NCBI RefSeq assembly: GCF_033126985.1
Contig: NZ_AP024714.1
Span: 124,001-188,000 of the forward strand
Direction: 5' to 3'
Length of the DNA stretch: 64,000 bases
Origin: Methylomarinovum caldicuralii
Lineage (GTDB): Bacteria > Pseudomonadota > Gammaproteobacteria > Methylococcales > Methylothermaceae
Shown here: positions 1-64,000 of the stretch, piece after piece
Position numbering within the stretch: the stretch's first letter is position 1
How the letters are laid out: the number at the start of each line of letters is the position of its first letter
Translations under genes and position numbers: made by a program
Notes under the pieces: model-generated
What the model saw: the letters and a program-made list of their open reading frames with translations, nothing else
The model's database searches: none
Told to the model about the DNA's origin: nothing

Positions 1-540
1 CCGCAGCCACGCCAGCAGCGCGTCCTCGCGCGCATCGCGGGGGGCGAAATCGCAGTGACCGCCTTCGGTCGCCACCACGGTGACGCCGTCGCCGCTGCGG
101 ATCAGCAGCGCCTCCCCCAGGCCGGTGCCGGCGGCGATCACCGCCCGATGGGCATCAGCCCGTTCCCGGGCCCGGGGATTCAAGGCTATGAACTGATCCG
201 GCGGCAGTGCCAGGATGCCGTGGGCGGCCGCCTCCAGATCGTTGAGCAGCGCCACCGGAGCGCCGTCCAACTGCCGCGACAGAACAGCGGCATCCAGCAC
301 CCAGGGCAGATTGGTGGTACGGCAGACGCCATCCTTCACCGGCCCGGCGACCCCGAAGCAAGCGGCATCCACAGGCGCCGGCCAGCGGGCGCGGAAGCGC
401 GCCAGCACCGCCTCGAAACGCTCGAAATCCCCGCTGGGAAAACGCTCGCGGGCGATCACCCGCACCCGGCCGCCGGCCACCTCGGCCAGACACAGCCAGG
501 TCTTGGTGCCGCCGATGTCCCCCGCCAGCAGCCGCTTCAT
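1..540 (-). CDS. glk: Glucokinase, C-terminus beyond window
   Basis: Phosphorylates glucose with ATP in the cytoplasm. Reading from the ATG at 540, the first 180 residues are visible. The N-terminus has the phosphate-binding motif GDIGGTKT (about residues 7-14). GVAGPV and then NDLEAAAHG follow, with the Asp typical of the bacterial Glk catalytic region, and GTGLGEALL matches the second ATP-binding segment. The family is about 320 residues, so the gene runs off the left edge. Its ATG overlaps the stop of the yjbQ gene by four bases, so the two are probably cotranscribed. Hexokinase/ROK alternatives are less likely because the order of motifs is that of the Glk family. Confidence 0.9.
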
Positions 541-956
541 TCGCCCTGCAGGGTGGCGATCACGGTGCGCCGCCCGCCGTGGTTACGGTGTTCGCCCAGA
601 TAAATGCCCTGCCAGGTGCCCAGCAGCAGCCGTCCCCCGCCGATGGGGACGGTCACCGAGGATCCCAGCAGCGACGCCTTGATATGGGCCGGCATGTCGT
701 CCGGCCCTTCCAGGGTATGGCGGTAGTAGGGGGCGTCCTCAGGGACGAAATGGCGAAAATGCGCCTCCATGTCGGCCCGCACGGTGGGATCGGCATTCTC
801 GTTGATGGTCAGGGAGGCGGAGGTGTGCTGGATGAAGAAATGGGCCAGCCCGACCCGGAAATCCCGGATCTCCGGCAGCTGTTCCAGCAACTCGCGGGTG
901 ACCAGATGAAACCCGCGCGGCCTGGGGGAAAGGACGAGTCGTTTCTGCACCCACAT
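537..956 (-). CDS. yjbQ: YjbQ family protein (UPF0047)
   Basis: A 139-residue single-domain protein of the YjbQ/UPF0047 family, sometimes annotated as a secondary thiamine-phosphate synthase because of weak activity in vitro; the physiological role is unknown. The family signature is clear: [14 protein letters not shown] near residues 44-57, [12 protein letters not shown] near 80-91 and [12 protein letters not shown] near 113-124. Length matches the family. It ends four bases into glk. Start at 956 gives the usual family N-terminus. Confidence 0.9.
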
Positions 957-1019
957 GACGTCTGCATCCCGTGGAAGGGTTAAAGAATAGCATGGATTCC
1001 CACCGCCCGGGCCACGCCC

Positions 1020-1853
1020 TCAGCCGTTCCCGTCCGGCGCCCGGAAGCCATAGATCATGTAGCGCAGCAGCCGCAAGCGGCTGACGAGCTCTGCGAAACC
1101 GGTTTCGGCGATCGCCGCCGCATCCACCTGCAGCGCGCCGCCGAAACGCCGCAGGAACGAATAGGTGGGCAGGGTGCCTGCGGTGATGTCGCGTTCCGTT
1201 TCGACGACGAAGCCGGCCGCCTCCGCCAGCCTTCGGTAACCGCCGCGGGTGTAGCTGAGATCGCAGCGGCCGTAGAAACCGCCGCCGATCCCCAACCGGG
1301 ACCAAAGGGTGACGGGCAAAAGCGGCGCGGTGGAAACGAAATCCGACAGCGCCAGCCGCCCGCCGGGCTTCAGGACCCGCCGGGCTTCTGCGAAGAACCG
1401 GCGCCGGTCGGGAAAATGGAAGATGCACTCGACCGCAACCACCGCATCGAAGCTACGATCCGCAAACGGCAGGGCACAGGCATCGCCGGCCACAAAGCAG
1501 ATGCGGTTGCCGGGCCTCGCCGCCACCTGCCGGCGGGCACGGCGCAACTGGCGCCGGTCGATGTTGAGGCCGCAGAGGTCCATGTAAGCGTGGTTTTCAT
1601 TCAGACTGGCCACAGTGCCGCCGAAACCGCAGCCGGCATCGAGCACCCGCTGCCCATCCCCGATCGCCGCCGCCCGGCACACCTCCCGGGTCAGGGCTTC
1701 CGCCGCCGCGGCGAACGCCTCTGGCGTCAGTTCCGCAGCCTGCGGCTCGGGCCAGTAGCCCCAGTGGACATGGCGGCCGAAGGCCCGCTCCACAACCGGA
1801 TCGCCACGCTCCAGCGATGCCAGCAGGGCATCGAAATAGGGAAGTTTGATCAT
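1020..1853 (-). CDS. Class I SAM-dependent methyltransferase
   Basis: A 277-residue Rossmann-fold methyltransferase. Motif I is [10 protein letters not shown] (about residues 69-78), followed by an acidic residue on the next strand (NID) and the post-I segment [17 protein letters not shown] typical of methyltransferase-11 domains. The C-terminal half ([16 protein letters not shown]) resembles small-molecule methyltransferases acting on quinone, sterol or glycine-like substrates. The substrate cannot be read from the sequence. Single gene with no close operon partner; divergent from the defence operon that begins 130 bp away. Confidence 0.85.
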
Positions 1854-2434
1854 TTAGGCGAAACCTGGGATCGTCAACTTCGCAGGCTGCAGTATACGTC
1901 CGCCGCCGCCTCAGACGTAAGCACCTTACAACCGAAACCAAGTTGAAATCGGTCGTTTTATCCGCGAGGATTAAGGAACGAATGCGCGCAGGCGGTCAAA
2001 GAATGCTCAAACTCGAAGACATCAAGAAAGACGCCTTAATCTGCGGCATCGTGCCCGATGAGATCGTGCGGGTGGTGCTGACCGAGCCTGTGGGCGACAA
2101 CGCCGTCACTGTCTATTACAGGGACAACCAGGGGCGACTAGGGGAACAGATGCTCTTCCGCCCGGACGAGGCTCGCCTGGAGCTGGCCCAGGCGGGCCGC
2201 CACTGGACCTTCGATGCAGACGGTGCCAACTTCAGGCTGGGTCTAGAGGCCCTGCGCATCCGCTTGGCCCACCTGTTCGACCCCATGATGGCGGTGCACA
2301 CCGCCAACGTCGAGCCACTCCCCCACCAGATCTCGGCCGTGTACGAAGCCATGCTGCCCAAACAGCCGTTGCGCTTCGTGCTGGCGGATGACCCGGGTGC
2401 CGGAAAGACTATCATGGCCGGTCTCCTAATCCGG

Positions 2435-4421
2435 CCGGGTGACCGCGGGCGATTGCTCACCCGCGGTTCCCACAGATCCGGACGTGCCCGATTAAGGCAT
2501 CCGGCTCCTCGGACTATGGCGTCGCTACGCAACGGGCAATTCCGTGAACCACGCGCGGTGGGGGTAGTGGGTATCGTTTGTACAGCCGCCCAAAATGGTC
2601 CCAGTTCATCCGTTCCCGGTTGCGGCGGGACAACCATTTGTACCAGCGCCGTCTGACCTCGTACAGGAAGCGGGCCAGCGATTGGCTGTTGCCGACGATC
2701 CCATAGTAGGCATAATGCCCCTTGAGTTTGCGGCTCAGGGCCGCTTGTTGGTCTGCAACCGGCCAGTGGCGGTGCATCCGGCACCAGTGGTTGATCGCCT
2801 GCAGGGAGCGGCTGAGCCGGGCTTGGGCGGTCTTGCGTTTGACGACCCAACGCCCTTTCCTTGAGCGTCCCCAGTAGTGGGTGAATCCCAGGTATTGGAA
2901 GCTCTGGCCTTTCCGTCCGGGTTTTCTGAAGTCGAGCAGGCGGGTTTTGTCCGGGTGCAGGCGCAGGCCGTATTTGGCCAGGCGCTTGCCCAGAACGGCC
3001 AATACCCGCCGGGCGTCTTCTTCCCGTTCGAACACCAGGACCGCATCGTCGGCGAACCGGACTTCGAAGGCGCTGCCTTGCAGTCGCGGTTTGACCGTCT
3101 GCTCGAACCACAGGTCGAGCACGTGATGCAGGTAGAGGTTGGCCAGCAGTGGGGAGATCACCCCACCTTGCGGTGTCCCTTGTTCGGGGTAGTGAAGCTG
3201 TCCGCCTTCCATGACACCGGCATTCAGCCATTTACCGATCACGCGGCAGATCACGCCGTCGCGCACCCTCTGCCCCAGAAAGTTCCGCAGCCGGTCCCGG
3301 TCCACGTCGTCGAAGAAGTTTTGGATGTCCAGGTCGATGACCCAGCCACCGCCCATGGCCATCAGCCCGCCCCATAGCCTCTCCAGGGCCTGGTGGGCAC
3401 TGCGTCCGGGCCGGAACCCGTAGGCGCAGTCGAGAAAGTCCTGCTCGAAGATGGGTTCCAGCGCCATCAGCACCGCCCGTTGCAGCACCTTGTCTTCCAG
3501 CGTGGGAATGCCGATCGGGCGGGTCTTTCCCGTTCCCGGCTTGGGCAGGTGGACGCGCCGTACCGCAGGCGCCCGATACCGGCCGGTCTTGAACCGTTCC
3601 AGCAGGCGCGTCAGGTTCTCCTCTAAGTCGGCTGCGTATTGGGATGCAGTCACGCCGTCCACCCCGGCGGCCCCGTCCTTGCGGGTGCGCCGCCAGGCTT
3701 CTTCCAGCCACACCACGTCGATGTGGTGGGCAATCGTGGTCAGTTCCAGCTTCGGTTCGATCCGGGCCAGTTCCGCTAGCTTCCGTTGTCGTGTTGAGAT
3801 GTTCTCCTGGCTCGATGTCCCGGCCATCTGTCCCTCCGAAAGCCCCATCGTCCGACCTGCCGCTTCCCTCCATCGGGTCCCTTGGGGCAGGTTCCCCGAC
3901 TTCCCAGGTACTATCGGCAGGCTCCGATTGCTCGATCACCTTCCCAGCGCGCTTCGTCGCCTTCGCGCGCCGGTACCCTGCTTCGTGTCCCGTTCGCTCC
4001 CATCGGCCGGACACCGCTCCGATGGGCCTGGGCCTTTTCTCACACGGCGCCCGCACCGCTCTTCCCGCAAGGAGTGATCGAGCCCTCCCAGGTTCCTGGG
4101 CGACCCTTGCCCTGCATGCCCCGCTCTTCGACCCCGGCGGAGGGATGATGCCAGGCCAGTACAGCACCACCCCTGTTGCCTTCCGTCCGTTCAACAACGT
4201 CGGCTCCGCATTCCGTACTTTCGAGGCTCCATCACGCGGCCTACAGGCCCCCTGTGTACGCTTCGCAGTCGGGATCGCTCCTCGACCACGCAACACTCGG
4301 TTCCGGCTGGTGGCCAGCCTTGGCCGGACAGGACTTGCACCTGTCAGGTCGCTCTGAAGGTTTCAGCGATGTCTTTCCTTCTACATAACTTCCTCCTTCT
4401 CCAGGCTTGGCCTGGCGCAAT
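2435..4421 (-). mobile_element. Group II intron, copy A, inside helicase (antisense)
   Basis: Complete 1,987-bp copy, oriented opposite to the helicase. The boundaries come from comparing the complete copies in the window: all have 5' flank ending in TTC, then ATTGCGCC, and end with GGTCACCCGG next to a CCGG. A domain V hairpin (GAGCCGG...CCGGATC) and a domain VI hairpin (ACCGCGGG...CCCGCGGT) follow the reverse transcriptase gene in sense orientation. Splice sites are uncertain by a few bases because the CCGG is repeated at the 3' junction. This is the only complete copy not adjoining an IS66 element. Confidence 0.85.
2514..3848 (-). CDS. ltrA: Group II intron reverse transcriptase/maturase, copy A
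   Basis: A 444-residue intron-encoded protein that splices and mobilises its own intron RNA. RT palm motifs are readable: PLGIP-like [14 protein letters not shown] (about 102), DLDIQNFFD (about 172), [17 protein letters not shown] (about 229) and the catalytic FADD (about 265) in place of the usual YADD. The C-terminal maturase (domain X) follows. No HNH endonuclease domain is visible. Compared with copies B and C it carries [12 protein letters not shown] and FEREED at variable positions, the same as copy D. First ATG at 3848; a second in-frame ATG lies seven codons in. Confidence 0.9.
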
Positions 4422-7400
4422 GAACTGCTAATGCGCGCCGACGCCAAACGCATCCTAATCGTGGCACCCGGCGCCCTGACCGAACAGTGGCAGGACGAGA
4501 TGCTGGAGAAGTTCGGCATCCAGTTCGAGATCTTCAGCCGCCAGAAACAGGAGCAATGCGCCTCCGGAAACTGGTTCGATGAGCAGGATCTCGTCATTGC
4601 CCGCCTGGACCAGCTCTCGCGCAACGAAGACTACCAGGAAAAGCTCAAGGCCACCGAGTGGGACCTGATCGTCGTCGACGAGGCCCACAAGCTCTCCGCC
4701 AACTACTTCGGTAACAAGGTCAACAAGACCAAGCGCTTCCAGCTTGGTGAGCTGCTGGGGTCCATCACCCGCCACTTCCTGCTGATGACCGCCACGCCGC
4801 ACAACGGCAAGGAAGAGGACTTCCAGATCTGGCTCTCCCTGCTCGACACCGATCGCTTCTACGGCAAGTTCCGCGAAGGCGCCCACAAGGTGGATATCTC
4901 CGACATGATGCGGCGCATGGTCAAGGAGGAGCTACTCAAGTTCGACGGCACGCCGCTGTTTCCGGAACGCCGGGCCTACACGGCCAACTACGAACTATCC
5001 GACCTAGAGGCCGCCCTCTACGCGGCAGTGACCGATTACGTCCGCAACGAGATGAACCGGGCCGACAGGCTAAATGGCAACAAGAAGAACACCGTTGGCT
5101 TCGCGCTCACCCAGCTCCAGCGCCGCCTCGCTTCCAGCCCCGAGGCCATCTACCAGTCGCTCAAGCGACGCCGCAAGCGCCTGGAATCCCGGCTCGAAGA
5201 GATGAAGCTGATCGCCCGGGGCGAAAAGCTACGCCAGGACGGCGTGGCGGAAACCCTTGGCGAATATGTCGTCAAGAAGCCGATCGATCTGCCCGAGAAC
5301 TTTGACGTGCTGGAAGAAGAGCTGACCCCGGAGGAATACGAACAGTACGCCGACCAGGTAGTCGACCAGGCCACGGCGGCCGAGACCATCCCCGAACTCC
5401 AGGCCGAAATCGAGATCCTCAAGGGCCTGGAGCAACAGGCCCTCAATGTCGTGCAGTCTGGACAGGATAAGAAGTGGGAGGAACTCTCCCACCTTCTGCA
5501 GGACCGCCCGGAGATGTACACCACCTCGGGCAGCCGCCGCAAGCTCATCATCTTCACTGAGCACAAGGACACCCTTCATTACCTCAAGGGGCGCATCGCC
5601 GGCATGCTCGGCAATCCCGATGCGGTCATCACCATCCACGGGGGCACCAACCGCGACGACCGCCGCAAGGCGCAGGAACAGTTCCGCAACAACCCCGATG
5701 TACTGGTGCTGGTCGCTACCGACGCCGCCGGCGAAGGCGTCAACCTGCAAAACGCCAACCTGATGGTCAACTACGACCTACCCTGGAACCCCAACCGCCT
5801 GGAGCAGCGTTTCGGGCGCATCCACCGCATCGGCCAGACCGAGGTCTGCCATCTCTGGAACCTGGTGGCCAGGGGCACCCGCGAGGGTGAGGTCTTCCAG
5901 AAGCTGTTCGAGAAGCTGGAGGTGGAAAAGCAGGCGCTGGGCGGCAAGGTGTTCGACATCCTGGGCGAGGCCTTCGAGGGCGTCTCGCTCAAGGACCTGC
6001 TCATTGAGTCCATCCGCTATGGCGAATCGCCTGAGGTCAAGGCCCGCCTGGAGCAGAAGATCGAAGGCGCCCTGGATACCGAACATCTGAAAGAAATCAT
6101 CCGCCGCAACGCCCTGGTGGATCAACACCTGACGCTGGAGGACCTCTACCACGTCAAGGAGGAGATGGAAAAGGCCGAGGCGCGCAAGCTGCAGCCTTAT
6201 TTCATTCGCGCCTTCTTCACCGAGGCCTTCCAGTCGCTGGGCGGCGAGATGCGTCCTCGTGAGCCGGGACGATTCGAGATCCGTCATGTACCCGCCGCCA
6301 TCCGGGAGCGCGACCGGGTCGTCGGCGAGACCCGCACCCCCGTGCTGAAGAAATACGAGCGCATCTGCTTCGAGAAGGACAAGGTCCGCATCCACGGCAA
6401 GCCCATGGCCGACTTGGTCCATCCGGCTCACCCCCTGATGCATGCCACCACCGACCTGATCCTCTCGGCCCACCGCCCCAAGCTGAAGCAGGGCGCCATT
6501 CTGGTCGACCCCAACGACGATGGTACCGAACCACGTATCCTGTTCATGATCGACCACGAAGTGCGGGAGGTCAGCGCGGAGAACCCTCGCACCGTATCAC
6601 GCCGACTCCAGTTCGTGGCCATCGACCAACACGGCAACACCACCTTCGCCGGCTGGGCGCCCCATCTCGACTTACAACCGATAGATGCATCCGACAAGGC
6701 CCTGATCAGCGACGTGCTGGACTCACCCTGGGTCAAACAGAACCTGGAAGGCCTGGCCATCAACTATGCCAGCCAGAAACTGGTGCCAGAGCACTACCAG
6801 GAGGTGAAGTCCCGCCGAGAACGCCAGGCCGACAAGATCCTGGCGGCGGTCAACGACCGCCTGGTCAAGGAGATCAACTACTGGTCCGACCGCTACATCA
6901 AGCTCAGCGAGGATGTCGCCGCCGGCAAGCAGCCCCGCATGCAGCCGGAAATGGCCCGCCGCCGGGTGGACGAACTAACCGAGCGGCTGGCACAACGCAA
7001 GCGGGAACTGGAGGCCATGAAAAACGTGGTGTCCAGCACCCCCGTGGTCATCGGCGGCGCACTGGTCATCCCGCAAGGCCTGCTGGCAAGCCGCAAGAGT
7101 GAGGCGACCTTCACTGCCGATGCCGAGGCCCGTTCCCGCATCAAGCAAATCGCCATGCAAGCGGTCATGGAGGCGGAGCGGAGCTTTGGGCATGAGGTCT
7201 GGGACGTCTCCGCCGAGAAATGCGGCTGGGACATCACCGCCCGTCCACCACGCAATTCCGATGGCTCAATCCGACCCGACCGCCACATCGAGGTCAAGGG
7301 CCGAGCCCGCGGCCAGACCACCATCACCGTCAGCCGCAACGAGATCCTCTACGCGCTGAACCAGGCCGACAAGTTCATCCTGGCCATTGTCATCGTCGAT

Positions 7401-8127
7401 GGCGACGATATCGATGGGCCGTGCTACATCCGCAACCCCTTCAGCGCGGAACCGGATTTCGGGGTGGCCAGCATCAATTACAGCCTGGATGACCTATTAG
7501 GGAGGGCCATGTCCCCGCAGCAGGAGTTACTGAGGTGAGGTTTTCAGAGAAATCCTTCGAAATACGTTTCTGCGCTTCCCTGTCAGCGGCCTTGATGCCA
7601 TTCAACAGGAACCCACAGTGGTTTGGCCTCACTCAGGCGCAGGAACGGAAAGCGGGCATTGACGCTATGCTCAGAAGGGGCGGGCGGTTAATTGTCTTTC
7701 AGTTCAAGGCGTGCAGAAGAGTAAGCGGTTATCCTACGTATCTCCTGGAAAAAGAACAGTGGGATGTCCTCAGCAATGTTGCCCGCCATCATCCCAATAG
7801 TACATTTTATGTGTTTCCCGAAGCCCAAGATATAAGGACGGCAAATAGCTATCCATGCTTAATAGAGAAAAGCTGGTGGACGAATTGCCAAGATCTTGCG
7901 CCATTTTTTCCGACTAATTCCCCGAATACAAGAACACTTACGTTAGATTCGTCAAACAAACGCCTCTATCTCAACGGGTCGAGCAATCCAGCTCACGTAA
8001 TAAAACCCAACAGTGGATGCGCGCTATTTGGCTGTTTCTGCCAAAGAACCCAGTTCATCATACACCGTCATACTATGAGCGATGAGACGATAGCGTTCTT
8101 GCTTCTGCGGTCGGACCCAGTTGATCC

Positions 8128-9583
8128 CACCCTATTACCCGTATCTTCCCCCTTCTCATAGGAATCAATGTCTTATCCGTTTTCTCTGAGGGAACTTGAT
8201 CTCGGCCGCCCGGATGGCGGTCACGGCCTCCACGTAGGCGCTCAGTTTGGTCATGCCCTGCCACAGGGCTTTGGGACCGGGCGGGGGATCGTTCTTGCGC
8301 CCCAGCCAGCCGCCAAAGCCGGCCACGATGCGGACGATGGTGCCCAAATCCGGCGGCGTCGCGGGCGGCGGGGTGCGATGGTGGATGGCCCAGGCGGTCT
8401 GCCATTCTTCGACAGAGAACACCACTTCACAGCACCACTCGGGATGTTCCCGCCCGAGCGTCATCAGCATCAGGATGCGCCAGGCGACGATCAGATACAG
8501 CACCAGGGCCCGTTCCAGGCGTTCCCGGGTGCGAAGTTGCAGGGCTTCGATGCGGCAGCCGCTTTTGAGGATGCGGAAGTAGACCTCGATCCACCACCGT
8601 TTGCGGTACCATTCGATGCGCGCTCTGGCCTGTTCCAGGGTGGTGATTTCTTCGTTGGTGATCAGGCACCATTCGACCGCTTCCTGACCTTCGGGGGGCG
8701 CCTCTTCCCGGGCCAGGATGACGGTGACTTGGGGACCCGGGCCGCTTCGGGTCTTCAGTTCGACCCGGGCGAGCCGGATTGTTTGTGTGACCTGCCGGGC
8801 CGGGCGGTTGCCGCCGGCCGGCAGGTCAAAGGCGATCGTCCCCAACACCGGCTGGGCTTCGACCGCGGCCCGCAGTTTGCCATCGAGGGGGTCATTGAGC
8901 TTACGGTCGTGCTGCACCCGGATCAGGTAATCGGCGGCAAAGCCCAGCTGTTCGGCCCGGTCGATCAGGGCCCGAAGGTCACCTTCGCGGTCGGCGACAT
9001 ACACCAGCCGGGTCTCGGGCGCCAGGGCGGCCATCTCGGCCACCCGCTCATAACCTTCCACCCAACGCAGGCTTTCGGCCAGGTCCGGTTCCCCCTTGGG
9101 CAAACGCGCCCAGTGCCAGCAGTCGGTCACCCCCAGGGCCACGCCCGCCTCACTGATCACCAGCGTCGGATGCAGGTACAACCCCTGACGCTGCTCGTAA
9201 TTCAGCCGTCCCAACCCCGCCATCGACGGCCGCCCGGAATAATCCAGCTCGGTGGTGTCCTGCAGGCACAGCACCCGCGACTGCTGCCGGATCCGTTCCA
9301 GGGTCGGCACACTGTGGGCCCGCAACACCTCCCGAAAATCCAGCCTGGCATTGTCCAGCAGCCGGTAGGCCGCCTTGGTCTCCGCCCAGCCACCCCCGCA
9401 AACGTTGGGAACGCTCGCCATCGGATCGTTTGCCATCGCTTCTATCACCCGGCACAGCCGCCGGTTCAGGCGGGCATCGCCCAGCGCCAGGGAAAAAATT
9501 CTTGTTCAGCCCAGCTCATGTCAACGCCTATCCAAAGAAATCAATATCTTACTACAGGGGCGAGAGATGTGGGTAATAGGGTG
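8128..9583 (-). mobile_element. IS4-type insertion sequence, copy 1 (complete)
   Basis: 1,456-bp element bounded by perfect 13-bp terminal inverted repeats CACCCTATTACCC and flanked by the 9-bp direct repeats AGTTGATCC at 8119-8127 and 9584-9592, as expected of Tn5/IS50-like members of the IS4 family. The transposase reads on the minus strand. It interrupts the hypothetical gene that follows the helicase. Confidence 0.95.
8165..9519 (-). CDS. IS4-family transposase, copy 1, probably made by -1 frameshifting
   Basis: DDE transposase. The main frame (8165-9448, 427 residues from a GTG) has the Tn5-like N-terminal DNA-binding pattern ([11 protein letters not shown]), the first Asp in [10 protein letters not shown], the second in VADREGD and the IS4 signature Y-(2)-R-(3)-E-(6)-K in [15 protein letters not shown]. 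The family's usual start, with [12 protein letters not shown], lies upstream in the -1 frame relation: an ATG at 9519 opens a short frame (MSWAEQEFF) that joins the main frame if the ribosome slips -1 on a run of six T. Full product would be about 451 residues. Confidence 0.85.
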
Positions 9584-11090
9584 AGTTGATCCTCGGCGCG
9601 CTGATGAGCCCATCTTTCCGTTACCGGATATTCTCACCGGCATCCCGGTAGGTCGACCACAATCTGGGTTTAATTCACCGCCAGTAGAATCACCAGAACA
9701 GTTCGAAGAGCTTCTTGGACCAAAAGCACATCAAGATATCCGATCTGGTCTGTATGGCCTATTTTTGCCAGCTGCAGAAGGTAAATAGAATTGACATGAC
9801 CGAAGTCAAATCCCCCAAAAAACTCATCGAAGTCGCCCTGCCGCTGGACGACATCAACCGCGAGGCGGCGCGGGCGGTGATCTTCGCGCAGATGGTCAAC
9901 GACCCCGGCTACCAGCAGGGCGGCGGGTTCAAGTATGGCGTCAACAAGGAAGAGGCGGCCAAACGCCGCGAGGCGCTGTTCGATATCATCCGCGAGCTGG
10001 TCAAGTGGGAGAACACCAACAACGAAGAAGTGCTGGAGCGCGCCCGCAAAGAGATCCGCAAAAGCTGGCGCGAGATCTGCGCGCTGAACCAGGACCACCC
10101 CCAGGCCGCCGAGCTGTTCAATCCGGACGAGCTGCCCGCTTTCCACGATCCCTTCGCCGGCGGCGGTGCGCTGCCGCTGGAGGCGCAGCGGCTGGGGCTG
10201 GAATCTTACGCCTCCGACCTCAACCCGGTGGCGGTGATGATCAACAAGGCCATGATCGAGATCCCGCCCCAATTCGCCGGACGCGCACCGGTGGGGCCAA
10301 TCCCCGAAGGCGAGAAGCAACCAAAACTCAGCGACGACTGGCCGGGCGCCACGAGGCTGGCCGAGGATGTGCGCCGCTACGGCCACTGGATGCGCGAGCA
10401 GGCGGAAAAGCGCATCGGCCATCTCTACCCCAAGGTCAAGATCACCCCGGAGATGGTCGCGGAGCGGCCCGACCTCAAGCAATACGAAGGGCAGGAACTC
10501 ACCGTCATCGCCTGGCTCTGGGCGCGCACGGTCAAGAGCCCCAACCCCGCCTTTTCCCATGTGGACGTGCCGCTGGCCTCCAGCTTCGTGCTCTCCAGCA
10601 AGAAGGGCAAGGAGGCCGGGGTGGAGCCGATCATCGAGGGTGACCGCTATCGCTTCAAGGTGCGTGTGGGCAAGCCGCCGGCGGAGGCGAAGAATGGCAC
10701 CAAGCTGGGCGTGGCGCAAATTTCCGCTGCCTGCTTTCGGGAAGCCCGATTGATCCGAAGTATGTGAAGGCGGAAGGGCGAGCTGGTCGCATGGGGGCAC
10801 GATTGATGGCTATTGTGGCCGAAGGAAATCGAAGACGAGTTTATCTGTCGCCCATCGAGACACATGAAGCCATTGCCAGCCATGCGCAGCCCGAATGGAA
10901 ACCCGAGACATCGCTGCCTGATGACCCAAGGAGTTTCTGGACGGTTGATTATGGGTTGACCACCTACGGCGACCTCTTCACCCCCCGCCAACTGGTGGCG
11001 CTGACCACCTTCTCCGATCTGGTGCAGGAGGCCCGCGAAAAGGTTATCGAAGACGCCCGCAAATCCGGCTGGGACGATGACGGCCAGGGC

Positions 11091-12546
11091 CACCCTATTA
11101 CCCGTATCTTCCCCCTTCTCATAGGAATCAATGTCTTATCCGTTTTCTCTGAGGGAACTTGATCTCGGCCGCCCGGATGGCGGTCACGGCCTCCACGTAG
11201 GCGCTCAGTTTGGTCATGCCCTGCCACAGGGCTTTGGGACCGGGCGGGGGATCGTTCTTGCGCCCCAGCCAGCCGCCAAAGCCGGCCACGATGCGGACGA
11301 TGGTGCCCAAATCCGGCGGCGTCGCGGGCGGCGGGGTGCGATGGTGGATGGCCTAGGCGGTCTGCCATTCTTCGACAGAGAACACCACTTCACAGCACCA
11401 CTCGGGATGTTCCCGCCCGAGCGTCATCAGCATCAGGATGCGCCAGGCGACGATCAGATACAGCACCAGGGCCCGTTCCAGGCGTTCCCGGGTGCGAAGT
11501 TGCAGGGCTTCGATGCGGCAGCCGCTTTTGAGGATGCGGAAGTAGACCTCGATCCACCACCGTTTGCGGTACCATTCGATGCGCGCTCTGGCCTGTTCCA
11601 GGGTGGTGATTTCTTCGTTGGTGATCAGGCACCATTCGACCGCTTCCTGGCCTTCGGGGGGCGCCTCTTCCCGGGCCAGGATGACGGTGACTTGGGGACC
11701 CGGGCCGCTTCGGGTCTTCAGTTCGACCCGGGCGAGCCGGATTGTTTGTGTGACCTGCCGGGCCGGGCGGTTGCCGCCGGCCGGCAGGTCAAAGGCGATC
11801 GTCCCCAACACCGGCTGGGCTTCGACCGCGGCCCGCAGTTTGCCATCGAGGGGGTCATTGAGCTTACGGTCGTGCTGCACCCGGATCAGGTAATCGGCGG
11901 CAAAGCCCAGCTGTTCGGCCCGGTCGATCAGGGCCCGAAGGTCACCTTCGCGGTCGGCGACATACACCAGCCGGGTCTCGGGCGCCAGGGCGGCCATCTC
12001 GGCCACCCGCTCATAACCTTCCACCCAACGCAGGCTTTCGGCCAGGTCCGGTTCCCCCTTGGGCAAACGCGCCCAGTGCCAGCAGTCGGTCACCCCCAGG
12101 GCCACGCCCGCCTCACTGATCACCAGCGTCGGATGCAGGTACAACCCCTGACGCTGCTCGTAATTCAGCCGTCCCAACCCCGCCATCGACGGCCGCCCGG
12201 AATAATCCAGCTCGGTGGTGTCCTGCAGGCACAGCACCCGCGACTGCTGCCGGATCCGTTCCAGGGTCGGCACACTGTGGGCCCGCAACACCTCCCGAAA
12301 ATCCAGCCTGGCATTGTCCAGCAGCCGGTAGGCCGCCTTGGTCTCCGCCCAGCCACCCCCGCAAACGTTGGGAACGCTCGCCATCGGATCGTTTGCCATC
12401 GCTTCTATCACCCGGCACAGCCGCCGGTTCAGGCGGGCATCGCCCAGCGCCAGGGAAAAAATTCTTGTTCAGCCCAGCTCATGTCAACGCCTATCCAAAG
12501 AAATCAATATCTTACTACAGGGGCGAGAGATGTGGGTAATAGGGTG
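11091..12546 (-). mobile_element. IS4-type insertion sequence, copy 2 (complete, mutated transposase)
   Basis: 1,456 bp, same inverted repeats as copy 1, flanked by 9-bp direct repeats GGCCAGGGC at 11082-11090 and 12547-12555. Removing the IS and one repeat rejoins the DUF1156 frame exactly. Its transposase carries a nonsense change, so this copy could move only if a transposase were supplied in trans. Confidence 0.95.
11128..12482 (-). pseudogene. IS4-family transposase, copy 2, premature stop
   Basis: Almost identical to copies 1 and 3, but the Trp codon after WQTA is TAG (minus strand, near 11350), ending the protein after 352 residues of the main frame and losing 75 C-terminal residues. 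The catalytic Asp, Asp and Glu positions all precede the stop. In Tn5 transposase the C-terminus mediates dimerisation, so the truncated product is likely inactive; that is inference. The T6 slippage site and short upstream frame are unchanged. Confidence 0.85.
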
Positions 12547-14312
12547 GGCCAGGGCCTCGACGCCGGCGGCACCGGCGCCACCGCCTATGGCGACGCGGTG
12601 GCGGTGTATTTGGCATTTGGGGTAGATCGTCTTGCAGACAGATGCACGACAATTTGTGGATGGGATACGGGATATACGAAGATTCGAAATACCTTTGGGC
12701 GACAAGCAATTCCTATGACATGGAATTATGCAGAAGGCAACGTCTTTTCCAATTCGACAGGTAATTTCGAAAGCTTGCTTGCCTGGGTGTTCAAATTCTT
12801 GCAGCAGGCTCCTTCGAAACCAGTTGGATTCGTCGCCCAGTATGATGCTGCCACCCAGTCAATCAGCAAAGATAAAGTCGTCTCAACCGATCCCCCCTAC
12901 TACGACAATATCGGCTTCGCCGACCTGTCCGACTTCTTCTATGTCTGGCTTCGCCGCGCGCTGCGGCCGGTCTTCCCCGAGCTGTTCGCCACCCTGGCGG
13001 TGCCCAAGGCGGAGGAGCTGGTGGCCACGCCCTATCGCCACGGAAGCAAGGAGAAGGCCGAGCGATTCTTTCTGGAAGGGATGAAGAAGGCGCTGCACAA
13101 TCTGGCGGAGCAGGCCCATCCGGCCTTTCCGGTTACCATCTACTACGCCTTCAAGCAGTCGGAGACCAAGGAAGGCAGCACCACTAGCACCGGCTGGGAA
13201 ACATTCCTAGAGGCCGTAATTCAGGCGGGTTTCACCATAGATGGAACCTGGCCTTTACGTACAGAAAGGAGCGCAAGAAGTATTGGTATTGGCACCAACG
13301 CCCTGGCCTCCTCCGTCGTCCTCGTCTGCCGCCGGCGCCCCGCGCAGGCCGAGTCCATCTCCCGCAAGGAGTTCCAGCGCCAGCTCCGCCGCGAGATGCC
13401 CGAGGCGCTGGAGGCGATGATCGGCGGCTCCGAGGGCGCTTCGCCCATCGCCCCGGTGGACCTGGCCCAGGCCGCCATCGGCCCCGGCATGGCGATCTAT
13501 TCCCAATACGAGGCGGTGCTGAACCAGGACGGCTCGCGCATGACGGTGCACGACGCGCTCATCCTCGTCAACCGCGCCATCACCGAATACCTCTCGCCCG
13601 AATCCGGCAGCTTCGATGCCGACACCCAGTTCTGCGCGGCCTGGTTCGAGCAGTATGGCTGGAAGAGCGGCCCCTTCGGCGAGGCCGACGTGCTCGCCCG
13701 CGCCAAAGGCACCAGCGTGGATGGCGTGGCCGGGGCCGGTGTGCTGGAAGCCGGCGGCGGCAAGGTTCGCCTGCTCCGGTGGAAGGAATACCCGCAAGGC
13801 TGGGACCCCACCCGCGACGACCGCACCCCGGTCTGGGAGGCCCTGCATCACATGATCCGCCGCCTGAACGAAGAAGGAGAAACCGCCGCCGGCGAACTGC
13901 TGGCCCGCATGCCGGAAAAGGGCGAACCCCTGCGCCAACTCGCCTACCACCTCTACACCCTCTGCGAACGCGCAGGCAAAGCCGAAGACGCCCGCGCCTA
14001 CAACGAACTCATCGGCGCCTGGCATGCCATCGTCACCGCTTCCCATGAGGTGGGGCACAAGGGCGAGTCGCTGGAACTGGATCTGTAAAGGGAATCGTTA
14101 TGCTCAAACGCTACCAAATAAAGAACCTGACGGTGTTCCAGGCGGCAGACCTCCAGTTTTCTCCTGGCCTGAATGTCGTTATCGGTGAGAATGGAACCGG
14201 CAAGTCTCACCTGCTGAAAACCATCTACTCGGTCATCGCGGCCAGCGAGGAGCAGGGGCGGCGCTATGGCAAGGAACCGCCGACCAAGTCGGTTATGCAA
14301 AAGGCCTATGCC

Positions 14313-15768
14313 CACCCTATTACCCACATCTCTCGCCCCTGTAGTAAGATATTGATTTCTTTGGATAGGCGTTGACATGAGCTGGGCTGAACAAGAATTT
14401 TTTCCCTGGCGCTGGGCGATGCCCGCCTGAACCGGCGGCTGTGCCGGGTGATAGAAGCGATGGCAAACGATCCGATGGCGAGCGTTCCCAACGTTTGCGG
14501 GGGTGGCTGGGCGGAGACCAAGGCGGCCTACCGGCTGCTGGACAATGCCAGGCTGGATTTTCGGGAGGTGTTGCGGGCCCACAGTGTGCCGACCCTGGAA
14601 CGGATCCGGCAGCAGTCGCGGGTGCTGTGCCTGCAGGACACCACCGAGCTGGATTATTCCGGGCGGCCGTCGATGGCGGGGTTGGGACGGCTGAATTACG
14701 AGCAGCGTCAGGGGTTGTACCTGCATCCGACGCTGGTGATCAGTGAGGCGGGCGTGGCCCTGGGGGTGACCGACTGCTGGCACTGGGCGCGTTTGCCCAA
14801 GGGGGAACCGGACCTGGCCGAAAGCCTGCGTTGGGTGGAAGGTTATGAGCGGGTGGCCGAGATGGCCGCCCTGGCGCCCGAGACCCGGCTGGTGTATGTC
14901 GCCGACCGCGAAGGTGACCTTCGGGCCCTGATCGACCGGGCCGAACAGCTGGGCTTTGCCGCCGATTACCTGATCCGGGTGCAGCACGACCGTAAGCTCA
15001 ATGACCCCCTCGATGGCAAACTGCGGGCCGCGGTCGAAGCCCAGCCGGTGTTGGGGACGATCGCCTTTGACCTGCCGGCCGGCGGCAACCGCCCGGCCCG
15101 GCAGGTCACACAAACAATCCGGCTCGCCCGGCTCGAACTGAAGACCCGAAGCGGCCCGGGTCCCCAAGTCACCGTCATCCTGGCCCGGGAAGAGGCGCCC
15201 CCCGAAGGCCAGGAAGCGGTCGAATGGTGCCTGATCACCAACGAAGAAATCACCACCCTGGAACAGGCCAGAGCGCGCATCGAATGGTACCGCAAACGGT
15301 GGTGGATCGAGGTCTACTTCCGCATCCTCAAAAGCGGCTGCCGCATCGAAGCCCTGCAACTTCGCACCCGGGAACGCCTGGAACGGGCCCTGGTGCTGTA
15401 TCTGATCGTCGCCTGGCGCATCCTGATGCTGATGACGCTCGGGCGGGAACATCCCGAGTGGTGCTGTGAAGTGGTGTTCTCTGTCGAAGAATGGCAGACC
15501 GCCTGGGCCATCCACCATCGCACCCCGCCGCCCGCGACGCCGCCGGATTTGGGCACCATCGTCCGCATCGTGGCCGGCTTTGGCGGCTGGCTGGGGCGCA
15601 AGAACGATCCCCCGCCCGGTCCCAAAGCCCTGTGGCAGGGCATGACCAAACTGAGCGCCTACGTGGAGGCCGTGACCGCCATCCGGGCGGCCGAGATCAA
15701 GTTCCCTCAGAGAAAACGGATAAGACATTGATTCCTATGAGAAGGGGGAAGATACGGGTAATAGGGTG
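14313..15768 (+). mobile_element. IS4-type insertion sequence, copy 3 (complete)
   Basis: 1,456 bp with the same 13-bp perfect inverted repeats and 9-bp target duplications GCCTATGCC at 14304-14312 and 15769-15777. Orientation is opposite to copies 1 and 2. Interrupts the AAA ATPase gene. Confidence 0.95.
14377..15731 (+). CDS. IS4-family transposase, copy 3, probably made by -1 frameshifting
   Basis: Intact main frame 14448-15731 with the DDE and YREK motifs described for copy 1; one visible substitution (RLARLELK instead of RLARVELK), shared with the fragment at 59335. The upstream ATG at 14377 opens MSWAEQEFF, and the T6 run at 14398-14403 would allow a -1 slip into [20 protein letters not shown]. 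The joined product of about 451 residues has the expected Tn5-like N-terminus. Confidence 0.85.
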
Positions 15769-16619
15769 GCCTATGCCGACAAATTGGTGCATGTCTTGCG
15801 CCCCGAAACCCTTGGACGCCTGTCGCGTCGCCGCCAAGGCAGGGAACGCTGCGAACTGCGCTTCGACTTCGATGACCCTGCGCTGAATTGCGAGTTGAGC
15901 TTTTCAACGAACAGCAAGAGCGAGGTCAACATAGAGCAACTGCCTGCCCAATGGCAGAAGAAAGCGCCTGTCTTTCTGCCCACGCGCGAGCTGATGACCC
16001 TTTATCCAGGCTTCGTGCCTTTGTATGAGAGTCATTATCTCGAATTTGAGGAGACCTATCGGGACACCTGCCTCCTACTGGGTCGCCCGACGCTGAAAGG
16101 GCCGCGGGAGAAAAGGGCGGCGCGATTGCTTGTGCCGCTGGAGGAAGCCATCGGCGGCAAGGTGGTGCTGGACAAGAACGGGCGTTTCTACCTCAAGATA
16201 CCAGGCCAGGGGAACATGGAAATGCCCTTGGTGGCTGAAGGGCTGCGGAAACTGGCCATGTTGATTCGGCTGATCGCCACGGGTTCCCTGTTGGATAAAG
16301 GCGTCTTGTTCTGGGACGAGCCGGAAACAACCCTGAACCCACGTCTGATTCGCCTGGTTGCCCGTGCCATTCTGGAGCTGTGTCGTGAAGGGATTCAGGT
16401 ATTCGTGGCGACGCATTCATTGTTTCTGCTGCGCGAGTTCGAGGTGCTTTCCAAAGAAAAGCATTTCTCCCGACTCCGGTCCCGCTATTTCGCGCTGACA
16501 CCCGGTGAAGCGGGAGTCGATGTGGAACAGGGTGATGCCGTCGAGGAGCTGGAGACATTGGTCCTGCTCGATGAGGAGCTCCAGCAATCCGACCGCTACA
16601 TGGAAATGGAGGGCCAGCG

Positions 16620-17141
16620 GTGACGAGCTTAACGGAGGGACGGCTGCAATTCGACTTCGACGGAGACGATGCAACCAAATATGATGAATGGAGTTTCTAC
16701 CGGGCTCAGTTCGAGAAAATCTGTAACGGAAACAAGGCCGTCGACTTTATCTTTGTGGATGGCGATGAGACTTGGTTGATTGAAGTCAAGGACTATCGCC
16801 GCCATCCCACGATCAAGACAATAGATCTGGCCGACGAGATTGCCCTCAAGGTGCGCGACACCCTCGCCGGTATCGTCGCCGCGAAACTCAATGCTAATGA
16901 GGCCGCCGAAAAAAATTTGGCCCGGCGCGCACTGCAAAAGAGGCGCCTGAGGGTCGTCTTGCATCTTGAGCAGCCAACAAATCGTTCAAAACTGTTCCCC
17001 ACGGCGGCAGATCCGGCGAAGCTCCAGCAGAAGTTGAAGCAAAAGATCGGGGCGATCGATCCTCATCCGCTTGTTGTCAATCGACACAGGCTGCACCGCA
17101 CCATGAACTGGACTGTCACAGGTATTGGAATATGTCCCTGA
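16620..17141 (+). CDS. PD-(D/E)xK nuclease-like protein
   Basis: 173 residues, start GTG overlapping the ATPase stop. No named family recognised with certainty. The segment [21 protein letters not shown] (about residues 38-58) has the beta-strand order and the Asp...Glu-x-Lys core of the restriction-endonuclease-like fold: D in VDF, then E and K in IEVKDYR. A basic C-terminal half with [11 protein letters not shown] may bind nucleic acid. Coupled to an AAA ATPase, it would be the effector of a two-gene ATPase/nuclease module. Nuclease activity is inferred from the motif only. Confidence 0.6.
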
Positions 17142-17362
17142 AACCCTGGCGTGAAATCGCCACACCCCACAAAGACGTCCTCGCCGGCACCTTCAAGCAG
17201 TCGGAGTTCGCCGCGGACATCACCCAGGTGGCCAGCGGCACCGCACTAGCCGAATATCAGGACGCCTATGCCTACAACGAACTGATCCAGTCCTGGCATG
17301 CCATCGTCACCGCTTCCCACGAGGTGGGCCACAGGGGCGAGCAGCAGGGACTGAACCTATGA
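17132..17362 (+). pseudogene. Chimeric remnant: DUF499 start fused to DUF1156 end
   Basis: 76-residue frame. Residues 1 to about 46 match the N-terminus of the DUF499 protein at 18092 ([20 protein letters not shown]), and the last 30 match the C-terminus of the DUF1156 methylase (YNEL...[13 protein letters not shown]). At DNA level both halves differ from the local genes at many synonymous positions, so the remnant does not derive from these copies. It looks like the scar of a deletion in a second, diverged cassette in which DUF499 preceded DUF1156. Overlaps the nuclease end by 10 bases and the next gene by four, so it may still be translated. Confidence 0.75.
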
Positions 17363-17787
17363 TCGACTTCGGCAAATTCAAACGCGCCTTGGCGCTTCTG
17401 GAATCCCAGTACGGGCATCTCCAGACGCTGGACCCGAAGCTGCCGGACTGGATGCACGAGGCGGTGGCGGAATCGGTTATCCAGCGTTTCGAGACCTGCT
17501 ATGACTGCCTGTGGAAGGTGCTCAGACGTTACCTTCAGGAAGCGCTGGGCCTGCCGGAGGTGCCGAACAGCCCCAAGCCGGTGTTTCGCCTCGCCAACGA
17601 AAACGCCCTGTTGCCGAGCCCCATCGAGCGTTGGATAGAATACGCCAATGTACGCATCGCCACCGCCGATGATTACAGCGGCGAAAAGGCCAAGGCCGCC
17701 TTGGCGGTGATGGAGGCGTTCATCCGCGACGCCAAGGCCTTGTATCGCACCTTGACCAGCGGAGGGGGAAAATGCCCCTCCAGCTGA
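17359..17787 (+). CDS. HI0074-family nucleotidyltransferase substrate-binding (HepT-like) protein
   Basis: 142 residues, all-helical, with the family core [19 protein letters not shown] and a C-terminal [10 protein letters not shown]. Such proteins pair with small nucleotidyltransferases, and several pairs act as HepT/MntA-type toxin-antitoxin systems in which the partner adenylylates HepT. The RX4HXY active-site motif of HepT RNases appears as RIATADDY, with Asp at the His position, so RNase activity is doubtful. Overlaps the nucleotidyltransferase gene by 16 bases. Confidence 0.8.
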
Positions 17788-18101
17788 CCCCGGCGCAGGA
17801 AGCCCTGATCCGCGCCTTGTTACAGCGTCATTTGGACGGCGTGGAAGTCTGGGCTTACGGGTCGCGCGTCACCGGCAAGGCCCGCCCGGCCTCCGACCTG
17901 GATCTGGTCGTTCTGGCCGGCGCGGAACACCGCCGGGCGGTGGCGGAGCTGCGGGAGGCCTTCGAAGAAAGCGATCTCCCTTTCCGGGTGGATCTGTTTC
18001 TGTGGGACGATTTGCCCGAATCGTTCCGGGAAAACATCCGCAGCAACCACATCGTGCTGCAACCGAAAAAGTCAGTACAGGAACCTGAATCATGTCCCTG
18101 A
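17772..18101 (+). CDS. MntA-like minimal nucleotidyltransferase
   Basis: 109 residues with the polymerase-beta-like signature [18 protein letters not shown]: Gly-Ser, then two catalytic Asp residues in SDLD, and a third candidate (VDLFLWDD) downstream. Minimal nucleotidyltransferase that would transfer a nucleotide to its HepT-like partner just upstream. Its end overlaps the DUF499 start by 10 bases, so the pair is embedded in the defence operon rather than being a separate cassette. Confidence 0.85.
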
Positions 18102-20898
18102 AACCCTGGCGCGAGATCGCCACCCCTCACAAAGACGTCCTGGCCGGCACCTTCAAACAGTCGGAGTTCGCCGCCGACATCACTCAGGTGGCCAGCGGCA
18201 CAGCACCGGCAGAATACCAGGACGCCGAGCAGTTCTTCGCCCGCACTTATATCACCGAGGGCATGCGCCTGCTCTTGATCTCGGTGGCCCAGCGCCTGGC
18301 GGGGCAGGGGGGCGATCCGGTGATTCAGCTGCAGACCGCCTTTGGCGGCGGAAAGACCCACACCCTGCTGGCGGTCTATCACCTGGCCTCACGCAAGGTG
18401 CCCACCGCCCGCCTTGCCGGGATTCCGCCGCTGCTAGACGAGGCCGGCATCACCGACTTGCCCGCAGCCCGGGTGGCGGTGATCGACGGCATCAAGCTTT
18501 CGCCCAGCCAGCCCCGCCGGTACGGCAGGCACACCATCAACACCCTGTGGGGCGAGATGGCCTGGCAGCTGTTGGGGGAGGCCGGTTTCGAGCAGCTCGC
18601 CGCCAGCGACCGGGACGGCACCTCGCCGGGCAAGGAACGCCTGACCGAGCTGATCCGCCAGGCCGCCCCCTGCGTGATCCTGATGGACGAGTTGGTGGCC
18701 TTCATCCGCCAGCTGGAGATCGGCAAAAGCTATCCCGCCGGCACCTTCGACAGCAACGTGAGCTTCATCCAGGCCCTCACCGAAGCCATGAAGGCCGTCC
18801 CCAACGCCATCCTGCTGGCCTCCCTTCCCGAGTCGGAGGTGGAGGCAGGAGGAACCATGGGCCAGCGAGCCCTGGAAGCGCTGGAGAAGTATTTCGCACG
18901 GGTGGAGTCGGTGTGGAAACCGGTGGCCACCGAGGAGGCCTTCGAGATCGTCCGCCGGCGCCTGTTCGAGAACCCCGGCGACCGGGATGAAGTGGCGGAG
19001 ATCTGCCGCCGGTTCGCCGACTTCTACCGCCAGCATGGCGACAAGTTCCCGGTGGAAACCCAGTCCAACGCGTATTTCGAGCGCCTTTGTCGCTCCTACC
19101 CCATTCACCCGGAGATCTTCGACCGCCTCTACGAGGACTGGTCCACCCTGGAGAAATTCCAGCGCACCCGCGGCGTCCTCCAGTACCTGGCCATCGTAAT
19201 CCACCGCCTCTGGAACAGCGACAACCGCGACGCCCTCATCATGCCGGGCACCCTGCCGCTGGACGACCCCAACGTACGCACCAAGAGCATCCATTACCTG
19301 CCCCAGGGCTGGGAAGCGGTGATCGAACGTGAGGTTGACGGCCCCACTCGGTGCCGGCCGAAATCGACGGCCACGACACCCGCTTCGGCAGCGTGCAGGC
19401 AGCGCGCCGGACCGCCCGCACCATCTTCCTCGGCAGCGCGCCGGCGGCGGCCAACCAGGCGGTCCGCGGCATCGAAACCCGCCGCATCCTCCTCGGCGCC
19501 GTCCAGCCGGGGCAAACGATCGGGGTGTTCGAGGACGTGCTCAAGCGTCTGCGCGACCGCCTCCATTACCTCTATGCGGACCGCGACCGCTACTGGTTCG
19601 ACACCAAGCCCAACCTGCGCCGGGAGATGGAGAGCCGCAAGCGGAACGTGGACCGTCGGGAAATGGAGGAACTGCTCCAGCGCCGGCTGACCCGGATGTT
19701 CGGTCGTAACCACCATTTTGCCGGTATCCATGTGTTTACCCCCTCAAGCGACATTCCCGACGAATACGGCAGCGGTCCAAGGTTGGTGGTGCTATCTCCC
19801 GATGCGCCATACAGTCGCAGCGCCGACAATCCGGCGTTCGCGGCCGCCGTGGAAATATTGCGCAATCGTGGCGATCAACCGCGGCAAAAACAGAACCGGC
19901 TGGTCTTTCTGGCGCCGGACTTTGACGTGCTCGGGCGGACCAAAGATCAGGCCAAGACTTTTCTGGCCTGGGATTCCATCGTCACCGATATCGAAAGCGG
20001 CGTCCTCAATCAGGACATCTCCCATCTCAACCAGTCCAAGCGCAGCCGGGACAACGCCGACCAGGCCCTGGATCAGTTGATTCGGGAGACCTGGAAATGG
20101 CTGATCGCCCCGGTCGAGGAGTTCGTCAAGGGCAAGCCGCAACTGGACTGGGAAGCAGTTCCGATCCCGTCCACCGCACCCAATCTCGTCGAGGCGATCG
20201 AGGACAAGCTCCGGGAGGAGGAGTGGGTGATTTACGAATGGTCGCCCATTCACCTGCGCCATCTGCTCAAACAATGGTATTTCAAGGATGACGTCACGGA
20301 AGTGAGCGCCCTCAAGGTCTGGCAGGACAGCTGCCATTATCTCTATCTGCCCCGCCTGCTCAACGACCAAGTCTTTCGGGACGCCATCGCCAAGGGGGTC
20401 GAGACCGAGGACTATTTCGGCTTTGCCTCCGGCAAGGAGGGTGACCGCTATCTTGGTTTTGTCTTCGGGCAGCCTGCTTCGATCCAGTTGACCGAATCTT
20501 CGCTGCTCATCGAGCGGGAAGCGGCGCTGGCCTGGCGCGAGAGGATCGAGTCAATCAGGCAGCCTCACACAGAAGAAGGCGACCGTCGTTCCAAGAAAGA
20601 GGAAGAGAAAACACCAGGCCGGCCTGGTGACAAAGGGATCGGCAGCAAAGCTGCTTCCGTCAAAAAGCAGTTTTACGGCACGGTCACCCTCGATCCGATC
20701 AAGGCCAAGATGGATTTCGCCACCCTCATCGATGAAGTCGTGCAGCAGTTCACCGCCAAGCCAGGTGTGGATGTGAAAATCTCGGTCGAGATTCAGGCGC
20801 AGAGCAAGGAAGGCTTCGATGAGTCACTTCAGCGCATCGTCAAGGAAAACTGCAATGTGCTGAAGTTCGATAGCGCGGAGTTCGAGGGAGAGGATTGA
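18092..20898 (+). pseudogene. DUF499 AAA+ ATPase with one-base frameshift
   Basis: Large ATPase (COG1483/DUF499), partner of DUF1156 methylases in defence islands. Walker A is TAFGGGKTH (about residue 83) and Walker B is CVILMDEL (about 193). The frame breaks in a C-run at 19342-19345: after REVDGP the correct continuation ([16 protein letters not shown]) is in the next frame and runs to 20898. Adding one C gives 935 residues, a normal length. Since the break lies in a homopolymer it may be a sequencing error or a recent loss. Followed by a good terminator, so this is the last gene of the operon. Confidence 0.85.
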
Positions 20899-20903
20899 GC
20901 ACG

Positions 20904-20945
20904 AAAAAACCCCGGTGGTTCAGGCGACCGCCGGGGGTTCTTCTA
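20904..20945 (+). terminator. Rho-independent terminator after DUF499
   Basis: GC-rich hairpin (AACCCCGGTGGT paired with ACCGCCGGGGGTT, short loop) preceded by A6 and followed by TTCTTC. It lies five bases past the stop of the DUF499 gene. Confidence 0.8.
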
Positions 20946-21506
20946 TCTTTTGGCGGTGGAAGCGTACCTTCAAACGGAGTTTTCTGACTAAAGGAAACCT
21001 CGCCTCCATTGAATTCGGTCTGCAAAACGAAATCTTCATCTCAGGTATCCACCAGTAGCCAGCCGCCGCCACGGAAAACCGAAAGGATTACGAGGGGTTA
21101 CGCACTAGCCGCCAAGGTGGAAATTTGACAAATGGGCGTTACAATGCTCCAGGATCCCTCCAAGGTACGCTTGCCATCTGGTAGAGCAAGCGAGTAACTC
21201 CTACCTTTTCAATATCCTGTCCTTCCTTCCAGATCGGGTCCGTGTCGGTTTTTGCGGACCAGCGAGGGCCTCCGAGTGGGGGTGGCGGAGTTCGGTGGGA
21301 AGGCATCTCTCATAGAAATCGTTGACGAACCAGACCTTACCATCCAGTGCCGTCTTACGAGAACGCCCACTGGTAGCCAACAGCCCGCACCGCTTGAATA
21401 CGCAAATACTCATCGGCCGTCATTCCCCCTCTGGCTCGGATCAACTTGCCTTTCAATGCCTTATGAGCCTTCATGGCGCCTGAACGGACTGCAGGAGGAC
21501 AGAGCC
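20946..21506. other. Intergenic stretch without a convincing gene
   Basis: About 560 bp between the defence operon terminator and the helix-turn-helix gene. Open frames on both strands are short and have no recognisable domains. A minus-strand stretch near 21340-21480 translates to KALKGKLIRARGG and then MTADEYLR, which looks like coding debris, but no family is recognised. Confidence 0.5.
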
Positions 21507-21971
21507 ATGAAGCACAAGCACGCTATGGTCAGCCACATGAACCAGCAGCAGCTGGCCGAATACTGGGGAATCTCCGCCCGCACGCTCGAACGGTGGCGCT
21601 CGATTGGCTGGGGGCCAAGATACATCAAGATCGGCGGGCGGGTGGTCTATCGGGTTGAGGATATTCTCGAGTACGAGGCCGAACATCTTTACGAATCCAC
21701 CCGCTCAAGACAACGTGCAGCACCCCCTGGAGAAGCCGACGACGCAGAACCACCAGCAATCTCTCGCTCCGCTCCACCGGTAAGCCTGTCGGATCCAGAG
21801 TGGCACACGGCCGACGCCGAAGTCCGTGGCGACCTGCTCAGCCTCCGTATCCCGCCCGAGTTCCGGTATACCAACGAGGGGCTGAAATATTGTGTCGTCA
21901 ACGGTGAGCTTCGCCTTCGGCCCGGAAAGCTGCCGCTGGGCCTCGCAGTCCGGATGATGGTTGGGAAGTAG
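21507..21971 (+). CDS. AlpA/excisionase-type helix-turn-helix protein
   Basis: 154 residues. Start at 21507 is chosen because GGAGG lies seven bases upstream; an in-frame longer version has no such site. The N-terminal HTH_17-type domain reads LAEYWGISARTLERWRS followed by the wing GPRYIKIGGRVVYRVEDILEYE. The C-terminal half is unassigned. Such proteins are excisionases or local regulators of mobile elements; the target is unknown. Confidence 0.75.
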   Translation: MKHKHAMVSHMNQQQLAEYWGISARTLERWRSIGWGPRYIKIGGRVVYRVEDILEYEAEHLYESTRSRQRAAPPGEADDAEPPAISRSAPPVSLSDPEWHTADAEVRGDLLSLRIPPEFRYTNEGLKYCVVNGELRLRPGKLPLGLAVRMMVGK

Positions 21972-22018
21972 CCCCCTTGGTCAGCCACCAGGGCTACACT
22001 CCCAACTAATTGAAATTA

Positions 22019-22096
22019 CCGGGGCGTATCCTCTATCGCCTTGTGGATATCGAAGCCTACGAGGAGTCCTGCCTGCGCTCAGCCACATCCAGCTAA
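22019..22096 (+). pseudogene. Remnant of a second AlpA-type HTH protein
   Basis: The last 26 codons only: GRILYRLVDIEAYEESCLRS then a stop. This matches the wing and C-terminal helix of HTH_17 proteins (compare GGRVVYRVEDILEYE in the intact gene upstream). No in-frame N-terminal half is present. Confidence 0.6.
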
Positions 22097-22173
22097 GCTA
22101 CTGTTTCAATATGCCTTTCGTTGTCGTATGATTGCCAAAATTACCGGTCGAGATCCCGTCAACGGCAAGTCCT

Positions 22174-22365
22174 ATGTCCGAGAAAATCGGTGAGATATTC
22201 ACCTTAGACGAAGTGGCCAAGTATCTGAAGGTCGGCAAGCGCACCATCTACCGGCTGGTGGCGGAGAAGAAGATCCCTGCTTTTAAGGTAGGCGGCGCGT
22301 GGCGTTTTACCCGGGCGGATATCGATCACTGGATCAAGCAGCAGAGCAACGCATCCAGGCGCTGA
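22174..22365 (+). CDS. Excisionase-family DNA-binding protein (HTH_17)
   Basis: 63 residues from the ATG at 22174; an upstream in-frame ATG at 22132 is less likely because the family begins close to the IGEIFTLDEVAKYL segment. The whole protein is one winged helix: LKVGKRTIYRLVAEKKIPAFKVGG (recognition helix and wing) and WRFTRADIDHWI. Often found before type I restriction loci or in integrative elements. A terminator separates it from hsdM, so it is probably its own unit. Confidence 0.85.
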   Translation: MSEKIGEIFTLDEVAKYLKVGKRTIYRLVAEKKIPAFKVGGAWRFTRADIDHWIKQQSNASRR

Positions 22366-22383
22366 CGCCAGTCCCGATTTTGT

Positions 22384-22415
22384 GCCGGAAGGGAGTACAG
22401 GCCCTTCCGGCTTTT
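22384..22415 (+). terminator. Rho-independent terminator before hsdM
   Basis: Perfect 10-bp stem (GCCGGAAGGG with CCCTTCCGGC), 8-base loop and TTTT. It ends 26 bases before the hsdM start, so the hsdM promoter must overlap or lie within it, or hsdM is expressed by read-through. Confidence 0.85.
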
Positions 22416-22440
22416 GCGGTTCATGTCATGGGAGGAAGGA

Positions 22441-23991
22441 ATGAGCAAGGCCAACAATGGCGCCAACCTGGGCTTCGAGAGCAAGCTGTGGGAGATGGCC
22501 GACAAGCTGCGCGGCCACATGGATGCATCGGAATACAAGCACGTGGTGCTGGGGCTGATTTTCCTCAAGTACATTTCCGACGCCTTCCAACACAAGTACG
22601 ACGAGCTGGCCGCCACGGCGGAGACGGAATACACCGACCCGGAAGACCGCGACGAATACCTCGCCGACAACATCTTCTGGGTGCCGCCCGAAGCCCGCTG
22701 GGAGAAGATCCAGGCCCAGGCGCCCCAGCCCACCATCGGCAAGGTGATCGACGAGGCCATGACCGCCATCGAGCGGGAAAACCCCAGCCTCAAGGGCGTG
22801 CTGCCCAAGGACTACTCCCGGCCCACCCTGGACAAGACCCGCCTTGGCGAGCTGGTCAAGCTGGTGGGCGACATCGACCTGAAGGCCAGGGAATCCGGCG
22901 TCAGGGACCCGCTGGGCCGGGTCTACGAATACTTCCTCGGGCGCTTCGCTGCCGCCGAGGGCAAGGGGGGCGGTGAGTTCTACACCCCCCAGTGCGTGGT
23001 GCAACTGCTGGTGCAGATGATCGAGCCCTACAAGGGCCGCGTGTACGACCCCTGCTGCGGCTCCGGCGGCATGTTCGTGCAGAGCGAGAAGTTCGTCGAG
23101 GAACACGGCGGCCGGCTGGGCGACATTGCCGTCTATGGCCAGGAGTCCAACCCCACCACCTGGAAGCTGGCCAGGATGAACCTCGCCATCCGCGGCATCG
23201 ACGCCGACCTCGGCCCCCATCAGGCCGACAGCTTTCACAACGATCTGCACAAGGATCTGAAGGCCGACTACATCCTCGCCAATCCGCCCTTTAACATGTC
23301 CGACTGGGGCGGCGAACGCCTCAAGGAGGACGTGCGCTGGAAATACGGCGTACCGCCGGCGAACAACGCCAACTACGCCTGGATCCAGCACTTCATCCAC
23401 CACCTGGGGCCCAACGGCATCGCCGGCTTCGTCATGGCCAACGGCTCCATGTCCACCTCCACCACCGCGGAGCTGGCCATCCGCAAGGGGATTATCGAGG
23501 ACGACCTGGTGGACTGCATCATCGCCCTGCCGGGCCAGCTCTTCTACACCACCCAGATTCCGGTCTGTCTCTGGTTCCTTGCCCGCAACAAGAAGGCCGA
23601 CCCCAAACGAGGCTACCGCGACCGCAGCGGCGAGACGCTCTTTATCGACGCCCGCCGCATGGGGCAACTGGTGGATCGGGTGCACCGGGAACTGACCGCG
23701 GAAGACATCGACACCATCGCCGGTGTCTATCATGCCTGGCGAAGCGAAGGCGGCGAATACGAAGACAAGCCCGGCTGGTGGCAATCCGCGACGCTGGAGG
23801 ACATCAAGGGGCATGGCTATGTGCTCACCCCGGGCCGCTACGTAGGCGCCGAGGAACAGGAAGACGATGGCGTGCCCTTCGAGGAGAAAATGGCCGAACT
23901 GACCGCGCAGCTCTATGAGCAGTTCGCCAAGAGTGACGCGCTGGAAGCCACAATCAAGAAGAACCTGGAGGTGTTGGGGTATGGGGAATAA
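22441..23991 (+). CDS. hsdM: Type I restriction-modification methylase subunit HsdM
   Basis: 516 residues. With HsdS it forms the adenine-N6 methyltransferase of a type I system. Motifs: N-terminal HsdM helical domain ([20 protein letters not shown]), [12 protein letters not shown]-binding [10 protein letters not shown] (about residue 203) and catalytic NPPF (about 281). Start at 22441 has GGAGGAAGG directly upstream. Overlaps hsdS by 11 bases. No lesions seen. Confidence 0.95.
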
Positions 23992-25321
23992 ATGGAATTA
24001 CCTCCCCTTTACCGAAGCAGTAGAGGTGAACCCTTCTGTTCCACTACAGAGGGGAAAAATATATCCCTTTGTGGACATGAAGGCTGTCGAATCATCGAGC
24101 CGTGGCGCATCTGAGTCGGAGTTCAGGGAATTTAAAAGTGGTGGCGCACGATTCATGCCCTTTGACACCTTGATGGCAAGAATCACTCCTTGCCTAGAAA
24201 ATGGGAAGATAGCTCGGTACATCCCTTCAGAAGGCGTTGACGGCCCAGCGTTCGGATCAACCGAATTCATCGTAATCCGGGGACGAGAAGGGATAACTGA
24301 TAACGATTACGCCTACTACTTGACGAAGTGGGAAGAATTTCGCCAGTTTGCTATTTCGCAGATGACTGGCAGCTCAGGTCGCCAGCGTGTCCCTGCTGAT
24401 TCCCTAGCTAAATTTCTTGCACCAGTCCCTGAAAGTCTATCCGAACAACGCGCCATTGCCCACATCCTGGGCACGCTGGACGACAAGATCGAGCTAAACC
24501 GGAAGATGAACGAAACGCTGGAGGCCATGGCTCAGGCGCTGTTCAAGAGCTGGTTCATCGACTTCGATCCGGTGGTGGTCAACGCCCTTCGCGCCGGCAA
24601 CCCCGTCCCCGAAAAATTCGCCCAACGCGCCGCCCACTACCGCGACAATCCCGAGCGCTTAAGCCTGCCCGCAGACACCCTGCGCCAGTTCCCCGATCGC
24701 TTCCAGGACTCCGAACTGGGGCCGATACCGGAGGGGTGGAATTTGTCTACTATCGGCGCTGAATTTGATTTAACAATGGGGCAGTCACCACCGGGAACAA
24801 CATACAACGAGAACGGCAATGGAATGCCTTTTTTCCAAGGGCGGCGAGATTTCGGATTTCGCTATCCTTCGCTCCGTGTGTATTGCACATCCCCGACTCG
24901 AATTGCAAATGAAGACGATACACTCGTGAGTGTGCGAGCGCCTGTTGGTGACATCAATATGGCCTATGAAACATGTTGTATTGGTCGTGGGGTGGCTGCC
25001 GTGCGTCATAAGTCAGGTAGTCGATCGTATACATATTATGCGATGCAATTCTTGAGAGAACGATTCAAAAGATTTGAAGCAGAGGGAACGGTTTTTGGCT
25101 CAATCAATAAGAAGCAATTCCAGAGTCTGTCCAGTATGAAAGTGACGCCGGATATTATCACCATTTTCGAAAATCTCGCCTACCCAATAGATGAGAACAT
25201 CCGAACAAATGAGGATGAAATGCAGACATTAGCAAAACTCCGCGACACCCTCCTCCCCAAACTCATCTCCGGCGAGCTGCGCGTGCCGGATGCAGAAAAA
25301 CTACTGGAGGATGCCCTGTGA
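23981..25321 (+). CDS. hsdS: Type I restriction specificity subunit HsdS
   Basis: 446 residues from the ATG inside the hsdM end. Two target-recognition domains (about 1-150 and 240-390), each followed by a conserved helical spacer: [31 protein letters not shown] after the first and [31 protein letters not shown] after the second. These set recognition of a bipartite sequence. The TRD regions are lower in GC than hsdM and hsdR, as usual for exchanged TRDs. Its stop overlaps the next GTG (GTGA). Confidence 0.95.
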
Positions 25322-26469
25322 GCCTGCGGGTGCCGGTCAACCCTGAACTGTTGCACTGGGCACTGCGCCGCTCCGGCCGCACGCCGGAGGGCTTGTCCGG
25401 CCGCTTCAAAAAGCTGGGCGACTGGCTCGAGGGCCGCTTGCAACCTACCCTGAATCAGCTCGAGGATTTCGCCCGCGCCACCCATACGGCCATTGGTTAT
25501 TTCTTTCTGCCCGAGCCGCCGGAAGAGGCGCTGCCGATTCCGGATTTCCGCACCTTGCCGGCGGCCCGCAACCGGCCACCCAGCGTCGATCTGCTGGAGA
25601 CGATCTATCTGTGCCAGCAACGCCAGAGCTGGTATCGGGACCACGCCCGCCTGCAAGGCGAGCCACCTGTGGCTTTCATTGGCTCGGCAACCCTGGAGGA
25701 TCCGCCCGCTAATGTGGCGGACCACATGCGCCAACAGCTCGACTTTGATATCGAGGCCCGCCGCCGGATGGCCACCTGGACCGAGGCGCTGCGGGAATTC
25801 ATCCGCCTGGCCGAGGCGGCCGGGGTGCTGGTGATGGTCAGCGGCATTGTCGGCAGCAATACGCGCCGGCCGCTGGACGTTTCGGAGTTTCGCGGCTTTG
25901 CCCTGGCCGATGAACGGGCGCCGCTGGTGTTTATCAACGGCAAGGACAGCAAGGCGGCGCAGATGTTTACCCTGGCCCATGAGCTGGCCCATCTGTGGCT
26001 GGGTGCCTCCGGTGTTTCCAACAGCGAAGCGCGCATTGCGCCCGACGAGCAGACCGAGCGCTGGTGCAACGCGGTCGCGGCGGAACTGCTGGCGCCTCTG
26101 GAAGCGGTACAGGCCGCGTTGGTCGAGCAGGAGCCCCTGCCCGATACGCTGCAACGGCTGGCACGGCACTTCAAGGTCAGCACCCTGGTCATCCTGCGGC
26201 GGCTGTTCGATGCGGGCCGTATCGACCGTGAAACCCTGGACGCCACCTGGCAAGCGGAGCTGGAACGACTGAAACGGCTCGTGCCCGCGGGCCCGGGCGG
26301 TGATTTCTACAACACCCTGGGCGCCCATGTCGGCAAGCGCCTGGCGCGGGCGGTGATCGTCAGCACCCTGGAGGGACAGACCCCCTTCACCGACGCCTTC
26401 CGCCTGCTTGGCGTGCGAAAGAGCAAGACCTTCTACGAGGAGGCGCGGCGGCTGGGAGTTGAGGGATGA
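25318..26469 (+). CDS. ImmA/IrrE family metallopeptidase with XRE-like N-terminus
   Basis: 383 residues. The N-terminal 70 residues resemble an XRE-type helix-turn-helix (PEGLSGRFKKLGDWLEG). The peptidase domain has the zinc motif HELAH (about residue 221) in FTLAHELAHLWLG. Members cleave regulators or act as antitoxin-like partners. Coupled by overlaps both to hsdS (GTGA) and to the PIN-domain gene downstream (four bases). This ImmA/IrrE plus DUF4411 pair between hsdS and hsdR recurs in type I loci; the role there is not established. Confidence 0.9.
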   Translation: MSLRVPVNPELLHWALRRSGRTPEGLSGRFKKLGDWLEGRLQPTLNQLEDFARATHTAIGYFFLPEPPEEALPIPDFRTLPAARNRPPSVDLLETIYLCQQRQSWYRDHARLQGEPPVAFIGSATLEDPPANVADHMRQQLDFDIEARRRMATWTEALREFIRLAEAAGVLVMVSGIVGSNTRRPLDVSEFRGFALADERAPLVFINGKDSKAAQMFTLAHELAHLWLGASGVSNSEARIAPDEQTERWCNAVAAELLAPLEAVQAALVEQEPLPDTLQRLARHFKVSTLVILRRLFDAGRIDRETLDATWQAELERLKRLVPAGPGGDFYNTLGAHVGKRLARAVIVSTLEGQTPFTDAFRLLGVRKSKTFYEEARRLGVEG

Positions 26470-26960
26470 GGTATTTGCTGGATGCCAATGTCTTCATGGC
26501 GGCCAACAATCTGCACTACGGCCTGGATTTCTGCCCGGCCTTCTGGGACTGGTTGATCGACCGCAACCAGGCCGGGCAGGTCTTCAGTATCGACAAGGTC
26601 AAGGACGAGATCGAGGCGGGCGACGATGAACTGGCCGAATGGGCCAAGGCACAGGATGAGCGATTCTTCCTCAAGCCGGATAGCGGCATTTTCACCGCCA
26701 TGGGTCAGGTGACCAACTGGGTGAACGACAACGGCTACACGCCGGACGCCAAGAACACCTTCTTTCAGGTGGCGGACTATTGGCTCATCGCCCACGCCCT
26801 GACCGGCGATTTCGTCGTGGTGACCCACGAGCGCCCCGCAGATACGCTGAACAAGGTCAAGATCCCCAATGTATGCGTGGGGGTTGGACTCAAGGTGATG
26901 ACGCCCTTCGAGATGCTGCGGCACGAACGGGCGCGGTTTGTTCTGGAGCGTAGCGCATGA
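26466..26960 (+). CDS. DUF4411 family PIN-like protein
   Basis: 164 residues. The N-terminus YLLDANVFM has the first acidic residue of PIN RNases; the middle acidic cluster (DEIEAGDDELAEW) and the C-terminal VVTHERPAD complete the DUF4411 pattern. Probable toxin RNase paired with the ImmA/IrrE protein encoded immediately upstream. Target unknown. Confidence 0.85.
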   Translation: MRYLLDANVFMAANNLHYGLDFCPAFWDWLIDRNQAGQVFSIDKVKDEIEAGDDELAEWAKAQDERFFLKPDSGIFTAMGQVTNWVNDNGYTPDAKNTFFQVADYWLIAHALTGDFVVVTHERPADTLNKVKIPNVCVGVGLKVMTPFEMLRHERARFVLERSA

Positions 26961-27262
26961 GTGGAGAATATGTGGTGCGAGCGGCGGGGATCGAAGGGCT
27001 GGATGTGGCGGCCATTCCACCAGAAGTTCTACTGTGATGGGAATGGCCGGCGGGATGGGTGGGGGTTGAAATGCTTCCCTTGAAAAACAAAAGGCCCTGA
27101 TGCTTCCATCGAGGCCAATTGTCGACCGGGAATCCCCAGTCCTTTGAACACAGGATGAGCTCTGGCGCCCGAGATTTCAAGCTCCGAAGGAATGGAATCT
27201 TCTGCTGTCCTAGATAAGAAATCCCCGGATGAAACAGACTATTTTTTCATAAACAATAACTT
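26961..27262. other. Intergenic region before hsdR
   Basis: 302 bp with no convincing gene. A 26-codon frame begins at 26957, overlapping the DUF4411 stop (MSGEYVVRAAGIEG...), and ends before 27040; it has no recognisable domain. The last 60 bp are AT-rich (TATTTTTTCATAAACAATAA) and could hold the hsdR promoter. Confidence 0.5.
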
Positions 27263-30200
27263 ATGAACACGAAGACCACCGAGGACAGTATTGAGCAGAT
27301 GGCCCTCTCCCAGTTCGAGGCGCTGGGCTTCAATGTCGCCCATGGCCCGGACATCGCCTTCGACGGCCCCAACCCCGAGCGTGACCCCGCGGCCAGCTAC
27401 GGCGATGTAGTGCTCGTGGAACGGCTCCGCAGCGCCCTGACGCGCATCAATGCTGGATTACCACAGGCGGCCATTGAGGAAGCCACCCGCAAGGTACTCA
27501 CGCCCGAGAGCCCCGCGCTCATCGAGAACAACCGCCGTTTCCACCAGATGCTCACCGACGGGGTGGATGTCTCCTGGATGGCTCCTGAGGGAGAGCGTCA
27601 CGGCAAGGTCTGGCTGGTGGATATGGAAAATCCCGCCAACAACGACTGGCTGGCGGTCAACCAGTTCACCGTGATCGAGAACAAACACGAGCGGCGGCCG
27701 GACATCGTGCTGTTCGTCAATGGCCTGCCGCTGGCGGTGATCGAGCTGAAGAACCCGGCTGACGAGAACGCCACCCTGCGCCATGCCTTCAACCAGTTGC
27801 AGACCTATAAGGAGCAGATCCCCTCGCTGTTCGTGTACAACGCGCTGCTCGTGATTTCCGACGGCATGCAGGCCCGCTTCGGGACCCTGACAGCGGGCTG
27901 GGACCGGTTCATGCCCTGGCGCACCATCGACGGCACCGATCTGTACCGAGAGCCCGGCAACGAGAAGCAGACCGATGGCGAGGTGCAGCCGGGGCTGACC
28001 ACGCTGCTCAGGGGCATGTTCGATCCCACCCGGTTCCAGGACTATTTCCTGAATTTCATCACCTTCGAGGACGACGGTGGCGACACCGGTCGTATCGCCA
28101 AGAAGGCAGCCGGTTACCACCAGTACCATGCGGTCAACAAGGCGGTGGGCTTTACCCTGGAGGCCTGCGGTATCGAGGCCCCTGCCGGCATCCATTACGG
28201 GCGGTTCCTGGAGGCGGAACAGGGTGACCCGTTCCGGGTCGAGGATGAACGCGGTCAATACCACCGCCAGTTCGGCGACCACCGCATCGGTGTGGTCTGG
28301 CACACCCAGGGCTCGGGCAAGAGCCTCTCCATGCTGTTCTACGCCAGCAAGGTGATCCGCCATCCCTACATGGAGAACCCGACCATCCTTGTCATTACGG
28401 ACCGCAATGACCTGGACGATCAGCTCTTTGGCACCTTCGCCGCCAACCGGCTGCTGCTACGCCAGACGCCAGTCCAGGCGGAAAGCCGGGCCAAACTACG
28501 TGAATTGCTGAAAGTAGCCTCGGGCGGGGTGATCTTCACCACCATTCAGAAGTTCCTGCCTGAGAAGAAGGGAGACACCTACCCGCTGCTTTCCGAGCGG
28601 CGCAACATCGTGGTGATTGCTGATGAGGCCCACCGCAGCCAGTATGACTTCATCGACGGCTTCGCCCGTCACATGCACGACGCCCTGCCCAATGCCTCCT
28701 TCATCGGTTTTACCGGCACCCCCATCGAAAAGGACGATCGCAGCACGCCTGCCGTTTTCGGCGACTACATCGACCGCTATGACATCCTGCGGGCCGTGGA
28801 GGATGGCGCCACTGTGCCCATCTACTACGAGAGCCGACTGGCCCGAATCGAACTGGATGAATCGGAAAAGCCACACCTGGATGCGGAATTCGAGGACATC
28901 ACCGAGGCCGAGGAGGAGGAAATCAGCAAACAGCGCCTGCGCAGCAAATGGGCCTCGCTGGAGGCGCTAGTCGGCGCGCCCAGGCGCATTGAGCTCATCG
29001 CAAAGGATCTGGTGGAACATTTCGAGCGCCGGCAGGAGGCAATGGTGGGTAAGGCGATGATCGTCTGCATGAGCCGCCGTATCTGTGTGGAGATGTACGA
29101 CGCCATCACCCGACTGCGCCCCGAATGGCACAGCAATGAAGATGACAAGGGCCGGATCAAGGTGGTGATGTCGGGATCGGCCACCGACCATCTCGACTGG
29201 CAGAAGCATATCCGTAACAAGGCGGGCCGGGAGGCCCTGGCCAAGCGCTTCAAGGATCCCGATGACGAACTGCAACTGGTGATCGTGCGCGACATGTGGC
29301 TCACCGGCTTCGACGCGCCCTGCATGCACACCATGTATCTGGACAAGCCCATGAGCGGGCACAATCTGATGCAGGCGATCGCCCGGGTCAACCGCGTTTT
29401 CCGGGACAAGCCGGGAGGCCTGGTGGTGGACTACCTGGGCCTAGCGGACTCGCTCAAGCGTGCGCTGGCCACCTACACGGCCAGTGGGGGCAAGGGGCAG
29501 GCCACACTCGACCAGAACGAGGCGGTGGCGGTGATGAAGGAAAAATACGAGGTCGTGTGCGGGCTGCTGCACGGCTTCGACTATCGAGCGTTGCTTTCCG
29601 CGCCGACAGCCGAACGTATGAGCGGGATTGCACAGGCGATGGAATTCATCCTGGCACAGGAAGACGGCAAGAAACGCTATCTCCAGGCTGTCACCGCCTT
29701 GTCAAAGGCCTTTGCCCTGGCGGTGCCCCACGACGAGGCACTGGCCATACGTGACGAAGTGGGCTTGTTCCAGGAGATCCGCGCCAACCTGGTGAAGGCC
29801 ACGGTGAGCAACGCCGAGCGTTCACCGGAGGAGATGGAGGCCGCCGTCCGGCAACTGATTTCCCGGGCCGTATCCAGCACCGAGGTGGTGGACATCTTCG
29901 CTGCCGCCGGCCTGGACAAACCGGACATCTCCATTCTCTCCGACGAATTTCTGGCCGAAGTACGGGAACTGCCCCAGCGCAACCTCGCGCTGGAACTGCT
30001 CAAGAAGCTGCTCAACGACGAAATCCGCACCCGCATGCGCAAGAATGTCGTCCAAGCGCGCGCCTTCTCGGAAATGCTGGAGGAGGCAGTCAACAAGTAT
30101 CACAACCGCGCCATTGCTGCCGCAGAGGTGATCGAGGAGCTGATCAATCTGGCGAAGGAAATGCGGGAAGCTTCGAGGCGGGGCGAGAATCTGGGGCTTT

Positions 30201-30484
30201 CCGAGGACGAGATCGCCTTCTATGACGCTCTCGAGGTCAATGACAGCGCGGTGAAGGTGCTGGGTGACGAAACCCTGAAAAAGATTGCCCAGGAACTGGT
30301 GCAATCGGTCCGACGCAGCGTCACCGTGGATTGGACCCAGCGGGAAAACGCCCGCGCCAAGATTCGCGTCATGGTCAAGCGGATTCTGCGGCGGTTCGGA
30401 TACCCACCGGATAAACAGGAGCGGGCAACCGAATTGGTTCTTGAGCAGGCAGAAGTATTATGCAGGGAATGGATTGTTCAATAG
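27263..30484 (+). CDS. hsdR: Type I restriction endonuclease subunit HsdR
   Basis: 1,073 residues, intact. The N-terminal nuclease domain has the PD-(D/E)xK core with VIELKNP (about residue 159) preceded by [10 protein letters not shown]. The SF2 motor has [10 protein letters not shown] (Walker A, about 350), [11 protein letters not shown] (DEAH box, about 453) and later FTGTPIE. A helical C-terminal region mediates assembly. Translocates DNA and cuts unmethylated sites. Its stop overlaps the convergent lysozyme gene of the prophage by seven bases, marking the edge of the prophage remnant. Confidence 0.95.
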
Positions 30485-30927
30485 GCCAATGAAGAGTAAT
30501 TTGCTGCCTCAGCAGTGCGGCGTTTAATGAGCCCTTGAAGACGACGTCCTCCCGCCCACACCCACCGCATGAACTCCCTTGGCACCTGGGCATGCTCCTC
30601 CCGGTTCACCTTCCGCCGTAAGGTGGACCGCTGAAGTGCCCCGGTGCCAAGGTTGAAGGTGAAAGATACCAGCGCGTCGAACTGGCCGTCAGTAAGTGGT
30701 ACGTCGATCAGCCGCAGCACGCCCCCCTCGGCCCATCGTACGTCCCTTTGCAGAAGTTCCTCCGCCTCTTGCTCATTGATGCCGTCCTCGAATCGTTTCC
30801 ACTCCCCCTCCTGCACCACATGGCCATAACCGATGGTCGGATAGCCCGCCGGGCAGATGTAGATCGTAGGACTGAACCTCTCGAACCGCTTGATGAGCTC
30901 CAGGTCTTCCTGGGTGATGTGCCGCAT
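30478..30927 (-). CDS. Phage lysozyme (GH24 endolysin)
   Basis: 149 residues, no signal peptide seen. The catalytic Glu lies in KRFERF (about residue 16), followed by [14 protein letters not shown], the GH24 signature in the subgroup that has Cys at the T4 Asp20 position. C-terminal [10 protein letters not shown] and RRTAEAANY are typical. Degrades peptidoglycan at lysis and would depend on the holin encoded just upstream. Confidence 0.9.
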
Positions 30928-30928
30928 C

Positions 30929-31393
30929 TCACTTGCCCCGCGCCTTGGCCAGGGCCCGCTGGCCGAACCAGAAGCTCATGACGGCCGCGAAAAGGGCCTG
31001 GGTCTCCGGGTCCCAGATCCGGGGCAAGGCGATGGTGAATGCGAGGCCTTCGTCGGCCATCAGGGCATGCAGGGCGCTGAGCTTCACCGCAGTGAACAAC
31101 AGGAAGAAGGCGTAGGTGATTACCGGGCGCACGGAGGCACGCAGTCCGTCCACCCATTTGACGCCCGATGGCCGGCTGTCGTGCTTGTAGAGGGCCTTGC
31201 TCTCGGCGATGTCCGCCTCGACGGCGATCTCCTCCAGGCGCTGGGTGTGGCCCAGCCGCATCTGTTCCATCTGGCGGTCGAGGATGGCCAGTTCGTGCTT
31301 GCGGTCCTGGTGGTCCTGCCAGAGCTTGAGCAGGTCGGGAAAGGCGCTGGATATGAATCCCAGCAGGCTGCCAAGTAGCGTCAGCATGGTCAC
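30929..31393 (-). CDS. Putative three-TM holin
   Basis: 154 residues. A hydrophobic N-terminus (MLTLLGSLLGFISSAFPDLL), a charged coiled stretch (about 28-65), then two hydrophobic segments (YAFFLLFTAVKLSALHALM and FAAVMSFWFGQRALA). This resembles the three-TM holins of prophages and gene-transfer agents. Adjacent to lysozyme. Confidence 0.65.
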   Translation of the reverse strand: MTMLTLLGSLLGFISSAFPDLLKLWQDHQDRKHELAILDRQMEQMRLGHTQRLEEIAVEADIAESKALYKHDSRPSGVKWVDGLRASVRPVITYAFFLLFTAVKLSALHALMADEGLAFTIALPRIWDPETQALFAAVMSFWFGQRALAKARGK

Positions 31394-31677
31394 TGTCCTC
31401 CAAAGAGCTTGAGTTTCACGGCGGCACCGGCCATCAGCGCCAGGATGAGGCCGGTGGTGGTGATGCGGATCAGGGTCTGCCAGGCGGTGTGCTTGGCGGT
31501 GTTGAAGGCCTCGAGCAGACCGCGCAGCTCGCGGATGTCGTGGGCTGCGTCTTCGCCGTCGAGGCCGACGTCGGCCAGGGCCCGCCTGGCGCCTCGCTCG
31601 GCGGCCTGCTCGAGCAGCTTCTCGAATTCCTCGCGCGGCATGACGACCATGCCGTCTCGCATGTTGGGCGGGGTCAT
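31390..31677 (-). CDS. Small phage membrane protein (DUF6127-like)
   Basis: 95 residues from the ATG at 31677 (a longer open frame continues upstream but overlaps the end of the DUF2793 gene). Acidic N-terminal helix (MPREEFEKLLEQAAERG) and one C-terminal membrane segment (LIRITTTGLILALMAGAAV). Overlaps the holin gene by four bases. Possible lysis accessory; function not shown. Confidence 0.65.
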   Translation of the reverse strand: MTPPNMRDGMVVMPREEFEKLLEQAAERGARRALADVGLDGEDAAHDIRELRGLLEAFNTAKHTAWQTLIRITTTGLILALMAGAAVKLKLFGGQ

Positions 31678-31741
31678 TCTTCGGTCCAGATACGACGAAC
31701 CCGCCACGGGGGCGGGTCCGGTGATGCGAATGGGAGATGGG

Positions 31742-32092
31742 TTAGACGCTGATGCCAGGGCTCCAGCCCGTGACCTTGTAGGCCGAGAGCAGGTCCTCAT
31801 CCTCGACGTAGCAGAGCCAGCCGACCCTCGGCGCGTGGAATTCCCAGGTCCCGCCGATCCGAACGGCGATCTCGCCGTCACGGCCCGTCCAGGCGCCGGT
31901 TGCCCCGGCCGCCACGATGTAGCGGTCGCCGTCGATCGGGCTGGCCGGCGGCGCGGTCAGGGAGCGGCTCTTGACCGACAGGCCGACCACGGCGCCGAGG
32001 CGCTTGAGGTTGGCATCCATTGCGGTGTGCCAGCCGGACTCGCCCAGCGCCCAGCCGTAGGTGAGCCCGAGATTGGGATCGGTGTTGGCCAT
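31742..32092 (-). CDS. DUF2793 phage protein
   Basis: 116 residues with the DUF2793 pattern: NLGLTYGWALGESGW near the start, then a compact domain with GDRYIVAAGATGAW and W-EFHAPRVGWLCYVEDE. Found downstream of tail-tip genes, probably a fibre or tail-tip accessory. Overlaps the tail-tip gene by one base. Confidence 0.75.
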   Translation of the reverse strand: MANTDPNLGLTYGWALGESGWHTAMDANLKRLGAVVGLSVKSRSLTAPPASPIDGDRYIVAAGATGAWTGRDGEIAVRIGGTWEFHAPRVGWLCYVEDEDLLSAYKVTGWSPGISV

Positions 32093-34350
32093 CAGATGCC
32101 TCCGTAGTAATTGCCGTACTGGTAGCCGTAGCCGGCGCGGTCCACCTCTATGCGGTGCCGGTGCAGGCTGTCGAGGGCACCGCGCTGGGCATCGATCTCC
32201 ACCGTGAGGTGGCCGTTGAGCCGTCCGCCGGGCAGCGCGCTGTCGGCTGCCTCCTCGGGCCAGCCGTCGGTGGTCGCAGTGAGGCCCGCGCGCGTGCGCA
32301 GCAGCGTGCCGGCCTCGCCGTAGTAGCGGACGCGATAGGTCACGCCCGGCTCGGGGCCGATGTCGCCGTCGGTCTGGGCCACCAGGTAAGCGGTCTGCTG
32401 GGTGCGGTCGCGATGGGACCAGGCGAGCGTCACGGGCCCCACGATGGCGACTGGATAGGACGCGCCGTTGATGCGTACATTGCCCGGCGGGAACGGCAGG
32501 CCCTGCCGGCCCGTGAGGTTGAGGGTCGGCCCGCCGGTCACCGCGACCTTGTTGCCCACGTCCGTCACGGTGTGAGGCTCGAGCCAGACCCCGATGCTGG
32601 TCGCCGGGGCGCGAACGGTGCCGTCATACCCCGGCGAGGGTCCGGCGCCGATCAGCCAGGTGCCGGCCGTATGCGCCACAGGTACAGTATCGAGCACCGC
32701 CCGTTGCAGGGTGACGGTGCCCGCGGTCTCGTCTACCGCGAGCACTCCGACCGCCTCGGCGGCTTTGCCTGCGGTGGTGACCAGCCAGGCATAGTCGCAA
32801 TCGGCGAACAGGGCGGCGTCGGTCAGATCGGTGACCGCTACCGTCACGTCATCCACGGCCTGGGGCAGATCGGCGCCCAGCCGCGCGGCCGGACTGTAGC
32901 CGGCGGTGTTGCGATACTCAGCCGTACCCGCGGTGTCGCCGGAGTAGAGCCGCCACTCGCTCTGGGCCTGTCCATTGCGAACCGCCAGCGCGGCGACGTA
33001 GGTGTCGGTGTCCTCCACCACACCGAGCTCTGCCCGGCTCAGGGTGTGGGCCAGATCCCAGTACGTCGCCTCGATCGCCACGCTCATCGTCGGCACTTGT
33101 GCCGAGGTGTCGTCCGGCACCCAGTTGGTGTCGTTGTCGCCGATGATGGCGTTCTGCCCCAGTGCGAAGACGTCCTCCACGCAGGTGAGCGTCATGCTGT
33201 GGTCGGTGTGATCGCCCAGGTCGATGGCGCCTACCCGCAGCACCATCTCGGCGATGCCCAGTTCCGGCCAGTCGAGCACGATGACGTCCCCCGGTAGGGG
33301 TTGGCCTGAAGCGGAACTGTCACCACGGGGATTGATCTTCAGCTTGACCCGGGCCAGCGGTATCGAGAGCGAGCGCAGGTCGCGCAGGGCCACTTTTGCC
33401 GCCAGGGCGTCGTCGGTGATGCCCGGATAGTCCCGCTTTTCCGCTACCACGCCGCCCTGGGCCTCGATGTTGGCGAGGTTGTGGACGGTGAGCGACTTGG
33501 GCTTGCCGGTGTCCCGGTCGGTGTAGTTGACGGTCAGCTCGTTGACCGTCTCCGCCCAGTCAGGCCGCTCGAACGATTCCAGTGCGATGATGTTGTGCGG
33601 CCCGAAGTGGCGCGCGTTCCACAGGTCCGGCTCGCGGATAAGGCGCAGGGTGAACCGCCCGCTGGCGTCGATGACCAGCACACCGCCGATGTGGTCGAGC
33701 ACCTGCTGCACGAACTGCTCGATGGGCGATTGTCGGGTCCAGAGCAGGTTGAGGCCGAAGGACTCGTTGTAGAGCGTCCACGAGGCGGACGAGAAGCTGC
33801 CGGTGTCGATCATGTCGGGCGGGTAGCCCATTCCCCACCGGGTGTCGGTCAGACAGGCATAGAGGATGGCCGCCGGGTTCATGCCGTTGGCCAGTTGCAC
33901 CTGGTAGCTGCTGAACGGACTGGGCGCGGCCGGATCCCAGCCCGACAGGAACCGCCGCACCCGGGCCGCGATGGGTTTGAGGTAAGGGTTGTTGGCAGCC
34001 AGGTAGCACTTGCGCAGCACCAGCCCCACCACGCCGCGGAAGGCCGGCACGGTGCCGCCGCCGGCCATGCGGGACTGCAGGTAGTCGTTGGCCGTCTGGG
34101 TCGCCTCGCCCAGCAGCACGTCGATGGCGCCGCTGATACCGCCCTCGCGCTTCTCACCGCCGAACAGGTTGGGCCGGTCGATCTGCAAGCGCTTCGGATT
34201 GCTGCCCGCCACGCTGCCGCTCCAGAAAGTGCGCCCCTGCATGCGCAGCTCGGTGATGTCGTCCACCGGACCGTGGCAGAGCACCAGGTGCATGCCCATG
34301 TAGTAGCGGTAGCCGACGATCTGCTTGCTGCCGCCGCTGCTACCGCCCAT
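32092..34350 (-). CDS. Tail tip / host-specificity protein (gpJ-like)
   Basis: 752 residues. The N-terminus (KQIVGYRYYMGMHLVLCHGPVD) and the tail-hub region (EQFVQQVLDHIGGVLVIDASG, then LRLIREPD) match the central tail-tip proteins of siphophages; fibronectin-like beta-rich C-terminal modules follow. Contacts the host receptor and forms the tail tip. Last large tail gene, preceded by two small assembly genes in overlapping frames. Confidence 0.75.
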   Translation of the reverse strand: MGGSSGGSKQIVGYRYYMGMHLVLCHGPVDDITELRMQGRTFWSGSVAGSNPKRLQIDRPNLFGGEKREGGISGAIDVLLGEATQTANDYLQSRMAGGGTVPAFRGVVGLVLRKCYLAANNPYLKPIAARVRRFLSGWDPAAPSPFSSYQVQLANGMNPAAILYACLTDTRWGMGYPPDMIDTGSFSSASWTLYNESFGLNLLWTRQSPIEQFVQQVLDHIGGVLVIDASGRFTLRLIREPDLWNARHFGPHNIIALESFERPDWAETVNELTVNYTDRDTGKPKSLTVHNLANIEAQGGVVAEKRDYPGITDDALAAKVALRDLRSLSIPLARVKLKINPRGDSSASGQPLPGDVIVLDWPELGIAEMVLRVGAIDLGDHTDHSMTLTCVEDVFALGQNAIIGDNDTNWVPDDTSAQVPTMSVAIEATYWDLAHTLSRAELGVVEDTDTYVAALAVRNGQAQSEWRLYSGDTAGTAEYRNTAGYSPAARLGADLPQAVDDVTVAVTDLTDAALFADCDYAWLVTTAGKAAEAVGVLAVDETAGTVTLQRAVLDTVPVAHTAGTWLIGAGPSPGYDGTVRAPATSIGVWLEPHTVTDVGNKVAVTGGPTLNLTGRQGLPFPPGNVRINGASYPVAIVGPVTLAWSHRDRTQQTAYLVAQTDGDIGPEPGVTYRVRYYGEAGTLLRTRAGLTATTDGWPEEAADSALPGGRLNGHLTVEIDAQRGALDSLHRHRIEVDRAGYGYQYGNYYGGI

Positions 34351-34540
34351 CGCGCCTCCTGCGGGCCGTCTCCACCGCGCGCACGGCCATGGCGTCGCGG
34401 GTTTCGATCAGGCGGGCGGCCTCCACGCCTTCTTTCAGGAACCGGTGCCAGTCGATGCCGTGTTGCTTGCACCAGAGCCGCGCGCCGGGGATGCACAGCC
34501 CGGCGAGGCGCACGTCCTCGATGGTGACGATCAGGCTCAC
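34340..34540 (-). CDS. Small conserved phage protein
   Basis: 66 residues, charged. MSLIVTIEDVRLAGLCIPGA followed by WCKQHGIDWHRFLKEGV. It occurs between tail-hub genes in related prophages; function unknown. Overlaps both neighbours by 4-11 bases, which supports translation. Confidence 0.65.
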   Translation of the reverse strand: MSLIVTIEDVRLAGLCIPGARLWCKQHGIDWHRFLKEGVEAARLIETRDAMAVRAVETARRRRDGR

Positions 34541-34770
34541 TTCTTGCCGCCTCCGCCGGAGTAGATGGGCTGTGCTTCGCTGTCGCCGTACCAGACCACG
34601 TTGGGTGCCTCGATCAGCACCTCACCGAATACCACCGGGATGGGCACGCCTTCCTCGGCCACCGGCGCGCTGAAGTCGCTGGCGGGTTTGGCGTTCTCGA
34701 CCCGCGGCTTGGGCGTGAGCGCGATCTGGATCAGCGCCGAGACGACGAACAAGACCAGCTGTACCCACAT
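34537..34770 (-). CDS. Small phage tail-tip assembly protein with one TM segment
   Basis: 77 residues. N-terminal hydrophobic segment (VQLVLFVVSALIQIAL), then VPIPVVFGEVLIEAPNVVWYGD, a pattern common to small proteins preceding the gpJ-like hub. Glycine-rich end (YSGGGGKK). Function unknown. Confidence 0.65.
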   Translation of the reverse strand: MWVQLVLFVVSALIQIALTPKPRVENAKPASDFSAPVAEEGVPIPVVFGEVLIEAPNVVWYGDSEAQPIYSGGGGKK

Positions 34771-34782
34771 GGGATTGCCTTC

Positions 34783-35622
34783 TCAATATGCGCTTTCGTT
34801 GAACGGGTTCTTGCGCGGGATCCAGGGGAACCCGCCGAAGTTGTCGGCGTTGCCGAAGCGGCTCTGGCAGGTCTGCAGGGTGTGGTCGCAGCCGGCGTAG
34901 AGGTTGACCGTCTCGCCCGGATGCAGCGGCGCCGGATAGATCAGGGTGATGCCCGATCCGTAATAGTCGCTGTGCTCGATCATGTGCCGGGTATCGTCGG
35001 CGCGCTCCAGATAGCCGCCCGCAAAGCGGTCCGGCGGGAAGCTCGCCCCTTCGAACCAAATGAGCCGTCCGTCCACCTGCGACACGGTGAAGGATTCAGC
35101 CACCGGCGTCGCCCGGCACTCGGCGCCGTAGAGCACGTGCGGACAGCGCCGGGCATAGAGCCGGCGCAAGCCCAGCCGCTTGAGGCTGATGCTGGCCGGC
35201 TCGCAACGGATGCGCGCCTCCCGCTCCTCGAAGATCACCTGCAGCACCCGCCCGGTCCAGACCAGTGCCCAGCCCCAGTCGCTGCCGAAGCGGCGGTAGA
35301 TGCTCACGCCCATGGGTTGCGGCTGCGGCGCGCCGCGATAGTCCCGCACCAGGTCCAGGTCCCGCGGACAGCGCAGGTCGATGGAGCGCCGGCCGGCCTC
35401 CGGGCCCAGCCCGAGACTGCCTCGCGAGATGGCCGCGGGCCGATAGGTCCGGTCGCCGTTCCAGTCCACGTTGGCCACCACCTCGCGGCTGGCCGAGGTG
35501 TAGTACCAGGCAGTGGTTCCCCGGGTGAAGCGGTAGAGCTCGGTGACGTCGTCGGTGTAGCAGTGGAAGCCGGGGCCGGACGGGATCTCGCCGCCCGGCG
35601 GCCGGCCGATCGGGATCGGCAT
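34783..35622 (-). CDS. Phage BR0599 / DUF2163-family tail protein
   Basis: 279 residues. The C-terminal signature is clear: YAGCDHTLQTCQSRFGN followed by NFGGFPWIPRKNPF, with CPHVLYGAEC upstream; these Cys residues are conserved in the BR0599 domain. Belongs to the tail hub next to the gpJ-like protein. Confidence 0.85.
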   Translation of the reverse strand: MPIPIGRPPGGEIPSGPGFHCYTDDVTELYRFTRGTTAWYYTSASREVVANVDWNGDRTYRPAAISRGSLGLGPEAGRRSIDLRCPRDLDLVRDYRGAPQPQPMGVSIYRRFGSDWGWALVWTGRVLQVIFEEREARIRCEPASISLKRLGLRRLYARRCPHVLYGAECRATPVAESFTVSQVDGRLIWFEGASFPPDRFAGGYLERADDTRHMIEHSDYYGSGITLIYPAPLHPGETVNLYAGCDHTLQTCQSRFGNADNFGGFPWIPRKNPFNESAY

Positions 35623-35637
35623 CGTCTGTGGTTCCTG

Positions 35638-37131
35638 TCAGAACGGAATGTCCCCGCCGCCACGCAGGTAGGGATGGCAGCGCGCCAGGGTCATGAACCG
35701 CGCGGCCACTTCCAGCACCTCATTGGTGTGCCAGGTGAACTCCACCCGGTCCTGGTCGAGCCGGGCGAAGTGCAAAGGCGTGACGGGCGTGCCCACCGGC
35801 ACGTCCACCGGCAGCGGATCGGCCAGCAGCAAACGCGCCTTGGTCTCTGACTCGGCCTCCAACCGCGAGATGCGCACAGCCACCGGCGGCTGGCCCGCAG
35901 GTCGGATCAGCAGTCCCAGCCCGGGGTCTTCCCAGTGCCAGGGCAGCCGGGCCCGGCGCAGCAGCAAATAGTCGTCCCCGGCCATGGCTGTCTGCGCCAA
36001 CGCCAGCCCCGTGAACTCGTCCGGCAGCCAGACGGGGTTGAGGCGTCCGGCCAGATACTCGAACAGTCCCAGCAGCCGGTTGGTGGCCGACTGGCCCGCC
36101 GCCAGCCAGCGGCGGCTGAGGATGCGGGAGGGTCGATCATCGACCCGTCGGATCCACGGCCGGCCGAGACGGTTGTCGATCCGCTCGATCCGTGCCTGGT
36201 ACTCGATGGAGGGCTCCGGCTGCCACTGCTCGGCATCATGGATGACCGGCACGCTCTCGAGGGTGAGTTCCGGGGTGAAAGGCCATTCCCACACCCGCTC
36301 ATCGAGCCGGATCTCGACCGGCTGCGAGGTCACTGCGGCACAGTGGCGCCGGGCGGTGGTGGCATCAGGAATAACGCCCCGTACCAGCGGCGCGAAGGTC
36401 GAACCGGCTTCCACCGGTCGGGCCAAGGGCAGCGTCAGGTTCGCCAGCTTCTGTGCGGTGTCGAAACCGGTGACCATAACCTGCTGCACGTCACCGTCGG
36501 GCGCCCGGATCAGCGCCGGTCCCTGGCCCCAGCTATCCAGCGCCTCGGTCTGGATGGCGCGCATCAGGGGCTCGGTCACCGCATCGAGCGGGACGGTCGT
36601 GCTGCCTGCGGCCGCGTTTGCTGTCACCCGGCGGGCCACCGGCCAGACCGGAAACAACGCCTCGCGGCCCTGGTGCCCGGTGAGCCAGGCATCCAGGCCG
36701 ATGGCCCCGGCATCCCAGGCCGTGACCAGCATCTCCACGGCCCGGCGCGGATGGCGGCGCAGACGGATGCGCGACTCGGTGCCGTCGCGCGAACGCAGGA
36801 TCTGGGTCTTCCACTCCCACCGCTCCACCCAGGGCTGCGACCAGTCGTGCCGGAAGGCGAAGATCCCCCGCGGCGGCGGCTCGCGCCAGACCACCTCGAT
36901 GAGGGTGGCGAGCAGCGCAACGGGTGGATCCGGCCGGGCCGTGGCCTCCGCGTCGAGGGCATCGACCTGAGCCAGCGGATCGGGCCGGACCGCGGGCTCG
37001 ACGACCTGCTGAAGCAGATCCGACGGCGGCAGCGGCCGTGCCGCCGGTTCCAGCAGCGCCTGATCGAGTTCGGTTCCGGCTACCCCCTTGCTCGCCGGCT
37101 CGATCGCGACCTGATCGACCTGCGCGGCCAT
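35638..37131 (-). CDS. Phage tail protein, unassigned
   Basis: 497 residues. The first 85 residues are a Pro/Asp/Ala-rich low-complexity stretch (ARPLPPSDLLQQVVEPAVRP); the rest is folded and resembles phage minor tail proteins with FRHDWSQPWVERWEWKT and a C-terminal VEFTWHTNEVLEVAARF. Placed between a minor tail gene and the BR0599 gene. Function not identified. Confidence 0.6.
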   Translation of the reverse strand: MAAQVDQVAIEPASKGVAGTELDQALLEPAARPLPPSDLLQQVVEPAVRPDPLAQVDALDAEATARPDPPVALLATLIEVVWREPPPRGIFAFRHDWSQPWVERWEWKTQILRSRDGTESRIRLRRHPRRAVEMLVTAWDAGAIGLDAWLTGHQGREALFPVWPVARRVTANAAAGSTTVPLDAVTEPLMRAIQTEALDSWGQGPALIRAPDGDVQQVMVTGFDTAQKLANLTLPLARPVEAGSTFAPLVRGVIPDATTARRHCAAVTSQPVEIRLDERVWEWPFTPELTLESVPVIHDAEQWQPEPSIEYQARIERIDNRLGRPWIRRVDDRPSRILSRRWLAAGQSATNRLLGLFEYLAGRLNPVWLPDEFTGLALAQTAMAGDDYLLLRRARLPWHWEDPGLGLLIRPAGQPPVAVRISRLEAESETKARLLLADPLPVDVPVGTPVTPLHFARLDQDRVEFTWHTNEVLEVAARFMTLARCHPYLRGGGDIPF

Positions 37132-37385
37132 TTAGCCCGGAACCTTTGCCAGCATCCCGAGAGCCTGCGGAATTCGCAGCCGCTGGGGCGACGATGTGGA
37201 GCGAAGGCGATAGCCATAGCTATCGGCTGAGCGAACATCAAGCACCAGCGAGCGAGAAACCGCAGGAATTGGGATAGGACAGCGCCGTCCACTCGGCATG
37301 TTTGACAGATGACTGCATGCACTCATTGCTGTACCGCTTGCAAGTTATGGATACCGGCGCTGTCCGGCTGGTGAAGGTTCCGGGC
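37132..37385. other. Gap in the prophage tail operon
   Basis: 254 bp without a convincing gene although the operon is otherwise gapless. It includes a small palindrome, GATAGCCATAGCTATC, near 37210-37225. It may be a remnant of a lost gene or an inserted intergenic repeat. Confidence 0.45.
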
Positions 37386-38417
37386 TCATCCCTTCTCCAC
37401 CCCGAACTCGGCGGCGTTCAGTTCCGTCTCCGTCCAGTCGACGCCCGCGGCAGTCTGCTCGAACACCGTGGTCAGATAGGTGGGATCGGTGGTCAGCGCC
37501 TGCGCCGCGCCGGTGGCCACCGTGGCGCCGGACTGGGTCAGGGCCTTGAGGGTGCCGGCGCCGGCGTCGGTCTTCTTCGCCAGGGCCGTGACCTGCACCC
37601 CCAGCACCGTGGGCGTGTTCATCGCCGGCAGCGGCTCGAAGGCGTAGCTGTCCCGGTCGCCCGTGTTGGCGGCGGTCACATAGTCGCTGTGATCGGGCAG
37701 CGGCTCGTCGACCATCTCCCAGTTATGCCCCGCACCCGAGGGCGTCCACTGGCTGAAGCTGCCGGCCCCGGTCGGATGCAGGGCGTCGATGCGCACGTCG
37801 CCCAGGTAGTCGTTGTTGCGGGTGCCCGAACCGTCGGCCAGATAGAAGTCGTCGAACAGCAGCTCCACCGGGTACGGCTGGTCGGCCCAGCAGACACCGC
37901 CGGCGACCAGGTTGCCGCCGGTAGCGATGTTCTGGCCGCTGATCGTCAGCCAGGTCTGACTGTTGACCCGCAGCTCCAGCAGCCCGGTGCCGTTGCCCTC
38001 CACCACCTTCAGCTCGAGGTGGTTCCAGGTCTGGGCCGAGATGGCCCGCAGGGACTGGCCCGTCGGGAATCCGCCCTGGCCGATGCCCAGCAGCCCGATG
38101 GCATTGACCGACACCTCGTAGCGCTGGTTGCCGGCGGTGCGCACGAACAGCAGCGGAAAGCGGTCCGGCGGCAGCAGATCGAGACGGAAGGCGCAGCCGA
38201 GGATGATCCGGCTCACGCCGTAGCCGATCTCTCGCACCATGGCCACGCCCTGGGTATTGGCGGGAAAGCGAAGCGCGGACGAGGCACTCCGGCGTCCGGG
38301 AACCCGCTCGCACTGGGGCGCGTACTGGGCCTTGGCGTAACCGTAGTTGGGCACGCCGTCGGGCTTGAGGGCCTGGGGATCGAAGTGATCGAAGCCGTCG
38401 ACGAACAACAGTGCCAT
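37386..38417 (-). CDS. Phage minor tail protein with lectin-like fold
   Basis: 343 residues from the ATG at 38417, one base after the tape-measure stop. MALLFVDGFDHF and the beta-rich pattern up to about residue 200 (WNHLELKVVEGNGTGLLELR, LFDDFYLADGSG) look like a concanavalin/LamG-type domain found in phage tail proteins. A longer open frame extends upstream but covers the tape-measure gene. Confidence 0.6.
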   Translation of the reverse strand: MALLFVDGFDHFDPQALKPDGVPNYGYAKAQYAPQCERVPGRRSASSALRFPANTQGVAMVREIGYGVSRIILGCAFRLDLLPPDRFPLLFVRTAGNQRYEVSVNAIGLLGIGQGGFPTGQSLRAISAQTWNHLELKVVEGNGTGLLELRVNSQTWLTISGQNIATGGNLVAGGVCWADQPYPVELLFDDFYLADGSGTRNNDYLGDVRIDALHPTGAGSFSQWTPSGAGHNWEMVDEPLPDHSDYVTAANTGDRDSYAFEPLPAMNTPTVLGVQVTALAKKTDAGAGTLKALTQSGATVATGAAQALTTDPTYLTTVFEQTAAGVDWTETELNAAEFGVEKG

Positions 38418-38418
38418 G

Positions 38419-39390
38419 TCAGCCTCCCAGATATTGCCGGACGGTGGCGGCGTTGCGCCGGATGACGTTGGTGATGACCTGCTCGCCCGCGGGCGTGGCC
38501 AGGAAGTCGCCCACCAGCGACTCGTCCACGGCGTTGACCACCCGGACGTTGACCTGGGGCTTCTCCTGGCCTCTCGCACCCGGCACCAGCCCGCCCGTGG
38601 AAAAAGCAAGACTTGGCCCCCGCCAGCGTGGCGCGAAGGCCCCGCCGTTGATCGCGTCCAGAAAGGCCACGCCCACTTTCTTCACCGAGGCGGCATTGAT
38701 CACGTACTCGCCGGCGGAAAGCCGCGCCGGTATGGAGTCGGAGGTGGACGTGCCGGGGCCGGTGACATAGCCGCCGGTGGCAAAACCCTTGAATAAGGCG
38801 CCAGTGAGCCCACCGATGCTACCGCTCAGCCCCCCGAACAGCGACTGGGCCAGCTTTTGCGCGGCGATGCGGTTGATCGAGGCGATGACCGATCGGGCGA
38901 AGTCGCGGAACGCCTCCTTGGCCGACTTGGCGCCGGAGCCGATTCTCTCGAACATGGTGGCGAAGGCGTCCTGGACCTGACCCTTGACCCGAACGCCCAC
39001 CTCATCGACCACGAGCCTGGTCCGGGCCAGCTCGTTCTTCCACGCCTGCACCCGGGCGACCGCCTCCGGGCCGATGGCCCGTGCCGCCTGTTCCATGAGC
39101 GGCAGCAGTTTTTCCATCTCGGTGGCGGATTGCCGCTGGAGACGGACGATCTGCTCGCGCGCCTGGGCCTCGGTGAGCAGTCCCGCTTGCTGCTGGATGC
39201 GGATGGCCTCCTGCGCGTTGCGCATCCGCTCGGCGGTCAAGCGCCACTTCAACTCCAGGGCGTCGAGGTTGGCTTGTGCTGCCTTGACGTCGACCAGCCA
39301 CTTGGCCGAGGTCTCGTCGAGGTCGAGGCGCTCCCCGGGCGAACGGCGCTTGCCGGCATGGGTATGCGGTTTCAACAGTTCGATCTTCAT
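38419..39390 (-). CDS. Tape-measure C-terminus fused to a small phage protein (deletion product)
   Basis: 323 residues. Residues 1 to about 34 (MKIELLKPHTHAGK...ETSAKWLVD) match the start of a small stand-alone protein usually encoded after the head-tail genes. From about residue 35 it is the end of a tape-measure protein: a coiled-coil stretch (EAIRIQQQAGLLTEAQARE), then SIPARLSAGEYVINAASVKK and FSTGGLVPG. Genes normally between them (major tail protein, assembly chaperones, most of the tape measure) are gone. The fusion is in frame, so a protein can be made, but a normal tail cannot. Confidence 0.8.
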   Translation of the reverse strand: MKIELLKPHTHAGKRRSPGERLDLDETSAKWLVDVKAAQANLDALELKWRLTAERMRNAQEAIRIQQQAGLLTEAQAREQIVRLQRQSATEMEKLLPLMEQAARAIGPEAVARVQAWKNELARTRLVVDEVGVRVKGQVQDAFATMFERIGSGAKSAKEAFRDFARSVIASINRIAAQKLAQSLFGGLSGSIGGLTGALFKGFATGGYVTGPGTSTSDSIPARLSAGEYVINAASVKKVGVAFLDAINGGAFAPRWRGPSLAFSTGGLVPGARGQEKPQVNVRVVNAVDESLVGDFLATPAGEQVITNVIRRNAATVRQYLGG

Positions 39391-39396
39391 GGGGTT

Positions 39397-39840
39397 TCAT
39401 CCTCGCTGGGTGAGATCATGGGCACGGGTGCGGTAGCGGATCGCGTAGCGGGCGGGGATGGCGGCCACAACGCTATCTGCGTCCTCCACCTCCCACTCGC
39501 AGTCGAGCTCGAGTACGGCCAGCGCGAGCCCGTTCAGGCCCGGGTCGTCCATGAGCGCCGCATGGGCCGCGACCAGCAGCGCGTCGGCCTCGGTCTCGGG
39601 CGCCGCCGGCGGTACCGCACGGGCCAGCGCCACCACCCGGATCACCAGCTCCCGCTCGACCCGGTCGTTGGGCCGGTCGATTACCTCGTCGCTCTCGGGG
39701 AAGACGACCACCGCGGGCGCCTGCTCGCGGGTCAGCGCCACGGTGGGCGAACGGTGCACCTCGGCGCCCAGAGGCGCGAGACTCGCGGCAATACGGCTCA
39801 CCGCCGCTTGCAGGATCTGCTCGCGGATGGAATTGGGCAT
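39397..39840 (-). CDS. Tail terminator-like protein (gpU type)
   Basis: 147 residues. REQILQAAVSRIAASLAPLG at the N-terminus and a beta-rich core (RELVIRVVALARAV) followed by ALAVLELDCEWEVED resemble minor tail protein U/terminator families. Position after the FII-like gene fits. Confidence 0.6.
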   Translation of the reverse strand: MPNSIREQILQAAVSRIAASLAPLGAEVHRSPTVALTREQAPAVVVFPESDEVIDRPNDRVERELVIRVVALARAVPPAAPETEADALLVAAHAALMDDPGLNGLALAVLELDCEWEVEDADSVVAAIPARYAIRYRTRAHDLTQRG

Positions 39841-39847
39841 GGCGGGT

Positions 39848-40129
39848 TCAGAGACGGGTCAGCGTGGCCCGGCGTTCGGTTCCATCGCCGAGGGCGTGGA
39901 CCTCGCGCACCTGGTAGGCGCGGCCAGCGATCTGCACCGTGTGCCCGGCGGCAAGACCCGGCAGGCGCGATGCCGGGTAGCGGATGGCGTACTCGGTGGA
40001 GAGCGCGAGCCCGTCGAGCACGGGCTCGTCCGGAGCCCGGAACTCGGCCATGACGGCCGCGCCGCCGACGATCACCTCGGTGAGCAGGCCGGCGGCACTT
40101 GCCGCGTCATACAGCGACTCGAGATCCAC
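39848..40129 (-). CDS. Head-tail joining protein (FII-like)
   Basis: 93 residues with the small beta-barrel pattern (AVMAEFRAPDEPVLDGLALS, then GHTVQIAGRAYQVREVHA) and lambda FII-like position directly after the capsid gene. Connects head and tail. Confidence 0.6.
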   Translation of the reverse strand: MDLESLYDAASAAGLLTEVIVGGAAVMAEFRAPDEPVLDGLALSTEYAIRYPASRLPGLAAGHTVQIAGRAYQVREVHALGDGTERRATLTRL

Positions 40130-40136
40130 GGTCAGC

Positions 40137-41144
40137 TTAGGCCACCACTTTGACTAATACTCCAGGGCGGTGGCACATGGGCAACGGATTGCTCTGGGTG
40201 TGCAGGTCGGTGCCGCGGTCGAACTTGCGGGGCTCCTGCTTGGCGTACAGCGGCCGGCCGAGGGTGTTGGCGGTCTCGTTGAAGTCCGCCGGCGCGAAAT
40301 AGGTGGCGAAGGTGTCCACCGTGCCGAGCGGGAAGCAGTGTCCTTCGCCCGCGGCGATGAAGCGGCGGGTGTTGCCGTCGGCGTCCACCGCCTGGCCGCG
40401 GTACTCCTCGAAGGTGATGCCGGCGAAGGTGAAGCCCGCGCGCATGTCGGTGCGCAGGGCCGCGCCGTCCTGCCAGCGCTCGTAGGCCTTCTCCACCTTG
40501 GGGTGCGAGGTGAGCGCGTCGAAGAACTCCTCGGAGACCAGGCAGTGGATGCCGGTCATGCGCTCGCCCTTGAGGTTGTCCTCGAGATGGCGCTTGATGG
40601 CGAGGCACTTCTTCTTGACGTCGGTGTTGGCGTTGCCCAGGTTGAAGTTGACCACCTTCGGGGTGATGCCGAACTCCTGGTACAGGTCGTAGAGCGTGGA
40701 GCCGTCGGCGTCCAGGATCACGCCCTTGAGCGCCCCCATGCGCAGATGCTCGAGGGTGATGGCGTGCTTGTTGCGCATGGTCTGCAGATGCTCGGCCATT
40801 ACCTGGGCGATCGTCTGCACCTCGGACTCGGCGCCGAAGGCGCGTACGCCCTGGACCTCCTCGGGGAGCACCACGTCGTCTTGGGGGATGTGCGGGATGG
40901 TGAAGGTGCGAAGGGCCCGCTTGCCGCGCTTGCCCACGGTGCCCGGGGCGCCCACCGGCAGGGTCGGCAGCAGGGTCAGCACGCCGTTCTTCTCCTCCAC
41001 CGCGATGGAGCGGAAGCGCACCGGCTTCTCGGGCATCAGGCCCATCTGCTCCAACCGGCCGTAGTTGTTGGGCAGCAGGTTGATGGCGGCGGTCAGCGCC
41101 GTCATCGAGAAGGCCGGCGACTCGAAGGGATTGTTCATGGCCAT
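40137..41144 (-). CDS. Major capsid protein, lambda gpE family
   Basis: 335 residues from the ATG at 41144. Characteristic E-family segments: FSMTALTAAINLLPNNYGR, VLPEEVQGVRAFG, MRNKHAITLEHLRMGALKG and the C-terminal RGTDLHTQSNPLPMCHRPGVL. HK97-fold shell protein. Three bases after the decoration gene. Confidence 0.9.
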   Translation of the reverse strand: MAMNNPFESPAFSMTALTAAINLLPNNYGRLEQMGLMPEKPVRFRSIAVEEKNGVLTLLPTLPVGAPGTVGKRGKRALRTFTIPHIPQDDVVLPEEVQGVRAFGAESEVQTIAQVMAEHLQTMRNKHAITLEHLRMGALKGVILDADGSTLYDLYQEFGITPKVVNFNLGNANTDVKKKCLAIKRHLEDNLKGERMTGIHCLVSEEFFDALTSHPKVEKAYERWQDGAALRTDMRAGFTFAGITFEEYRGQAVDADGNTRRFIAAGEGHCFPLGTVDTFATYFAPADFNETANTLGRPLYAKQEPRKFDRGTDLHTQSNPLPMCHRPGVLVKVVA

Positions 41145-41146
41145 GG

Positions 41147-41524
41147 TCAGACTCCTTTGCGAACGAGGATGCCGATGGCCTTGAGCTGGGCTACGGCAGC
41201 GGCCTTCTCGGCGTTGGTGATCCCGGCGGGCCACACGAGGGCGTGATCGGCGACGATGGCGTGGCGGGCGAGCAGAATGCCGTCGTCGCGATCGCCGGCG
41301 GTGGCGTCCACCGGCTGCAACAAGATGCCGGCGGCGGTCTGGCTGCCGTCGGTGGCCGCCGGATCCAGCGCCTTCACCTTGCCGGTGGCGGAGACGATGC
41401 CCACCACCGCGCCCAGGGCGAGGTTCTGGCCTGCCAAAACGGTGGCCTGGTCGCGGGAATAGAGATTGGGGGCCTCGTACTTGAGCAGGTCCCCGAGGTT
41501 CATGCCTTCGGTGATCACGGGCAT
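41147..41524 (-). CDS. Head decoration protein, lambda gpD family
   Basis: 125 residues. SRDQATVLAGQNLALGAVVG and GILLQPVDATAGDRDDGILLARHAIV match the gpD fold that caps the capsid trimers. Order S49 protease, gpD, gpE as in lambda-type heads. Confidence 0.85.
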   Translation of the reverse strand: MPVITEGMNLGDLLKYEAPNLYSRDQATVLAGQNLALGAVVGIVSATGKVKALDPAATDGSQTAAGILLQPVDATAGDRDDGILLARHAIVADHALVWPAGITNAEKAAAVAQLKAIGILVRKGV

Positions 41525-41525
41525 C

Positions 41526-42737
41526 TCACACCTCCTTGGCCGCGCGCTGGCGGGCGGCGGCTACGACGGGGTTGTCATCCAGACTCGCGGCGGGACTCGT
41601 GCGCTGCGGGTCGATGTGGCTGGCGATCTCGGGCGCCTGGGCGCGGTATTCGAGCAGGGCCTCGCGCACCGCCTCCTGGGTCATGCCTTGCGCAAGAAAG
41701 CCCGCCGTCTTTTCCGGGCAGCCGGCGAGCAGGCAGAGATCGGCGATGGCCCGGGCCTCATTGCGAGCGGCCTCTACCGCCGCGGCGATCCGCGTTTCTT
41801 CCGGTTCGGTCGGATCCGCTGCAACAGGATCGCAAGCAGCGGGATCAGGGTCATGGTGCTCCATGGTCGGTGCCTCCTGGGGTTGGGGTAAGGTTGTGTG
41901 AATCGGGGGATCGAGTTCCGCGCGCATGGCCGTGACGGCGTCACGCAGGGTGCCGATCCGGTCGGCGAGCCCCGCGGCCACCGCGTCACCGCCGAAGTAG
42001 AGCCGCGCTTCGGTATCCCGCACCGCCTCGACAGTGAGCCCCCGGTGCTGGGCCACCGACTCGGTGAAGATGCCGTAGAGGCGATCCACCTCGGCCTGCA
42101 GCGCGGCGCGGGCGTCATCCGAGAGCGGCGCATGGGGGCTGAAGTCGTTCTTGTGGCTACCGGCATAGATGGCGGTGAAGCGGTAGCCGTCCTGCTCGTC
42201 CTTTCGCGACTGGTCGGCGTGCATGGCGATGACACCGATGGAGCCGACGCCGCCGGTGCGGGTGACGAACACCTCGTCGCTTGCCGCCGCCAGCGCGTAG
42301 GCGGCGGAGAAGGCCTGGTCGTTGGCTACGGCCCAGACGGGCTTGTCACGCGTGGCGGCGCGGATGCGCTCGGCCAGTTCGAAGACGCCGCCGGCCTCGC
42401 CGCCCGGGCTGTCGATGTCCAGCACGATGCCGGCCACCGCCGGGTCCGCCACCGCCCGGTCGATCCGAGCCCCGATCTCCTGGTAGCTGGCGAGCCCCGA
42501 GGCCGCCTCCAGACCCAGCGCGCGGCGCAACAGGGTCCCGTGGATCGGGATCACGGCGATGTCGCCTTGCTGCAGGGACGATGGCCGTCTGGGACTGGTT
42601 TCGAAAGGCTGGGGCTTCAGTCCGCGCTCCGGCCAGCCGATACGCTCCCCCAGGACGGCCAGGATGATTTCCAGCTTCTCCGGAGCGATCAGCAGCGGCG
42701 TCCCGATGATGCGGGCCGCGAGATGGGGCAAGCGCAT
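41526..42737 (-). CDS. S49 (SppA-like) phage prohead protease
   Basis: 403 residues. The start at 42737 is chosen because upstream sequence belongs to the antitoxin gene on the other strand. Catalytic Ser in TRTGGVGSIGVIAMH (about residue 155-165), with DIDSPGGEAGG upstream forming the oxyanion region, and the general-base Lys near SHKNDFSPHAP. The C-terminal 90 residues are acidic and may act as scaffold, as in lambda gpC/Nu3. Confidence 0.85.
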   Translation of the reverse strand: MRLPHLAARIIGTPLLIAPEKLEIILAVLGERIGWPERGLKPQPFETSPRRPSSLQQGDIAVIPIHGTLLRRALGLEAASGLASYQEIGARIDRAVADPAVAGIVLDIDSPGGEAGGVFELAERIRAATRDKPVWAVANDQAFSAAYALAAASDEVFVTRTGGVGSIGVIAMHADQSRKDEQDGYRFTAIYAGSHKNDFSPHAPLSDDARAALQAEVDRLYGIFTESVAQHRGLTVEAVRDTEARLYFGGDAVAAGLADRIGTLRDAVTAMRAELDPPIHTTLPQPQEAPTMEHHDPDPAACDPVAADPTEPEETRIAAAVEAARNEARAIADLCLLAGCPEKTAGFLAQGMTQEAVREALLEYRAQAPEIASHIDPQRTSPAASLDDNPVVAAARQRAAKEV

Positions 42738-42794
42738 GGTTGCAAAATCTCCAGGCGTGACTACAATTGTGGTAAATGGATCGAGGGTATTGAT

Positions 42795-43025
42795 ATGAGC
42801 GTTTCCGTCCGCATCGACGACACCCTGGTGGAAGAGGCCCGCGCCGCCGCCAAGGCCGAATTCCGCACGGTCCAAGGCCAAATCGAGTTCTGGGCCAAGG
42901 TGGGCCGGGCCGCCCTGGACAACCCGGACCTGCCGGCCAGCTTCATCGCCGAGAGCCTGATGGCGATGAAAGAGCCGCGCGAGCAGGCCGAACCCTTCGT
43001 GCCGCGTACTCGCAAATCCAAATGA
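42795..43025 (+). CDS. ParD-like antitoxin
   Basis: 76 residues. Starts MSVSVRIDDTLVEEARAAAK, a ribbon-helix-helix-like DNA-binding N-terminus, followed by QGQIEFWAKVGRAALDNPD typical of ParD-like antitoxins. Its ATG lies 58 bp from the divergent protease start. Overlaps the toxin gene by four bases. Probably autoregulates the shared promoter. Confidence 0.8.
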   Translation: MSVSVRIDDTLVEEARAAAKAEFRTVQGQIEFWAKVGRAALDNPDLPASFIAESLMAMKEPREQAEPFVPRTRKSK

Positions 43026-43300
43026 CCTGGGAGGTGCGGCAAACGCGCCGCTTTGCCCGGGCCTACAAGAAACTGCATGACAACATCGCCGCGGATGTGG
43101 ATGCGGCGGTCGCCGCGATCGCCGAGGATCCCGACATCAGCGAGAAGAAAAAGGGCGATCTCGCCCGGCTCTGGGTCTACAAATTCCGCAGCCAGGGCCA
43201 GCTCTATTTGCTGGGCTACACCCGGGAAGACGAAGTGCGCCTGATCTGGCTCGAGGCCATGGGGCCGCACGAGAACTTCTATCGCGATCTCAAACGCTGA
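43022..43300 (+). CDS. RelE/ParE-superfamily toxin
   Basis: 92 residues. The RelE/ParE fold pattern is visible: TRRFARAYKKLHDNIAADVD, LARLWVYKFR, YLLGYTREDEVRLIWL and a C-terminal HENFYRDLK. Either an mRNA interferase or a gyrase poison; the sequence does not decide. Ends three bases before the convergent portal stop. Confidence 0.85.
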   Translation: MTWEVRQTRRFARAYKKLHDNIAADVDAAVAAIAEDPDISEKKKGDLARLWVYKFRSQGQLYLLGYTREDEVRLIWLEAMGPHENFYRDLKR

Positions 43301-43303
43301 GGC

Positions 43304-44752
43304 TCAGCCCTTGGCGGTTTGCGTCGCCGCCGTCTGCTGCCGCGGATCGGAGTCGAACACCAGTCCCAGCTCGTCGGCGCGCCGGTTGTCCGCGGCGATC
43401 TCGCGATCCACGTCCTCGGCGTCGTAGCCGAAGGCGGAGATCGCCTCGGATCGGCTCATGAGCCCGGCACGGATGGCGGTGAGCAGCGCCTTGAACTCCT
43501 TCTCGGGATCCACCCACTGCCAGCCCTGCGGGATCCACTTGCAGTTGAGGTACTCCCGCCGGCGGAGGGCGAAGTCGGGCAATGGCAGCGCGCCTTCCAG
43601 CGCCGCCTGTTCCATCCAGGCGCGCCATACCGGACGGCAGAACTGGTGCACGATCACGCCGTGCTGGATCGCCTCGCAGCGGCGCCGGAACTCCAGCAGC
43701 CCCGCGCGGATACTGGAGTAGTTCACGCCGGTGAGGTCCCCGGTCAGCTGCTCGTAGGTGACGCCGATGGCGGCGGCCACTGCGCGGAACTGGGTGCGCA
43801 GGAACTCCGAATAAGAACCGCCCACGTCGGCCGGATCGGAGAACTTGACGTCCTCGCCGGGCTCCAGAATCTGCAGGGTGCCGGGCTCGAGTCCGGCCAG
43901 CGCCACGCCGGAGGCATCCGCTTCCCCTTCGCCCATGAGGTTGTCCTCCGGGCTCTGGCGGGTGATGAAGCCGGCGAACATGGCGGCGGTCTTTTTGCGC
44001 ACCAGTTCGGCGTCGTCGTACTGGTCGAGTTCGTTGAGTTTGACCAGCGCCCGCGAGAGCCAGGGCTCGCCCCGGATCTGTCCCGGCCGCAGGGGTCGGA
44101 ACAGATGGATGATCTCGGCGGCCGGCACCCGCACGGTTTCCCTATCGGCGCTGCCAGCGGGGCTCAGCGTGCCGTCCTCCGGGTGGACGCGATAGAGGTG
44201 GTAGGCGACGCGCCGGCCCAGCTTGTCGAACTCGATGCCGGCGCGGATCCGGTTGCCGTTGGGCGCCTCGGTATTCAGGGTCAGCGGCAAATGCTCGGGT
44301 TCCAGCAGTTGCAGCTGGAGCGGCACCGACAGGCCGTCCTCGCGACGGCGCGGGCGCAGCCGCACGAGGCATTCGCCGCCTTCCAGCATGGCCCGGCAGG
44401 CGAGCGCCTGCAGGCCGTAGAAGTCGGTGAGCCCCGCGCTGTCTGCCTCCTCGGTCCAGACCCACCACAACGACTGGATCGCTTTGCGCAGCTCGGCATC
44501 CTCGACCAGGCTCTGCGGCTTGATGCCGGTGCCGACGGCGTTGGCCACGAAGGCCTCGACGGCGGCCGAGGCCCAGGCGTTGCGGCGCACTAGGTCGCGG
44601 GACTTGGCGCGCAGCTCGCTGTTCGTGGCGAGCATGGCGGCCACCGCGCCGGGATTGCCGGGCGTCCAGACGACACTGCGTCGCCCGCGGCCCGCCGCCT
44701 CGTGCACGGGCGGGCTCTTGAGCCGGCTGCGGATGCGCTGGAACCAGCCCAT
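43304..44752 (-). CDS. Phage portal protein, lambda gpB family
   Basis: 482 residues from the ATG at 44752 (MGWFQRIRSRLK). Family marks: RSRDLVRRNAWASAAVEAFVANAVGTGI, EGGECLVRLRPR, and GVNYSSIRAGLLEFRRRCE. Dodecameric DNA gate at the head vertex. One base separates it from the gpW-like gene. Confidence 0.9.
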   Translation of the reverse strand: MGWFQRIRSRLKSPPVHEAAGRGRRSVVWTPGNPGAVAAMLATNSELRAKSRDLVRRNAWASAAVEAFVANAVGTGIKPQSLVEDAELRKAIQSLWWVWTEEADSAGLTDFYGLQALACRAMLEGGECLVRLRPRRREDGLSVPLQLQLLEPEHLPLTLNTEAPNGNRIRAGIEFDKLGRRVAYHLYRVHPEDGTLSPAGSADRETVRVPAAEIIHLFRPLRPGQIRGEPWLSRALVKLNELDQYDDAELVRKKTAAMFAGFITRQSPEDNLMGEGEADASGVALAGLEPGTLQILEPGEDVKFSDPADVGGSYSEFLRTQFRAVAAAIGVTYEQLTGDLTGVNYSSIRAGLLEFRRRCEAIQHGVIVHQFCRPVWRAWMEQAALEGALPLPDFALRRREYLNCKWIPQGWQWVDPEKEFKALLTAIRAGLMSRSEAISAFGYDAEDVDREIAADNRRADELGLVFDSDPRQQTAATQTAKG

Positions 44753-44753
44753 C

Positions 44754-44960
44754 TCAGAAGCCCTTGTCCGTGGTGAGGCGGATCTGGCGCACCGGCGTCC
44801 GTCCCTGATCTCGGGCCAGACTCGCATCGATCTCGCGCAGCGCCGCGCGCAGCTCGGCCACCGAGCGGTACTCCACCGTCTTGTCGCCGAAGGTCACGCG
44901 CCGCTCGCCCCGGGCCAGGGCGCGCTCCAGGGCCTCGCGGTCGGCCTGGGTCCAGGCCAT
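44754..44960 (-). CDS. gpW-like head-tail joining protein
   Basis: 68 residues. MAWTQADREALERALARGE, then VEYRSVAELRAALREID, matching the gpW family, and in the lambda position before the portal gene. Stabilises DNA in the head before tail attachment. Confidence 0.85.
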   Translation of the reverse strand: MAWTQADREALERALARGERRVTFGDKTVEYRSVAELRAALREIDASLARDQGRTPVRQIRLTTDKGF

Positions 44961-44961
44961 C

Positions 44962-45083
44962 TCAGGCGCCCGCCAGCGCGGCCAGTTCCAGCACCAGATC
45001 GGTCTGATCGGTCTGGCCGTTTCGGTAGACGATCCTCGCGAAGCGACCGACAGGACGCCCCAGAACAGTGAAAGTACCCGTTC
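44962..45083 (-). pseudogene. C-terminal stub of the gene upstream of gpW
   Basis: 39 codons ([20 protein letters not shown]... ending LELAALAGA and stop) opening directly out of the intron B junction. In lambda-type heads the gene here is the terminase large subunit, but the stub is too short to identify. The rest is absent on the far side of the intron/IS66 block. Confidence 0.5.
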
Positions 45084-45656
45084 ATTGCGCCAGGCCAAGC
45101 CTGGAGAAGGAGGAAGTTATGTAGAAGGAAAGACATCGCTGAAACCTTCAGAGCGACCTGACAGGTGCAAGTCCTGTCCGGCCAAGGCTGGCCACCAGCC
45201 GGAACCGAGTGTTGCGTGGTCGAGGAGCGATCCCGACTGCGAAGCGTACACAGGGGGCCTGTAGGCCGCGTGATGGAGCCTCGAAAGTACGGAATGCGGA
45301 GCCGACGTTATTGAACGGACGGAAGGCAACAGGGGTGGTGCTGTACTGGCCTGGCATCATCCCTCCGCCGGGGTCGAAGAGCGGGGCATGCAGGGCAAGG
45401 GTCGCCCAGGAACCTGGGAGGGCTCGATCACTCCTTGCGGGAAGAGCGGTGCGGGCGCCGTGTGAGAAAAGGCCCAGGCCCATCGGAGCGGTGTCCGGCC
45501 GATGGGAGCGAACGGGACACGAAGCAGGGTACCGGCGCGCGAAGGCGACGAAGCGCGCTGGGAAGGTGATCGAGCAATCGGAGCCTGCCGATAGTACCTG
45601 GGAAGTCGGGGAACCTGCCCCAAGGGACCCGATGGAGGGAAGCGGCAGGTCGGACG

Positions 45657-46991
45657 ATGGGGCTTTCGGAGGGGCAGATGGCCGGGACATCGAGCCAGGA
45701 AAACATCTCAACACGACAACGGAAGCTAGTGGAACTGGCCCGGATCGAACCGAAGCTGGAACTGACCACGATTGCCCACCACATCGACGTGGTGTGGCTG
45801 GAAGAAGCCTGGCGGCGCACCCGCAAGGACGGGGCCGCCGGGGTGGACGGCGTGACTGCATCCCAATACGCAGCCGCCTTAGAGGAGAACCTGACGCGCC
45901 TGCTGGAACGGTTCAAGACCGGCCGGTATCGGGCGCCTGCGGTACGGCGCGTCCACCTGCCCAAGCCGGGAACGGGAAAGACCCGCCCGATCGGCATTCC
46001 CACGCTGGAAGACAAGGTGCTGCAACGGGCGGTGCTGATGGCGCTGGAACCCATCTTCGAGCAGGACTTTCTCGACTGCGCCTACGGGTTCCGGCCCGGA
46101 CGCAGTGCCCACCAGGCCCTGGAGAGGCTATGGGGCGGGCTGATGGCCATGGGCGGTGGCTGGGTCATCGACCTGGACATCCAAAACTTCTTCGACGACG
46201 TGGACCGGGACCGGCTGCGGAACTTTCTGGGGCAGAGGGTGCGCGACGGCGTGATCTGCCGCGTGATCGGTAAATGGCTGAATGCCGGCGTCATGGAGAG
46301 CGGACAGCTTCACTACCCCGAACAAGGGACACCGCAAGGTGGGGTGATCTCCCCGCTGCTGGCCAACCTCTACCTGCATCACGTGCTCGACCTGTGGTTC
46401 GAGCAGACGGTCAAACCGCGACTGCAAGGCAGCGCCTTCGAAGTCCGGTTCGCCGACGATGCGGTCCTGGTGTTCAAACGGGAAGAAGACGCCCGGCGGG
46501 TATTGGCCGTTCTGGGCAAGCGCCTGGCCAAATACGGCCTGCGCCTGCACCCGGACAAAACCCGCCTGCTCGACTTCAGAAAACCCGGACGGAAAGGCCA
46601 GAGCTTCCAATACCTGGGATTCACCCACTACTGGGGACGCTCAAGGAAAGGGCGTTGGGTCGTCAAACGCAAGACCGCCCAAGCCCGGCTCAGCCGCTCC
46701 CTGCAGGCGATCAACCACTGGTGCCGGATGCACCGCCACTGGCCGGTTGCAGACCAACAAGCGGCCCTGAGCCGCAAACTCAAGGGGCATTATGCCTACT
46801 ATGGGATCGTCGGCAACAGCCAATCGCTGGCCCGCTTCCTGTACGAGGTCAGACGGCGCTGGTACAAATGGTTGTCCCGCCGCAACCGGGAACGGATGAA
46901 CTGGGACCATTTTGGGCGGCTGTACAAACGATACCCACTCCCCCCACCGCGCGTGGTTCACGGAATTGCCCGTTGCGTAGCGACGCCATAG
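45657..46991 (+). CDS. ltrA: Group II intron reverse transcriptase/maturase, copy B
   Basis: 444 residues, intact, same motifs as copy A ([21 protein letters not shown] at about 265, no HNH domain). It carries LVELA, AALEENL and FKREED, shared only with copy C, and a private Gly-to-Ser change (GVMESGQ). Ends seven bases before domain V. Confidence 0.9.
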   Translation: MGLSEGQMAGTSSQENISTRQRKLVELARIEPKLELTTIAHHIDVVWLEEAWRRTRKDGAAGVDGVTASQYAAALEENLTRLLERFKTGRYRAPAVRRVHLPKPGTGKTRPIGIPTLEDKVLQRAVLMALEPIFEQDFLDCAYGFRPGRSAHQALERLWGGLMAMGGGWVIDLDIQNFFDDVDRDRLRNFLGQRVRDGVICRVIGKWLNAGVMESGQLHYPEQGTPQGGVISPLLANLYLHHVLDLWFEQTVKPRLQGSAFEVRFADDAVLVFKREEDARRVLAVLGKRLAKYGLRLHPDKTRLLDFRKPGRKGQSFQYLGFTHYWGRSRKGRWVVKRKTAQARLSRSLQAINHWCRMHRHWPVADQQAALSRKLKGHYAYYGIVGNSQSLARFLYEVRRRWYKWLSRRNRERMNWDHFGRLYKRYPLPPPRVVHGIARCVATP

Positions 46992-46997
46992 TCCGAG

Positions 46998-47030
46998 GAG
47001 CCGGATGCCTTAATCGGGCACGTCCGGATC
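46998..47030 (+). ncRNA. Group II intron domain V hairpin (copy B)
   Basis: 33-nt hairpin GAGCCGGATGCC...CCGGATC with the AGC-type catalytic triad region at its base; the most conserved ribozyme element. Domain VI (stem ACCGCGGG/CCCGCGGT, candidate bulged A in GGTCACCC) follows to 47066. Equivalent positions exist in the other copies. Confidence 0.75.
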
Positions 47031-47070
47031 TGTGGGAACCGCGGGTGAGCAATCGCCCGCGGTCACCCGG

Positions 47071-48571
47071 CCGGTCTTGCCAAGTGCCTGAAGATTCAGG
47101 AGAATGCGGGCCATGGAAAGACTTGATCTGGACCTGAGCCGCCCACCTCCCTTGCCCGGGACGGTGGAGGAATGCCACCGGGTGATCGAAGCGCTTTGGC
47201 GGGCGCTGGGAGAATTTCAGCAGATCCAGGCGCGAGTGGAAGAACTGGAGGAACAGTTGGCCTTGGGGTCCGACAATTCCTCCCAACCACCTTCCCAGGA
47301 CAGCACGAAGAAGCGCGCCGAGCGCAAGGGCAAGCGACCGACGGGACGCAAGAAAGGGGCGCAGGTGGGACATCCCAGGCACGAGCGGGCTCTGGTTCCG
47401 GCAGAAGCAGTGGACGAGGTCCGGCATTACTTTCCCCATGGCCGCTGCGAGTGCGGTGGGTCGGTGGCGGTGCGGGGATTCCGTCCCCATCAGGTGTTCG
47501 ACCTGCCCGAGATTCGTTACCGGGTGGTCGAACACCGGGTGTATGAAGGCCGCTGTGGGTGGTGTGGTCAGAAGCACCAGGGGCGGCTACCGGATGAGGT
47601 TCCCCGCGGCCAGATGGGACCTGGGCTGGTGGCGTGGATTGGCTTGATGACGGGGCGCTATCACCTGTCGCTGCGGGAAGTCGAAGCGCTGCTGGAAGAA
47701 CAATGGGGTCTGAGATTCAGCCTGGGGGCGATCAGCCAGAGCCAGATCCCGCTGCAGGCGTGGCTGGGTCCGGTCTACAACCAGATTGGCGAGGCGGTCA
47801 GAAAAGCGCTGATCGCCCATGCCGACGAGACCCGCCACTACCGGGGCCGCAGCATCTATTGGCTGTGGGCGCTGACGACCGATCAGATGGCGTATTTCCT
47901 GACCCATTATTCCCGCGGCAAGGGTGCGGCCGGTGAGCTGTTGGGGGATTTCCAGGGAATCCTGGTGACCGACCGCCACGGGGCCTACAACGACCATCCC
48001 CAGGACTCACACCAATACTGCTGGGCGCATCTCATCCGCAACCTGGAACGGATCGCCGGGCGCAAGGGACAGGCCGGCGAAGATGGCGAACGCCTGCTCC
48101 GGGCCGCCCGCCTGACGGTTCACTGCGGCAAGCTCTGGCAACAGAGCCATTACCCATCCGACCGCTACCGAAGGCGATTGGAACGCCTCAAAGCCCTCTT
48201 CCGGCGCGAACTGGAACAGGCCGCCCAAAGACATGGCGACAACAAAACCGGTCGCAGCTGCCGCAAGTTGTTGGACGATTTTCCCAGGTTCTGGACCTTC
48301 CCGGACCATCCCGGGGTACCGATGACCAACAACACGGCAGAGCGTGCCCTACGCCCCTATGTCATCTGGCGCAAGACCCGTTTCTTCAGCCAGTCGCATC
48401 GCGGTGACTGCTTCCGACCCATGATCCTGTCGCTGGTCGAAACCTGCAAGCGCCTCAAGATCGGCGTCTATCAGACCCTGCGGACCATCTGCGCCCAGGG
48501 CATGGCAGAGGGCGAGGTCACCTTCCGCCTGCCCCTGCCGGAACCTCAACCACTTCCAGTGGCAAGCCCGG
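47071..48571 (+). mobile_element. IS66-type element, copy 1
   Basis: 1,501 bp between intron junctions. Tips form short inverted repeats CCGGTCTTGCCA and CCGGGCTTGCCA. A single transposase gene; no TnpA/TnpB accessory genes. No target duplication can be assigned because both tips touch introns. Confidence 0.75.
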
Positions 48572-48579
48572 CCGGGTGA
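47113..48579 (+). CDS. IS66-family transposase, copy 1
   Basis: 488 residues. N-terminal coiled coil (VEELEEQLALGSDNSSQPPSQ), zinc-binding part (CECGG, later CGWCG), and the DDE core: Asp in HADETRHYRG (about 236), Asp in VTDRHGAY (about 286) and Glu in NNTAERALRP (about 405). AGGAG precedes the start. The stop codon (TGA at 48577-48579) lies inside intron C, so the element alone would encode a different C-terminus. Confidence 0.9.
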   Translation: MERLDLDLSRPPPLPGTVEECHRVIEALWRALGEFQQIQARVEELEEQLALGSDNSSQPPSQDSTKKRAERKGKRPTGRKKGAQVGHPRHERALVPAEAVDEVRHYFPHGRCECGGSVAVRGFRPHQVFDLPEIRYRVVEHRVYEGRCGWCGQKHQGRLPDEVPRGQMGPGLVAWIGLMTGRYHLSLREVEALLEEQWGLRFSLGAISQSQIPLQAWLGPVYNQIGEAVRKALIAHADETRHYRGRSIYWLWALTTDQMAYFLTHYSRGKGAAGELLGDFQGILVTDRHGAYNDHPQDSHQYCWAHLIRNLERIAGRKGQAGEDGERLLRAARLTVHCGKLWQQSHYPSDRYRRRLERLKALFRRELEQAAQRHGDNKTGRSCRKLLDDFPRFWTFPDHPGVPMTNNTAERALRPYVIWRKTRFFSQSHRGDCFRPMILSLVETCKRLKIGVYQTLRTICAQGMAEGEVTFRLPLPEPQPLPVASPAG

Positions 48580-50558
48580 CCGCGGGCGATTGCTCACCCG
48601 CGGTTCCCACAGATCCGGACGTGCCCGATTAAGGCATCCGGCTCCTCGGACTATGGCGTCGCTACGCAACGGGCAATTCCGTGAACCACGCGCGGTGGGG
48701 GGAGTGGGTATCGTTTGTACAGCCGCCCAAAATGGTCCCAGTTCATCCGTTCCCGGTTGCGGCGGGACAACCATTTGTACCAGCGCCGTCTGACCTCGTA
48801 CAGGAAGCGGGCCAGCGATTGGCTGTTGCCGACGATCCCATAGTAGGCATAATGCCCCTTGAGTTTGCGGCTCAGGGCCGCTTGTTGGTCTGCAACCGGC
48901 CAGTGGCGGTGCATCCGGCACCAGTGGTTGATCGCCTGCAGGGAGCGGCTGAGCCGGGCTTGGGCGGTCTTGCGTTTGACGACCCAACGCCCTTTCCTTG
49001 AGCGTCCCCAGTAGTGGGTGAATCCCAGGTATTGGAAGCTCTGGCCTTTCCGTCCGGGTTTTCTGAAGTCGAGCAGGCGGGTTTTGTCCGGGTGCAGGCG
49101 CAGGCCGTATTTGGCCAGGCGCTTGCCCGGAACGGCCAATACCCGCCGGGCGTCTTCTTCCCGTTTGAACACCAGGACCGCATCGTCGGCGAACCGGACT
49201 TCGAAGGCGCTGCCTTGCAGTCGCGGTTTGACCGTCTGCTCGAACCACAGGTCGAGCACGTGATGCAGGTAGAGGTTGGCCAGCAGTGGGGAGATCACCC
49301 CACCTTGCGGTGTCCCTTGTTCGGGGTAGTGAAGCTGTCCGCCTTCCATGACACCGGCATTCAGCCATTTACCGATCACGCGGCAGATCACGCCGTCGCG
49401 CACCCTCTGCCCCAGAAAGTTCCGCAGCCGGTCCCGGTCCACGTCGTCGAAGAAGTTTTGGATGTCCAGGTCGATGACCCAGCCACCGCCCATGGCCATC
49501 AGCCCGCCCCATAGCCTCTCCAGGGCCTGGTGGGCACTGCGTCCGGGCCGGAACCCGTAGGCGCAGTCGAGAAAGTCCTGCTCGAAGATGGGTTCCAGCG
49601 CCATCAGCACCGCCCGTTGCAGCACCTTGTCTTCCAGCGTGGGAATGCCGATCGGGCGGGTCTTTCCCGTTCCCGGCTTGGGCAGGTGGACGCGCCGTAC
49701 CGCAGGCGCCCGATACCGGCCGGTCTTGAACCGTTCCAGCAGGCGCGTCAGGTTCTCCTCTAAGGCGGCTGCGTATTGGGATGCAGTCACGCCGTCCACC
49801 CCGGCGGCCCCGTCCTTGCGGGTGCGCCGCCAGGCTTCTTCCAGCCACACCACGTCGATGTGGTGGGCAATCGTGGTCAGTTCCAGCTTCGGTTCGATCC
49901 GGGCCAGTTCCACTAGCTTCCGTTGTCGTGTTGAGATGTTTTCCTGGCTCGATGTCCCGGCCATCTGCCCCTCCGAAAGCCCCATCGTCCGACCTGCCGC
50001 TTCCCTCCATCGGGTCCCTTGGGGCAGGTTCCCCGACTTCCCAGGTACTATCGGCAGGCTCCGATTGCTCGATCACCTTCCCAGCGCGCTTCGTCGCCTT
50101 CGCGCGCCGGTACCCTGCTTCGTGTCCCGTTCGCTCCCATCGGCCGGACACCGCTCCGATGGGCCTGGGCCTTTTCTCACACGGCGCCCGCACCGCTCTT
50201 CCCGCAAGGAGTGATCGAGCCCTCCCAGGTTCCTGGGCGACCCTTGCCCTGCATGCCCCGCTCTTCGACCCCGGCGGAGGGATGATGCCAGGCCAGTACA
50301 GCACCACCCCTGTTGCCTTCCGTCCGTTCAACAACGTCGGCTCCGCATTCCGTACTTTCGAGGCTCCATCACGCGGCCTACAGGCCCCCTGTGTACGCTT
50401 CGCAGTCGGGATCGCTCCTCGACCACGCAACACTCGGTTCCGGCTGGTGGCCAGCCTTGGCCGGACAGGACTTGCACCTGTCAGGTCGCTCTGAAGGTTT
50501 CAGCGATGTCTTTCCTTCTACATAACTTCCTCCTTCTCCAGGCTTGGCCTGGCGCAAT
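48572..50558 (-). mobile_element. Group II intron, copy C
   Basis: Complete 1,987 bp, inverted relative to copy B. In its own orientation the 5' flank ends GTGTCCTTTC and the 3' flank is CCGGGCTTGCCA of the IS66 right tip. Shares at least five diagnostic bases with copy B against copies A and D. Confidence 0.85.
48651..49985 (-). CDS. ltrA: Group II intron reverse transcriptase/maturase, copy C
   Basis: 444 residues, intact. LVELA, AALEENL and FKREED as in copy B; private Leu-to-Pro change (LAVPGKRL instead of LAVLGKRL) after the FADD motif, which could affect folding. Confidence 0.9.
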   Translation of the reverse strand: MGLSEGQMAGTSSQENISTRQRKLVELARIEPKLELTTIAHHIDVVWLEEAWRRTRKDGAAGVDGVTASQYAAALEENLTRLLERFKTGRYRAPAVRRVHLPKPGTGKTRPIGIPTLEDKVLQRAVLMALEPIFEQDFLDCAYGFRPGRSAHQALERLWGGLMAMGGGWVIDLDIQNFFDDVDRDRLRNFLGQRVRDGVICRVIGKWLNAGVMEGGQLHYPEQGTPQGGVISPLLANLYLHHVLDLWFEQTVKPRLQGSAFEVRFADDAVLVFKREEDARRVLAVPGKRLAKYGLRLHPDKTRLLDFRKPGRKGQSFQYLGFTHYWGRSRKGRWVVKRKTAQARLSRSLQAINHWCRMHRHWPVADQQAALSRKLKGHYAYYGIVGNSQSLARFLYEVRRRWYKWLSRRNRERMNWDHFGRLYKRYPLPPPRVVHGIARCVATP

Positions 50559-50784
50559 GAAAGGACACGGAGCGGTCCAGGGCCACGGTATCGTCGCCGG
50601 CCGGGGTACCGCCTCCGGCCGCGGCCTGGTGATCTATCGACAGAATGGTCAGTGGCGCTATCGCAAAGGTGAAGGCACCGTTTCCGGACAGGGCATCGCC
50701 ATCGGCCGAGGCGCCGCCCGCGGCCGCGGCGTTGCCGCCGGCCAGGGACGCGCCAAGGGCCATGGCCGCAAATGGCCGTTCTGA
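50559..50784 (+). pseudogene. 3' end of a glycine hexapeptide-repeat protein
   Basis: About 75 residues visible, cut off on the left by intron C. Regular GxGxxx units: GHGAVQ, GHGIVA, GRGTAS, GRGLVI, then a short non-repeat (YRQNGQWRYRKG) and GQGIAI, GRGAAR, GRGVAA, GQGRAK. An ATG straddles the junction (50557-50559), so a short peptide could still be made. No family recognised. Stop is one base before the DUF1800 start, so it was the first gene of that operon. Confidence 0.6.
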
Positions 50785-50785
50785 C

Positions 50786-52198
50786 ATGCATGCTGGCGAT
50801 CCCACCGTCCATCTGCTGCGGCGCACCGGTTTCGGCATCCGGGCCGGAGAGTTGCGTCAGGCCAAAGAGATGGGTTGGCAGACCTGGCTGGAAAACCAGT
50901 TGTCTCCGGAAACCATCGACGATTCAGCGGTGGACGATCAACTCAAGCGCTTCTTCCCCACCCTCGACAAAACCGCCGGGGCGCTGGCGACCCGTGATCG
51001 AAACCGCCTGCGACGCACGATGCTGGAACTGAAAGCGGCCCGCCTGCTGCTGGCCTTGTTCAGCCGCCGCCAGCTGTTCGAGGTGATGGTGGAATTCTGG
51101 AGCGACCACTTCAACATCTACCACCGGGACGGTCCGGTAAAGTTCCTGAAAACGGTGGACGACCGCGAGGTCGTCCGCCGGCATGCCCTGGGCCGTTTCG
51201 CCGACCTGCTGCAGGCATCGGCCACCAGCCCCGCCATGCTGGTGTATCTGGACAATCACCGCAACAGACGCCGCGGCCCCAACGAAAACTATGCCCGCGA
51301 GCTGATGGAACTGCATACCGTCGGCAGCGACGGCGGCTACTCCCAAGCGGACGTGGAGGCCGTTGCCCGTTGTTTCACCGGCTGGGGTGTCGATCGCCAG
51401 ACCGGGGCGTTTCGCTTCTACCCTCGGCGCCACGACGACGGCGCCAAGACAGTGATGGGCCTGGAAATACCCGCCGGCGGGGGCATGGAGGACGGCCTTC
51501 AGGTACTGGCGCATTTGCTCCAGGTGCCTCACCCCGAAGGGCCGGAACTGCGGGCCAACGCCCGCCTCATCGCCACCAAGCTCTGCCGCCGTTTTGTGGC
51601 TGACGAACCCCCACCGCAATTGGTTGGCCGGATCGCCCGCCGTTGGCAAGAGACGGACGGCGACATCCGCGAAACCCTGGCGTTTCTGTTGCGCTCCGAG
51701 GCATTCTTCAGCCAGGCCATTCCCAAGGTCAAGCGGCCGCTTCACTTCGTCTGCAGTGCCCTGCGTCAGACGGGAGCTGAAATCGGCGACCTGCTGCAGG
51801 CGACCGCCACCTTGCTCAAGGTGCTGCGCCGCCTGGGACACTCCTCCTTCGACCATCCGACGCCGGACGGTTATCCCGACGCCGCCGCCCCTTGGCTGGG
51901 CGCCGACGGCCTGCTGCAGCGCTGGCGCTTCAGCCTCCGGCTCGCCCGGGACCAACTGCCTGGGTTCCGGCTGGACCGGGAACGTTTGACCGCCGGCGCC
52001 CGGACGCCGGCGGCCATCATCGAACGCCTGGAGGTCAATCTGTTTCCCGACGGCATACCCGAGGGGCTGCGCCGGCAGATGGTGGATGTATTGGCCCGCG
52101 GGACCGATCCTGCTCAACCCCTGGGCAGCGACCGGGATCGGCGCATCGCGGCTGCCGTTGCCCTGGCGCTGGCCAGCCCGGCGTTTCAGGTTTATTGA
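50786..52198 (+). CDS. DUF1800 family protein
   Basis: 470 residues. Start at 50786 gives the standard N-terminus with HLLRRTGFG. Other family marks: FWSDHFNIY, RRGPNENYARELMELHTVGSDGGYSQADV (about 170-198) and CRRFVADEPP. DUF1800 proteins almost always precede a DUF1501 protein, as here, and the pair is thought to act outside the cytoplasm on surface polymers; no activity is established. Confidence 0.9.
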   Translation: MHAGDPTVHLLRRTGFGIRAGELRQAKEMGWQTWLENQLSPETIDDSAVDDQLKRFFPTLDKTAGALATRDRNRLRRTMLELKAARLLLALFSRRQLFEVMVEFWSDHFNIYHRDGPVKFLKTVDDREVVRRHALGRFADLLQASATSPAMLVYLDNHRNRRRGPNENYARELMELHTVGSDGGYSQADVEAVARCFTGWGVDRQTGAFRFYPRRHDDGAKTVMGLEIPAGGGMEDGLQVLAHLLQVPHPEGPELRANARLIATKLCRRFVADEPPPQLVGRIARRWQETDGDIRETLAFLLRSEAFFSQAIPKVKRPLHFVCSALRQTGAEIGDLLQATATLLKVLRRLGHSSFDHPTPDGYPDAAAPWLGADGLLQRWRFSLRLARDQLPGFRLDRERLTAGARTPAAIIERLEVNLFPDGIPEGLRRQMVDVLARGTDPAQPLGSDRDRRIAAAVALALASPAFQVY

Positions 52199-52211
52199 AG
52201 GAGGTTCCCCC

Positions 52212-53378
52212 ATGTCTCTGAACCGACGCGAATTCATCAAAGTGATGGCGGTCGCCGGGATGTCGCCCTGGACGCCGCGGCTTGGATGGGCGCAGGAACC
52301 GACGGCAAGGCAAAACAGGGCGCTCGTCTGTCTGTTTTTGCGCGGTGGCGCCGATGCGGTCAACCTGCTGGCACCCTATGCCGACCCCCTTTACCGCCAA
52401 CTGCGGCCCACTTTGGCCCTTCCGGAACCAGGGGTGGCGGGGGGCGTGTTGCCCCTGGACAGCCAGCTGGGCTTGCCTCCAACCCTGGAACCGCTGTTGC
52501 CCCTGTACCGATCCGGCGATCTTGCCCTGGTGTCCCTGTGCGGCCTTGGGAACGACAGCCGCTCCCACTTCGACCGCCAGCGGTGGATGGAGGCCGGTGG
52601 CGACGGGATCCCGGTTCCCGGCGACGGCTGGCTCGCCCGCGCCCTGGCCCAGACCGATCTCCCAACGCCGGTAGCGGCAGTCGGTTTCGGCGGACGCCTG
52701 CCCTTTGCGCTTAGCGGCGCCAGCGCCGTCGCCATCCGGGATTTGGACCGTTTCGGCTTGCCAGCCAAACACATGTCGGCCCTGACCCAGCTGTATGAGG
52801 GGGGAAACCTGGTGAGCCAGGCCGGACAGCAGACGCTGGCGGCGCTGAACTTCATCGGCAACGCCTCTCTGCCGCCCCAAGGGAGCGATTATCCTGATTC
52901 TTCCCTGGGACGGGATCTGGCCCAGACCGCCCGGCTCATCAAGAGCGGCATCGGCCTGCGGGCCTTCTGTCTCGACAGCGGCGGCTGGGACACCCATGCC
53001 AATCAGGCCGCCACCCTGGCTGCCCGCCTCGACGATCTCGCCCGCTCCCTGGCGGCCTTTCACGCCGATCTGGGAGCGCAGATGACCAACACCTGTGTGG
53101 TGGTCATGAGCGAATTCGGGCGCCGGGTCGCGGAGAACGCCTCCGGTGGCACCGATCACGGCCATGGCGGGGTCATGCTGGTGCTCGGGGGCGGGGTTCA
53201 GGGGGGAAAGATCTATGGAGACCGGCCGGATCTCAGCGACCTGTACGGCCCCGGAGATCTGCCGGTGACCACCGACTACCGTTCCGTGCTGGCGGAAGCG
53301 GTGACAGTTACCCTGGGCGTGAGCGATCTAAAGACCGTCTTCCCCGGTTTCCAGCCTCAAGTTCTGGGCCTGTTTTGA
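52212..53378 (+). CDS. DUF1501 family, Tat-type exported protein
   Basis: 388 residues. The N-terminus NRREFIKVMAVAGMS is a twin-arginine-like signal. Alkaline-phosphatase-fold family marks: FLRGGADAVNLLAPY, SRSHFDRQRWMEAG, LDSGGWDTHANQA, VVVMSEFGRRVAENASGGTDHGHGG. GGAGG lies before the ATG. Partner of DUF1800. Converges with and overlaps the glycosyltransferase gene by 22 bases. Confidence 0.9.
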   Translation: MSLNRREFIKVMAVAGMSPWTPRLGWAQEPTARQNRALVCLFLRGGADAVNLLAPYADPLYRQLRPTLALPEPGVAGGVLPLDSQLGLPPTLEPLLPLYRSGDLALVSLCGLGNDSRSHFDRQRWMEAGGDGIPVPGDGWLARALAQTDLPTPVAAVGFGGRLPFALSGASAVAIRDLDRFGLPAKHMSALTQLYEGGNLVSQAGQQTLAALNFIGNASLPPQGSDYPDSSLGRDLAQTARLIKSGIGLRAFCLDSGGWDTHANQAATLAARLDDLARSLAAFHADLGAQMTNTCVVVMSEFGRRVAENASGGTDHGHGGVMLVLGGGVQGGKIYGDRPDLSDLYGPGDLPVTTDYRSVLAEAVTVTLGVSDLKTVFPGFQPQVLGLF

Positions 53379-54448
53379 GAGATAGACGCTCGGTTCGGTG
53401 CCGACTGCCCGGTTGGTGCGACCACCTCAACCTGCCGCCAGATGGCATCAATCCAGTCCGGATCGATCCGTCCCGAGCCCGCCTTAAGCCAGGCGACGAT
53501 GGCGGCGGCCACGTCCGGATAACGCACTTGCACCGCCCTGCCGCTTTCGAGCCAGGCGGCCACCGTGTCCTGGTCGAGGCGCGCCATCACCGTCCCCCAG
53601 CCCAGTTCCGCCAGCGCCTTGGCGTTGCAGCATTGCTCCCACTGGCCCTTCAGGGGTTTGCTGAGGATCTTCTTGCCGGCCGCCAATGCCTCGGAGATGA
53701 ACTCGAAACCGCTGTTGCAGATCACCCCGGCGGAGGCCGCCAGATCCTGCTGGAAACCGTCGCGGGAAAAGGGATGGAAACGCAGGTTGCGGTCCGCGTA
53801 GGGGACGGGCACCTGGCTGTGGTAAACATGGAAACGCCAGCGGGGAAAGTTGAGCAGCAGGCGGCGAATGTCGGCCAGCGACTCGAAGGGAAGATAGACC
53901 AGGATCCGGCGTGGATCGGTTGCCTGCACCGGTAACGGTTCCACCAGCGGTGGCAGAATCGGCTGACCGAAGTGATGCCAGTGCAGCCCCAGTCCCAGCG
54001 GCGCCGGCGCGTACCAGCGCAGCAGCAACCGTGCGTGCCAGCCGCCGCGGCATTTGGGAATGGCGTAACGGAACGCCTGCTGATGGCCGAGGCCGATTAC
54101 CGGCACGCCGTCCAGGCGGGCCGCCCAGGCCGACACCGGCTCGAAGTCGTTGAGCACCAGATCGAAACCGCGCAGATCCAGCGCCTGGACATCGTGGATG
54201 AAGCCGGGCAAATCCCGCACCCTGGCCAGGGTGCGCAGGTAATCGATCCGCCCCTTGCGGGAGACGAACGTCAGGCCGCGGCGCCACCACCAGTCGCCGA
54301 AGACCTCCATGTCGAAAAACTTTTCCCGCGGCCGGCCGCTGAACAGATACTGGACCTCGATCCCTGCGGCCCTGAGGGCCGGGGCCATGACCCGGGCGCG
54401 GGTCAGGTGACCGTTGCCGGTTCCCTGAACGCCGTAGAGTATCCTCAT
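53357..54448 (-). CDS. Glycosyltransferase, MJ1255/VC2487 family
   Basis: 363 residues from the ATG at 54448, which overlaps the PAP2 stop (ATGA). GT-B-like: MRILYGVQGTGNGHLTRA at the start, DLVLNDFEP (about 105), and nucleotide-sugar site CNSGFEFISEALAAGKKILSKPLKGQWEQ (about 280-308). Membership in UDP-sugar transferases is by fold. Next to PAP2, olsBA and a PlcP-like gene it would fit glycolipid synthesis replacing phospholipid; inferred from context. Confidence 0.8.
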   Translation of the reverse strand: MRILYGVQGTGNGHLTRARVMAPALRAAGIEVQYLFSGRPREKFFDMEVFGDWWWRRGLTFVSRKGRIDYLRTLARVRDLPGFIHDVQALDLRGFDLVLNDFEPVSAWAARLDGVPVIGLGHQQAFRYAIPKCRGGWHARLLLRWYAPAPLGLGLHWHHFGQPILPPLVEPLPVQATDPRRILVYLPFESLADIRRLLLNFPRWRFHVYHSQVPVPYADRNLRFHPFSRDGFQQDLAASAGVICNSGFEFISEALAAGKKILSKPLKGQWEQCCNAKALAELGWGTVMARLDQDTVAAWLESGRAVQVRYPDVAAAIVAWLKAGSGRIDPDWIDAIWRQVEVVAPTGQSAPNRASISQNRPRT

Positions 54449-54972
54449 CCGCCCATCCAGCCGAGGGTGGCCAGGGCGCAGAGGCTCCCCATCAACGCAC
54501 CGGCGGCGATGTCGGCAGGATAATGCACACCGAGAAAGATGCGCGACAGCCCTACCAGTACCGCCCACAGGAAGACCGCCGGCGAGACCACGGGATAGAA
54601 CCAGGCCAGCAGAATGGCGGTGGCGAAGGCGGCTGAAGTGTGGCCGGAGGGAAAGCTGAATTCGTCGGAGGGGACGATATGGCTGCGGAAGCCGGCCAGG
54701 CGCGTCTGCGGCCGCCCCCGCTTTAAGCTGTTCTTGAGCAGAAAATACAGCGGCCGCTCAAGGGCGAAGGTGGCGATGCCGGCGGTCAGGAACCACTCGC
54801 CCCGCGCCCCGTCGACCCACCACAGCCAGCAGCCCAGCAGGATGTACCAGCCCCCGTCGCCGCTGCGGGAGATCCAGCGGCTGGCGGTCACCAGCAACTG
54901 GTAGCTGCGGCGCTTAAGAAACCAGAGAAACAGGGCCTCATCGTAGCTTTGCAGGGATTGCAACAAACGCAT
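54445..54972 (-). CDS. PAP2-family membrane phosphatase
   Basis: 175 residues, about five membrane segments. Phosphatase motifs are complete: KNSLKRGRP, PSGHTSA and SRIFLGVHYPAD. Dephosphorylates a lipid phosphate such as phosphatidic acid to diacylglycerol, the acceptor for a glycosyltransferase. Operon with the glycosyltransferase; candidate Pho box 49 bp upstream. Confidence 0.9.
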   Translation of the reverse strand: MRLLQSLQSYDEALFLWFLKRRSYQLLVTASRWISRSGDGGWYILLGCWLWWVDGARGEWFLTAGIATFALERPLYFLLKNSLKRGRPQTRLAGFRSHIVPSDEFSFPSGHTSAAFATAILLAWFYPVVSPAVFLWAVLVGLSRIFLGVHYPADIAAGALMGSLCALATLGWMGG

Positions 54973-55020
54973 GGCGCACGCTCCTTTCGGCTTGAACCTG
55001 CTCGAAGATAGCGCCCGAAG

Positions 55021-55038
55021 ATGACAAAACGATCACCG
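55021..55038 (-). promoter_or_regulatory. Candidate Pho box before PAP2/glycosyltransferase
   Basis: Minus strand CGGTGAT-CGTT-TTGTCAT: two 7-base half-sites four bases apart, matching the PhoB consensus CTGTCAT at 5/7 and 6/7. Confidence 0.5.
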
Positions 55039-55064
55039 TTTGGTTACCGATTCTTGACCGTACA

Positions 55065-55104
55065 CTGCCACGAAACCGTCATGCATTCTTCGCATGCCTG
55101 TCAC
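55065..55104 (+). promoter_or_regulatory. Candidate Pho box before olsB
   Basis: CTGCCAC-GAAA-CCGTCAT (55065-55082): half-sites 5/7 and 6/7 against CTGTCAT at the canonical 11-bp spacing, plus a further CTGTCAC at 55098-55104, in phase at two more turns. 50 bp before the olsB start. Confidence 0.55.
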
Positions 55105-55153
55105 ATCGCCTCTCTATGGTTGCCGGAAAATCCACAACTCAAGGGAAACTGCC

Positions 55154-55936
55154 ATGAAAAACGACCTTCCCACCGGCAACTGGCAATGGTCCGCCCCTTC
55201 CCCACGGCGTTACCAGTCGTTCGTCGCCCTCAGTCCCCAAACCGTGGAGGCGGCCTGCCGGCTGCGTTACCGGGTGTTCGCCGAGGAAATGGGCGCCCGC
55301 CTGGCGGGTGACGGGCTGGATCATGACCGCTTCGATCCTTACTGCGATCACCTGGTCGTCCACGACCAGCGGGAGGACCGCATCGTCGGCACCACCCGCC
55401 TGCTCAGCGATGCCGCGGCGCGCCGCAGCGGCGGTTTCTACTCCCAGCAGGAATTCGATCTCGATACGGTACTGACCCTGGAAGGACGTTTTCTCGAAGT
55501 GGGACGCACCTGCATCGATCCTGACTGCCGCGGCGGTGCCGTGCTGTCCACGCTGTGGTCCGGACTGGCGCGTTTCGCCATCGAACGGGGTTTCGACTAC
55601 CTCATGGGTTGCGCCAGCATTCCGCCGGGGCCGGGCGGTTTCGCCGTCAAGGCGTTTTACCGCCGGCTCACCCCGGAGCAACAGGGCCCGCAATGGTTGA
55701 ACGTACAATCCCTGCGGCCGGTACCCGATTACCTTCGCTGCGAGCGGGACGATTGCGGCGTCCCACCGTTGCTGCAGACCTATCTGCGCCTGGGTGCCTG
55801 GGTGTGCGGCGATCCTTACTGGGATGAAGACTTCAACTGTATGGACGTCTTCATCCTGTTGCCCTTAAAGCACCTCAAGGCCCGGTACTCACGCCGTTTC
55901 ATCCGTCATCCCGCGGAAATCCGTGGCCATGCGTAA
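55154..55936 (+). CDS. olsB: OlsB-like ornithine N-acyltransferase
   Basis: 260 residues from the ATG at 55154 (AAGGGA upstream). GNAT-related acyltransferase using acyl-ACP to acylate ornithine, first step of ornithine-lipid synthesis. Family marks: AACRLRYRVFAEEMGA, FLEVGRTCIDPDCRGGAVLSTLW and DYLMGCASIPPG. Directly followed and overlapped by an OlsA-type acyltransferase, which supports the assignment over a generic GNAT. Confidence 0.85.
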   Translation: MKNDLPTGNWQWSAPSPRRYQSFVALSPQTVEAACRLRYRVFAEEMGARLAGDGLDHDRFDPYCDHLVVHDQREDRIVGTTRLLSDAAARRSGGFYSQQEFDLDTVLTLEGRFLEVGRTCIDPDCRGGAVLSTLWSGLARFAIERGFDYLMGCASIPPGPGGFAVKAFYRRLTPEQQGPQWLNVQSLRPVPDYLRCERDDCGVPPLLQTYLRLGAWVCGDPYWDEDFNCMDVFILLPLKHLKARYSRRFIRHPAEIRGHA

Positions 55937-56666
55937 TCTCCCGAGGGCATTGGGACGGGGCGGGCTGATTCTGCTGTGGCTGAGCGGCGGCGCCGTCGTC
56001 CTGGTGGCCGTGTTTCCCTGGCTCCGCCATTCCCCCCGGCGCCGTGACGCCATCCGTCTATCCTGGTTCCGGGGCCTGGGGCGGATTTTGGGCCTCCGCC
56101 TGGAGACCTGCGGCAGGCCCGCCTCCGGCCCGGTGCTGGTGGTCGCCAATCACATCAGCTGGCTGGATATCGTGGTCCTCGGCTGCCAGGCCCCGATGAC
56201 CTTCGTCGCCAAAGCCGAAGTGGCAAGCTGGCCCCTGCTTGGATTTCTCGCCCGCCACAGCGGCACGCTGTTCATCGCCCGCCGCGATCTTCGCAACATC
56301 CGCCAGGTGAATCAGGCGGTCACAAAGCGCCTGCAAAACGGCGAGCGGGTGGTGATCTTCCCCGAAGGGACCACCACCCCCGGTAACCAGGTACTGCCTT
56401 TCACCAGCGCCTTGCTGCAGGCCGCCATCGACGCCCGAGCGCCGGTGCAGCCGGTCACCCTCCAATATCCGGGCGAGACGGCAACGGCAGCGCCCTTTAT
56501 TGGCGACGACACCTTTCTTGCCTCCCTTTGGCGGATTCTGCGGCTGTCCCGCGTGGAAGCCCGCTGCCGGTGGCATCCACCGCTGCGCGGCGGCCGGCGC
56601 CGGATTCTGGCGGACCGGGCCCGAGATCTCATCGCCGCCACCTTCCCCGAGAGGCTGGCCGGTTAA
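55929..56666 (+). CDS. olsA: OlsA-like lysophospholipid/lyso-ornithine lipid acyltransferase
   Basis: 245 residues (ATG 55929; GTG 55923 possible), overlapping olsB by eight bases. PlsC domain with N-terminal membrane helix (LILLWLSGGAVVLVAVF), HX4D motif in NHISWLD and substrate motif FPEGTTTPGN. Esterifies the hydroxyl of lyso-ornithine lipid. Also compatible with general 1-acylglycerol-3-phosphate acyltransferase; the olsB coupling favours OlsA. Converges with plcP. Confidence 0.8.
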   Translation: MRNLPRALGRGGLILLWLSGGAVVLVAVFPWLRHSPRRRDAIRLSWFRGLGRILGLRLETCGRPASGPVLVVANHISWLDIVVLGCQAPMTFVAKAEVASWPLLGFLARHSGTLFIARRDLRNIRQVNQAVTKRLQNGERVVIFPEGTTTPGNQVLPFTSALLQAAIDARAPVQPVTLQYPGETATAAPFIGDDTFLASLWRILRLSRVEARCRWHPPLRGGRRRILADRARDLIAATFPERLAG

Positions 56667-57451
56667 CCGGCCAGCGCCAGGTCTGCTTTTTCCTTGACTT
56701 CAAGCAACCGGGCGCTCTCCGTCACCCAGTGAATCAGGCGCCAACGTCCCTGAACATCTTCCACCAGCGCTGTGCAATTCTCGACCCAGTCGCCGCAGTT
56801 GCCATAGAATCCGGCGCGATCCTCGCGCAGCGCCGGATGATGGATATGGCCGCAAATCACACCATCGTATCCACGGCGGCTGACGTTGTGCAGCAGGGCT
56901 TCCTCGTAGTCGGCGATGTAGCGTTGGGCGTTTTTGACCCGCGACTTCAGAAAGCCGGCCAGCGACCAGTAGGGAAGCCCCCGACGCGCCCGGTACAGGT
57001 TTACCCAGCGATTGATTTCCACCAGGGTATCGTAGGTGAAGCAGCCAAGGACGCTCAACAAGCCGCCGGCAGTGATGACGGTGTCGTATTCGTCCCCATG
57101 CAGCACCAGCAGACGGCGCCCGTTGACCGCCTCATGCACGCAGCGTTCCCGTAACTGGATGCCATTGAACTCCGTTCCCAGATAACCACGCAGCAGTTCG
57201 TCATGATTACCGGGAATGTAGATCACCTCCGTGCCGCTACGGGCCATGTTGAAAAATCTCTGCGCCACGGCTTGGTGCAAATCGGACCAATACCAGCCCC
57301 CTTTTCGCAGGCGCCAGAGATCGAGAATGTCTCCCACCAGATAGAGTCTTTCGCACTGGACGTGACGCAGGAAGTCCAGCAGATATTCGGCTTTGCAACT
57401 GCGGGTTCCGAGATGAACGTCGGAAATGCAAACGGTGCGGAATTCAAGCAT
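56663..57451 (-). CDS. plcP: PlcP-like phospholipase C / LpxH-family metallophosphoesterase
   Basis: 262 residues. Calcineurin-type metal ligands in order: ISDVHLG (about 9), GDILDLW (40), GNHDE (81), HGDEYD (118), GHIHHP (200). The insertion LPYWSLAGFLKSRVKNAQRYI is typical of the PlcP subgroup, which is often annotated as UDP-diacylglucosamine diphosphatase. PlcP converts membrane phospholipid to diacylglycerol under phosphate limitation. Neighbours (olsBA, PAP2, glycosyltransferase, phoA) and a candidate Pho box upstream support PlcP over lipid A synthesis. GAGG precedes the ATG. Confidence 0.75.
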   Translation of the reverse strand: MLEFRTVCISDVHLGTRSCKAEYLLDFLRHVQCERLYLVGDILDLWRLRKGGWYWSDLHQAVAQRFFNMARSGTEVIYIPGNHDELLRGYLGTEFNGIQLRERCVHEAVNGRRLLVLHGDEYDTVITAGGLLSVLGCFTYDTLVEINRWVNLYRARRGLPYWSLAGFLKSRVKNAQRYIADYEEALLHNVSRRGYDGVICGHIHHPALREDRAGFYGNCGDWVENCTALVEDVQGRWRLIHWVTESARLLEVKEKADLALAG

Positions 57452-57529
57452 GGCAACCTCATTAAGAGATGTCGAGACCTGAATCTGGGCCTTCGATTAA
57501 AAAGGCCTTCCCTGGCCGGGATGGAGGCT

Positions 57530-57607
57530 TTAAGCGCTCTTGGAAGAGAGGTGGATCGTCGACAGGAGGCAAAGGAACACAAAAGCCAACATGAAGGATT
57601 CCAGCAT
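57530..57607 (-). CDS. Possible 25-residue hydrophobic peptide
   Basis: MLESFMLAFVFLCLLSTIHL and five more residues, with AAAGGGTG upstream of the ATG. One membrane segment. An in-frame ATG at 57673 would lengthen it to 47 residues but lies upstream of the start of transcription expected from the Pho box. Weak call. Confidence 0.25.
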   Translation of the reverse strand: MLESFMLAFVFLCLLSTIHLSSKSA

Positions 57608-57687
57608 AACGATCACCCTTTGGGGATTTGTGGAGATCATCGTCAGACCAGGCAACGGCCTGACGGTGAGCATTGAACCACCTTTTG

Positions 57688-57716
57688 TTGACAGGTGGAT
57701 GAAGTTAAGATGAAGA
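57688..57716 (-). promoter_or_regulatory. Candidate triple Pho box before plcP
   Basis: Minus strand TCTTCAT-CTTA-ACTTCAT-CCAC-CTGTCAA: three half-sites at exact 11-bp steps, the third 6/7 to CTGTCAT, the first two 4/7. TTCAAT 10 bases further could be the -10. It lies 237 bp before the plcP start. Confidence 0.5.
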
Positions 57717-57897
57717 AACCGTTTCAGCGGGGAGGCGTCTGAGAAGCCTGTCAAGTGAAGCCTGAAATTGATCTCTTTGCACAGATTTTTCTGAGAACTC
57801 CGGGGGCGCCAGCCAAAGATTACCAATGTGCCTGGGGAGAACTTTCCGTCATTGTAGTCGCAGAAAATTTTTATCCTTGTGCTTACCAGAATTCGCC

Positions 57898-59334
57898 TCA
57901 TCGCCGCCTTGCGGCTGGATCAATGCGGGATGCGGCCCTCATCACGTGAAAGATGACATTCTGTTCCTGCACGCCATGCACAAGATAAGCCCCCGCACCT
58001 GTGGCATAGATGGCCACGTCTTCACCTGCATGGGTTTCCGCCCCCAGAGGAACAAGCGCTTCCTGATGATAGCCCTCATCAGTGGTATCGATGGCACTCA
58101 GGTCATGGCGGCCGGCAGCGATGGGGTATTCATAACGGCTGTCGCCCCCCGTCTTCAGGAACGCGAATCCACGTCCATTGGCATAGGACAGCGTGGTGTA
58201 GGGCAAACCGTCGGCGGCAAGTTCCGGTTCCGATTTCGCATTACCAGAGGCATCATTACCCACCACCTTGCCCAGGATGGGATTGCCGCGGGTGGGATAA
58301 CCTCCGATCGTCAACACGTGACTGTGATCGGCGGTGACGATAATGAGGGTTTCGGCAGGATCGGTTTTCTGCATCGCCACCCTCACGGCCTTGGCTAGCT
58401 CGATGGTCTCATCCAGGGCCCGGAAAGCGTTGCCGGCGTGATGGGCATGGTCGATCCGCCCACCTTCCACCATCAGAAAATACCCCTTGGGATTTTTCTG
58501 CAGGATATCAATTGCCTTGGCCGTCATTTCCGGCAGCGTGGGTTCGCCACCGGCGTCGGCAGGGCGGTCATGGTGGTATTTCATATGGGAGGGTTCGAAC
58601 AGTCCCAGGAGATGCTCGACCCCGGCCGGGGCGACTGCCTGAAACTGGGCCTGATTCCAGACATAAACTGCATTCGGATGGCGTGAGAGCCATTCCCGGG
58701 TCAGGTCGCGTCCGTCTTCGCGTTCGCCGGCCTGACCGGGATATTCGGGATCGGCCTTCGTGTGGGGCAGAAAACCGCGCCGCCCCCCTCCCAAAACCAC
58801 CTCGATCCCATCACCATAGGGAAACTCCAATAACTGGCGGGCAATATCCTTGCATCTTGCAGCCTTGGCAGCCTCCGGCATGTTATGGTCGTCCTCCCAA
58901 TTGCGCTCCGGGACGTGGGCATAGGTCGCCGCCGGTGTGGCATGAGTCACCCGGGCGGTGGAGATCACCCCGGTGGCCATACCGGCCATTTCCGCTTCTT
59001 CGAGAAAGGTTCTGAGTCCGTGGCCTCGAGCGCTGGCGCAATCGCCACGGATCACATTTTCATCGACACCGATGACGCCGGCCTTGGTTTTGACCCCGGT
59101 CATCATGGCCGTCATGGTGCCGGCAGAATCAGGCGTCTGCTGATTGGTATTGTAGGTTTTCGACAGCGCCAGATAAGGGAACCTTTCGAAGCTGAGGAAA
59201 TTCTCCTCTCCCGGTTCACCGCGCCGTTGGCCCTCAAAAATCCGGGCTGCCGTGACAGTGGAAATACCCATGCCGTCACCGATAAACAGAATGACGTTGC
59301 TGGCCTTTCCGCGATTGGGGCGCAGACCTTCGGC
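57898..59334 (-). pseudogene. phoA: Alkaline phosphatase, N-terminus removed by an IS
   Basis: About 479 codons remain. Metal and catalytic sites: VILFIGDGMG (first Asp), the nucleophile in TPDSAGTMTAMM, EGGRIDHAHHAGN and TADHSHVL. The frame opens directly out of the IS4-type inverted repeat at 59334/59335, and the signal peptide expected before ASNVILFIGDG is missing. A GTG formed by the IS end (CAC on the plus strand) could start a cytoplasmic form, probably inactive. The lost 5' end should lie beyond the IS/intron block, outside the window. Confidence 0.85.
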
Positions 59335-60095
59335 CACCCTATTACCCGTATCTTCCCCCTTCTCATAGGAATCAATGTCTTATCCGTTTTCTCTGAGGGA
59401 ACTTGATCTCGGCCGCCCGGATGGCGGTCACGGCCTCCACGTAGGCGCTCAGTTTGGTCATGCCCTGCCACAGGGCTTTGGGACCGGGCGGGGGATCGTT
59501 CTTGCGCCCCAGCCAGCCGCCAAAGCCGGCCACGATGCGGACGATGGCGCCCAAATCCGGCGGCGTCGCGGGCGGCGGGGTGCGATGGTGGATGGCCCAG
59601 GCGGTCTGCCATTCTTCGACAGAGAACACCACTTCACAGCACCACTCGGGATGTTCCCGCCCGAGCGTCATCAGCATCAGGATGCGCCAGGCGACGATCA
59701 GATACAGCACCAGGGCCCGTTCCAGGCGTTCCCGGGTGCGAAGTTGCAGGGCTTCGATGCGGCAGCCGCTTTTGAGGATGCGGAAGTAGACCTCGATCCA
59801 CCACCGTTTGCGGTACCATTCGATGCGCGCTCTGGCCTGTTCCAGGGTGGTGATTTCTTCGTTGGTGATCAGGCACCATTCGACCGCTTCCTGGCCTTCG
59901 GGGGGCGCCTCTTCCCGGGCCAGGATGACGGTGACTTGGGGACCCGGGCCGCTTCGGGTCTTCAGTTCGAGCCGGGCGAGCCGGATTGTTTGTGTGACCT
60001 GCCGGGCCGGGCGGTTGCCGCCGGCCGGCAGGTCAAAGGCGATCGTCCCCAACACCGGCTGGGCTTCGACCGCGGCCCGCAGTTTGCCATCGAGG
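59335..60095 (-). mobile_element. IS4-type insertion sequence, copy 4, truncated
   Basis: 761 bp of the 1,456-bp element: one intact terminal repeat (CACCCTATTACCC at 59335) next to phoA, sequence identical to other copies up to CCATCGAGG at 60095. Then nine foreign bases (TTACCGTTC) and group II intron D. Left target repeat would be ACCTTCGGC (59326-59334); its partner is not in the window. Confidence 0.85.
59372..60095 (-). pseudogene. IS4-family transposase, 3' fragment
   Basis: C-terminal 241 codons, including the YREK signature ([15 protein letters not shown]). Shares RLARLELK with copy 3 and has LGAIVRI where the others have LGTIVRI. The N-terminal DNA-binding region and first two Asp residues are beyond the break. 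Confidence 0.8.
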
Positions 60096-60104
60096 TTACC
60101 GTTC

Positions 60105-62091
60105 ATTGCGCCAGGCCAAGCCTGGAGAAGGAGGAAGTTATGTAGAAGGAAAGACATCGCTGAAACCTTCAGAGCGACCTGACAGGTGCAAGTCCTGTCC
60201 GGCCAAGGCTGGCCACCAGCCGGAACCGAGTGTTGCGTGGTCGAGGAGCGATCCCGACTGCGAAGCGTACACAGGGGGCCTGTAGGCCGCGTGATGGAGC
60301 CTCGAAAGTACGGAATGCGGAGCCGACGTTGTTGAACGGACGGAAGGCAACAGGGGTGGTGCTGTACTGGCCTGGCATCATCCCTCCGCCGGGGTCGAAG
60401 AGCGGGGCATGCAGGGCAAGGGTCGCCCAGGAACCTGGGAGGGCTCGAACACTCCCTGCGGGAAGAGCGGTGCGGGCGCCGTGTGAGAAAAGGTCCAGGC
60501 CCATCGGAGCGGTGTCCGGCCGATGGGAGCGAACGGGACACGAAGCAGGGTACCGGCGCGCGAAGGCGACGAAGCGCGCTGGGAAGGTGATCGAGCAATC
60601 GGAGCCTGCTGATAGTACCTGAGAAGTCGGGGAACCTGCCCCAAGGGACCCGATGGAGGGAAGCGGCAGGTCGGACGATGGGGCTTTCGGAGGGACAGAT
60701 GGCCGGGACATCGAGCCAGGAGAACATCTCAACACGACAACGGAAGCTAGCGGAACTGGCCCGGATCGAACCGAAGCTGGAACTGACCACGATTGCCCAC
60801 CACATCGACGTGGTGTGGCTGGAAGAAGCCTGGCGGCGCACCCGCAAGGACGGGGCCGCCGGGGTGGACGGCGTGACTGCATCCCAATACGCAGCCGACT
60901 TAGAGGAGAACCTGACGCGCCTGCTGGAACGGTTCAAGACCGGCCGGTATCGGGCGCCTGCGGTACGGCGCGTCCACCTGCCCAAGCCGGGAACGGGAAA
61001 GACCCGCCCGATCGGCATTCCCACGCTGGAAGACAAGGTGCTGCAACGGGCGGTGCTGATGGCGCTGGAACCCATCTTCGAGCAGGACTTTCTCGACTGC
61101 ACCTACGGGTTCCGGCCCGGACGCAGTGCCCACCAGGTCCTGGAGAGGCTATGGGGCGGGCTGATGGCCATGGGCGGTGGCTGGGTCATCGACCTGGACA
61201 TCCAAAACTTCTTCGACGACGTGGACCGGGACCGGCTGCGGAACTTTCTGGGGCAGAGGGTGCGCGACGGCGTGATCTGCCGCGCGATTGGTAAATGGCT
61301 GAATGCCGGTGTCATGGAAGGCGGACAGCTTCACTACCCCGAACAAGGGACACCGCAAGGTGGGGTGATCTCCCCACTGCTGGCCAACCTCTACCTGCAT
61401 CACGTGCTCGACCTGTGGTTCGAGCAGACGGTCAAACCGCGACTGCAAGGCAGCGCCTTCGAAGTCCGGTTCGCCGACGATGCGGTCCTGGTGTTCGAAC
61501 GGGAAGAAGACGCCCGGCGGGTATTGGCCGTTCTGGGCAAGCGCCTGGCCAAATACGGCCTGCGTCTGCACCCGGACAAAACCCGCCTGCTCGACTTCAG
61601 AAAACCCGGACGGAAAGGCCAGAGCTTCCAATACCTGGGATTCACCCACTACTGGGGACGCTCAAGGAAAGGGCGTTGGGTCGTCAAACGCAAGACCGCC
61701 CAAGCCCGGCTCAGCCGCTCCCTGCAGGCGATCAACCACTGGTGCCGGATGCACCGCCACTGGCCGGTTGCAGACCAACAAGCGGCCCTGAGCCGCAAAC
61801 TCAAGGGGCATTATGCCTACTATGGGATCGTCGGCAACAGCCAATCGCTGGCCCGCTTCCTGTACGAGGTCAGACGGCGCTGGTACAAATGGTTGTCCCG
61901 CCGCAACCGGGAACGGATGAACTGGGACCATTTTGGGCGGCTGTACAAACGATACCCACTCCCCCCACCGCGCGTGGTTCACGGAATTGCCCGTTGCGTA
62001 GCGACGCCATAGTCCGAGGAGCCGGATGCCTTAATCGGGCACGTCCGGATCTGTGGGAACCGCGGGTGAGCAATCGCCCGCGGTCACCCGG
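60105..62091 (+). mobile_element. Group II intron, copy D
   Basis: Complete 1,987 bp. 5' flank TTACCGTTC, then ATTGCGCC; 3' end GGTCACCCGG followed by CCGGGCTTGCCA of the IS66. Sequence is closer to copy A than to B or C. Confidence 0.85.
60678..62012 (+). CDS. ltrA: Group II intron reverse transcriptase/maturase, copy D
   Basis: 444 residues, intact, [12 protein letters not shown] and FEREED as in copy A. Private changes: CTYGFRPG for [15 protein letters not shown] for HQALERL, and CRAIGKW for CRVIGKW. FADD motif present, no HNH domain. Confidence 0.9.
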   Translation: MGLSEGQMAGTSSQENISTRQRKLAELARIEPKLELTTIAHHIDVVWLEEAWRRTRKDGAAGVDGVTASQYAADLEENLTRLLERFKTGRYRAPAVRRVHLPKPGTGKTRPIGIPTLEDKVLQRAVLMALEPIFEQDFLDCTYGFRPGRSAHQVLERLWGGLMAMGGGWVIDLDIQNFFDDVDRDRLRNFLGQRVRDGVICRAIGKWLNAGVMEGGQLHYPEQGTPQGGVISPLLANLYLHHVLDLWFEQTVKPRLQGSAFEVRFADDAVLVFEREEDARRVLAVLGKRLAKYGLRLHPDKTRLLDFRKPGRKGQSFQYLGFTHYWGRSRKGRWVVKRKTAQARLSRSLQAINHWCRMHRHWPVADQQAALSRKLKGHYAYYGIVGNSQSLARFLYEVRRRWYKWLSRRNRERMNWDHFGRLYKRYPLPPPRVVHGIARCVATP

Positions 62092-63550
62092 CCGGGCTTG
62101 CCACTGGAAGTGGTTGAGGTTCCGGCAGGGGCAGGCGGAAGGTGACCTCGCCCTCTGCCATGCCCTGGGCGCAGATGGTCCGCAGGGTCTGATAGACGCC
62201 GATCTTGAGGCGCTTGCAGGTTTCGACCAGCGACAGGATCATGGGGCGGAAGCAGTCACCGCGATGCGACTGGCTGAAGAAACGGGTCTTGCGCCAGATG
62301 ACATAGGGGCGTAGGGCACGCTCTGCCGTGTTGTTGGTCATCGGTACCCCGGGATGGTCCAGGAAGGTCCAGAACCTGGGAAAATCGTCCAACAACTTGC
62401 GGCAGCTGCGACCGGTTTTGTTGTCGCCATGTCTTTGGGCGGCCTGTTCCAGTTCGCGCCGGAAGAGGGCTTTGAGGCGTTCCAATCGCCTTCGGTAGCG
62501 GTCGGATGGGTAATGGCTCTGTTGCCAGAGCTTGCCGTAGTGAACCGTCAGGCGGGCGGCCCGGAGCAGGCGTTCGCCATCTTCGCCGGCCTGTCCCTTG
62601 CGCCCGGCGATCCGTTCCAGGTTGCGGATGAGATGCGCCCAGCAGTATTGGTGTGAGTCCTGGGGATGGTCGTTGTAGGCCCCGTGGCGGTCGGTCACCA
62701 GGATTCCCTGGAAATCCCCCAACAGCTCACCGGCCGCACCCTTGCCGCGGGAATAATGGGTCAGGAAATACGCCATCTGATCGGTCGTCAGCGCCCACAG
62801 CCAATAGATGCTGCGGCCCCGGTAGTGGCGGGTCTCGTCGGCATGGGCGATCAGCGCTTTTCTGACCGCCTCGCCAATCTGGTTGTAGACCGGACCCAGC
62901 CACGCCTGCAGCGGGATCTGGCTCTGGCTGATCGCCCCCAGGCTGAATTTCAGACCCCATTGTTCTTCCAGCAGCGCTTCGACTTCCCGCAGCGACAGGT
63001 GATAGCGCCCCGTCATCAAGCCAATCCACGCCACCAGCCCAGGTCCCATCTGGCCGCGGGGCACCTCATCCGGTAGCCGCCCCTGGTGCTTCTCACCACA
63101 ACACCCACAGCGGCCTTCATACACCCGGTGTTCGACCACCCGGTAACGAATCTCGGGCAGGTCGAACACCTGATGGGGACGGAATCCCCGCACCGCCACC
63201 GACCCACCGCACTCGCAGCGGCCATGGGGAAAGTAATGCCGGACCTCGTCCACTGCTTCTGCCGGAACCAGAGCCCGCTCGTGCCTGGGATGTCCCACCT
63301 GCGCCCCTTTCTTGCGTCCCGTCGGTCGCTTGCCCTTGCGCTCGGCGCGCTTCTTCGGGCTGTCCTGGGAAGGTGGTTGGGAGGAATTGTCGGACCCCAA
63401 GGCCAACTGTTCCTCCAGTTCTTCCACTCGCGCCTGGATCTGCTGAAATTCTCCCAGCGCCCGCCAAAGCGCTTCGATCACCCGGTGGCATTCCTCCACC
63501 GTCCCGGGCAAGGGAGGTGGGCGGCTCAGGTCCAGATCAAGTCTTTCCAT
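62084..63550 (-). CDS. IS66-family transposase, copy 2
   Basis: 488 residues, all DDE residues as in copy 1. Differences: QDSPKK for QDSTKK, CGCCGEK for CGWCGQK, LKFSL for LRFSL, VHYGK for VHCGK, FLDH for FPDH. As in copy 1 the stop codon is supplied by the adjoining intron (62084-62086). Confidence 0.9.
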   Translation of the reverse strand: MERLDLDLSRPPPLPGTVEECHRVIEALWRALGEFQQIQARVEELEEQLALGSDNSSQPPSQDSPKKRAERKGKRPTGRKKGAQVGHPRHERALVPAEAVDEVRHYFPHGRCECGGSVAVRGFRPHQVFDLPEIRYRVVEHRVYEGRCGCCGEKHQGRLPDEVPRGQMGPGLVAWIGLMTGRYHLSLREVEALLEEQWGLKFSLGAISQSQIPLQAWLGPVYNQIGEAVRKALIAHADETRHYRGRSIYWLWALTTDQMAYFLTHYSRGKGAAGELLGDFQGILVTDRHGAYNDHPQDSHQYCWAHLIRNLERIAGRKGQAGEDGERLLRAARLTVHYGKLWQQSHYPSDRYRRRLERLKALFRRELEQAAQRHGDNKTGRSCRKLLDDFPRFWTFLDHPGVPMTNNTAERALRPYVIWRKTRFFSQSHRGDCFRPMILSLVETCKRLKIGVYQTLRTICAQGMAEGEVTFRLPLPEPQPLPVASPAG

Positions 63551-63592
63551 GGCCCGTATTCTCTTGGTTCTTCAGGCACTTGGCAAGACCGG
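62092..63592 (-). mobile_element. IS66-type element, copy 2
   Basis: 1,501 bp between intron junctions, the same length as copy 1, with tips CCGGTCTTGCCA and CCGGGCTTGCCA. Reads on the minus strand. Confidence 0.75.
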
Positions 63593-64000
63593 CCGGGTGA
63601 CCGCGGGCGATTGCTCACCCGCGGTTCCCACAGATCCGGACGTGCCCGATTAAGGCATCCGGCTCCTCGGACTATGGCGTCGCTACGCAACGGGCAATTC
63701 CGTGAACCACGCGCGGTGGGGGGAGTGGGTATCGTTTGTACAGCCGCCCAAAATGGTCCCAGTTCATCCGTTCCCGGTTGCGGCGGGACAACCATTTGTA
63801 CCAGCGCCGTCTGACCTCGTACAGGAAGCGGGCCAGCGATTGGCTGTTGCCGACGATCCCATAGTAGGCATAATGCCCCTTGAGTTTGCGGCTCAGGGCC
63901 GCTTGTTGGTCTGCAACCGGCCAGTGGCGGTGCATCCGGCACCAGTGGTTGATCGCCTGCAGGGAGCGGCTGAGCCGGGCTTGGGCGGTCTTGCGTTTGA
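63593..64000 (-). mobile_element. Group II intron, copy E (3' part only)
   Basis: The 3'-terminal 408 bp, with domain V and VI sequence identical in visible parts to the other copies, running off the right edge of the window. Confidence 0.85.
63672..64000 (-). CDS. ltrA: Group II intron reverse transcriptase/maturase, copy E, partial
   Basis: Last 108 codons of the maturase, ending [18 protein letters not shown]; the RT domain is outside the window. No lesions in the visible part. Confidence 0.85.
   Translation of the reverse strand, partial: KRKTAQARLSRSLQAINHWCRMHRHWPVADQQAALSRKLKGHYAYYGIVGNSQSLARFLYEVRRRWYKWLSRRNRERMNWDHFGRLYKRYPLPPPRVVHGIARCVATP

Follow-up and report, generated by a model that had tools for sequence, protein, structure and literature searches.

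The window analysed here, a 64,000-nucleotide stretch of the genome of Methylomarinovum caldicuralii (contig NZ_AP024714.1, positions 124,001 to 188,000), carries a series of minus-strand phage genes that are summarised, together with the features interrupting them, in Table 1. The portal, protease, decoration and capsid genes are recognisable and occur in phage order, as in a lambda-like prophage. Between the head genes and those for the tail and lysis lies the subject of this study, an ORF combining parts of two phage genes. Genes for DUF2793 and DUF6127 proteins are also located downstream of this ORF, and the tail and lysis frames found there are open, as a preliminary description of the locus had noted.

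Table 1. Prophage genes and associated features, with their positions in the window
Feature	Position	Strand	Details and basis
Phage lysozyme (PF00959)	30478..30927	-	Last residues differ from relatives at host junction
Phage tail protein (PF13550), open frame	32092..34350	-	Pfam, codon analysis
Tail assembly protein (phrog_778; PF09356)	34783..35622	-	PHROGs, Pfam
Tail assembly protein (phrog_1082), open frame	35638..37131	-	PHROGs
253-bp element, ~20-bp imperfect terminal inverted repeats	37134..37386	.	Missing from L016, L024, L025
phrog_2448 protein, downstream of tape measure, open frame	37386..38417	-	PHROGs
DUF7210/tape-measure fusion ORF	38419..39390	-	323 aa, 323 codons; ORF list, Pfam, PHROGs
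Tape-measure-derived part, last ~293 residues (L016 tape measure ~763-1055)	38419..39299	-	L016 alignment
Novel joint, one copy of 18-bp repeat	39282..39299	-	blastn against L016, L026, L018
DUF7210-derived part, residues 1-36	39283..39390	-	PF23843 positions 1-36 of 38
Tail terminator (phrog_4204)	39397..39840	-	PHROGs
Head-tail attachment protein (PF05354)	39848..40129	-	PHROGs, Pfam
Major capsid protein E (PF03864)	40137..41162	-	Pfam
Head decoration protein D (PF02924)	41147..41524	-	Pfam
Head maturation protease S49	41526..42881	-	PHROGs, Pfam; start codon as given by the tool, 5' end adjoins toxin-antitoxin insertion
Portal protein (PF05136)	43304..44827	-	Pfam
Head-tail adaptor (phrog_2545)	44754..44960	-	PHROGs; start taken from the profile start, listed-ORF residue 47
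IS66 transposase gene (47104-48579) and two inverted group II introns	45074..50568	.	Upper end approximate

Residues 1-36 of the ORF match DUF7210 in Pfam (PF23843, E 8.7e-13), and phrog_3357, described as a small protein, covers residues 1-40. Tape-measure families take over from about residues 27-31 and reach the family ends, with phrog_13338 matching residues 27-182 (profile positions 539-693 of 903) and phrog_2335, a tape-measure family, matching residues 31-322 (1214-1534 of 1536). The conserved C-terminal tape-measure domain, Tape_meas_lam_C, is present over residues 138-182 (E 2.2e-5; 24.9 bits against a cut-off of 23). When compared with the nearest relative, a prophage in a Chromatiales MAG (L016, JAKRWE010000001.1), the DUF7210 part shows 85% amino acid identity to a separate DUF7210 match, and the tape-measure part shows 91% amino acid and 92% nucleotide identity. 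About 293 of 1055 tape-measure residues are left, and the extended N-terminal and central portion with which a tape measure spans the lumen of the tail is missing. The earlier assignment of the first 34 residues to a small protein of the head-tail region is correct to within the 18-bp repeat considered below (about residues 31-36), and phrog_2335, Tape_meas_lam_C and the L016 alignment all identify the remainder, as proposed, as a tape-measure C-terminus. The hybrid protein has a single match in its own genome, which is a single contig of 2.69 Mb and 99.6% complete.

The head genes are 93-95% identical at the nucleotide level to those of close relatives that keep the region lost from the window, namely L016, L026 (IMGVR_UViG_3300023440_000622) and L018 (JALSGY010000309.1). 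L016 and L026 share the head-gene order of the window prophage at this level of identity, and they retain separate genes for DUF7210, major tail protein and chaperone as well as a full tape measure of 1055-1060 aa, in contrast to the window prophage. L016 is also 92% identical downstream, whereas L026 departs from the window beyond the tape-measure gene. In blastn comparisons, the upstream flank of the three relatives aligns as far as 39282 and the downstream flank from 39299; the two alignments overlap by 18 bp and the breakpoints agree in all three of the close relatives spanning both flanks. In the relatives these 18 bp occur twice, as an imperfect direct repeat, with one copy close to where the DUF7210 gene ends and the other inside the tape-measure gene. 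The copies are identical at 17 of 18 positions in L016, and the window keeps one copy at the joint. At the internal mismatch, 39288, the window has the base of the tape-measure copy, while the base just before the repeat (left of 39299) is that of the DUF7210 copy, and this flip of the diagnostic bases places the crossover within 39289-39299. The deleted length amounts to 5043 bp relative to L016, 5118 bp relative to L026 and 4652 bp relative to L018. The alignment with related prophages that had been suggested as a check therefore maps both breakpoints, to 39282-39299, and this direct comparison bears out the earlier view that the tape-measure gene arose by a large in-frame deletion.

When the terminator/DUF7210 region of L016 is compared with its tape-measure gene for ungapped direct repeats, the breakpoint repeat ranks highest, with a score of 15, and is followed by a 14-bp match. 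Shuffling the codons of the left region 200 times gave scores of at least 15 in 7 cases for L016 and in 8 for L026; a repeat of such a score is not very rare by itself, and what makes this one telling is its position precisely at the breakpoints. It is plausible that the repeat is an accident of sequence that was later used by recombination. When read from the sequences and ORF starts, the two copies share a reading frame, encoding LIDLK in DUF7210 and LIDVK in the tape measure. Since both copies are in the same frame, any exchange within the repeat yields an open hybrid, and the retention of the frame, correctly recognised earlier, needs no later selection.

The L016 interval absent from the window contains the end of the DUF7210 gene, the genes for the major tail protein (phrog_807) and the tail assembly chaperone (phrog_1442), an overlapping phrog_13355 ORF, a phrog_6367 protein and the part of the tape-measure gene encoding residues 1-762 of 1055, the N-terminal 72%. 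The deleted-region genes are open in L016. The major tail protein and the chaperone had already been named as missing, but the loss was understated with respect to the phrog_13355 and phrog_6367 ORFs and the tape-measure N-terminus. In the window, the tail terminator is followed by the tape measure with neither major tail protein nor chaperone between them. Neither the major tail protein nor the tape-measure N-terminus, used as queries, gave a match in the 2.69 Mb genome; a positive control, covering the major-tail-protein query only, matched five of six chosen relative records, the sixth (G104) being 20.6 kb in size. The possibility that the lost genes had moved elsewhere in the chromosome was discarded because these two queries found nothing.

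The L016 prophage itself also seems, from its sequence, to be damaged. An insertion of about 1.67 kb (10267-11937), with transposase-like ORFs recognised by reading the translation by eye, interrupts its phrog_1082 gene, and its tail terminator gene (2490-2762) holds an internal stop.

Scans with the hybrid protein gave 8 loci from genome contigs and 63 from viral contigs, and many of the strong matches begin at residue 32. A survey of both strands of 94 loci, besides those of the organism's own genome, yielded matches in 85, three of them to DUF7210 only and 82 to the tape measure. The DUF7210/tape-measure fusion was seen in none of these 82 loci, in 27 of which the ORF runs off the end of the slice or contig, and a separate DUF7210 match was present in 24. 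The ORF is closed in the other 55, and in 53 of these it is at least 700 aa long; the exceptions are L055 (168 aa), where an earlier part of the tape measure probably lies in a different frame, and L082, with 683 aa and 26% identity. Tape-measure matches begin at query residue 15 at the earliest, in the weak relative L006, and next at residue 20 in L052. For three genomes of the same order (G024, G027 and G054), the tape-measure frame is about 1070 aa and the DUF7210 match lies 4-5 kb away, while nine same-genus genomes in the set of 101 searched gave no match to the hybrid. A tblastn search of a phage collection yielded 453 records; the 20 matches listed show 34.9-36.2% identity and one of these starts at query residue 32, and a further 37 records at 60-80% identity fall outside those 20.

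Given the separate DUF7210 match in 24 of the 82 loci, the fused form in none, and the same unfused arrangement in the three genomes of the same order, the state of the window is derived. An ancestral fused state, with an insertion in all the relatives, was considered unlikely since more distant loci share the unfused arrangement. A naturally short tape measure was also rejected, as no examined relative has one; related phages sharing this short gene, to which the preliminary description had pointed as evidence against a deletion, are absent from the 82 loci.

The prophage has been altered at several other positions. A terminase gene located at 2371287-2373332 of the genome contig (G000:C1), 2.2 Mb away by contig coordinates or about 0.49 Mb assuming a circular contig, is 94% identical to the L026 record and 85-95% identical to L016, and from this similarity it appears to belong to the window's prophage. 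In both L016 and L026 a single gene stands between terminase and head-tail adaptor, and here that gene is cut in both halves, beside a group II intron. A stretch of 8-9 bp is found at both cut ends (window 45066-45073), as expected of a target duplication if one IS66-type insertion split the gene. The division of the prophage is due either to the IS66/intron insertion and a subsequent large rearrangement, or to misassembly. Genes essential for a virion are lost from the locus: the queries for the major tail protein and for the N-terminal part of the tape measure found no match in the genome, and the terminase is 2.2 Mb apart.

In the window, the shared intron sequence runs inward from 45081 and from 50561. 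The intron copies extend over 45081-47082 and 48560-50561 and, on the distant side, over G000:C1 2368926-2370930, the two window copies being identified by RF02005 and the distant one by identity. This intron of about 2 kb is present in at least 32 near-full copies in the 2.69 Mb genome (40 of 121 candidates were scored). An intron(+), a 1.48 kb IS66-sized gap and an intron(-) recur at four genome sites, as if introns had entered both ends of IS66, and bare introns occur elsewhere in the genome in tandem, about 57 bp apart.

Further downstream, the 253-bp element sits at the exact boundary of two phage genes, immediately ahead of the phrog_1082 start codon, so that it parts this gene from its former leader, and no second full copy of the element was detected in the organism's own genome. 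Earlier, the tail-tip and lysis cassette had been considered to be perhaps still expressed; the genes are indeed open and, to judge from their substitutions, were constrained until recently, but the separation of the phrog_1082 gene from its leader and the location of the terminase half 2.2 Mb away weaken the proposal. Genes for a ParD-like antitoxin and a ParE-like toxin lie on the plus strand at 42798-43300, between portal and protease, where both compared relatives have a gap of only about 90 bp and neither gene. At the other end, homology to the relatives stops inside the lysozyme gene (window 30478-30548), the last codons of which overlap the stop of a 1073-aa ORF (27263-30484) that we take to resemble the HsdR subunit of a type I restriction system, and the prophage may have lost its right end as well.

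Substitutions on the branch leading to the window were counted in 19 gene segments, giving 80 nonsynonymous and 256 synonymous changes against 183 and 692 for the relatives (Fisher p = 0.28); in these pooled values a few stretches where genes overlap at their ends enter twice, and not every gene was compared with the same relatives. The tape-measure part of the fusion shows 3 nonsynonymous and 13 synonymous changes on this branch (binomial P = 7e-6 against neutrality), and the PF13550 tail gene 10 and 52, respectively. By a simple mixture estimate, 1.8% of the window branch was unconstrained (95% interval -1.5 to 5.4%). Because the substitutions are mostly synonymous the break is recent, and the pattern suggests that the prophage probably ceased only recently to be a working phage. 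The low ratio of nonsynonymous to synonymous changes fits a recent break and a still-selected fusion alike.

We consider it very probable that the fusion is a deletion scar, generated by short-repeat recombination in a recently inactivated lambda-like (siphovirus-type) prophage. The relatives carry the 18-bp imperfect direct repeat in the DUF7210 gene and again in the tape-measure gene, while the window retains one copy and lacks the intervening stretch of about 5.04 kb, and an exchange between the copies joins the genes in frame. The length of the repeat points to a RecA-independent route, by slippage or single-strand annealing. A tail could presumably no longer be made once the genes for the major tail protein and the chaperone and most of the tape-measure gene had gone, and the fusion ORF would be a by-product lacking a selected role. 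Prophages are known to decay by deletion. RecA-independent deletions between short repeats are documented for E. coli (PMC5426353) and, in cryptic or defective prophages and islands with such deletions, DNA between short direct repeats is likewise lost with one copy left and with open genes on either side, as at the window locus. The present deletion differs from these in that both copies of the repeat belong to coding sequences and are read in a common frame, and a hybrid ORF results.

Two other explanations were weighed against a deletion scar. The short fused gene could be a genuine, maintained tape measure, or another functional protein of a phage lineage or of a domesticated particle, and for this speak the open frame, the nearly complete DUF7210 domain (36 of 38 positions) and a ratio of nonsynonymous to synonymous changes on the window branch as low as among the relatives. 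However, recency accounts for that ratio, given the small unconstrained share of the branch estimated above, and a maintained fusion is difficult to reconcile with its absence from all 82 related loci, with the failure of the controlled major-tail-protein query to find a match in the genome, and with the split-off terminase; we regard it as highly improbable. A more specific version, in which the hybrid is retained because, for example, it binds the tail-tip initiators of a superinfecting relative and blocks tail assembly in a dominant-negative manner, is very improbable. Alternatively, the assembly could have dropped 5 kb at the short repeat, or the contig could merge sub-populations, and it is true that the deletion is seen here in an assembled contig and that repeats of 2-5 kb abound in this genome. 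Such an artefact is nevertheless most unlikely, because normal assemblers are not misled by an imperfect repeat of only 18 bp and the deleted genes that were queried gave no match elsewhere in a single-contig assembly that is 99.6% complete.

For annotation, the 323-aa ORF should not be described as a complete tape-measure protein, nor should the locus be counted as an intact prophage. The prophage is recently dead and undergoing ordinary decay, and it adds a new instance while leaving general understanding unchanged. As such, it provides a clean, recent and exactly mapped case of prophage tail loss, in which the breakpoints, the joining repeat and the preservation of the reading frame are all readable.
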